36,427 bases of DNA from Armatimonadota bacterium (lineage in GTDB: Bacteria; Armatimonadota; UBA5829), in assembly GCA_029907315.1 (NCBI GenBank), contig JARYME010000024.1:1-36427 (forward strand), in the 5' to 3' direction. The notes under the pieces were generated by a model that was not told the origin of the DNA, did no database searches, and saw nothing but the letters and a program-made list of their open reading frames with translations. The translations under genes and the position numbers were made by a program. Position 1 is the first letter of the stretch. Each line of letters starts with the position of its first letter. Positions 1-36,427 of this stretch are shown here, one piece after another.

Positions 1-586
1 TGTGGACAATGTATTCGCCGGCTTCCAGGATGTGCTCGAGCGGTTCTTTTTCTTCGTCTATGTGATAGAGATCGGCAAGCACTCTGACAAAGGGATGGTC
101 CGCCGCTTTCGCCAGCTCCACGGCTTCCGCCACTGAGTTTATTATGTTGCTTTCTTTGGAGTTCAGTGGCTCAATGGCGATAGTTATGCCGTGTGTTCCC
201 GCAATCTGCCCTGCCAAACTCACAAATTCTATGAGCTGCTGTCGAGCTTCCTCTCGAGGAAAGCCGTCGGGTACCGTTCTTGCTCCTCCACTGCCGAACA
301 CGACTATCTCCCCGCCCAATTCCTCAATGCGTTCAAAAGCCGTGCGAAGGTATCTCTCTACTCGGTACTTGTCCACTTCAGGTCCGGTTACTTTCATGTC
401 GCCCGGCAGGAGGCAATTCCACGCCTCTGGAACGATCTCCAATGAGCGAACTTGCTCCAAAATGGGTTCGAATTCGGAATCCGGCGACTCCGCTTTCACT
501 ACGGATACAGGAAGCTCGATATAGTCATAGCCTGCTTCCTGAACAATCTGGGCTTTGTCCAAACCGACACAGCAGCCAAATCTCAT
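1..586 (-). CDS. Sugar phosphate isomerase/epimerase, TIM barrel (C-terminus outside window)
   Basis: The reading frame opens with ATG at 586 and runs off the left edge, so about 195 N-terminal residues are visible and the C-terminus is missing. The protein starts MRFGCCVG and contains IAIEPLN followed later by LADLYHI. This is the metal-binding Glu and Asp/His pattern of the xylose-isomerase-like TIM-barrel family (D-tagatose 3-epimerase, hydroxypyruvate isomerase and inositol-catabolism relatives). Such enzymes interconvert keto-sugars or sugar acids in the cytoplasm. The start lies 10 nt after the stop of the FAD oxidoreductase gene, and the GGGAGG at that stop serves as ribosome binding site, so the two are co-transcribed. 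The substrate cannot be read from the sequence. Family call is solid; exact activity is unknown. Confidence 0.85.
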   Translation of the reverse strand, partial: MRFGCCVGLDKAQIVQEAGYDYIELPVSVVKAESPDSEFEPILEQVRSLEIVPEAWNCLLPGDMKVTGPEVDKYRVERYLRTAFERIEELGGEIVVFGSGGARTVPDGFPREEARQQLIEFVSLAGQIAGTHGITIAIEPLNSKESNIINSVAEAVELAKAADHPFVRVLADLYHIDEEKEPLEHILEAGEYIVH

Positions 587-596
587 CTTTTCAGTA

Positions 597-1886
597 TTAA
601 CCTCCCTTAAAGTCTAGCGCAACAGCGCTCTTGCTAAGGCTTGCGCCCTGGTCAAGAAGCTCTTGCTGAAGCCGCCTGACGTCCAGGTCTCGCGGCGAGA
701 TGTTCCATCTAGCACATAGGGCAGCCGCCGTGCCGGCTGCTTGACCGGTTGCAAACGCTATGGGCATTACTCGAAGCGAGGAATGTGCTTCGTGAGTGGC
801 CGAAATAGGCCTGCCTGCCACTAGCAGGTTGGAAACATTCAGAGGCACGAGACACCTGTAGGGAATATCATAACTTTCCCCCGGCGGCAGGTGCTTTATG
901 ACGGTGCCGCCAGCGTCTGGATCGTGTATGTCGATCGGATACGACCCGCGCGCCACACAGTCGTGAAACTTTGCAGCGGAGAGGACGTCTTCCGCCGTCA
1001 GCACGTATTGTCCGACGATCCGCCGGGTTTCCCGAACCCCGATTTGCGTGCCGGCTGCTGTCAAATACGACTTCTCGAATCCCGGAACGTCGGTGCGCAA
1101 GAAGTCGCAGATCTGTTTCATCTGGCGCCGCCCTTCGATTTCTGCGGCGGTTAGGTCCCGCGCAGATGTGCCGTCAACTTTGATAACCCTTGTGGTGTTG
1201 AAGTGGACCTCTCCTTCGCGTGTTGTGAAGAAGAATAGGACGTTGTCTCGGGGGCAGTTTATCCGACCCTGATCACGTGCTGCCAAATAAAGCCTGTTTA
1301 TTTCTTCTCGCGGAGGCATGCGCTCGATGTTGACGCCTGCCACTCGGAAGTTAAGAGTCATCGGCTGTGTGAGTCCGTCTCCAGGGCGGCCTTTCTCGCA
1401 CGGGACCCAAGCAAGGTGGGCAAGGTCGGCGTCGCCCGTAGCGTCCACGAATACTTTTGCTTTTATATTTCGCGGAGCCGGTTTGGCAAAAACCTTTATC
1501 GAAGCGATGCGAGCTCTGCGAACATCGGCACCGCACACGAACGAATGCAGCAACAGCTTTACGCCGGACTCGAGGCATATTTCGTCTGCTGTTACCTTGA
1601 GAAGTTCAGGATCAAATGCCCACTTTTCCCGAGGTCCTCCCCAACCGCCCTTCGCCGACAACCTGTCGATAATCTCTTGGAAAATACCCTTTACGATCTG
1701 CTCGGAACCTGCGAAGAACGTCATAAAGGGGTTCACGAGTCCGGCGGTCGCCATCCCTCCCAGGAAACCATAGCGCTCGATTAAGATAACCTCGGCTCCT
1801 GTGCGCGCGGCGGCAACACTTGCGGCGATACCTGCAGGTCCGCCGCCGCAGACAGCTACGTCGTATGTACGATCACTCTCCGACAT
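597..1886 (-). CDS. FAD-dependent oxidoreductase (FAD_oxidored family)
   Basis: This is a 429-residue flavoprotein. Near the N-terminus it has a dinucleotide-binding fold (VAVCGGGPAGIAASVAAA, then an acidic strand end at LIERYG) followed by GGMATAGLV, typical of the family often labelled FAD-dependent oxidoreductase or xanthan-lyase-like. A second FAD-contact region near the C-terminus reads LLVAGRPISATHEAHSSLR and then ATGQAAGTAAAL. I chose ATG 1886 because the FAD fold starts ten residues later; the frame extends upstream only to a TTG at 1961. It sits in a sugar operon between an isomerase and a TIM-barrel epimerase, so oxidation of a sugar or sugar-derived alcohol is a reasonable inference. 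The substrate is unknown. Confidence 0.85.
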   Translation of the reverse strand: MSESDRTYDVAVCGGGPAGIAASVAAARTGAEVILIERYGFLGGMATAGLVNPFMTFFAGSEQIVKGIFQEIIDRLSAKGGWGGPREKWAFDPELLKVTADEICLESGVKLLLHSFVCGADVRRARIASIKVFAKPAPRNIKAKVFVDATGDADLAHLAWVPCEKGRPGDGLTQPMTLNFRVAGVNIERMPPREEINRLYLAARDQGRINCPRDNVLFFFTTREGEVHFNTTRVIKVDGTSARDLTAAEIEGRRQMKQICDFLRTDVPGFEKSYLTAAGTQIGVRETRRIVGQYVLTAEDVLSAAKFHDCVARGSYPIDIHDPDAGGTVIKHLPPGESYDIPYRCLVPLNVSNLLVAGRPISATHEAHSSLRVMPIAFATGQAAGTAAALCARWNISPRDLDVRRLQQELLDQGASLSKSAVALDFKGG

Positions 1887-1995
1887 ATTCAATATTACAA
1901 ACGCAGGTTCGGCTGCGCGTTCACTACTCCGGAGGAGGTGAGTGTCGAGTGTGTGAAACAAGTCGGTCGGCCTAATACGCTCCTGAGCGTTTGGT

Positions 1996-3489
1996 TCATA
2001 GCTTCACAAAAGGATTCTCGCTAGGATACTTCACTGACGCTGGGAGCGGCACCCCGATGTCTTCTACTCCGAGTAGTCTCACAGCATCGAACAATACCTT
2101 GCCCGCGTGCTCGAAAGCTACCGCTCCATGGTGTGGGAAACGCTTCTCCAGCAGCACGTGCCGATAAAAGCGTGCAAACCCAGGGATGGCGAAGATACCT
2201 ATTCCGCCGTGGCTCCTGGGATCAATATCCAGGATCTCACCTTCTGCTATGTAGCTCGTCAGTTCATTGTCAACGTTCGCCTGCAGACGGAACCATGTTG
2301 CAGGTCCAGGACGTAGCTGACCGTCCAGTGTGCCGCGCGTTATGCTCGGTGGCGACCCCGGTTCCTCCATCAAGCGTTTCATTATGAGCTGATACTTCAG
2401 CGAGCAGGTTTTCATGCAGCACGCAGGAGTATTCCCGCAGTGAAACCCCATGAACAAATCTTTTGGCTCCGCACCTTTGAGGTCTTGGCCTGCGATCATA
2501 TCAGCAGGCACCGTGTTGTTGATGTCCAGGAGTGTCGCGGGGACTCCGCTTGCAAGGTACGCTATGTACTCGCTGACTGCCCCGTATATATCGACCTCAC
2601 AAGCCACCGGCATACCTTTCGCAGAAAGTCTGCCGTTTACGTAGCACGGGACGAATCCGAACGCCTGCTCAAATGCGGGCCAGCACTTGTTGGCGAAAAC
2701 CGCATATTGACGCGAACCCAGGTTTTCCTGTGCGAATCGCATCAGCGTAACTTCAAACCGCGCCAGAGAGGGCAGAATATCGGGATATGTGTTGCCTTCC
2801 CCAAGCTCGCGGGCCATATCTTCTACCACAGCTACGACTTCAGAATCTTTTTCGTCGACTGAGTTGAAGATGCCCAGCAGGTCCAGCTCGCTGTTCTCCA
2901 TTACCTCGACGCCAAGATCGTAGAGAGGCTTGATGGGGGCGTTGCAGGCGTAGAAGTCTTGCGGGCGCGGACCGAAAGTTATGACCTTAAGCCCCATTAA
3001 TCCGAGAACTACGCGTGCCACCGATTCGAAGTGCTTGATCGCAGGTGCGACTTCTTCGGGCAGTCCTATCGGCATTTCCGGTATATAGACCGGCACATTT
3101 CGCAGTGCGAAGTTGTAACATGCGCTCAGCATCCCGCAGAACGCGTCGCCTCGACCGTCAATGAGGTCCGCACCGCTTTCTTCTGCTGCACCGCACACCA
3201 TCACCGGTCCCGGGAACTTCTCGGCAAAGATGGACAGAGGACCTTCCGGACCGAAGTTTCCAAGGTAAATGACTGCACCATTGGCTCCAACGCGGCTGCA
3301 TTCGTCCAGGGCTGCAAGAACCGACTTCTCGTTTTCGATGATGGTTTCACACGCATAGAAGTTGACTTCGCACTTCTTGCATTCTTCTGCGAGCCTTTGA
3401 AGCCGTCTTCGACTCAGCTCAATAGGAAAGCAGTCTCTACTGACTGCAACGATACCGATCTTCACATCAGGTGCATTAGCGAGTGCCAT
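1996..3489 (-). CDS. L-fucose/L-arabinose isomerase-like protein
   Basis: The 497-residue protein resembles the L-fucose/L-arabinose isomerase superfamily, which interconverts aldoses and ketoses using a divalent metal. Supporting segments are the N-terminal Rossmann-like half with GANGAVIYLGNFGPEG, the GFHCGNTPACC region, a Gly/Pro-rich segment with LRPGPATWFRLQ, and a C-terminal FPHHGAVAFEHAGK whose histidines are likely metal ligands. Start ATG 3489 is preceded by AAGGAG at 9 nt spacing. The gene follows fabZ after 69 bp and precedes the FAD oxidoreductase by 109 bp on the same strand. Many distant members of this family have no assigned sugar, so I give only the family name. Confidence 0.8.
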   Translation of the reverse strand: MALANAPDVKIGIVAVSRDCFPIELSRRRLQRLAEECKKCEVNFYACETIIENEKSVLAALDECSRVGANGAVIYLGNFGPEGPLSIFAEKFPGPVMVCGAAEESGADLIDGRGDAFCGMLSACYNFALRNVPVYIPEMPIGLPEEVAPAIKHFESVARVVLGLMGLKVITFGPRPQDFYACNAPIKPLYDLGVEVMENSELDLLGIFNSVDEKDSEVVAVVEDMARELGEGNTYPDILPSLARFEVTLMRFAQENLGSRQYAVFANKCWPAFEQAFGFVPCYVNGRLSAKGMPVACEVDIYGAVSEYIAYLASGVPATLLDINNTVPADMIAGQDLKGAEPKDLFMGFHCGNTPACCMKTCSLKYQLIMKRLMEEPGSPPSITRGTLDGQLRPGPATWFRLQANVDNELTSYIAEGEILDIDPRSHGGIGIFAIPGFARFYRHVLLEKRFPHHGAVAFEHAGKVLFDAVRLLGVEDIGVPLPASVKYPSENPFVKL

Positions 3490-3558
3490 CTCCTGGTTCT
3501 CCTTCTTGCCACATTGCGCACAGTTTCGGTTTCAGCACAGCAGCTGGTAAAGGCGCGA

Positions 3559-3990
3559 CTAGTAATCTACGAGCGCGCACGTGAGTTCGCCCTCGCAAAC
3601 GGTCTCGCTGTCTACCTTGGATTCACACCGTATTCTCCATATGCCGCGGCGGTTGAAAACCAGTTCCACTGTTGTTACGATCTTGTCACCGGGAACCACT
3701 GCTCGGCGAAACCGCACGCCGTCGATGGCTGCAAAGTACGCCAGCTTTCCCTTCGCTTCGGGATGGAGCATGAGCAAATAACAGCCCACTTGAGCCATGT
3801 GCTCCACAAGGAGCACCCCAGGGAACACTGGTCGATCGGGGAAGTGACCCTGAAACACCTTTTCGTTGGCTGAAACGTTTTTGATGCCCACGCACCGTGT
3901 GCCTTCGGCATTTACCTCCACAATGCGGTCTACGAGCAGAAAGGGATATCTGTGGGGAATAACTTTTCTGATTTCTTCGATGTCAATCAC
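3559..3990 (-). CDS. fabZ: (3R)-hydroxyacyl-ACP dehydratase FabZ
   Basis: The 143-residue protein is full length for FabZ, the hot-dog-fold enzyme that dehydrates 3-hydroxyacyl-ACP in fatty-acid elongation. The diagnostic features are HRYPFLLVDR at residues 13-22, the catalytic block GHFPDRPVFPGVLLVEHMAQ with His49 and Glu63, and AVVPGD further on. The start is GTG at 3990, whose last two bases form part of the TGA of the preceding ThuA-like gene (GTGA overlap), which implies translational coupling. What is odd is the neighbourhood: FabZ usually sits with lipid A or fatty-acid genes, yet here it is in the middle of a sugar-catabolism operon. A housekeeping role remains possible. Confidence 0.93.
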   Translation of the reverse strand: MIDIEEIRKVIPHRYPFLLVDRIVEVNAEGTRCVGIKNVSANEKVFQGHFPDRPVFPGVLLVEHMAQVGCYLLMLHPEAKGKLAYFAAIDGVRFRRAVVPGDKIVTTVELVFNRRGIWRIRCESKVDSETVCEGELTCALVDY

Positions 3991-4673
3991 GTTACATCAC
4001 CGGTCGCGGCCCACTCGCAGCCTCGCACAAGAGTTTTTTGAAAGCCCTCGTTCTCAAGAGCGCGCATGTCGCTGCCTTCCCAAACGTGCCCTAGGACGTG
4101 GTGATAAACCCGCCCCCTGCCGTACTGCGTTACTATCATCACCGGTTCATCTCTGCCGGTTCCGCCCTTCTCTGGGTCTGACCACGCGGTAGCTAACACC
4201 CGGTATGGCACGGCGTGCATATGAACAAGCTTGTGGTATAGTTCGTCCCAGGTGCGAAAGTCTGACAGCCCACGCGTGATCGGATGATCAAAGTCTGTGA
4301 TCTTGACCTCGATCTCCTGGAACTGGCCGTGGCCTGTTCCTTCACGCCAGAGTAAACCGACCATCTTCTCGTACTCGGTCCATCCGGGAAACGCATTGTC
4401 GGCGGCGTGCATCACGACCAACCCGGTGCCGCTGGCAACTGCCGCTTCAAAATTGTGTTTCGCAAGATCGCTCCAATCCGGACCGTTGTAATCGGAGAAT
4501 ATAAGATCGAAATCAGCCAGAGCTTGGGCGTCTTCCAGCACGGCAGAAGGACTTTCGGTTATCGTTACCTCAAACTTCCCGGACTCCTCCAGCACCCGTT
4601 TCAGAAAAGGAGAAGAGCGCTTCCAGTCGTGGTTGTTAGCTCCTGAGAGCAAAAGGCATTTTATTTGCGCCAT
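3987..4673 (-). CDS. ThuA-like domain protein (type 1 glutamine amidotransferase-like)
   Basis: This 228-residue protein matches the ThuA-like fold: KCLLLSGANNHDWK at the start, a central GTGLVVMHAADNAFPGWTEY, and near the end MIVTQYGRGRVYHHVLGH. The family is linked to trehalose and other carbohydrate utilisation, but no general biochemical activity is settled. The frame is open upstream to 4802, inside the aldolase gene. I chose ATG 4673 because it lies 8 nt after the aldolase stop, follows a GAGGCGG, and begins directly at the conserved first strand. It overlaps the fabZ start by 4 bp. Cytoplasmic; no signal peptide is visible from this start. Confidence 0.85.
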   Translation of the reverse strand: MAQIKCLLLSGANNHDWKRSSPFLKRVLEESGKFEVTITESPSAVLEDAQALADFDLIFSDYNGPDWSDLAKHNFEAAVASGTGLVVMHAADNAFPGWTEYEKMVGLLWREGTGHGQFQEIEVKITDFDHPITRGLSDFRTWDELYHKLVHMHAVPYRVLATAWSDPEKGGTGRDEPVMIVTQYGRGRVYHHVLGHVWEGSDMRALENEGFQKTLVRGCEWAATGDVT

Positions 4674-4681
4674 AAGCCGCC

Positions 4682-5329
4682 TCACTTCTGGCCGTACTTT
4701 TCCTGGTAACGCTTGTACGCCCGCCTCACTTCTTCCTCCGGAATCGGAATCGGTGTACCCTTCAGCATAGCCAGGTGCACCGTCTTCGCTACGTCCTCGC
4801 ACATCACAGCTGCTTTCAAAGCCTCTTTCGGGTCAGGTCCAACCGCAAAAACGCCGTGGTTTTGGAGAAGGATTGCGCGACATGTGCCGATGTACTTGAC
4901 CACAGCTTCCCCGATCTGCTCCTCTCCAATTTGTGCGTACGGTGCACAGGGTATTTCCTGACCGAACTCGTCGGCTATTGCTGTCAAAACAACCGGTATG
5001 GGTTTGCCCAAAGCTGCAAAACTGGTCGCGTAGTTTGAATGGGTGTGTATGATGGCGTTGATATCGGGCCTGTGGCGGTAGATGTAGACGTGCGTCCGCG
5101 CATCTACTGATGGCTTCAGCTCGCCCTCGACCACATTGCATTGCAAGTCCAGGACGACCATCTTGTCTGGGGTGAGCTCTTCAAAAGGTACACCGCTAGG
5201 TTTGATGACCACGTAACCTGTCTCGGGATCTCGTCCGCTTGCATTTCCGCTGGTCATAGTGACCAGTCGTTCCTTCGGCAGCGCTTGGTTGATCTCACAG
5301 ATTAGCTTTCGTAGTTCAGGCAGAAGCAT
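4682..5329 (-). CDS. Class II aldolase / L-ribulose-5-phosphate 4-epimerase (AraD-like)
   Basis: The 215-residue protein is a zinc-dependent class II aldolase of the AraD/FucA family. Visible motifs are SGNASGRD (residues 27-34), KPSGV (43-47), Asp76 in SVDARTH, the zinc ligands His95 and His97 in HTHSNYAT, and LQNHGVFAVG with His158 as probable third ligand. Such enzymes cleave or epimerise ketose phosphates. It is the first gene of the six-gene sugar operon. The start ATG 5329 has GGAGG 13 nt upstream, a long spacing. The presence of an isomerase and an aldolase without a kinase suggests that the phosphorylating step is encoded elsewhere. AraD versus FucA activity cannot be decided from sequence alone. 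Confidence 0.88.
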   Translation of the reverse strand: MLLPELRKLICEINQALPKERLVTMTSGNASGRDPETGYVVIKPSGVPFEELTPDKMVVLDLQCNVVEGELKPSVDARTHVYIYRHRPDINAIIHTHSNYATSFAALGKPIPVVLTAIADEFGQEIPCAPYAQIGEEQIGEAVVKYIGTCRAILLQNHGVFAVGPDPKEALKAAVMCEDVAKTVHLAMLKGTPIPIPEEEVRRAYKRYQEKYGQK

Positions 5330-5423
5330 AACTGTATGCTTACCTCCAAATGCTTACGCATACCATTTCGCTCGCGCCGATCCGGATGTACGGTACCCTT
5401 TGTGCTGTCTGGCCAGCGGCGCT

Positions 5424-6875
5424 CTATGACTCTAGTTTTTCGCGGAGAAGCTTATTGACCGTCGCAGGGTTTGCTTTCCCCTTGGTTTCTCGCATTACCT
5501 GTCCCACAAACCAGCTCAGCAGTTTGACTTCTCCTGCGCGGTACCGCTTAACCTCATTTGGGTTTGCTTCGAGAACGCGATTCACAACAGACTCGATAGC
5601 GGCTTCATCGCTGACCTGTTCAAGTCCCTTTTGTCGCACAATTTCTGCCGCAGATTTGCCTGTATTGAACATTTCTTCGAATACCGCTTTTGCGGTGTTT
5701 CTGTTTATTGTTCCGGCATCCACCAGTTCGAGCAACCCGCAAACGTGTGCCGGCGTCAGCCTGGTTTCGTTGAGTTTCTTTCCAGAGGCGTTTAGGAGTC
5801 TCAGCAGCTCAGTTGTAAGCCAGTTGGCAACTGTTTTCGGGTCTTTATACGAGGCAGCGCAGGTATCGTAAAACTCTGCTAGCTCCGGTGAGTCAATAAG
5901 CACCTCTGCGTCCGCTTGTGCGAGTCCGTAGTCCGACATAAATCTCTTCAGTTTCGCCATTGGCAGTTCAGGGAGCTCCGACCGAAGCTTTTCAATCCAT
6001 TCCTCCGTAAACTTTAGCGGCACCAAATCCGGGTCAGGGAAGTAGCGATATTCCTGCTCGAACTCCTTAGACCGCATCGGGACGGTGACACCACGCTCGT
6101 CGTCCCATCGTCGGGTTTCCTGTACGACCTCACCGTTTTGCTCAAGAATCCTGATCTGTCGCTTTATTTCATAGTCTATGCCCAGGTATACTGACCGGAA
6201 TGAGTTCAGGTTCTTTATCTCGGTCTTGACGCCAAACTCAGAGTGTCCTTTTAAGCGTACTGAGACATTGGGCTCGCAGCGCATACTACCCTCTTCCATT
6301 TTTACGTCGGACACGCCCAAATAGAGTAGTATCTGCCTGAGCCTCTGCAAGTATTCGCGTGCTTCCTCAGCAGATTCAATCTGGTCCAGACCCTCCGGAG
6401 GCGGGTTCTGTGTGACTATTTCCATAAGCGGCACGCCACTGCGGTTGTAGTCGACGTAGCTTCGATTTCCGGCGACGTGAAGGAGTTTACCCGTGTCCTC
6501 TTCCATATGGACGCGCCGAATTGCTATCCTTTTGGGCTTTCCACCCGCTAGAATTTCCACCCAGCCATTGACACCCAGTGGGAAATCGTATTGTGAGATC
6601 TGATAATTCTTCGGCAGGTCCGGGTAGTAGTAGTTTTTACGGTGGAAAATGCACTGTGGAGGTATGGTGCAGTTGAGAGCCAGTGCAGCGCGGGCCATAT
6701 ACTCCACCGCGCGTTCGTTGATTACCGGCAAGCTGCCCGGTAGTCCCAAACATACGGGGCAGCATCGCGTGTTCGGTTCTCCCCCAAATGCCACCTCGCA
6801 GCTGCAGAACATCTTGGAGCGTGTTTGCAGCTCGACGTGCACTTCCATTCCTATGATCGGTTCATATTCAGCCAT
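5424..6875 (-). CDS. gatB: Asp-tRNA(Asn)/Glu-tRNA(Gln) amidotransferase subunit B
   Basis: The 483-residue protein is full-length GatB, the tRNA-binding kinase subunit that phosphorylates misacylated Glu-tRNA(Gln) or Asp-tRNA(Asn) before amidation. It begins [21 protein letters not shown], continues with [10 protein letters not shown] and [21 protein letters not shown], and ends with the YqeY-like tail helices ([19 protein letters not shown]). The zinc-site cysteines in the FCSCEVAF and TRCCPVCLG segments are present. It follows gatA by 63 bp. The start ATG 6875 has only a weak purine-rich stretch upstream. Presence of gatCAB means the organism makes Gln-tRNA and/or Asn-tRNA by the indirect route. 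Confidence 0.97.
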
Positions 6876-6938
6876 AGCGGGTTTCTCTTTTTACGCTCCA
6901 ACAAATCCTAGCTTCCACAGATTGCGTTGTCCGGTCAG

Positions 6939-8438
6939 TTACAACTGCGGTTTCTTGCGATGGTATTCAGTGTGTTGTTCGTAGGTGAAGGCCGCGCGTA
7001 TCAATGTTTCTTCGTCGAGAGCTTTTGCCATTATCTGCAGACCTATGGGCAGACCATTCTTGAAACCGCACGGCACGGATATTCCAGGAATACCTGCCAG
7101 GTTCGCGGGAATTGTGCATATGTCGGCGAGCTTCATAGCGTATGGATCGTCCGCCCTCTCGCCGATTCCGAATGCTACCGTAGGCGAGGTGGGCGTGACT
7201 AGGATGTCGTACTTTTCGAACGCCTTGTCGAAATCGCGTCTCAGCAGAGTTCTTACCTTTTGCGCTTTCAGGTAGTATGCGTCATAGTATCCGGCGGAAA
7301 GCGCGTATGTTCCGATCATTATGCGCTGTTTAACTTCAGCGCCGAACCCTTGCTCTCTTGTCCTCTCGAACATCGATACGATACTGCTCTTGGAACCTCG
7401 CGTTTGGCGCGTGACAGTGCCGCTGTCAGGAGCTACTCTTAGGCCATAGCGAACGCCGTCGTAGCGCGCCAGATTGGAACTGCATTCCGCCGGCGCGATT
7501 ATGTAATACACTGCCAGGCCATATTCCACGCTAGGCATCGATGTCTCCTCAGCGTGTGCTCCTAGCTCCGTTAAGAGATCTACCGCCTTGCGCACGGCGG
7601 CTTGCACATCAGGGTCGGTTCCGAAGCCGAAAAACTCCTTGGGCACGCCTATTTTCAACCCCTTGACGTCCGCCCTGAGAGACTGCGTAAAGTCCGGAAC
7701 CGGCACATCAAGCGAAGTGGAGTCGCGTCGGTCTTTACCGCATATGGCATTCAGCACTATAGCGCAGTCAGTGACGTCCTTCGTGATTGGTCCGATCTGA
7801 TCCAACGAACTCGCGAATGCTACAAGCCCATATCTCGAGACTCGGCCGTAAGTAGGTTTCATGCCGACCACACCGCAGAACGAAGCCGGCTGCCTGATAG
7901 ACCCGCCCGTGTCGGACCCCAAAGCAAAAGCGCATTCATCGGCAGCGACCGCTGCAGCGGAACCACCGCTCGATCCTCCAGGCACGGTATCGAGATTCCA
8001 GGGGTTTCGAGTGACAAAGAACCCCGAGTTTTCTGTCGAAGAGCCCATAGCAAACTCGTCGAGGTTGGTCTTGCCAACTAAGGTCGCTCCTGCCATATAA
8101 AGCCTTTCAACCACGGTGGCGTCGTATATGGGCTTGTAGTTGTAGAGGATCTTGGAGGCGCATGTTGTAAATATGCCGCGCGTGCACATATTATCTTTGA
8201 TCGCCGCCGGCACTCCAGCAAGTGGACCAATCGCTTCGCCGCGAGAAATCGCTTGATCAACGGCTTCAGCCTGCTTAAGGGCATAATCTGGAGTGGTAGT
8301 TATGAATGCCCTGACGCGCGGGTCAACTTCTTCTATGCGCCGAATAAAGCTCTCAGCAATTTCCCGTGCGCTGACCTGCTTCTTGCGAAGCAGTTCGTGA
8401 ATCTCGTGTATGGTGAGGTTGCAAAGCCTGTCGCTCAT
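6939..8438 (-). CDS. gatA: Asp-tRNA(Asn)/Glu-tRNA(Gln) amidotransferase subunit A
   Basis: This is the 499-residue glutaminase subunit of GatCAB and a member of the amidase-signature family. The Ser-cisSer-Lys triad is visible: the lysine in PAAIKDNMC, then [13 protein letters not shown] and [18 protein letters not shown], followed by [11 protein letters not shown]. The frame is open to a TTG at 8474. I prefer ATG 8438, because the conserved N-terminal helix ([17 protein letters not shown]) begins a few residues later and AGAGGA lies upstream. It is 51 bp from gatC and 63 bp from gatB, in gatC-gatA-gatB order on one transcript. Confidence 0.97.
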
Positions 8439-8489
8439 ATGGCGTTTGTTCCTCTGTTTGACCCAGCCAGGCAAGGAGCGGGTCAGTTT

Positions 8490-8780
8490 CTAGGTTTCGA
8501 CGACTCTAGGGACGACAAAGCAGTTGTCCGCAACATCGGGAGCATTCGCGAGAACTTCTTCCACTGGCAGGGACGGAGCTGGCTCATCCTTGCGAAATAC
8601 GTTGTAAACAGGAATCACGTGGGACGTTGGCTCCACATCATCGGTATCCAGCTCCTGGAGCTTTTCGAAATGCTCGAGAAGGCGGTTTATGTGTTTGGCA
8701 AGGGTTTCTTTTTCTTCTTCAGTCAGTTCCAAGCGAGATAAACGAGCTACGTCGGCGATATCTTGCGCTGTGAGTCTCAT
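8490..8780 (-). CDS. gatC: Asp-tRNA(Asn)/Glu-tRNA(Gln) amidotransferase subunit C
   Basis: The 96-residue protein has the usual GatC length and layout: DIADVARLSRLELTEEEK at the N-terminus, a central hinge with TDDVEPTSHV, and a C-terminal FVVPRVVE. GatC wraps around and stabilises GatA and links it to GatB. It is the first gene of the gat operon, with start ATG at 8780. No clear Shine-Dalgarno sequence is visible. A TTGATG-18-TATAAT promoter lies about 75 bp upstream of the start and points into it. Confidence 0.94.
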   Translation of the reverse strand: MRLTAQDIADVARLSRLELTEEEKETLAKHINRLLEHFEKLQELDTDDVEPTSHVIPVYNVFRKDEPAPSLPVEEVLANAPDVADNCFVVPRVVET

Positions 8781-8855
8781 ATATGTGTGCTCGACTTATG
8801 GGACGTGCCGATATGTGAAATTAAGAGCGGTTTCTTGGCTTCCCAGGACCGCCCA

Positions 8856-8885
8856 ATTATAACACTCGATGTGTTCGACCATCAA
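8856..8885 (-). promoter_or_regulatory. Sigma-70 promoter of the gatCAB operon
   Basis: On the minus strand a TTGATG (-35, 8880-8885) is followed by an 18 bp spacer and a perfect TATAAT (-10, 8856-8861). The expected start of transcription is near 8849, giving a leader of about 70 nt before gatC. The leader contains GCGGT paired with ACCGC at some distance, a weak hairpin of unknown relevance. The box is divergent from the fruK promoter. Confidence 0.75.
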
Positions 8886-8930
8886 GGTTGTGAGTAGCCT
8901 TTGCGAAATCCGCTGGTGAGGAGCTGGCAT

Positions 8931-8959
8931 TTGACACCGTAACTCGGCCAATCTAGAAT
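8931..8959 (+). promoter_or_regulatory. Sigma-70 promoter of the fruK-like/tatA unit
   Basis: A perfect TTGACA (8931-8936) is followed by exactly 17 bp and TAGAAT (8954-8959). Transcription is expected near 8966, about 16 nt before the ATG at 8982, with AGGAG at 8971-8975 as ribosome binding site. This is one of the strongest promoters in the window. Confidence 0.85.
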
Positions 8960-8981
8960 TACACAGCACAAGGAGTCTGCC

Positions 8982-9914
8982 ATGATCCTAACCGTTACGC
9001 TCAATGCTTCTATAGACAAGACTTACACCATTGAGTCGTTTATGGTAGACCGGATCAACCGGCCAAGCCAGTGTCGGACTGTCCCCGGCGGTAAAGGAAT
9101 AAACGTGGCACGCGTGCTCAAAGAGCTGGGCCGCGAGGCGCTCGCCACAGGTTTCCTTGGCGGTTCAATTGGAAACGTAATCGCCCAGGGTCTTGACCGA
9201 GAGGGAATAAAGCATGATTTCGTCAGGGTGGAAGACGAATCGAGACTTTGCATCAAAATAGTTGATCCAAAAAACGGCACACAAACCGAGATAAACGAGC
9301 CCGGACCAACAGTCACAGAGCTCGAATTGGAAGCATTGGTCTCGCGAATAGACGATCTTGTTCGCGGGTGCGATTTTCTCGTGCTCTCGGGTAACTGCCC
9401 GCCGGGAGTTCCGGCGGACTTCTACGCGCATCTCATACGGCTGGCGAGGAAAAGGGACGTCAGAGCAGTGCTCGATGCGAGCGGCGAGCATATGGCTGAG
9501 GGAGTCAAAGCGGCGCCTTATATGGTGAAGCCAAACGTTTCTGAGTTGTCTGAGCTGACCGGTCAAGAGCTGTGTACGGTCGAAGAGATACTGGCTGCGG
9601 CGAAAAGTCTCAGGGAGTACGGCATTGAAGTTGTCGCCGTAACTATGGGTCGGAGCGGAGCGGTCGTAACCGACGGCGGGCAGGCTTGGCAGGCTGTGCC
9701 GCCTGAGATCAGATTTGCAAGCTCGGTCGGCTCGGGCGATTCTTTTGTTGCGGCTTTTCTGGATAGCTTGCTGAGAGGTGACTCACTGAGCGAGGCTCTC
9801 GCTTGGGGGACGGCAGCCGGTGCGGCGAACGCCACAACATATGGTGCCGGTTTTTGCTCCAAAAGTAGTATAATAGATATCAGGCAGGGCGTCACCCTGA
9901 CCCAGATCGCTTGA
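8982..9914 (+). CDS. fruK: PfkB-family 1-phosphofructokinase / tagatose-6-phosphate kinase
   Basis: The 310-residue protein is a ribokinase-fold (PfkB) sugar kinase of the FruK/LacC subgroup. It starts ILTVTLNASIDKTY, has PGGKGINVARVLKELG (substrate-binding signature 1), and near the C-terminus SSVGSGDSFVAAFL with the catalytic Asp (signature 2). FruK phosphorylates fructose-1-phosphate; LacC acts on tagatose-6-phosphate, and the sequence alone does not fully separate them. No PTS gene is near, which makes the natural substrate uncertain. The start ATG 8982 has AGGAG 6 nt upstream and a consensus promoter. It is followed after 15 bp by tatA, so the two are probably co-transcribed. Confidence 0.85.
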   Translation: MILTVTLNASIDKTYTIESFMVDRINRPSQCRTVPGGKGINVARVLKELGREALATGFLGGSIGNVIAQGLDREGIKHDFVRVEDESRLCIKIVDPKNGTQTEINEPGPTVTELELEALVSRIDDLVRGCDFLVLSGNCPPGVPADFYAHLIRLARKRDVRAVLDASGEHMAEGVKAAPYMVKPNVSELSELTGQELCTVEEILAAAKSLREYGIEVVAVTMGRSGAVVTDGGQAWQAVPPEIRFASSVGSGDSFVAAFLDSLLRGDSLSEALAWGTAAGAANATTYGAGFCSKSSIIDIRQGVTLTQIA

Positions 9915-9929
9915 AAGAAGGGTTGTCCC

Positions 9930-10172
9930 ATGTTCCATATGGGGACTCAGGAAATCATTATTATTCTCGTGCTCGCGTTGATCATCTTCGGCCCTAAGAA
10001 ACTTCCGGAAATAGGCCGCTCAATAGGCCAGGGTCTCCGTGAGCTCAAGCGCGCATCGCGCGAAGTGATGGAAACGATTGAACAAGTCGACGAACCGGAA
10101 CCGACACCCAGTTGGGCTTCCGAGAGTTCAAAGGAGAATGCTGTCAATGCTACCGATAGCGATCGGGACTAA
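9930..10172 (+). CDS. tatA: Sec-independent translocase protein TatA (copy 1)
   Basis: This 80-residue protein has the TatA/TatB layout: a short N-terminus (MGTQEIIIILVLALIIF), the hinge FGPKKLPEIGRSIGQG, an amphipathic helix (LRELKRASREVMETIEQV) and a polar acidic tail. TatA oligomers form the conduit for folded proteins across the inner membrane. The first ATG at 9930 follows AAGAAGGG at suitable spacing; a second ATG at 9939 is also possible. The neighbouring downstream gene encodes a second TatA-like protein. No tatC is seen in the window. With only these features, TatA and TatB types are hard to tell apart. Confidence 0.88.
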   Translation: MFHMGTQEIIIILVLALIIFGPKKLPEIGRSIGQGLRELKRASREVMETIEQVDEPEPTPSWASESSKENAVNATDSDRD

Positions 10173-10341
10173 CGAAGCCATCATAATCATTGGTATCATC
10201 GTGCTCCTATTCGGGGTCAAGAGGTTGCCTGAACTCGGAAGGTCTCTTGCGGAAGGCATCCACGAGTTCAAGAAGGCGTCCCGCAAAGCCCAAGAGGAGT
10301 CCGAATCCGAAGAACAAGATCAGACAAAATCCCAGTCTTAG
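10147..10341 (+). CDS. tatA: Second TatA-like translocase protein (copy 2)
   Basis: This is a short TatA-type protein of 64 residues: LPIAIGTNEAIIIIGIIVLLF as the membrane helix, the hinge FGVKRLPELGRSLAEG, an amphipathic helix (HEFKKASRKAQEE) and a charged tail. It overlaps the end of the first tatA gene by 26 bp in another frame. I chose ATG 10147 because GGAG at 10133-10136 lies 10 nt before it; the in-frame ATG 10138 would be 1 nt from that GGAG, and the frame opens further upstream at 10078 only as an extension without a motif. The Gly-Val-Lys hinge differs from the usual Gly-Pro-Lys of copy 1. The two copies may have TatA and TatB-like roles; that is inference. Confidence 0.82.
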   Translation: MLPIAIGTNEAIIIIGIIVLLFGVKRLPELGRSLAEGIHEFKKASRKAQEESESEEQDQTKSQS

Positions 10342-10350
10342 TGGGTCGAT

Positions 10351-10365
10351 CGCCGCTTTGCGGCG
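10351..10365. terminator. Small hairpin between convergent tatA and purO genes
   Basis: CGCCGC (10351-10356), a TTT loop and GCGGCG (10360-10365) form a perfect 6 bp stem. It lies 10 bp after the second tatA stop and faces the end of the minus-strand purO gene. No T-run follows on either strand, so it is at best a weak or factor-assisted terminator. Confidence 0.35.
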
Positions 10366-10439
10366 TACTCCTACCCCTTTGCCTGCCGGGTGTCGCATGC
10401 TCGGCACGTGCGCTTTGCCGACTGAGCTGCCTTACCAGC

Positions 10440-11045
10440 CTATTGTTCGTGTGGATTGAACACTGCTAATTCATCCATCCATGCAGCGGCGCAGACGGGA
10501 TTCTCAAATTCCTTGAACACTCCACCCTCGACTACGTACCTGGCAGCCTCCAATGCAGTTGATGCGGTAAACGGATAGCTCTTGTTGTCCAAGCGGTTGA
10601 GCTCATAAGTGCAAATTATCCTGCAGGTGTTCTCAGTTAGGCCGAAAGCACCAATTTCGAGGCCGTCTTCCCTCACGATTCCCAGAAAACCGTGTTCGCC
10701 GGTGATGACGCCTGCGATTCGCGGTGTGTTGTAGTCGTCTTTTTCGTAACCCATCGCGCTGAGCACGCGCTGCATGGCAAGGTCAGGAGACTTGCCCTTT
10801 TGGATTTCTTCAAAGATGGGGTCTGTGTGCGAGCCGTTGGACACCACTACAACGCCTTCGCCGACTCGAATGCAATTGTAGGTGATATATGGATTTTTCT
10901 TTGCATCCTCGGGATCAAGCGGCTGTATTGCCGCAGTGCCGTCGGTGATTCTTGCCACGCGGTTTGGAAATGATCTCGAGGAAACGCGGTAAGCTACAAA
11001 CGGTCGGCTTGTCTTTCCCACTACAACAATGCGTCCTACGTACAC
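10440..11045 (-). CDS. purO: PurO-type IMP cyclohydrolase
   Basis: The 201-residue protein begins (V)YVGRIVVVGKTSRPFVAYRV, followed by SSRSFPNR. This matches the N-terminus of the IMP cyclohydrolase family first described as archaeal PurO, which closes FAICAR to IMP in the last step of purine synthesis. Later segments (YITYNCIR, VVVSNGSHTDPI, TPRIAGVI) fit the same NTN-hydrolase-like family. The frame is open to ATG 11111, but I place the start at GTG 11045. GGGAGGGG lies 5 nt upstream, the family begins exactly there, and a TTGACA-17-TACACT promoter occupies 11080-11108, inside any longer version. Most bacteria use the C-terminal half of PurH instead; no purH is in this window. Confidence 0.88.
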   Translation of the reverse strand: MYVGRIVVVGKTSRPFVAYRVSSRSFPNRVARITDGTAAIQPLDPEDAKKNPYITYNCIRVGEGVVVVSNGSHTDPIFEEIQKGKSPDLAMQRVLSAMGYEKDDYNTPRIAGVITGEHGFLGIVREDGLEIGAFGLTENTCRIICTYELNRLDNKSYPFTASTALEAARYVVEGGVFKEFENPVCAAAWMDELAVFNPHEQ

Positions 11046-11050
11046 CTGTT

Positions 11051-11058
11051 CCCCTCCC
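11051..11058 (-). promoter_or_regulatory. Ribosome binding site fixing the purO start
   Basis: On the minus strand GGGAGGGG ends 5 nt before GTG 11045. It contains a full GGAGG and selects GTG 11045 over the upstream ATG 11111. Confidence 0.8.
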
Positions 11059-11079
11059 TGTACTTCTGAAAGCGAGCAG

Positions 11080-11108
11080 AGTGTACTATCCGCATCGCGC
11101 GTTGTCAA
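11080..11108 (-). promoter_or_regulatory. Sigma-70 promoter of purO
   Basis: Minus strand: perfect TTGACA (11103-11108), 17 bp, TACACT (11080-11085). The expected start of transcription is near 11073, which leaves a leader of about 28 nt before GTG 11045. The -35 box lies just inside the open frame starting at ATG 11111, so that ATG could not be on this transcript. Confidence 0.8.
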
Positions 11109-11501
11109 CATACTTCCGCGAACTTCGCATGCGAAGCCAACCTGCTGCTTCGGTGTTAAGTTGCTCAGAACGTATGCTCGAGACCAAGCGTTCTACCCAC
11201 AGCACAATCAGTTGAACAGATATAGTTCCGGTACTAAATGCTCGCGACTGGCAGTGTCTTCCTGTATCAGAAGACCTATGACGCAAATGCGAACCAAATT
11301 GACATTTACACTTGAAATATTTGCTTCAACAGATCATTAAGTGTTATGCAATTAACTTTTTCGCGCTCAGATGTGGGTAGATTTGCTGATTGTCCAATCC
11401 GTATTGTGAATCTCGCGTCGGTTATATGGAATAAGTTGTTAGGCGGTAATAGTACAAGTCTTGCGGAAATTTTGATGAATGAGTGAAGTCTTACGGCAGA
11501 T
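11109..11501. other. Divergent intergenic region between purO and the HD-GYP gene
   Basis: About 390 bp without a convincing gene. It is more A+T-rich than its surroundings, especially 11295-11370. It holds a lone TTGACA near 11297 with no -10 at a usable distance, and a weak SigB-like pair on the minus strand (GTTCAA 11212-11217, 13 bp, GGGTAG 11193-11198). I could not assign a promoter for the HD-GYP gene; the start at 11502 also lacks a clear ribosome binding site. Confidence 0.5.
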
Positions 11502-12698
11502 ATGAGCTCATCGAGAAAAGGTCGACGGTCAAAACGGTTTCTTCGCCTCGGGTCGCGGTTGCTTGAGGATGCCTATACTCAGGATGGCACTCTGTTGTTG
11601 CGCGCGGGGGCAAGGATTACCACGCTCACCGAATTGGCGCGTCTTAGTCAGCCGGACGTGCGATTCGGCAAAAACCTTGCGGCTGAGATTCCCATAGACA
11701 TGGAAAACGAGGCAGTGCTCGACGCCGAAGCAATGGATCCAGACCCCGAAGTGACCGAGTTCTTGAAAGGGGTGGAACGGGCTCGCGAAGTAAAGCATGA
11801 GTCCATCTCAAACGTAGAGTCTATGTTCGCCGCAGTTGAAGCTGGCGAAGTCGTGGATCTGGAACTCGCGCGCCGGACGGTTTCTCGCCTTCTGGAAGAG
11901 CTTCTGGGTGATCCGCGGGCTTTGGTCTCTCTAACTCAACTCAAAAATGCCGATGCTTACACGTATACGCATTCAGTGCACGTATGCGTTTTGGCGATAC
12001 ACTTGGCACTGCATACGGACTTCCGCGACCAGGTTGAAGAGATAGGACTTGGTGCGCTACTGCACGACATAGGGAAGATCCGGGTTCCGCTCCATATCCT
12101 GAACAAGCAGGGACCTCTAACTCCTGATGAGATGAAACAAATGAAACTTCATCCAGTTTTCGGGGTCGAGCAGCTGAAAAAGTCCGGCGAGACGCGACCG
12201 ACGGTTCTTTCATGTGTGCTGCACCATCACGAAAAGGTCAGCGGACGCGGCTACCCTGATGGAAAGCGCGGGCGTCACATATCGCCGTTCGCCATGATGA
12301 CGTCGATTGCCGACATCTACGACGCACTGACCACCGACCGGCCTTACAGAGCGGCTATGGATCCCAAAGAAGCCATACTGATGATGGCAAAACAAATGGC
12401 AGAAGATCTCCACGAAGGATTGCTGCAGTCCTTTGTTTCTCTGGTAGGCTACTATCCGGTTGGAAGTGAGGTGCAGCTGAGCAACGGCTTCAGAGCACGT
12501 GTGTTGAGACATTACGCCTCGAAACCCAATGAGCCTAGGGTAGTATTAACAGCCGACGCTGAGGGGCGTCCTATACCTGGTCTGCCGGTGATCGAGATGT
12601 CCAAAGAGTGCGGGGTATCCATAGTGGGGTTTGTACGCGGTGAAGGAGGTTTCTCCGTAGCACGAGACCTAGCAGGGGGTGTGAGAAAGGCTGCGTAG
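11502..12698 (+). CDS. HD-GYP domain protein, probable c-di-GMP phosphodiesterase
   Basis: This 398-residue cytoplasmic protein has an N-terminal region of about 140 residues without a transmembrane helix, resembling the DUF3391-type leader of HD-GYP proteins. A complete HD-GYP domain follows: His157/His160 (YTHSVHV), the metal pair His188-Asp189 (LLHDIGKI), His217, the histidine cluster 241-243 with EKVSGRGYPDG (GYP at 250-252), and Asp271 in SIADIYDALTTDRPYR. All expected metal ligands are present, so it should hydrolyse c-di-GMP. A C-terminal extension of about 90 residues follows. It stands alone, divergent from purO, and ends facing a strong hairpin. Its link with the pilus cluster about 8 kb away is inference. 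Confidence 0.92.
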   Translation: MSSSRKGRRSKRFLRLGSRLLEDAYTQDGTLLLRAGARITTLTELARLSQPDVRFGKNLAAEIPIDMENEAVLDAEAMDPDPEVTEFLKGVERAREVKHESISNVESMFAAVEAGEVVDLELARRTVSRLLEELLGDPRALVSLTQLKNADAYTYTHSVHVCVLAIHLALHTDFRDQVEEIGLGALLHDIGKIRVPLHILNKQGPLTPDEMKQMKLHPVFGVEQLKKSGETRPTVLSCVLHHHEKVSGRGYPDGKRGRHISPFAMMTSIADIYDALTTDRPYRAAMDPKEAILMMAKQMAEDLHEGLLQSFVSLVGYYPVGSEVQLSNGFRARVLRHYASKPNEPRVVLTADAEGRPIPGLPVIEMSKECGVSIVGFVRGEGGFSVARDLAGGVRKAA

Positions 12699-12862
12699 AG
12701 CAGGGCATACTCATTGGTTTGCTAGTTCGGGAGCTGTCGGACTCGGATTTTTATCTAGCGGCGGCAAGCTGATCTTGGGAACTCGTATTCAACACATGGC
12801 GTAATAAAAAATGGAAGATGCAGGGGACGTCGCCAGCAGCAAGCCTCTTGACAGCCTCCTCT

Positions 12863-12896
12863 GGAAGCCCCGCGGAACGGAAGCCGCGGGGCTTCC
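12863..12896. terminator. 13-bp G+C-rich hairpin between convergent genes
   Basis: GGAAGCCCCGCGG (12863-12875) pairs perfectly with CCGCGGGGCTTCC (12884-12896) around an 8-nt loop. It lies between the HD-GYP gene (plus) and the membrane glycosyltransferase-like gene (minus), where a bidirectional terminator is expected. No T-tract follows on either side. The remainder of 12699-12979 shows no gene. Confidence 0.65.
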
Positions 12897-12979
12897 CGCG
12901 TACCTAGTTCCCGCTGCGTTGGACCTCAGCTGCTAAGTAGCTAGGTTAAGTAGAAACCCAAAGGGGCTATGGAGCGTTA

Positions 12980-14272
12980 TCAGCCAGCATACAGTCTTAA
13001 AGCGCAGTATATCACTGCTGCATTGCTCCCTATAAGCACAATGCACCCTGCTACTATTCCGCACAGCTTTGCCATTGCGCTTTTTAGGAGTCCATCAAGC
13101 CCGATAATCCAAACAATACCTGCAATGGCTGCAGTTGACAAGAACAGTCTACCTTGTAGGTTGGCCATCTGGTCGACGGTGAGTATGTACTGCAGCCACA
13201 AGACGTAGATCATGAGCGGCGCCAGCAGGAGAAACCCTAGTGCTGCAAGGTCAAACGAGTTGCCGCGGCGAAATCGTGCGAAGAGGCCTCCGAGCACGAC
13301 AATGTTCACCAAGGCGATCGGATAGACTACCTGCCTCAAACTCCCCACAAATGGCCACACTATCCAGAAAGGAACCCAGAAGTAGCCATAAAGTGCCATT
13401 GTCAGTCTGTACAACAGCTCAGCTCCGAGTGCAGGGGCGGCTGCCAAAGCCAGAATTCCGCCGGGAACTACTGGGTTGTAAAGCGAGTGCGGTGTCGGCG
13501 TCCCATATATTGCGATGTTTCTCGCAAACCACCATCCGCTCACCATTGCTGCTGTGCCGAGGCTCAGGGTAATTGTCCCGAAAGCATCTTTCCAGCTGGC
13601 GGGTCCGCGCCGCACGAGAGACGCAGCAGCCGCGACAAGCATAAGAAAGATAAGAACAAACGATTGTGCTTTAGTAAGCAAAGCGAGACCTATCAACACG
13701 CCTACCTTGGCGGATTCGCGCCGCGACATCTCACCTGTTTTAAAGTACCGCAGAAGTGGGATCATAGCCCACGTAAAGAGCACGGTAATGAGATTCTCGT
13801 TGTTTATCACGCCCGCCATATAGCTTGCTGTTGGAATTCCGGCAACGAAGGCTGCACAAGTCAACGCGTATCCTTCACCTGCAAAGTATTCCTTGGCGAG
13901 CAGGTACACCATCCAGATTCCCGCAGCTCCAATTGGGATGTTAGCCAACCGAAGAATTCGCCATAAAGTGTCATCTTGCGCGCCTAGAAGCCGCGATATG
14001 GCAAAAGGGACTGCCATCAGCAGATAGTAAAGCGGCGGTTGGTGGCCCTCATGTGTCGCCGTGCAGTGCTCGTTCGGTGTTTCCGTGTGCGATATGGCCG
14101 GCAGACTGAACGTTGTAGCGATGGACCGTATGTAAATGAAGTGGGCGGGCTCGTCCGGACCGTATTTGAGCTTGGTGGCAAACGAGTAGCATAACGCTAG
14201 TATAGTATACGCAGCGATGATGAGAGTAAGGATCTTCTTCGAAGACGGATTCACAGTCTCGGAGTATATCAC
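12980..14272 (-). CDS. Multi-pass membrane protein, GT-C glycosyltransferase-like (PMT/DUF2142 type)
   Basis: The 430-residue protein is mostly hydrophobic with roughly ten predicted membrane helices by eye. After the first helix comes KYGPDEPAHFIYIRSI, the Asp-Glu loop seen in GT-C type transferases (protein mannosyltransferase and ArnT relatives) and in DUF2142 proteins. HEGHQPPLYYLLMAVP follows, another typical segment of these families. Such enzymes transfer lipid-linked sugars on the outer face of the inner membrane. The start is GTG 14272 with no good ribosome binding site at proper distance; GTG 14254, six codons further in, is an alternative. It lies downstream of the pilin-like gene on the same strand after 77 bp, so glycosylation of a surface protein is conceivable but not shown. 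Confidence 0.7.
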   Translation of the reverse strand: MIYSETVNPSSKKILTLIIAAYTILALCYSFATKLKYGPDEPAHFIYIRSIATTFSLPAISHTETPNEHCTATHEGHQPPLYYLLMAVPFAISRLLGAQDDTLWRILRLANIPIGAAGIWMVYLLAKEYFAGEGYALTCAAFVAGIPTASYMAGVINNENLITVLFTWAMIPLLRYFKTGEMSRRESAKVGVLIGLALLTKAQSFVLIFLMLVAAAASLVRRGPASWKDAFGTITLSLGTAAMVSGWWFARNIAIYGTPTPHSLYNPVVPGGILALAAAPALGAELLYRLTMALYGYFWVPFWIVWPFVGSLRQVVYPIALVNIVVLGGLFARFRRGNSFDLAALGFLLLAPLMIYVLWLQYILTVDQMANLQGRLFLSTAAIAGIVWIIGLDGLLKSAMAKLCGIVAGCIVLIGSNAAVIYCALRLYAG

Positions 14273-14349
14273 ATAACGACGCGAAACTCTATCCTTTGAG
14301 GATTATAGCAGCCTGCTGTGCGGTTTGCCAAAGGCGTGCAGCCCGTGTG

Positions 14350-15192
14350 CTAGCGGGCACCGCTATGCGGTCGATCTATGTGCGCATCGGTGTAGCCCAC
14401 GGGAGCCCAGCCGCATCCGGTCACTGCATGTCTGGCGTGCCCGTCGAGATACACGTAGATGGTTCCATCCTTGTGAGGATACAGGGGTGGTTCCATAATC
14501 CCGCTTCCTGCGCGAGTTTCGGTTCTGCAGGCTACGTCAGGTCCCAGCGCGTAGCAGAACGCGAATATTTTCCTCGACGGCGGCTTGTTGCGGTGCCACA
14601 CCTTCAAGTCCAGTGCCTGGACTTCCGTGATGGTTCGTCCGATTCCATTGACCGGGTCTCCCATTCGCGTTTCGGAGCAGAACGCGGTGTCCGGGTAGGT
14701 TGAGAGATCCGGCTCATACATAAACTGTCGTGTCAGGAAGCACCAGCTGTTGCGATACCCATACGCGAACTTGAGCGCATACAATCCATTCGGGTTTGGA
14801 CAGATCCAAATGTCTTGGTTCTTGACGTATTTGTACAGGTACAAATATCTGAATGCGCCCCCGACAGTTGCAGCATTCCAGTTCTTGATGCCTCCGGGCC
14901 AATCATAGGTCCAAGTGAACTGACTGAGGTACTGAGCCTCTGCATCCGTTATGTCACCGTTCTTCGCCAAGCTTGGGAAGCGGCCGTTGTTGTCGTCGAG
15001 ATACATAAGCATTGCCATGCCAAGCTGCCTGCCATGGCTGGAACACTGCGCAGCTAAGGCCGATTCCCGTGCACTCATAAACACAGGGAAAAGTATCGCC
15101 GCCAGAATGGCGATTATGGCAATGACTACCAAAAGCTCTATTAAGGTGAATCCTTGATTAACAAACCTTTCTCGTGGATCGGTATTTTTCAT
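14350..15192 (-). CDS. Type IV pilin-like protein with H-X9-DG C-terminal motif (DUF1559-like)
   Basis: This 280-residue protein starts with a class III prepilin signal: a polar leader with the cleavage site at QG/FTLIELLVV, then a hydrophobic helix IAIIAILAAILFPVF. Near the C-terminus His239 is followed by nine residues and Asp-Gly at about 249-250, the H-X9-DG motif described for prepilin-processed proteins of Planctomycetes and Armatimonadota. The frame is open to 15390; I chose ATG 15192 because the prepilin leader begins there and GGAGG lies 10 nt upstream. It would be processed by PilD-type peptidase (not in this window) and could be assembled as a minor pilin or pseudopilin. Its own promoter is at 15286-15314. 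Confidence 0.9.
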   Translation of the reverse strand: MKNTDPRERFVNQGFTLIELLVVIAIIAILAAILFPVFMSARESALAAQCSSHGRQLGMAMLMYLDDNNGRFPSLAKNGDITDAEAQYLSQFTWTYDWPGGIKNWNAATVGGAFRYLYLYKYVKNQDIWICPNPNGLYALKFAYGYRNSWCFLTRQFMYEPDLSTYPDTAFCSETRMGDPVNGIGRTITEVQALDLKVWHRNKPPSRKIFAFCYALGPDVACRTETRAGSGIMEPPLYPHKDGTIYVYLDGHARHAVTGCGWAPVGYTDAHIDRPHSGAR

Positions 15193-15285
15193 TGCACTGA
15201 TTCCTCCGCGTAGAGGTGCATGAGCTGCTACTCTTTTGTGGTGTGCGGTTAGAAGTGTCAAGTTTGTGAACTGACTGCCACTGGC

Positions 15286-15314
15286 ATTATAGCACGAGTT
15301 TGCTCGCTTCGCAA
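15286..15314 (-). promoter_or_regulatory. Sigma-70 promoter of the pilin-like gene
   Basis: Minus strand: TTGCGA (15309-15314), 17 bp, perfect TATAAT (15286-15291) preceded by TG one base upstream, an extended -10. The expected start of transcription is near 15279, giving a leader of about 88 nt. The position lies inside the longer open frame and supports the ATG at 15192. Confidence 0.75.
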
Positions 15315-15382
15315 AAATGGTTTTTCGCTCAGTTCGCAGAGCAACCGCCAATAGCAAGATGCAGTCGTCCAGCAGGATACCT

Positions 15383-15412
15383 TTGCCCATGCTGATAAAT
15401 CATTAGTAAACT
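15383..15412 (+). promoter_or_regulatory. Possible promoter of the sugar ABC transporter operon
   Basis: TTGCCC (15383-15388), 18 bp, TAAACT (15407-15412), with transcription predicted about 12 nt before ATG 15431. Both boxes deviate from consensus and the leader would be very short, so this is tentative. Confidence 0.35.
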
Positions 15413-15430
15413 ACAAGAGGTGCATTTGGG

Positions 15431-16378
15431 ATGAGGAAGGCATTGGCTGTTTGTCTTTTGCTGACGGTTAGCGCGGTTCTAACTTCTTGTTCTACAGGCA
15501 AAAAGGTACGCGTCGCTTTTGTAACTAATAACGTTTCTGACTTTTGGAAGATTGCGGAAGCTGGGGTCAGGCAGGCGGAGAAGGACTTCGACGTGCAGTG
15601 TGATGTTCGAATGCCTACTCAAGGTACCGCGCTTGAGCAAAAGGAGATACTTCAGGATCTTCTTGTGAAGGGTGTGTCCGGAATTGCTATATCACCGGTC
15701 AGTCCCGACAGCCAGACTGAGATACTCAATCAAGTGGCGAAGAAGGTGCATCTAATCTGCCACGATTCAGATGCTCCCAAGAGCAACCGTCTACTCTACG
15801 TGGGGACAAGCAACTACGACGCGGGCAAGGTGGCGGGCGAGCAGTTGAAAAAGGCGCTACCTAAAGGCGGCAAGGTTATGGTATACGTCGGCACACTGGA
15901 TGCTCAGAATGCGTCCCAGCGTTACGCCGGTTTGAAAGATGCTGTGAAGGGTTCACCCATCAAGATATTGGGCGTGATGACCGACAACGCCGACCACACA
16001 AAAGCACGTGCGAACGTAGAGGATACTCTCGTTAAGCATCCGGACATCGCGGGCCTTGTTGGACTTTGGAGTTACAACGGTCCCGCAATAGTTAATGCCG
16101 TAAAGGCAGCGAAGAAAGTAGGCAAGGTGGCAATAGTCTGCTTTGACGAAGACGAAGTGACGCTGCAAGGCATCAAGGAAGGTGCAATTTTCGCCACCGT
16201 CGTCCAGAAGCCTTACGAGTTCGGATACCAGTCCGTGAAGATATTGGCAGCGCTTGCCCGCGGGCAAAAGATCAACATCCCGCCCACCAAGATTATTGAC
16301 ACGGGCGTGGAGGTTATCAACAAGGACAACGTGGACGCGTTCTGGGCGAAACTGAAAAGACTGACGGGCAAAGCGTAA
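15431..16378 (+). CDS. Sugar ABC transporter substrate-binding lipoprotein (RbsB-like)
   Basis: The 315-residue protein starts with a lipoprotein signal: a charged MRK, a hydrophobic stretch and the lipobox LTSC, so it should be anchored to the membrane by Cys20. The mature part (KVRVAFVTNNVSDFWKIAEAGV, then GVSGIAISPVSPDS and YVGTSNYDAGKVAGEQL) is a type 1 periplasmic binding protein of the ribose/galactose group. It captures a sugar for the double-ATPase and permease encoded next. The ribosome binding site AGAGGTG is 8 nt before the ATG. The ligand cannot be told from the sequence. A 78 bp gap separates it from the ATPase gene. Confidence 0.92.
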   Translation: MRKALAVCLLLTVSAVLTSCSTGKKVRVAFVTNNVSDFWKIAEAGVRQAEKDFDVQCDVRMPTQGTALEQKEILQDLLVKGVSGIAISPVSPDSQTEILNQVAKKVHLICHDSDAPKSNRLLYVGTSNYDAGKVAGEQLKKALPKGGKVMVYVGTLDAQNASQRYAGLKDAVKGSPIKILGVMTDNADHTKARANVEDTLVKHPDIAGLVGLWSYNGPAIVNAVKAAKKVGKVAIVCFDEDEVTLQGIKEGAIFATVVQKPYEFGYQSVKILAALARGQKINIPPTKIIDTGVEVINKDNVDAFWAKLKRLTGKA

Positions 16379-16456
16379 CAGAAAAGCGCGTCTTCAATAG
16401 CTCTCTGCGCTCAACCAGAGTCAAGCTTGTCCCTCGCGGAGGAGTCAATCTTACAA

Positions 16457-17959
16457 ATGCCAGCCTCGGTGCAGATACCACTTCTCGAAATGAGAGGAAT
16501 AACCAAGCGATTCCCAGGCGTACTTGCGCTCGACAATGTCGATCTCGTTCTACACAGGGGCGAAATCCTGGGGCTGATCGGCGAGAACGGTGCGGGAAAG
16601 TCTACATTGATGCGCATTTTGGCAGGCGACTACCCGGCGGACTCCGGCGCGATTTACCTGGACGGCAGACCTGTTTCCATCAAGGGAGTGCGCGATGCAA
16701 TCGAACTGGGAATCTCGGTCATATACCAAGAGCTCAACCTTGCTCCTAATCTTGATGTGGCTTCGAACATATTCCTGGGGCGTGAGCCCAGGAAAAAGCT
16801 TCTGGGCATCGTGGATAAAAGAGCTTTATATTCACGAGCATCTGAGCTGGCAGAGCGCGTGGGATTGTCTGGGAACGTGACGACGCCCGTCAGCGAGCTC
16901 TCCCCTGGTGGACAGCAGCTTGTAGAGATCGCAAAAGCCCTTTCTGTGAAATCGCGCATTCTGGTCTTGGACGAGCCAACCAGCTCCTTGACACCTTCTG
17001 AGGTCAGTAAGCTTTTCGACATTATGCGCAAGCTGAGAGCAACCGGTGTGTCGATGATATTCGTTTCCCATCGACTCGCCGAGGTTAAAGAGATTTGTGA
17101 ACGCGTTGTCGTGTTACGGGATGGCCGAAATGCGGGCGAACTGGACAAACCCCGCATGGAAATTGAAGAAATGGTCAAGCTAATGGTGGGGCGTGATCTG
17201 GCGCGTTTCTTCCCAAAACACGGCCAACTCGAGAAACGGGAAGTCGTTCTCTCGGTGCGAGGACTGCGGCCCAAAGGTGCCAAATCTGAAATTAGTTTCG
17301 ATCTTCACTCCGGAGAAGTACTAGGAGTGGCAGGATTGGTTGGCGCCGGGAGAACGGAGCTGGTCCGTAGCCTTTTCGGTGTTGATCCGCCTGAGGCGGG
17401 GTCTGTAGAGGTTAAAGGTCGCGCGACGAAGGTGCGGAGCCCTTCCGATGCAATAAAGCTTGGGATGGGACTCGTGCCGGAAGATCGTAAACAGCTTGGC
17501 GTAATACTCGAGATGAATGTTGCCGAAAACATCTCGCTTCCCAGTATCAAGACATATCACCCGGTGCTTCTTGACAGAAAGCGCGAGTTGCAAACTGCAC
17601 AGCAAGTTGTTGATTCGCTTGACATCCGAACTCCCAGCCTCTTTCAGCGCGTGCAGTACCTGTCAGGTGGTAACCAGCAGAAAGTTGCCTTAGGAAAGTG
17701 GCTTGCGCTCAGTCCGCGGATATTAATCCTGGATGAGCCTACTCGTGGTATCGACGTGGGCAGCAAGAGCGAGATCTACAAGCTCATACGCAACTTGGCA
17801 AACGATGGCGTCGGGATAATAATGGTCTCTTCCGAGTTGGAGGAAATAATTGGCTTGTCTGACAGGGTGTTGGTGATGCACGAGGGCAGATGCACGGGCA
17901 TACTCGATGGGGACCAGATCACTGAGGAAAACATTGTGCGTCTGGCAACAGGCAGTTAA
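16457..17959 (+). CDS. Sugar ABC transporter ATP-binding protein, duplicated domains (RbsA/MglA-like)
   Basis: The 500-residue protein contains two ABC domains in tandem, as in RbsA, MglA and XylG. The first has an intact Walker A (GENGAGKST, residues 42-50), signature LSPGGQQ and LVLDEPTSSLT. The second has the degenerate Walker A GLVGAGRTELVRS usual for this subfamily, signature LSGGNQQKVALGKWL and ILDEPTRGIDVG. The frame is open to a TTG at 16427; ATG 16457 is preferred because GGAGGAG lies 12 nt upstream and the domain begins soon after. It powers the permease encoded 103 bp downstream and the binding protein upstream. Confidence 0.95.
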   Translation: MPASVQIPLLEMRGITKRFPGVLALDNVDLVLHRGEILGLIGENGAGKSTLMRILAGDYPADSGAIYLDGRPVSIKGVRDAIELGISVIYQELNLAPNLDVASNIFLGREPRKKLLGIVDKRALYSRASELAERVGLSGNVTTPVSELSPGGQQLVEIAKALSVKSRILVLDEPTSSLTPSEVSKLFDIMRKLRATGVSMIFVSHRLAEVKEICERVVVLRDGRNAGELDKPRMEIEEMVKLMVGRDLARFFPKHGQLEKREVVLSVRGLRPKGAKSEISFDLHSGEVLGVAGLVGAGRTELVRSLFGVDPPEAGSVEVKGRATKVRSPSDAIKLGMGLVPEDRKQLGVILEMNVAENISLPSIKTYHPVLLDRKRELQTAQQVVDSLDIRTPSLFQRVQYLSGGNQQKVALGKWLALSPRILILDEPTRGIDVGSKSEIYKLIRNLANDGVGIIMVSSELEEIIGLSDRVLVMHEGRCTGILDGDQITEENIVRLATGS

Positions 17960-17989
17960 TACTCCAGCCGAAAACGGCTAGTCGGAGTA
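17960..17989 (+). terminator. Intercistronic hairpin between ABC ATPase and permease genes
   Basis: TACTCC (17960-17965) pairs with GGAGTA (17984-17989), enclosing AGCCG-AAAA-CGGCT (17966-17979), with a 4-nt bulge on the 3' side. It starts at the first base after the ATPase stop. No T-run follows, so it may be an mRNA-stabilising or attenuating structure rather than a true terminator. Confidence 0.4.
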
Positions 17990-18062
17990 ACGAAGCGACG
18001 TGCCACAGTCTGTCTTGTTGCGCCTCACTGAGTAACCATTTGAATCCTGGGGGACTAACCGC

Positions 18063-19013
18063 ATGCGAAAGCTGGTCGGAATGACTCTGCTTCTCATAGC
18101 ACTTGTAGCGGCAATATGCTTTTATCAAGTGCTCACGTTCGGCGGCGTAGCCTTCTTTAGGCCCGAAAATCTGTCGAATTTGGCGCAGCGTGTGGGCATT
18201 CTAGGCATTTATGCTATAGGCGCTGGAATAGTGATAATCTCCGGCGGAATAGACCTTTCGATAGGTTCCGTGATCGGCTTCGTCGGCGTAATTATGGCGA
18301 TGACGGTCAGCACATTCGGCCTCAATCCTTGGGTTGTTGCACTCGGCTGTTTGATTCTGGGCGTTGGCCTCGGATTGTGGCACGGGTTCTTGATTGGTCG
18401 GTTCAACCTTCAGCCGTTTGTTGTGACCTTGTGCACACTGTTGCTGCTCAGGGGGCTTGCACGAGGTATATCGGGGGGAATCAGTCAAAAGCTCGACGGC
18501 TTTTCGACACTGGGTAACAGCAGCATCTTGCATGTTCCGATACCGTTTTGGATTCTGATAGCAGTTGCACTCGTGGTGGGGTTCTTTATGAACTTCACCG
18601 TATACGGCAGATACCTTTATGCAATAGGTCGAAACGCCGAAGCTGTCCGATACTCCGGGGTGAACGTGAACCGTATGCGAACCGCGGCATACGTTGCTTG
18701 CGCTGTCCTGTCTGCAGTCGCCGGCATAGTGTCTGTGTCTTATACGGGTGAGGTTCAACCCGCCAGCGCTGGATTGATGTTCGAAATGTGGGCAATCGCG
18801 GCAGCGGTTCTTGGGGGCTGCAGCTTGAGGGGTGGAGAAGGAAGCGTCATCGGAATCATCATCGGAGCTGCGCTTATAAAAGTTATGTACAACGGGATCA
18901 ACTTGTTGGGCATCTCCACTGAGTGGGAGTGGGCCGTGATAGGGGTTGTAATCTTGGGAGGAGTAATCGCCGACGCGGCTTACCGCCAACGATCCGAGCG
19001 AAAAACAAGTTAA
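18063..19013 (+). CDS. Sugar ABC transporter permease (RbsC-like)
   Basis: The 316-residue, highly hydrophobic protein matches the branched ribose/xylose/galactose permease family. It has SGGIDLSIGSVIGF in the early loop, GRFNLQPFVVTLCTLLLLRG in the middle, and YAIGRNAEAVRYSGVNV, the conserved cytoplasmic loop that contacts the ATPase. About eight to ten membrane helices are apparent. GGGGGA lies 8 nt before ATG 18063. It completes a three-gene binding protein, ATPase and permease unit; no second permease or regulator follows before the terminator-like hairpin at 19105. Substrate unknown, probably a monosaccharide. Confidence 0.94.
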   Translation: MRKLVGMTLLLIALVAAICFYQVLTFGGVAFFRPENLSNLAQRVGILGIYAIGAGIVIISGGIDLSIGSVIGFVGVIMAMTVSTFGLNPWVVALGCLILGVGLGLWHGFLIGRFNLQPFVVTLCTLLLLRGLARGISGGISQKLDGFSTLGNSSILHVPIPFWILIAVALVVGFFMNFTVYGRYLYAIGRNAEAVRYSGVNVNRMRTAAYVACAVLSAVAGIVSVSYTGEVQPASAGLMFEMWAIAAAVLGGCSLRGGEGSVIGIIIGAALIKVMYNGINLLGISTEWEWAVIGVVILGGVIADAAYRQRSERKTS

Positions 19014-19104
19014 TAAGAAGAGTCGACGCTTCCTGGCGTGTCAGGAATGGCTTGATATTTTAATATTTCGAAGTAGGTTAGATATGAGCACGGGGCGTAC
19101 CGAT

Positions 19105-19138
19105 AGAAGGAGCGATGGTGTTAGCCACCGCTCCTTCT
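19105..19138. terminator. Bidirectional hairpin between ABC permease and peroxiredoxin genes
   Basis: AGAAGGAGCG (19105-19114) pairs with CGCTCCTTCT (19129-19138). After one A/C mismatch, TGG pairs with CCA around a 6-nt loop. It sits between convergent genes, and only two further bases of pyrimidine (TC) extend the T-containing 3' arm, so the U-tract is poor. Confidence 0.6.
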
Positions 19139-19168
19139 TCCAGCTACACAGCAGTGGTCTGAGTCACA

Positions 19169-19882
19169 CTACTTCACAGGGGGCGCCTGTTCTTTCGGCA
19201 GCTTCTTGAAGCACATAAACCAGTCGAGACAGTAATAGTCCTCGCCAGCCTTCTCTACTCGCTCCTTGGCGGTGCCGCAGGATCCCGGCGGCGGGATGAT
19301 AACATCGTCACCAGGCTGCCAGTCTGCAGGTGTCGCACAATTGTGAGCATCCGAAGTTTGCATTGCTTTGAGCAAGCGCAGAATTTCGTCGAAGTTCCTG
19401 CCGTTTGACAGCGGATAATATATGATCGCCCTGATCTTGACGTTTGGATCAATGAAGAAAACAGCCCTCACAGCCTTTGTGTCGTCTGCCGAAGGCTGGA
19501 CCATGCCATACTTGCGGGCAACTTCCATTTTGATGTCGCTAATTACCGGAAAATTGATCTCGACGTTCTCCATATCCTTGTACTTGATTTTTTCTTTGAT
19601 GGTCCTGAGCCACGCAATATGACTGTAGGTGCTGTCGATGGAAAGGCCTATCAGTTCGCAATTGAGCTTCTTGAGCTCCGGTTCAATCTTCGCGAACGTC
19701 ATGAACTCCGTGGTGCACACCGGTGTGAAGTCGGCAGGGTGGCTAAATAGAATGACCCACTTTCCTCTGTAATCGTCGGGAAACCTTATCTTTCCTTGTG
19801 TCGTTTCGGCTTCAAATGCCGGAGCATCTTCACCAATCAGTGGAACTCGGAATGTTTCCGGACTGCATTCGTATACTTCCAT
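19169..19882 (-). CDS. Peroxiredoxin, Prx6 (1-Cys-like archaeal/thermophile) type
   Basis: The 237-residue protein is a Prx6-class peroxiredoxin that reduces hydrogen peroxide and organic peroxides. The peroxidatic site is PADFTPVCTTEF with Thr53 and Cys56. The long C-terminal dimerisation arm ends with Cys202, Cys218 and Cys224, the last two spaced C-X5-C in CLDWFMCFKKL. That pattern is known from archaeal and Thermotoga-like enzymes in which a C-terminal cysteine resolves the sulfenic acid. Start ATG 19882 has GGGAGG 8 nt upstream. No sigma-70 promoter is evident; instead a SigB-like GTTTAC-14-GGGTAA lies about 110 bp upstream, consistent with stress control. Monocistronic. Confidence 0.94.
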   Translation of the reverse strand: MEVYECSPETFRVPLIGEDAPAFEAETTQGKIRFPDDYRGKWVILFSHPADFTPVCTTEFMTFAKIEPELKKLNCELIGLSIDSTYSHIAWLRTIKEKIKYKDMENVEINFPVISDIKMEVARKYGMVQPSADDTKAVRAVFFIDPNVKIRAIIYYPLSNGRNFDEILRLLKAMQTSDAHNCATPADWQPGDDVIIPPPGSCGTAKERVEKAGEDYYCLDWFMCFKKLPKEQAPPVK

Positions 19883-20235
19883 ACTTGTTTCCTCCCTTGC
19901 GGTTTGACGTTTTTCTACAGCTCTTTGCGTCGGTTTTTTTACTTACTGCTACGACGTGCTTGCAGCTCTCAGCGACTGGTTTACTTTTTCGTTTACCCAT
20001 CGACTGCAGCCGGTAAACAGTTCTGTGCGCCCGCTGCACGCTTTGCATGCCAAGGTAGTGCTGCAAGTTACTAACATCCATTGTCCTACCGATCAGTCCT
20101 CAGTCGACTTTTGATGGTTCTTTTTGTGCTCCTTCGATCCTCCCATTCGGACCTATTGAATGGCGGTGTGCTGACAATAATGTTAATGGTGGATGGGTTC
20201 ATTTTCGGAGAGGGCCATCAGGAGGACAGCTGCAC
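19883..20235. other. Divergent intergenic region between peroxiredoxin and pilM
   Basis: About 350 bp without a gene. It holds the SigB-like promoter candidate for the peroxiredoxin gene (19993-20018) with an extra GTTTAC at 19979-19984. Near pilM a weak TTGAAT-16-TAATGT lies around 20156-20183 as a possible pilus-operon promoter. AGGAGG precedes the pilM GTG by 10 nt. Confidence 0.5.
19993..20018 (-). promoter_or_regulatory. Candidate SigB-type promoter / inverted repeat upstream of peroxiredoxin
   Basis: On the minus strand GTTTAC (20013-20018), 14 bp, GGGTAA (19993-19998) fits the SigB-family consensus GTTTAA-N12-15-GGGTAT with one mismatch per box. The boxes are also part of a perfect inverted repeat, GTTTACC at 19991-19997 and GGTAAAC at 20012-20018, so an operator for a dimeric regulator is the alternative. 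Predicted transcription start is near 19985, about 100 nt before the peroxiredoxin ATG. Confidence 0.5.
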
Positions 20236-21357
20236 GTGTTGAGTTTTCTCTTCGCCAGGGAATCAGTCGTAGGAATCGACATAGGTTCGTCGATGCTGAA
20301 AGTGGTTGAGGCTGTTTCTACGAACACCGGCTGGGAGCTTCTGGCGGCTGCCGTCGATCAGACGCCACCGGAGGCGATTAAGGATGGGGTCGTAAAGGAC
20401 GTTCACGAAGTCGCGGCTGTAGTCCGCAGAATGCTGCGTGACGCCGGAATAAAAGCTGTCGGCGCCGTGTGCGGCATCTCGGGTTCGCAGGTAATAGTAA
20501 GGCAGGTACAGTTCCCCAAGATGCCTGAGGCTGTACTGCGAAAATCGATCAGATACGAAGCCGGCAAGTTCATATCAGCCTCCGTGGAGGACAGCATCGT
20601 TGAGTTTGAGATAGTCGGCGATGCTGAAGAACCGGGGCAAATGAATGTCTGGCTTGTAGCAGCACCCAGAGATATGGTCGACAGCCGAGTAGCGGTGCTG
20701 GAAGCAGCAGGGCTTGAACCCCTTGCCGTGGACGTAGAGGCCTTTGCTCTGATTCGATCGCTCGTCGAGCTCAGCTCTACCGACAGATTCCTCAACGAGA
20801 CGGTCGCGCTTGTAGACATGGGTGCAAGCCACACCGACGTGAACATCGTGAGCCGTGGAGAGTTCGCTCTTACCCGCAACATACCCATTGCGGGAGACAG
20901 CTTTACCAATGCAATCAAGAACCTCACCGCATGTTCGTTCGAGGAAGCTGAGCAGGCAAAACTGGAAATGACCAGCGACTGCCCACTGGACCAGTTTGAA
21001 GCAGCAGAGCGCGATAACCGCAACTGGCGAGCCGTTCAACCTTTGATCGACGAACTTATTCGAGAAATCAAACGCTCAGTCAACTTCTATCACTCGCAGT
21101 TTCCCGAGGGCGACACAGGCTCTTTCGTGAGCAGGGTGGTCCTTACAGGCGGCAGTTCGCAGATGGCTGGCATAGACAGATACATGGCGGCGAAGCTAGG
21201 TATCCAGACGGAAACGGCGCAGGTGTTTCGGGATACTGCCGTTTCGGCCGACACCTTGCCTGCAGAGTTGAAGGCGAAGCACGAGCCGGTGCTGGCTATA
21301 GGTACCGGCTTAGCCCTGAAGGAGCTTGTCGCTGACGTGAAGCAGAAAGCGGCTTAA
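20236..21357 (+). CDS. pilM: Type IV pilus assembly protein PilM
   Basis: The 373-residue protein has the actin-like fold of PilM: VGIDIGSSMLKVVEA at the start, a central ALVDMGASHTDVNIV phosphate-2 motif and VVLTGGSSQMAGIDRYMA near the end. PilM sits on the cytoplasmic side and binds the short N-terminal tail of PilN, linking the inner-membrane alignment complex to the motor. The start is GTG 20236, with AGGAGG 10 nt upstream. It is the first gene of pilMNOPQ; pilN follows after 79 bp. Confidence 0.95.
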   Translation: MLSFLFARESVVGIDIGSSMLKVVEAVSTNTGWELLAAAVDQTPPEAIKDGVVKDVHEVAAVVRRMLRDAGIKAVGAVCGISGSQVIVRQVQFPKMPEAVLRKSIRYEAGKFISASVEDSIVEFEIVGDAEEPGQMNVWLVAAPRDMVDSRVAVLEAAGLEPLAVDVEAFALIRSLVELSSTDRFLNETVALVDMGASHTDVNIVSRGEFALTRNIPIAGDSFTNAIKNLTACSFEEAEQAKLEMTSDCPLDQFEAAERDNRNWRAVQPLIDELIREIKRSVNFYHSQFPEGDTGSFVSRVVLTGGSSQMAGIDRYMAAKLGIQTETAQVFRDTAVSADTLPAELKAKHEPVLAIGTGLALKELVADVKQKAA

Positions 21358-21436
21358 AAGCGAGCTCGCAGTACGCGAAGCCCATGAAGGTGTGCTTCTG
21401 CGAGACTGGTGACGCCTATCGGAAAGGAGTGCTGAT

Positions 21437-22042
21437 ATGCCTTCCATCAATATGATTGCCCCGCGTAGAGCCGAAAAGCGAAAGCTCGAACGCGATATGC
21501 GTCGGCTCGTAGCGGTGATATTGGTTGAGCTCGTATGCGCTATTGCGCTTGGGGGTTGGCTGACAGCCCGTCTCGTGGCGACGCGCGGCCGCATAGCGGA
21601 CCTCGATGTCCAGCTTGCCAGGCTGAGACCGACAGTAAAACAGATCGAGGATTACGAGAGCGCCACAAGAAAGATCAAACCCAAGCTTGATTTGCTGAAC
21701 GAGGCTAGAGAGCGAACTTTGCGTTGGCATAGGATACTCGACGCACTGACCTCTAGTTTGCCCAAACCCAGTTATCTTACGCGGCTGACAACCAACCAGT
21801 CGACTGGGCGAGGCGAGTCCTCACCTACTGTGGCGCTCACAGGTATAACCGTCTCGCAGGCCATCATTGGCGAGGCGATGCTGCGACTTTCGTCGGTGCC
21901 AGACCTGGTTCAAGTGGATTTGAATTACAGCCAGCCGACCTCCGTCAATGGCGCGCCTGCAATCGAATTTGAGCTGGGCGCAAAGATGAAGGGTGAGAAA
22001 GATCGGAAAGGAGCACAAACCAATGGCCGCGTTCAATCTTAG
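21437..22042 (+). CDS. pilN: Type IV pilus assembly protein PilN
   Basis: The 201-residue protein has the PilN layout: a cytoplasmic tail with the conserved SINMIAPRR (the PilM-binding INLLP-like motif), one membrane helix around residues 24-45 (LVAVILVELVCAIALGGWLTA), a coiled-coil stretch, and a ferredoxin-like periplasmic domain. It pairs with PilO. AAGGAG lies 7 nt before ATG 21437. The last 20 bp overlap the start of pilO in a different frame, suggesting translational coupling. Confidence 0.92.
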   Translation: MPSINMIAPRRAEKRKLERDMRRLVAVILVELVCAIALGGWLTARLVATRGRIADLDVQLARLRPTVKQIEDYESATRKIKPKLDLLNEARERTLRWHRILDALTSSLPKPSYLTRLTTNQSTGRGESSPTVALTGITVSQAIIGEAMLRLSSVPDLVQVDLNYSQPTSVNGAPAIEFELGAKMKGEKDRKGAQTNGRVQS

Positions 22043-22790
22043 GGCGACGTCGAAGGCCGTGACAGTCCTTGTCATCGTGGCGGTGTTGGTTCTCTTCGCC
22101 ACGGTGCTTATGTATTTGGGGATGGCCGGAAAACTCCGAAGCGCGGTCTCGGAGATGCAAGCCAAAACCAAGCAGGTTGCTGAAAGCCGAAGTGTGGTTG
22201 AGAAGTTAGAAGCTACCAAACTGGCTTATCTCGATGCTCGCAGCCAGGTTCGGTTCTTGGAGACGTCTGTTTCGACACAAGAGTTCATACCTACCCTGCT
22301 CAAGCAGATCGAGCATCTCGGCAAATCGGTCAACCTCAAGGTGTTAGGCGTGCGTCCTTCGCTTGATGCCCAAAAACAGTCGGGTAAGAGGAGTCTTTCA
22401 AGCAGCAAACAGGCTTCTGAGGGCAATTTGGAGGAGGCTTCAAAGTCGGAAGCCGGCGGTGGCCGGGGCTCCGCGCGTAATTCGCGCCCTTACGATGAGC
22501 TCCAAATTGCCTTGCAGGTTGAAGGTTACTATATGGATCTTCTCGATTTTCTCTACCGGCTGACAACTTTCCCAAAAATAGTTGCGGTAGACAGCGTTGA
22601 AATCACGCCGCTCACCAGCAGATTACAAGGCACGGGCTCTCCGCGCCTGAATATGAAGCTTACTCTCACGGCATTCATACTCAGAGACGACAACAAACCT
22701 GAGAAGAACAAACTCCGACCCGGTTCGTCGATTCGGCCAGGGTCTTCCGACAATGTTCAGCTCAGGCAGGCAACGGGGGTGGCTGGGTAA
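22023..22790 (+). CDS. pilO: Type IV pilus assembly protein PilO
   Basis: The 255-residue protein has a short cytoplasmic end, one membrane helix (AVTVLVIVAVLVLFATVLMYLG), a coiled coil and a C-terminal domain with VEGYYMDLLDFLYRLTTFPKIVAVDSV, the typical PilO ferredoxin-like segment. A low-complexity Ser/Gly/Lys linker of about 40 residues lies before it. The frame opens at GTG 21993, but ATG 22023 has AAAGGAG 9 nt upstream and is preferred. It overlaps pilN by 20 bp and its stop overlaps the next ATG by one base (TAATG). Confidence 0.92.
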   Translation: MAAFNLRATSKAVTVLVIVAVLVLFATVLMYLGMAGKLRSAVSEMQAKTKQVAESRSVVEKLEATKLAYLDARSQVRFLETSVSTQEFIPTLLKQIEHLGKSVNLKVLGVRPSLDAQKQSGKRSLSSSKQASEGNLEEASKSEAGGGRGSARNSRPYDELQIALQVEGYYMDLLDFLYRLTTFPKIVAVDSVEITPLTSRLQGTGSPRLNMKLTLTAFILRDDNKPEKNKLRPGSSIRPGSSDNVQLRQATGVAG

Positions 22791-23443
22791 TGAAGCTCGA
22801 GCAGAAGAGAGCCATCGGATTGGCGGTTTTGGGCGTTGTAGTAGTTGCCTGCGTCGCCTACATTTCGTTTTCGGTTGCGGTGCCCAAAACGACCGGTGCA
22901 AAGACAGCTCAGCAAGTCGGCAAGGAACAACAGAAAACAGGATCGGACCAGGAATCGCGCCAAGACAGTGCCGTGGCTTCAGCGGAAGAGTTGTCTGCTG
23001 ACCGCCCACCGCTTCCGCGCAGGGACCCATTTGCGCTTCAGCCGCTGCCAGGCGAACAGCTTCAACAAAGCGTCACAGCTAGTCAGGCTGAGCGCCCTAG
23101 TAGGTCTTCGCGTTCCAAGTTCCGACTGCCACGGACGCCTAATCGCCTCCCGGCCATAGATGTTAAGCCGCTGAACCCGTTCGCAGGTGCTACTGAGAAC
23201 CCTCCAGTGCAGGCGCAGACTCCGCAACCAGAAGAGGAAATTACTGTGACGGGAGTGGTGAGGGGTGAAGGCAACGTGGCTATAGTCAGACTCGGAGAGT
23301 CAGGTAGGCATGTCGTGCGTGAGGGAGAAACGATCGACGGGCGCTATAGAGTCGCATCCATAACCACGGACCGCGTGGTTTTCATATACAACAACCGGCC
23401 CGTAGCCATCAAAGTGGGAGGAAACAAGAATGCTGCGAAATAG
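22790..23443 (+). CDS. pilP: PilP-like pilus assembly protein
   Basis: The 217-residue protein has an N-terminal membrane helix (GLAVLGVVVVACVAYISFSV), a long Pro/Gln/Ser-rich linker with RDPFALQPLPG and LNPFAG (typical DPF repeats of PilP), and a C-terminal beta-domain from about residue 150 (ITVTGVVRGEGNVAIVRLG through RVVFIYNNRPVAIKVGG) resembling the PilP/GspC HR domain that docks on the secretin. It lacks the lipobox of proteobacterial PilP and uses a membrane anchor instead. Position between pilO and pilQ supports the call. It overlaps pilQ by 14 bp. Confidence 0.82.
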   Translation: MKLEQKRAIGLAVLGVVVVACVAYISFSVAVPKTTGAKTAQQVGKEQQKTGSDQESRQDSAVASAEELSADRPPLPRRDPFALQPLPGEQLQQSVTASQAERPSRSSRSKFRLPRTPNRLPAIDVKPLNPFAGATENPPVQAQTPQPEEEITVTGVVRGEGNVAIVRLGESGRHVVREGETIDGRYRVASITTDRVVFIYNNRPVAIKVGGNKNAAK

Positions 23444-25907
23444 ACCATTAGGCCAGGCCGCATTTTTTATCTGTTGTGCTTTCTGCGCGGCGTGCACATT
23501 AATCCTTGCGCTGGCGGTCGAATGTTCGGCCGACAATGCTATAACCAGTGTCAAGGTGGTAAACACAGCAGACAAAGTGGTGATCACGGTGCGTGCCGAC
23601 GCGCCGCTTAAATTCGTGCCTCTCGTTTCAGCAGCAGGCAAATACATCGGATTCCAATTCCCCTGTGCACTTAGGACGAAGGGCGGCGCAGTACCGATCA
23701 GAAGCGGCGGGATATACAGTGTGCGGTACTCAAACTTCCAGGCCCAACCGCCGGTGTCTCGGGTTGTGGTCAACACGACCAAGCACCTCAAGTATTCCAC
23801 GCAGCGATCGGAAGACGGTAAGGAGTTCGAAATCTGTGTCTTCAAAGCCGTACGCACGCCCTTGGTACGTCCAGCGTCAGCAGCTGGCGCCCCTTCTGTA
23901 ATCGTTGGTAATTCCAATTCCAAGCCTGTGGCGGATGCTAAGGAGCAGGAAGCGCGGGTGGGTGCTGATTCAACTGACCAAAAGGTCGAACTCCCCGCTC
24001 AACAATCGGCTGCTGATCGCCTCTGGGCTTACAAAGCCATAGCTGAGCGCTCGAGATTGGCGGCACAAACTGCAAGGCAAGCCGACGCGCCGATTCAGGT
24101 CGCGTCTGCGAGTTTGAGCTTACCTGCTTCTCCGGAAAACGCAGTGCAGCCGCTAAGTAGAGTACCGGGGTCTGTCCAAACGACTGGTGAGCCCGACGCG
24201 GTGGAGCCTTCGCACCAGCCGGCAGATTCGGCTGAGTCGCTCGGCAGCGATGCTCCGAGAAGAGTCGCGTTGGCGAATCCTGGCATCCAGCGTGCCAGTT
24301 CTCCGGAACGAAAGGTCTCGGTTAACTTCCTTGGCGCGGACATAAATGATGTTCTAAAAGCCCTGTCGGTTCAGAGCGGCAAGAATATCGTCTCCAGCAA
24401 GGATGTTACAGGGAACGTAACGGTCAGTCTGTCGAATGTCAGCCTGGAAGAAGCATTGGACTACGTTACCAAATTGAGCGGCTACACATACACCAAAGAC
24501 GGCGATACGTACCTGGTCTCCACAAAGGAATCCCTTCGATCGCTGACGGGCGAATCGAGTCCGGATGCCAAGACGGAGCTGGTGAAGCTCAGCTACGCGA
24601 AAGCGGACGATGTTGTTGCACTGCTCAAATCTCGTTTCCCCGACATTTTAGTTAGCAAAGTCGGGGTAGAACCAGCTCCTAAAGCTGCTGGCGAGCAACC
24701 CGGCACCCAGAGCCCGGTCGGACAGAAGAATAATCTGTTGGTCTTGTCCGGACCGGCGGAATCAGTTGCGGAAGCGAGAAAGCTGGCCGAACAATTCGAG
24801 CAGACCTTGCGTGTACAGGCGATTCAGTCGACGAGAGCAACGTACCGGGTAAAGTTTGCCAGCCCTTCGCAGCTTGCTCAGACACTGATGGCATTGGTAC
24901 CCGGCGTGGAAGTTGTTTTCGCCCCGACCAGCGATTTCGAGTTGGTCAGATTCAAATCGGCTAAAACGAGCCCGGGACAAGCTCCGCAGGTTGAGCGCGA
25001 GTTCGATACTGCAGGCAACAAGAGCACAGGTGATCCAAGTAGGGGGGCTGTTCCCGGAGCGGGTGCAGACCCAACGGGAAAGGGCGGAGGTCCCGCCGGG
25101 CCTGTTACCAACGCTCGCACGATCGTTATAGTTGGCGACGAACAGTCAGTAGCCAAGGCCCTCGAGATAGCGCAGCAGCTTGACGTGAAGGCCCCTCAGA
25201 TAAAGATAGACGCCAAGATCAGCAGTATAAACAAAACGGGCGAGAAGAAGCTTGGCTTGGAATGGCAGTGGGGAGACTTGGTGGTTCTGGAGGGGTTCAC
25301 GGACTACGATAAGACGACAGATATGCTCCCCACGGGCGACAACAAGCAAAACGTCCGGATTGCCCACAAGAAGATGTACCGGCAGCCGTGGGACTTCGCC
25401 GCAACGCTTGACGCGCTTGTCACAAGCGGAGACGCCCAGGTGTTAGCTTCGCCGAGTATTGTATGCCTGGAGCGCAACCCGGGGGTGTTCTTTGTGGGCG
25501 ATGAGGTCACATACGTGCAAAGAGTGGAGACGACACCGACCGGACAGAACATTCTTACGGATACCAAGCGAGTTGGCGTGCAGATGGTTGTGGCTGGTGA
25601 AATCAATGACGACGGCTACATCACGCTTTACTTGCATCCGGAAGTGAGTACGCTCAAGCTGTCGGTCGAGCAGGGTGTGGCGCTTCCAATAGTTTCGAGT
25701 CGCTTCACGGACCACGTAGTGCGCGTCAAGAGCGGTCAGACCATCGTCATAGGAGGCTTGATCAGGAGCGACGAGGTTGAGGAAATGCGGAAGGTGCCCT
25801 TCCTCGGCGATTTACCGCTGTTCGGTCAACTGTTCAGGCACACGCAGAAGACTAAGGATGAGACTGAGGTAGTTATGTTCATAACGGCCTCGATCCTTCA
25901 GGACTAG
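23430..25907 (+). CDS. pilQ: Type IV pilus secretin PilQ
   Basis: The 825-residue protein is the outer-membrane secretin through which the pilus exits. In order: a signal sequence (about residues 1-35), an AMIN-type domain (about 38-140), a long low-complexity linker, an STN/N0 domain (about 294-360: VNFLGADINDVLKALSV), secretin N domains (about 383-500) with a Gly-rich insert near 535, and the secretin barrel (about 575-825) with ASPSIVCLERNPGVFFVGDEV, VVRVKSGQTIVIGGLI and VPFLGDLPLFGQLFR. GGGAGG lies 8 nt before ATG 23430. It is the last gene before a pair of hairpins that separates pilMNOPQ from pilBTC. The presence of a secretin implies a diderm cell envelope. Confidence 0.95.
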   Translation: MLRNRPLGQAAFFICCAFCAACTLILALAVECSADNAITSVKVVNTADKVVITVRADAPLKFVPLVSAAGKYIGFQFPCALRTKGGAVPIRSGGIYSVRYSNFQAQPPVSRVVVNTTKHLKYSTQRSEDGKEFEICVFKAVRTPLVRPASAAGAPSVIVGNSNSKPVADAKEQEARVGADSTDQKVELPAQQSAADRLWAYKAIAERSRLAAQTARQADAPIQVASASLSLPASPENAVQPLSRVPGSVQTTGEPDAVEPSHQPADSAESLGSDAPRRVALANPGIQRASSPERKVSVNFLGADINDVLKALSVQSGKNIVSSKDVTGNVTVSLSNVSLEEALDYVTKLSGYTYTKDGDTYLVSTKESLRSLTGESSPDAKTELVKLSYAKADDVVALLKSRFPDILVSKVGVEPAPKAAGEQPGTQSPVGQKNNLLVLSGPAESVAEARKLAEQFEQTLRVQAIQSTRATYRVKFASPSQLAQTLMALVPGVEVVFAPTSDFELVRFKSAKTSPGQAPQVEREFDTAGNKSTGDPSRGAVPGAGADPTGKGGGPAGPVTNARTIVIVGDEQSVAKALEIAQQLDVKAPQIKIDAKISSINKTGEKKLGLEWQWGDLVVLEGFTDYDKTTDMLPTGDNKQNVRIAHKKMYRQPWDFAATLDALVTSGDAQVLASPSIVCLERNPGVFFVGDEVTYVQRVETTPTGQNILTDTKRVGVQMVVAGEINDDGYITLYLHPEVSTLKLSVEQGVALPIVSSRFTDHVVRVKSGQTIVIGGLIRSDEVEEMRKVPFLGDLPLFGQLFRHTQKTKDETEVVMFITASILQD

Positions 25908-25961
25908 GATGGACCTGGTTACGCTTCGGTATTCCTAGGACTGAAGGGCTGCGGTCCCGAG

Positions 25962-25983
25962 CGAGCGTTCAAGCTCACGCTCG
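25962..25983 (+). terminator. First of two hairpins after pilQ
   Basis: CGAGCGT (25962-25968) pairs with ACGCTCG (25977-25983) around an 8-nt loop. It stands directly before the larger hairpin at 25986. No T-run follows. Confidence 0.4.
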
Positions 25984-25985
25984 GT

Positions 25986-26017
25986 GTTGCCCCGCCGCAC
26001 TGGTGCGGCGGGGCAAC
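25986..26017 (+). terminator. 14-bp G+C-rich hairpin between pilQ and pilB
   Basis: GTTGCCCCGCCGCA (25986-25999) pairs perfectly with TGCGGCGGGGCAAC (26004-26017) around a CTGG loop. There is no U-tract. It is placed to end or attenuate transcription between pilMNOPQ and pilBTC, or to stabilise one part of a longer transcript. Confidence 0.6.
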
Positions 26018-26080
26018 TGGAAGGTTAGTCAATTAAACTGAGAACACGTTGGGCTAGAAGATCAGCCTTCGGGGAAAGCG

Positions 26081-27814
26081 ATGCAACAAACCGAACCGAT
26101 CGGTGAGATATTCGTACGAAAGGGACTCATAACGCGGGACCAGCTTCGGCAGGCTCTCGAAAGGCAAAAATTGCTCAAGAGGCAGGAGAGCCTGGGCGAT
26201 GTGCTGGTGAGTATGGGATTCATTACTGAAAAAGACCGCGTTATGTGTCTCGGAGAACAGTGGGGAGTGCCGTACGTAGAGCTCAACGACCTGGAGGTCG
26301 ACAGCTCCGTAATCAAGCTTGTGCCCCAGAGCACTGCTAGAAAACTCAAAGTCGTACCCATAGGCAGAAAGAATGGCAAGCTCACCCTTGCCATGAAAAA
26401 CCCCCTCGACATATTTGCTATTGATGAGGTGCGGATGGTCGCAGGTGTAGATGTTGAGCCTGCAATAGCTCTTGAAGAAGACATACTCAACGCCATCAGC
26501 CGGCTCTACCGCGCCGAGGCAAACGTTTCTGAACAGGTTTCCGAAGTCATCAAAGAGTTCGATACCGAACAAATCGACATCACCAGTGTTGAGGGCTACG
26601 AAGACGACGAAGACAACATTTCGATTGAACACCTGCGGGAGCTTTCCGAAGAAGCACCTGTCATAAAGCTGGCAAACCTGATAATCAGCAGAGCGGTGTC
26701 CGATGGAGCGAGCGATATACACATTGAGCCTGCCAGAGATTGTGTGCGGGTGCGCCTGCGAATCGACGGGATACTTCACGAGATTATGCAGATACCCAAA
26801 AAAGTGCAGCCGTCGCTCATCTCACGGTTCAAGATTATGGCTGAGATGGACATTGCGACCAAGCGCTCGCCGCAGGACGGTCGAATAAGCGCTGTCATTG
26901 ATGGTAAACCTTATGACTTCCGCGTTTCTACTCTACCCTCTGTATTCGGGGAAAAGGTGGTACTGAGAATTCTCGACAAGAGCGCAATATGTATCGGTCT
27001 TCATAAGTTGGGGCTTCTTCCGGAAACCCTGGAAAAGTTTGAGAGTCTGATAGCACGGACCTACGGCATAATACTTGTCACTGGCCCGACCGGAAGCGGC
27101 AAGTCCACAACCCTATATTCGGTTTTGTCCAAGCTGAACTCGGGCGAAAAGAATATACTCACCATAGAAGATCCTGTTGAATATGAGCTTCCCGGGCTCA
27201 CGCAAGTTCAGATCAATCCTCGGGCGGGGCTGACTTTTGCCGCGGGCCTGCGGACCATGCTTCGACAGGACCCGGACATAATAATGGTCGGCGAAATTCG
27301 CGACGCCGAGACGGCGACCATCGCCACGGAGGCCGCACTGACGGGCCACCTCGTGCTGTCCACGTTGCACACCAACGATGCTCCCGGGGCGCTTACGAGA
27401 CTGATCGATATGGGCATCGAACCCTTTCTGATTGCATCTAGCGTTATCGGTGTGATGGCCCAAAGGCTCGTGAGGGTGGTCTGTCCCAAGTGCAAAGAGC
27501 AGTACCAGCCTCCGCGGGATGCTTTGAAGCGCCTTGGTATCGAGCTGGATGGCCAGAGCAGGGTAACGTTTTTCCGTGGCAGGGGGTGCGACTACTGCCG
27601 CGGCAGCGGCTACAGAGGCCGCGTCGGCGTATACGAATTGATGATTATGAACGATCAAATACGTGACCTGGTGCTTCGCAAGGCTTCTGCACACGTGATA
27701 AAAGAAGCTGCCATAGAGTCCGGCATGAAAACGCTCAGGGAAGATGCCATTGCGAAGATACTACTTGGCCAAACCACTCTCGAAGAGTGCTTGCGAGTTA
27801 TCTACGCAGGTTAA
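26081..27814 (+). CDS. pilB: Type IV pilus extension ATPase PilB
   Basis: The 577-residue protein is the hexameric motor that drives pilus extension. The N-terminal MshEN-like domain shows two tandem 24-residue motifs, at about residues 6-29 and 37-60 (IGEIFVRKGLITRDQL; LGDVLVSMGFITEKD). In the motor domain, Walker A GPTGSGKST lies near residue 335. The Asp box (ILTIEDPVEY), Walker B (DPDIIMVGEIRD), His box (GHLVLSTLHTND) and the zinc-binding CPKC and CDYC pairs follow. The Arg that opens each MshEN c-di-GMP motif is Pro6 and Ser37 here, so ligand binding is uncertain. GGGGA precedes the ATG. pilT follows after 9 bp. Confidence 0.96.
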   Translation: MQQTEPIGEIFVRKGLITRDQLRQALERQKLLKRQESLGDVLVSMGFITEKDRVMCLGEQWGVPYVELNDLEVDSSVIKLVPQSTARKLKVVPIGRKNGKLTLAMKNPLDIFAIDEVRMVAGVDVEPAIALEEDILNAISRLYRAEANVSEQVSEVIKEFDTEQIDITSVEGYEDDEDNISIEHLRELSEEAPVIKLANLIISRAVSDGASDIHIEPARDCVRVRLRIDGILHEIMQIPKKVQPSLISRFKIMAEMDIATKRSPQDGRISAVIDGKPYDFRVSTLPSVFGEKVVLRILDKSAICIGLHKLGLLPETLEKFESLIARTYGIILVTGPTGSGKSTTLYSVLSKLNSGEKNILTIEDPVEYELPGLTQVQINPRAGLTFAAGLRTMLRQDPDIIMVGEIRDAETATIATEAALTGHLVLSTLHTNDAPGALTRLIDMGIEPFLIASSVIGVMAQRLVRVVCPKCKEQYQPPRDALKRLGIELDGQSRVTFFRGRGCDYCRGSGYRGRVGVYELMIMNDQIRDLVLRKASAHVIKEAAIESGMKTLREDAIAKILLGQTTLEECLRVIYAG

Positions 27815-27823
27815 GGAGGGACT

Positions 27824-28951
27824 ATGCGAGGCGAACTGGCTGTCGACGATCTCAGTGACTTTTTGGCGGAGTCGGACGCACCGTCTGTTGAAGATGTGCA
27901 TCTGGATGACCTGCTCCGGGAGGCTTCGGAGCGGGGAGCCTCGGATTTACATTTGACGGTAGGGTTGCCGCCTGTAATACGAGTGGATGGTTCGCTAACG
28001 CACCTGAGATATCAGCCGCTGTCACCCAGCGACACGCAGAGGCTTGTTTACGACATACTAACCACGGATCAGGTTCAGCACTTCGAGACTGTTCATGAAC
28101 TCGACTTCTCTTATGGAGTGCGCGGCGTAGGCAGGTACCGAGTGAATGTTTATAAACAGCGCGGAAGTGTAGGTGCGGCGCTTCGCAGCATACCGGATCG
28201 TATCCCAACTTTTGAGCAGCTCAATCTTCCTCCTATTCTGCGCGAACTCAGCCGCAGGACCAGTGGACTGATACTCGTGACTGGACCCACCGGCAGCGGC
28301 AAGTCTACTACCATCGCCTGCATGATCGACACGATCAATTCGGAAAGACCCGTGCACATAATGACAATTGAGGATCCAATCGAGTATCTTCACCGCCACA
28401 AGAGAGGCATGGTCAACCAGCGGGAACTCGGCACGGACACAGATTCCTTCGCCAACGCCTTGCGTGCTGTCCTGCGAGAAGATCCCGACGTCATACTCAT
28501 CGGCGAGATGCGCGATCTCGAAACGATACAGGCCGCATTAACCCTTAGCGAAACAGGTCACTTGGTCTTCGGTACGCTGCACACGCGCAACGCCCCGCAA
28601 ACAATAGACAGAGTGATCGACGTGTTCCCTCCGCATCAGCAGGAGCAGATTAGGGTGCAACTTTCCAATACCCTCGAGGCAGTCATAGCGCAGCAGTTGA
28701 TGCCCAGAATAGGGGGCGGACGAATCGTGGCGCTGGAGATACTGGTTGCGACTTCTGCCGTCCGCAATCTGATTCGGGAGGGGAAGTCTCATCAGATATA
28801 CAGCGCCATCGAAACCGGTGCCCAGTACGGCATGCAGACAATGGACAAATCTCTTGCCGATCTTTACCGGAACGGCATTATCACCTTGGAGGAGGCGGAA
28901 GCGCGCTCGATAGACCGGGAGAACCTTAAACGTTTCCTGCAAGGAGGCTGA
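27824..28951 (+). CDS. pilT: Type IV pilus retraction ATPase PilT
   Basis: The 375-residue protein is the retraction motor. It has DLLREASERGASDLHLTVGLPP near the N-terminus, Walker A GPTGSGKST near residue 155, the Asp box MTIEDPIEY, Walker B DPDVILIGEMRD, the His box GHLVFGTLHTRNA, and the PilT-specific AVRNLIREGKSHQ (AIRNLIRE motif) required for retraction. An N-terminal extension of about 25 acidic residues precedes the usual start. AAGGAGG lies just upstream of ATG 27824. pilC follows after 55 bp, placing all three motor and platform genes in one unit. Confidence 0.96.
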   Translation: MRGELAVDDLSDFLAESDAPSVEDVHLDDLLREASERGASDLHLTVGLPPVIRVDGSLTHLRYQPLSPSDTQRLVYDILTTDQVQHFETVHELDFSYGVRGVGRYRVNVYKQRGSVGAALRSIPDRIPTFEQLNLPPILRELSRRTSGLILVTGPTGSGKSTTIACMIDTINSERPVHIMTIEDPIEYLHRHKRGMVNQRELGTDTDSFANALRAVLREDPDVILIGEMRDLETIQAALTLSETGHLVFGTLHTRNAPQTIDRVIDVFPPHQQEQIRVQLSNTLEAVIAQQLMPRIGGGRIVALEILVATSAVRNLIREGKSHQIYSAIETGAQYGMQTMDKSLADLYRNGIITLEEAEARSIDRENLKRFLQGG

Positions 28952-29006
28952 TTTTCTCTTGGGTCCTCGCCGAACCGTTATTTTGAAAGAAGGGAGGTAG
29001 CAGGAC

Positions 29007-30224
29007 GTGCCGACGTTTGCTTACACAGCGATAGACGCGAACGGCAAAACTGTCAAGGGCCGCACGGACGCGGAAAGCGAAAACATTTTGCTTTCCAAGC
29101 TTCACGCCCAAAACCTTCACGTGCTCTCAATCAATGAGGAGAAGACCGAAGCCGCGAAGAACGCGGGCGGCGCGGCTCCTTCCGGAAAGAAAGTGAAGCT
29201 GAAGAACCTGGTCGTCTTCAGTCGTCAGTTTGCGACGATGATAGACGCCGGGGTGGCTATAGTCCGGTGTCTGGACATATTGGAAAACCAGACTAAGGAC
29301 CCGGTTCTGAAATCGGTCATCGCACAGTGCAAGAAGGACGTGAAGGGCGGAATGAGTCTCACGGACGCATTTGCCAAGCACCCTAACGTCTTTTCCCGTC
29401 TCTACGTAAACATGGTCAAGGCTGCAGAGACTGGTGGAATCCTTGACAAGATATTGGATCGCCTGGCTACGTTTCTCGAAACCGAACAGGAGGTCCGCTC
29501 CAAGATCAAGTCGGCGATGATATATCCGATACTGGTGCTCGTCTTCGCGTTATGTATGGTGGTAGGCCTTTTCATGTTTGTTCTGCCGAAGTTCAAAGAA
29601 CTGTTCGATTCACTTGACGTCGAACTGCCTGCAGCTACACGTGCGCTCTTTGGGATTAGCGAGATGATGCGCTCCTACTGGTACGTTGGCCTCGTGGGGA
29701 TTGTTGCCGGCACCATTGCATACAAGTGGTACAGGAATACCGACCAGGGCGCCTGGCAAATAGATATGCTCAAGCTCAAGTTTCCTGTCATCGGCGAGTT
29801 GGTTCAGAAGATGGCGATCTCGCGGTTTGCTCGAACTTTTGCAACGCTGATACATAGCGGCGTGCCAATGATGAGATCGCTGGAGATTGTTGGTGAGACG
29901 GCGGGCAATAGGGTTATAGCGCACGCCGTCGAAAACGCCCGTAGCGCAATAAGGGAAGGTCAAAAGATCAGTGTTCCTCTGGCGCAGAGCGGGTTGTTTC
30001 CTGGTATGGTGACTCACATGATCGATGTGGGTGAGGAGACTGGTCGGTTGTCGGATATGCTTGCGAAGGTGTCGGATTTCTACGATCAGGAAGTCGAGAA
30101 CGCCGTGAAGGCTTTGACATCTCTGATCGAGCCTTGCTTGATTGTAGTCATGGGCGGCATTGTAGGGTTCATAGCTGTTTCCATTATGGCGCCCATATTC
30201 AAGCTTATCAGTGCGGTAGGTTAG
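29007..30224 (+). CDS. pilC: Type IV pilus inner-membrane platform protein PilC
   Basis: The 405-residue protein has the GspF/PilC layout: PTFAYTAIDANGKTVKGR at the start, then two repeats of the T2SSF domain (about residues 68-190 with FSRQFATMIDAGVAIVRCLD, and 270-395 with FARTFATLIHSGVPMMRSLE), each followed by membrane helices. ETGRLSDML and the final SLIEPCLIVVMGGIVGFIAVS are typical. It is the platform on which PilB and PilT act. The start is GTG 29007, with GGGAGG 9 nt upstream. The sigma-GGDEF gene begins 81 bp downstream with no strong terminator between. Confidence 0.96.
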   Translation: MPTFAYTAIDANGKTVKGRTDAESENILLSKLHAQNLHVLSINEEKTEAAKNAGGAAPSGKKVKLKNLVVFSRQFATMIDAGVAIVRCLDILENQTKDPVLKSVIAQCKKDVKGGMSLTDAFAKHPNVFSRLYVNMVKAAETGGILDKILDRLATFLETEQEVRSKIKSAMIYPILVLVFALCMVVGLFMFVLPKFKELFDSLDVELPAATRALFGISEMMRSYWYVGLVGIVAGTIAYKWYRNTDQGAWQIDMLKLKFPVIGELVQKMAISRFARTFATLIHSGVPMMRSLEIVGETAGNRVIAHAVENARSAIREGQKISVPLAQSGLFPGMVTHMIDVGEETGRLSDMLAKVSDFYDQEVENAVKALTSLIEPCLIVVMGGIVGFIAVSIMAPIFKLISAVG

Positions 30225-30305
30225 TTTTTGCCCAAGGATGGGCAGCCGCGACACTGAAAAACTTCTCGTTCTGAGCATGATGGTGGATCAAACGGAGAGA
30301 GCCAA

Positions 30306-31652
30306 ATGATGCGACCTGCCAGCGGTAGAAAACTCACTGAAGAAGAGATCCAAAACCTCATTGCCGAATATGCTAAAACGAAGGATCCGGCAATTCGTGA
30401 TGAAATCGTTATGCAGTATACGAACCTCGTGGAGAGCGTGGCTCGGCGTTTCCTTGGCGCCTGCGAACCGCCTGAGGATCTGGTACAGGAAGGTTTTGTA
30501 GGTTTGATCAGGTCTGTGGACAAATACGATCCGGCTATGGGAGTCAAGTTTTCCACTTATGCCACGCACTTTATCATCGGTGAAATAAAGCACTATCTGC
30601 GCGACAAGGGCAAGATGATAAAGGAACCGGCTTGGCTGCAAGAGCTCAATCAGAAGATGACCAGGGTTGTTGAGTCGCTGAGCCAGGCTCTTGGGCGGAC
30701 TCCAACCGAGAAAGAAATAGCGCAAGTTATGCAAATGCCGGAAAGCAGCATCAGGGAGCTCCTGATGACCAGGGAGGTATTCAAGGTTACCTCGCTCGAC
30801 GGAGAGCGTGAGGATGCTTCCGGGCCCAAAGAGTCTGAGAAGATAAAGGACGAGAAGCTAATTGCTTTTCAGCTGCCGGTAGAGGACAAGATCGTCCTGG
30901 AGACGGCCCTTCAGAAGCTCAAAGACATAGAGCAACAAGTCATATACTCACACTTCTACAAGGGTCTCAATCAGACTGAAATCGCCAAGCAGTTGGGCAT
31001 AAGCTGCAATTACGTCTCTCACATACTCCGCAACGGAACGAAGAAGCTCAGAAAGATTCTGATAACCGATGAGGTAAGGGATATACAAATCCAACGCGCT
31101 TTGCTATCTACGCGTGCGAAAGAAGGTCGGCAGATCGAGCCAGAGAGCGTGCTTGATCCAACTACACGCGTGTACAACCGGCGCTATTTTCTTCAACGAC
31201 TTGATGAGGAACTAAGTCGGGCTTTCCGCGAACGTTACACGGTTGCTCTGCTGCTCGTAGATGTCAAGCTGCCGGATAACATGGACCGCTACCTTCGCTT
31301 GATTCGCAAGGACGACATATTGTTTGAGGTAGCACAGACAATCCGCAGCAACGTTCGTAAAATGGATTTGGTGGCGCGAATCGGGGACCAGTGCTTCGGC
31401 TTGATCCTTCCGCATACGTTTGAGCACGCCGCAACAGTAGCGGAACGCTTGAGTAAGTTGGTGCAGTCTGTGTCGGTCGATCCCGGCCGCGGTGCAGCGC
31501 AGCTATCTTGTTCTGGGCGCATTGGAGTAGCAAAGTACCCGGCTGATTCCCTGGACAGCCGAGGGCTTTTGCAAGCAGCAGCGTCCCAGCTTGATTTGGA
31601 CCTTGAAGAATTAATGAACGAACCTACAGAGCGGTTCGGCCTAGCTGCATAG
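30306..31652 (+). CDS. SigB-like sigma factor fused to a degenerate GGDEF domain
   Basis: The 448-residue protein joins two modules. Residues about 30-255 are a group 3 (SigB/SigF-like) sigma factor: region 2 (EDLVQEGFVGLIRSVDKYDP, then FSTYATHFIIGEIKHYLRD), region 3 (LGRTPTEKEIAQVM) and region 4 (YKGLNQTEIAKQLGISCNYV, helix-turn-helix). Residues about 282-435 are GGDEF-like: DPTTRVYNRRYF (283-294), metal-site Asp319, RKMD at 351-354, GDQCF at 360-364 where GG[D/E]EF is expected, and RIGVAKYP. The active motif is lost while the RxxD inhibitory site is kept in exact register, so it is probably a c-di-GMP sensor, not a cyclase. It is the last gene of the pilus cluster. GGAGAG precedes ATG 30306; ATG 30309 is an alternative. 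Confidence 0.88.
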   Translation: MMRPASGRKLTEEEIQNLIAEYAKTKDPAIRDEIVMQYTNLVESVARRFLGACEPPEDLVQEGFVGLIRSVDKYDPAMGVKFSTYATHFIIGEIKHYLRDKGKMIKEPAWLQELNQKMTRVVESLSQALGRTPTEKEIAQVMQMPESSIRELLMTREVFKVTSLDGEREDASGPKESEKIKDEKLIAFQLPVEDKIVLETALQKLKDIEQQVIYSHFYKGLNQTEIAKQLGISCNYVSHILRNGTKKLRKILITDEVRDIQIQRALLSTRAKEGRQIEPESVLDPTTRVYNRRYFLQRLDEELSRAFRERYTVALLLVDVKLPDNMDRYLRLIRKDDILFEVAQTIRSNVRKMDLVARIGDQCFGLILPHTFEHAATVAERLSKLVQSVSVDPGRGAAQLSCSGRIGVAKYPADSLDSRGLLQAAASQLDLDLEELMNEPTERFGLAA

Positions 31653-31655
31653 CAA

Positions 31656-31676
31656 GACCCGTTTGGTGCACGGGTC
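31656..31676 (+). terminator. Hairpin after the sigma-GGDEF gene
   Basis: GACCCGT (31656-31662) pairs with ACGGGTC (31670-31676) around a 7-nt loop, 3 bp after the stop codon. No T-run follows. It probably marks the end of the pilus/sigma transcript. Confidence 0.45.
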
Positions 31677-31814
31677 GGCAATGTGGGAGACTGATGGAAG
31701 ACTGACCATTGCGGACTAATCGAGCTGCCAGTGCCAACCCGTGCGGGGCCAATTTTCGCGATGTTTGTGTCCGGACGTTGCCCTCTGCTTCTTTCTTTCG
31801 GCGCGTGATTTCTG

Positions 31815-31843
31815 TTGACACGGCGTATTTTCGGGGATAGACT
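31815..31843 (+). promoter_or_regulatory. Sigma-70 promoter of the C1 peptidase gene
   Basis: Perfect TTGACA (31815-31820), 17 bp, TAGACT (31838-31843). Transcription is expected near 31850, about 34 nt before ATG 31884. The TTG that opens the longer reading frame is part of this -35 box. Confidence 0.85.
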
Positions 31844-31883
31844 GCGAAAAGATGGCATAACCTCACCAAGGGGTCTTTGGAGT

Positions 31884-34800
31884 ATGTACTCCTTTCATCG
31901 GCTCTGTTCTGCGATGCTGAGTTGCTTCGCAGCATTTGTGCTTTGTACGGTGTGTTGGACGGCGGAGCCCAGTGTTGCTCCGCACAATCCGGCATTTGAG
32001 CGGTTTATTGCATCAGTCGCGGTAGCTACTTTAGGTTTTCCCAATGGGGAGCATGGCTTGGGTTTGGTGCCGCCCCCTCTGGATCTCTCGCACAACAAGG
32101 GCAAGCGCGTCTCGATAGATGGTGCGCTGCTTTTGGGTCTGCCGCCATCTTTTGATCTGCGAGCACTTTCACAGCCAAAGTTGACACCGGTTAGGAACCA
32201 GGGCAACTGCGGCAGTTGCTGGGCGTTTGCTTGTTATGGGTCGCTGGAGTCGTGCTTGCTGCCGGGTGAGCTCTTCGACTTCTCAGAAAACCATTTGAAG
32301 AATACCCACGGTTTCGACAGCTCCTGTTGTGACGGTGGCAACCACTGGATGACCACAGCTTATGTTGCACGTTGGTCGGGACCTGTGTTGGAGTCCGACG
32401 ATCCTTACAACGCGTCCTCGTGCGTGTCCCCACAGAATGTGCCTGTTGCCAAACATATTCAGAGGGTTGATTTCCTGCCAGATCGCTCCGGACCGCTGGA
32501 CAACGACAACATCAAGCAAGCAGTAATGACCTACGGTGCGGTCTACACTTCGTTTTATTGGAACAGCAGCTACTACAATGCGTCTACGTATTCCTATTAC
32601 TACGACAAGACCTCAAACGAAGCTAACCACGCAGTTTGCATAGTCGGCTGGGACGACAACTACGACAAGAACCGTTTCCTCACTCCACCGCCTGGAAACG
32701 GGGCCTTTATTGTCAGAAACAGCTGGGGATCCGGTTTCGGACAGGGGGGTTACTTCTACATTTCCTACTACGATACGCTTATTGGCTTTCAGAACGCAGT
32801 TTTCGCAGCGGCAGAGGATGTTACGAACTATGATCAGGTTTACCAATATGATCCCCTTGGTTGGACCAGCAGCCTGGGCTACGGCGACTACACTGCTTGG
32901 TTCGCTAACGTTTTTACTGCCGCCTCGAATGCCGAGCTGCGAGCTGTAAGTTTCTACACTGCATCTCCCAATTCGACCTACGAGCTTCGGGTTTACCTGG
33001 ATCCTGACGCGGGACCTATTCGCACGACTGGTGCGGCGTATACGCAGTCCGGCACGATTACTAACGCAGGTTATCAGACCGTTACCCTCAATTATGGTGT
33101 CGGCATATCGGGCGGACAAAGATTCTCGGTAGTGGTCAGGCTTACCACTCCGAATTACAAGTACCCGGTGCCCTTCGAACAGCCTATAAGTGGTTATTCG
33201 AGCGGCGCAACAGCCAGCCCCGGACAAAGCTACATAAGCCCCAACGGAGTGTCGTGGACAGATCTTACTTCCGTATACTCCAACTCCAATGTGTGTCTCA
33301 AGGTTTTTGCTGTTTCGCGCGGCGGAATCTCAGTTGAGCCCACGACCGACCTTATAGCGTGCGGACCCATCGGCGGCCCGTTTGTGCCCTCTGAGGCTGT
33401 ATACCGGATCACCAACAACGGATATGCGAGTGTTCAGTGGAGAGCGGAGTCCGACAGCCCTTGGGTCAGGCTCTCAGCCGTAGCCGGAACTCTGGCACCC
33501 GGCGAGAGCTGCGAGGTCACCGTCTCGGTTGACTCGTCAGCTGCTAATCTGCCTCCTGGCCACTATACGGCGTTGGTCAGTTTCACGAATCTGACAAACG
33601 GAAATGGCAGCACGACGCGACACGTTGTCATGGATGTGTTCACGCCTTATCAGATTAGACCTACGCGTTTCGCATGGATAGACCCGACCAATCACTCTGA
33701 GCTTGTACTTAGCGACGACGGTGTCAGCCAGGCAATCTCAATTCCATTCGAGTTCAGTCTGTATGATAGGCCTTTCCAAGAAATCTATGTCGGTGCCAAT
33801 GGGTTAGTTGGTTTCCTGAACGTGAATCTCAACTCATACGCCAACACTGACATTCCCTCTGCTGAGTTTCCCAATGCTGCTTTGTATGCCTATTGGGACG
33901 ACCTGAACCCGGCTGCGGCTGGTAGTGTGCGTGTTGGAGTTGAGGGCACTGCACCGAACCGAAAACTTGTTGTTAGTTGGGTAGGGGTTCCGCCTTTCTA
34001 CGCACGTGAGAGCACGCTGTACTTCCAAGTTGTGCTTTTTGAGGGTACACAGGACGTACTTTTCCAATACTTAGATGTGAAACCGGCGGACATGATCTAC
34101 GGCGCCGGGCGAAGTGCGACTATTGGCGTCGAGAACATCTGCGGTACATTTGCAGCCAAGTACTCTTACAACGGCAGCTCACTGCTCGACAATCATCGAG
34201 CCCTGCTTTTCTCTTCGCGCGGTTCTGAGATCTCAGATCTCAAATGTTTGCCGGATGGAGCAAGTGTGGTGGTCAGAAGGGCTGTGGTTACAAGGGTGCT
34301 TGGTAACGTGTTCTACATAGAATCTGATGACAGGGTAGCGGGAATTCGCGTGTCTGCGCTTGCTCACTCATTGGCACCTGGAATGAGAGCGGATGTTATA
34401 GGCGTCCTTACGACCAATGCGGGCGGCGAGCGCTGTATACAGGCATCGTGGGTACATCAGTCAGGCGAAGGATTCGTTGAACCGATTGGTATGAGCGGTG
34501 CGTCAATTGGAGGCAGCGACTACTCATACAACCCGGAAACGGGGTCCGGACAACGCGGAGTCACAGCCTGGCGCAAAGTTTGGGTCGATGGTCAAGGATG
34601 GCGGTGGGACTCATTCAAGGTGCCAGGACCGAACAACATCGGTTTGCTCATAAAGACCTGGGGTCGTGTAACGTGGTGCGGGAGTGACGAGTTCTACATA
34701 GACGATGGGTGCAATCTCAAGGATGCGAGTGAGCACCACGGTCTGAGAGTGTCCGCGCCTAATTTGACCCTTCCCAACGTGGGTGATTTTGTCGAAGTAA

Positions 34801-34889
34801 CCGGCGTAGTGTCGTGTTGGCAGGCAGACGGTGCTTTATACAGGATGCTGCTTGTGGCTGACCAAGCGGATATAAGCGTTTTGAATTGA
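31884..34889 (+). CDS. Secreted multidomain papain-family (C1) cysteine peptidase
   Basis: The 1001-residue protein begins with a signal sequence (about residues 1-27, hydrophobic and ending near WTA). A C1A peptidase domain follows: oxyanion Gln106 and nucleophile Cys112 in NQGNCGSCWAFA, His249 in NEANHAVCIVGWDD and Asn279 in VRNSWG. Next come a lectin-like beta-domain (about 315-460), an Ig/BACON-like domain (about 463-570, with SPWVRLSAVAGTLAPGES), a beta-sandwich module (about 590-750: IYVGANGLVGFLN, ALYAYWDDLNP) and two OB-like modules (about 765-830 and 915-1000). ATG 31884 is used because the -35 box overlaps the longer frame's TTG start and AAGGGG lies upstream. All catalytic residues are intact. 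No sorting signal or transmembrane anchor is visible at the C-terminus. Substrate unknown. Confidence 0.9.
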   Translation: MYSFHRLCSAMLSCFAAFVLCTVCWTAEPSVAPHNPAFERFIASVAVATLGFPNGEHGLGLVPPPLDLSHNKGKRVSIDGALLLGLPPSFDLRALSQPKLTPVRNQGNCGSCWAFACYGSLESCLLPGELFDFSENHLKNTHGFDSSCCDGGNHWMTTAYVARWSGPVLESDDPYNASSCVSPQNVPVAKHIQRVDFLPDRSGPLDNDNIKQAVMTYGAVYTSFYWNSSYYNASTYSYYYDKTSNEANHAVCIVGWDDNYDKNRFLTPPPGNGAFIVRNSWGSGFGQGGYFYISYYDTLIGFQNAVFAAAEDVTNYDQVYQYDPLGWTSSLGYGDYTAWFANVFTAASNAELRAVSFYTASPNSTYELRVYLDPDAGPIRTTGAAYTQSGTITNAGYQTVTLNYGVGISGGQRFSVVVRLTTPNYKYPVPFEQPISGYSSGATASPGQSYISPNGVSWTDLTSVYSNSNVCLKVFAVSRGGISVEPTTDLIACGPIGGPFVPSEAVYRITNNGYASVQWRAESDSPWVRLSAVAGTLAPGESCEVTVSVDSSAANLPPGHYTALVSFTNLTNGNGSTTRHVVMDVFTPYQIRPTRFAWIDPTNHSELVLSDDGVSQAISIPFEFSLYDRPFQEIYVGANGLVGFLNVNLNSYANTDIPSAEFPNAALYAYWDDLNPAAAGSVRVGVEGTAPNRKLVVSWVGVPPFYARESTLYFQVVLFEGTQDVLFQYLDVKPADMIYGAGRSATIGVENICGTFAAKYSYNGSSLLDNHRALLFSSRGSEISDLKCLPDGASVVVRRAVVTRVLGNVFYIESDDRVAGIRVSALAHSLAPGMRADVIGVLTTNAGGERCIQASWVHQSGEGFVEPIGMSGASIGGSDYSYNPETGSGQRGVTAWRKVWVDGQGWRWDSFKVPGPNNIGLLIKTWGRVTWCGSDEFYIDDGCNLKDASEHHGLRVSAPNLTLPNVGDFVEVTGVVSCWQADGALYRMLLVADQADISVLN

Positions 34890-34909
34890 GTTGGCGTGTG
34901 TTGTCTCGA

Positions 34910-35650
34910 CTAGTCGTCTTCACATTGAGCTGCTGCTAAGGCTTCTGACAAGGTAAGCGTTCCCGAATACAGAGCGGTGACAACTACAACTGCTTCTACT
35001 CCTAGTGGTTCCAGCTTCTTTAGGGCTTTGATATCTTGGATATTGCGCACGCCGCCGGAAGCAATGATGGGCACTGGTACTGCTTCCGCCATTCGCTTGA
35101 CGGCAGATACGTTTACCCCGCCGTGCAGACCCTTTCGCGAAACGTCTGTGAAAACCAAGCGTTTTGCACCCAAAGCTACCATGCGCTTTGCGAAGTCTTC
35201 CGCCCTTTCGTCAGTTCTCGCTTGCCAGTCTCGCACAGCCACATAGCCGTTTAGGCTGGCTACGCTTATAATCGTCCGACTTCCCAGCGCATCCAGTATT
35301 TCCTGAGCTAACTCTTCCTCCAACGCTGCGGTAGTTCCAATAACGATGCGGTCCGCGCCGGCATTGAGAACCTGTTTTGCTTGTTTGAGGCTTCTAATGC
35401 CGCCTCCAAAGTCTAGGCGGAGCCCCTCTGGGATGGCGTTCAATATGGCAGGTATCGCGTTGAGGTTCTGCGGGTCTCCCATTCGAGCGCCGTCAAGGTC
35501 TGCCAAATAAAGTCTCGTAGCTCCTTGGTCCGCCCAGACCTTGGCGACTTCTACTGGGTTGTGCGAGAAAACTCCCGTGCGCGCAAAAGACATATGCACA
35601 GGGCAGACGGATTTCCCGTCCATCAAATCTATGCCCGGAATTACTTCCAT
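34910..35650 (-). CDS. Diverged HisA paralogue, catalytic residues substituted
   Basis: The 246-residue TIM-barrel protein aligns with the neighbouring HisA over its full length (VIPGIDLMDGK, ADQGATRLYLADLDGA, DFGGGIRSLKQA, IIASGGVRN, ALYSGTLTLSEAL). Asp8 and both phosphate-binding GG loops are kept. The second catalytic Asp (Asp129 of the neighbour) is Ala131, and the Asp of TDISRDG (171) is Lys173. The substrate loop after DGK is also rewritten (SVCPVHMSF instead of CVRLHQGRF). It therefore is unlikely to catalyse the ProFAR Amadori rearrangement. It starts 6 nt after the hisA stop. It could be a HisA-like enzyme with another aminoaldose substrate or a regulatory partner; function unknown. 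Confidence 0.85.
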   Translation of the reverse strand: MEVIPGIDLMDGKSVCPVHMSFARTGVFSHNPVEVAKVWADQGATRLYLADLDGARMGDPQNLNAIPAILNAIPEGLRLDFGGGIRSLKQAKQVLNAGADRIVIGTTAALEEELAQEILDALGSRTIISVASLNGYVAVRDWQARTDERAEDFAKRMVALGAKRLVFTDVSRKGLHGGVNVSAVKRMAEAVPVPIIASGGVRNIQDIKALKKLEPLGVEAVVVVTALYSGTLTLSEALAAAQCEDD

Positions 35651-35656
35651 ACTCAG

Positions 35657-36379
35657 TTAACTCGCCGCAGCAACTGCATCTGAAAACTTCAGCTCGCCGG
35701 AGTAGAGAGCTTTTCCGAGGATCGCGCCTTCGACTCCCAGCGGTTCCAATTCCTTGAGAGCTATGATGTCGTTCACGGTGGTTATGCCACCTGAGGCTAT
35801 CACGGGTATCGAAAGAGCTTCGGCCATCAGCCGTATGCTTGGGATGTTGGCTCCGGCCAATGTCCCGTCGCGGGAAATGTCGGTATAGATAATGCGCGGT
35901 GCTCCGAGTTTTTCCATGCGCCTTGCAAAGTCTGCTGCGTCTTCAGCAGTTGTTTCAAGCCAACCCTTGAGTGCCACTTTTCCGCCACGGGCGTCTATGG
36001 CGAGCACGACTTTCTCCCCCAACGCTTGGAACAGTTCGCGTGCAAGACCTGAATCCAGAACAGCGGAGGTTCCTACAATGACGCGCTCCACGCCGAAATT
36101 CAGAAGTCGGATGGCTGTTTCTAAGGTTCTTATGCCGCCGCCGACTTGCACCGGCACGTCTGTGGCAGCTAGGATGCGTTCAAGAGAGGTAATCTCCTGC
36201 GGCTCGCCGACCACCGAGCCCTTAAGGTCGACCACGTGGATCCGCGTAGCACCTTGGTCGGTCCACATCTTGGCAGCGTCTGCAGGGTCGTCGAAGTAAA
36301 CCGTTACCTGATCGAATCTGCCTTGATGGAGGCGAACACACTTGCCATCTAAGATGTCTATGGCAGGAATTATCTCCAC
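35657..36379 (-). CDS. hisA: ProFAR isomerase HisA
   Basis: The 240-residue protein is full-length HisA, which isomerises ProFAR to PRFAR in histidine synthesis. It has IIPAIDILDGKCVRLHQGRFD with the general-base Asp8, VGGGIRTLE (first phosphate loop), AIDARGGKVALKGW with the general-acid Asp129, YTDISRDGTLAGAN with Thr166 and Asp171, and VIASGGI (second phosphate loop). The start is GTG 36379. No Shine-Dalgarno sequence is seen; a TATACT lies only 7 nt upstream at 36387-36392, so either the transcript is leaderless or translation is coupled to a gene beyond the window edge. The diverged paralogue follows after 6 bp. Confidence 0.95.
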   Translation of the reverse strand: MEIIPAIDILDGKCVRLHQGRFDQVTVYFDDPADAAKMWTDQGATRIHVVDLKGSVVGEPQEITSLERILAATDVPVQVGGGIRTLETAIRLLNFGVERVIVGTSAVLDSGLARELFQALGEKVVLAIDARGGKVALKGWLETTAEDAADFARRMEKLGAPRIIYTDISRDGTLAGANIPSIRLMAEALSIPVIASGGITTVNDIIALKELEPLGVEGAILGKALYSGELKFSDAVAAAS

Positions 36380-36427
36380 ATCTACTAGTATAACAGACGC
36401 AGTCGGCGGTTTGCTACTGGTCTTTAC

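Follow-up and report, generated by a model that had tools for sequence, protein, structure and literature searches.

The window analysed here is a stretch of 36,427 nucleotides from an Armatimonadota bacterium. It carries a type IV pilus operon in which pilM, pilN, pilO, a pilP-like gene, the secretin gene, pilB, pilT and pilC are followed by a last gene, encoding a sigma factor joined to a degenerate GGDEF domain (Table 1).

Table 1. Features of the pilus operon and of the sigma-GGDEF fusion gene (window coordinates; residues are those of the fusion protein)
Feature	Position	Strand	Basis
Predicted pilus operon promoter CTATTGAATGGCGGTGTGCTGACAATAAT	20153..20181	+	Footprint; sole 0-mismatch match in genome
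pilM	20236..21354	+	PF11104
pilN	21437..22039	+	PF05137
pilO	21993..22787	+	PF04350
pilP/T2SSC-like	22790..23440	+	PF11356
Secretin (pilQ)	23430..25904	+	PF00263
pilB with MshEN domain	26081..27814	+	PF00437, PF05157
pilT	27824..28951	+	PF00437
pilC, immediately 5' of fusion	29007..30224	+	PF00482; synteny
Sigma-GGDEF fusion gene, 448 aa	30306..31652	+	Single ATG-initiated ORF; orthologs
Sigma-70 region 2 (residues 35-102)	30408..30611	+	Pfam PF04542, 3e-19
Sigma-70 region 3 (residues 113-158)	30642..30779	+	Pfam PF04539
Sigma-70 region 4 (residues 201-250)	30906..31055	+	Pfam PF04545, 1.7e-14
Predicted continuous helix 234-274, region 4 to GGDEF domain	31005..31127	+	AlphaFold2 model; pLDDT about 60-70 at helix end
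Degenerate GGDEF domain (residues 282-429)	31149..31592	+	Pfam PF00990, 1.2e-23; fold match to 4urg
Conserved helix face R298, E301, E302, R305, R308	31197..31229	+	WspR alignment; ortholog conservation
I-site RxxD (R351-D354)	31356..31367	+	125/126 orthologs
Degenerate active-site loop GDQCF (360-364)	31383..31397	+	Canonical GG[DE][EQ]F in 0/126 orthologs
R381, third I-site arginine position	31446..31448	+	124/126 orthologs

The fusion protein and its pilus operon

The original prediction was of a complete sigma factor continuing in frame into a GGDEF domain, and this was borne out: Pfam detected sigma-70 regions 2, 3 and 4 followed by GGDEF within one ORF, all four domains exceeding their gathering cut-offs. 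The best NCBIfam match of the sigma half was SigB/SigF/SigG, at 186.9 bits under a cut-off of 234.35; the sigma half is related to the SigB/F/G type and is not a certified member of that subfamily. The FliA/WhiG profile was not the best match, scoring 112 bits versus 187 for SigBFG. In the AlphaFold2 model (mean pLDDT 85, pTM 0.46), the individual domains can be trusted but not their mutual arrangement. A fold search matched the sigma half to sigma factors in polymerase complexes, S. aureus SigB among them, and the GGDEF half best to the T. maritima GGDEF structure 4urg (TM 0.87 by target length).

A single-frame, full-length fusion was found in 188 of 291 Armatimonadota genomes, covering 109 of 156 genera (E <= 1e-54). 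The orthologs are 35 to 82% identical, and internal stops are absent from those listed. Homologues always encoded as two genes would have spoken against the original prediction, and this is not what is seen. With 188 genomes encoding one frame and nothing found in its favor, the reading of the fusion as a product of a frameshift, an assembly error or a sequencing error is ruled out, its probability being practically nil. In a quick tree with support 71, a single change separated 37 fusion sigma halves from 20 stand-alone paralogs, compared with 16.6 changes in shuffles. The sigma halves thus appear to form one group, which fits, without proving, one origin followed by vertical descent. No plasmid record covered 80% of the fusion protein. 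No extra Pfam domain was detected in the N-terminal extensions of orthologs L046, L052, L056 and L059, and those of L052, L149 and L157 were rejected as genuine, since they run into pilC and have the look of misassigned start codons.

The pilus setting, which like the promoter and the likely regulon had no place in the original prediction, recurs across the phylum. A same-strand pilC lies immediately 5' of the fusion in 80 of about 118 assessable loci, with a median gap of 90 bp, and in three further loci pilC is masked by an overlong ORF start; in distant families, the pilC-sigma pair is all that remains of the operon order. A pilM ortholog is present in 154 of the 188 genomes with the fusion, versus 23 of the 103 without it. 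Within the window's own family, the fusion and its orthologous pilM are both missing from four genomes (G006, G007, G010 and G012), and families f11 and f23 keep the fusion but not this pilM ortholog.

Several other features of the locus and its genome may be recorded. PilB bears an MshEN domain (PF05157), which binds c-di-GMP in other species, but the two N-terminal repeats are devoid of the usual leading arginine. Matches to PF07963, the N-terminal methylation motif of type IV pilins, number 57 in the window's genome, which is unusually many. Directly 3' of the fusion lies a gene for a large C1 cysteine peptidase with lectin-like and BACON-type domains (31815-34889, +), and then, by eye, a tandem pair of adjacent hisA-like ORFs (34910-36379, -).

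Loss of the active site and retention of the I-site

The degenerate motif GDQCF and the RKMD sequence (351-354), with five residues between them, lie exactly where the original prediction had placed them, and the C-terminal AD-x-ALY motif is missing, as it had also claimed. The canonical GG[D/E]EF motif is found in none of the 126 orthologs, only 21 still have D at the metal aspartate position, and the asparagine that binds guanine has been lost; the fusion family thus lacks the motif and the metal and guanine residues of an active diguanylate cyclase. With the motif absent from all 126, an active cyclase in some of the relatives was also rejected. The I-site, in turn, is kept, with RxxD in 125, R305 in 126 and R381 in 124 of the 126 orthologs, so that the signature of an I-site receptor, RxxD five residues before the motif together with secondary arginines, is present. 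The combination of catalytic loss and I-site retention thus holds across the phylum and extends beyond the original claim to the second-site arginine R305 and to R381. The sole RxxD exception is locus L059 of family f9 (6074-7801, +), a fusion relative with an intact sigma half and a C-terminal half that has ceased to match the GGDEF profile.

Taken by itself RxxD proves little, since many ordinary GGDEF domains have it; among 32 intact cyclase domains of the same genomes, 24 carry it, and we therefore did not accept it as sole evidence. The argument is carried instead by the ranking of conserved columns and by the additional arginines. When the columns of the GGDEF domain were ranked by relative entropy (first set, about 67 orthologs), the top four were D354, R305, R381 and R351, all of them I-site positions. 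In the 32 cyclases, the A-site is invariant and the I-site is looser, with the arginine at the R305 position in 16 and at the R381 position in 24. In the fusions, selection has thus abandoned catalysis and tightened the I-site. We take R305 and R381 to be the equivalents of R313 and R390 in the PleD structures. In an alignment with WspR, R351 and D354 correspond to R242 and D245, R305 to R195, and R308 to R198, a secondary I-site arginine. In WspR, R242 and the R198 of a neighbouring molecule hold a c-di-GMP dimer (PMC2270323). Judged from sequence, the fusion, its synteny with pilC, the loss of catalysis and the retention of the I-site are properties of this protein family.

The surface helix carrying R298, E301, E302 and R305 is far more conserved in the fusions than in the intact cyclases, and this face could be a pairing surface. 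Its conservation would also suit a GGDEF domain acting as a docking module for a cyclase or phosphodiesterase, with c-di-GMP unbound. We consider this unlikely, since docking gives no reason for the strongest conservation to fall on exactly the arginines and aspartate of the I-site.

The original prediction had further supposed that the sigma factor has no anti-sigma partner. No anti-sigma gene adjoins the fusion in the window; the genome, on the other hand, holds 13 HATPase_c_2 (RsbW-type) matches, of which one adjoins C151, a stand-alone SigF-like paralog, so that a partner may act in trans. This lends something to the reading of the protein as a SigF-like sigma factor under an RsbW-type anti-sigma in trans, with the GGDEF remnant serving only passively in dimerisation or stability. 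A passive remnant, however, would not keep the I-site residues at 98 to 100% while the A-site was lost, and the absence of an adjoining anti-sigma gene in the window also speaks against this reading, which we hold to be most improbable.

A flagellar-class promoter linked to the fusion gene

A flagellar-class promoter, CTNCAGTTT-N~14-CRATAAT, precedes pilM in families f1, f8, f17 and f22, and it resembles the flagellar consensus (-35 TAAA, -10 GCCGATAA; PMC8325347). In the family nearest to the window, the conserved block 5' of pilM reads CTACAGTTG-N-TGACGATAATC, of which CTATTGAATGGCGGTGTGCTGACAATAAT is the window's version, while f8, f17 and f22 have CTCCAGTTT-N14/15-CRATAAT at the same place. 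Across 1.48 Mb of loci, a regular-expression search for the promoter gave 20 matches, versus 0 in the reversed control, and 19 of the 20 precede pilM or the sigma gene, the number of distinct sites being lower because loci overlap. Over the whole genome, the f1 pattern with one mismatch did no better than the reversed control, and only the pilM site is therefore claimed in f1.

The position of the promoter follows that of the fusion gene. A weight matrix trained on pilM promoters only (site threshold p <= 0.01) placed a site ahead of the sigma gene at 16 of the 43 loci where that gene does not lie behind pilC (0.43 expected) and in none of the 80 where it does. Family f22 has a promoter site before pilC, and in f16 CCGANAAT-type -10 elements precede pilC at 24 of 31 loci, with 4 antisense and a mean of 1.6 in shuffles. 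No promoter was found before pilM in f16 (1 sense, 3 antisense), where most upstream stretches look coding. In 17 genomes lacking the fusion, the promoter was found before pilM or its paralog in 0; two further genomes, G213 and G220, have the pilM promoter and no fusion above threshold. As far as sequence goes, the promoter is linked to the fusion gene, class promoters lying before pilM, pilC or the sigma gene itself. This linkage points to autoregulation and to the fused sigma factor as the likely reader of the flagellar-class promoter.

Further putative targets emerged in some lineages. In the f11 and f23 genomes, a two-mismatch scan gave 52 matches versus 15 in the control. In each of G033, G069, G078 and G079 the 0-mismatch match marks the sigma gene itself, and most of the weaker matches examined sit within ORFs and look like background. 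Matches with promoter-like placement lie ahead of flgB (followed by flgC- and fliE-like ORFs), of cheW, and of genes for three GGDEF proteins, an HD-domain (HD_5) protein, an MshEN ATPase, an exosortase and a rhomboid protein; the ten candidates were picked by eye for Pfam and are therefore leads only. As a set they resemble the predicted targets of the Rubrobacter WhiG, which is gated by c-di-GMP via RsiG and whose predicted regulon, read from the same promoter class, includes pil and DGC/PDE genes (PMC8325347).

All 188 genomes with the fusion encode at least one additional GGDEF domain. At most one other GGDEF domain is found in 2 of these 188, versus 34 of the 103 without the fusion, and some genomes have several GGDEF domains and no fusion; the genomes being related, counts across them are not independent, and the co-occurrence tests ignore relatedness. 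Ligand identity cannot be read from sequence, and the basic I-site pocket could fit another cyclic dinucleotide, so that the domain might be a receptor for c-di-AMP, a hybrid cyclic dinucleotide, ppGpp or GTP. The match of the retained residues to the c-di-GMP I-site of WspR and the further GGDEF domain in every fusion genome make this very unlikely. In two small genomes of 1.5 Mb, G167 and G168, the GGDEF domain of the fusion has just one companion and pilM has no match; they may hold a minimal c-di-GMP circuit. In the window, an HD_5 (PF13487) protein with HDIGK and HHEKVSGRGYP, HD-GYP-like, is encoded at 11502-12695 (+) and is a candidate c-di-GMP phosphodiesterase.

Proposed mechanism and comparison with known systems

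We favor, with good confidence, the reading of the fusion as an autoregulated sigma factor for pilus and motility genes, gated in cis by c-di-GMP through a dead GGDEF receptor. Weighing against this reading are the fusions of f11 and f23 that lack the pilM ortholog, the pilM promoter of G213 and G220, the genomes with several GGDEF domains but no fusion, and the RsbW-type proteins of the window's genome. The catalytically dead C-terminal domain would have been retained as the c-di-GMP receptor of an alternative sigma factor. From the conserved residues, we infer that the fusion binds c-di-GMP and dimerises: an intercalated c-di-GMP dimer would sit at the I-site (R351, D354, R381) and be completed by R305 and R308 of a second molecule, as in WspR. 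The ligand would alter how the GGDEF domains pair and where they sit, and the helix running on from region 4 would relay this change to the sigma factor, altering its access to core polymerase or to the -35 element. The sigma factor would read the flagellar-class promoter of the type IV pilus operon in which it is usually encoded or, where its gene lies elsewhere, the promoter of that gene; in some lineages, it would also read those of flagellar, chemotaxis and c-di-GMP enzyme genes. By analogy with RsiG-WhiG, we lean toward the guess that c-di-GMP holds the sigma factor off. Given an intact c-di-GMP pocket on a fused dead domain, c-di-GMP probably switches pilus genes, and in some lineages flagellar genes, directly and without a separate inhibitor protein. 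To the joint reading, in which c-di-GMP dimers cross-link two sigma molecules through their dead GGDEF domains to control an autoregulated pilus and motility regulon, with no separate anti-sigma and from early in Armatimonadota, we give slightly better than even chances. The analysis also supplies a predicted regulator, promoter and part of a regulon for type IV pili in a phylum little studied by experiment.

PopA, SgmT and CdgG are degenerate-GGDEF c-di-GMP receptors with an I-site; as in the fusion, in which R305 is kept throughout the family, their A-site is lost and RxxD kept. To our knowledge, no sigma factor is among the characterised receptors of this kind. The I-site residues of the product-inhibited cyclases WspR and PleD map one to one onto those of the fusion, whose catalytic residues are gone and whose output is a sigma factor. 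ECF41 and ECF42 are sigma factors with C-terminal regulatory extensions and thus, like the fusion, carry a regulatory domain in cis, but they are of the ECF type and have other domains; we know of no ECF sigma factor with such an extension that senses c-di-GMP. By profile, the closest sigma family is SigB/SigF with RsbW, exemplified by the paralog C151, which adjoins an RsbW-like gene and is devoid of the GGDEF domain found in the fusion. We found no description of a sigma-GGDEF architecture in the open-access papers searched.

The nearest functional parallel is the WhiG-(c-di-GMP)2-RsiG complex of Streptomyces and Rubrobacter, through which control of a sigma factor by c-di-GMP via a separate anti-sigma protein is already known. 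There too a sigma factor of the flagellar promoter class is gated by c-di-GMP, as we infer for the fusion, and the Rubrobacter WhiG targets (type IV pilus, DGC/PDE; PMC8325347) match those predicted here. The parts differ: RsiG, found only in Actinobacteria (PMC8325347), is a separate coiled-coil anti-sigma with E(X)3S(X)2R(X)3Q(X)3D motifs, whereas the fusion has a predicted GGDEF I-site receptor on the same polypeptide, its sigma factor is of the SigB/F type, and its phylum is not that of the RsiG-WhiG hosts. If the proposed mechanism holds, this one-protein version, spread across much of a phylum and tied to the same kind of pilus regulon, would represent the same wiring arisen a second time from different parts, and would offer a minimal tool for gating a sigma factor directly with a second messenger.
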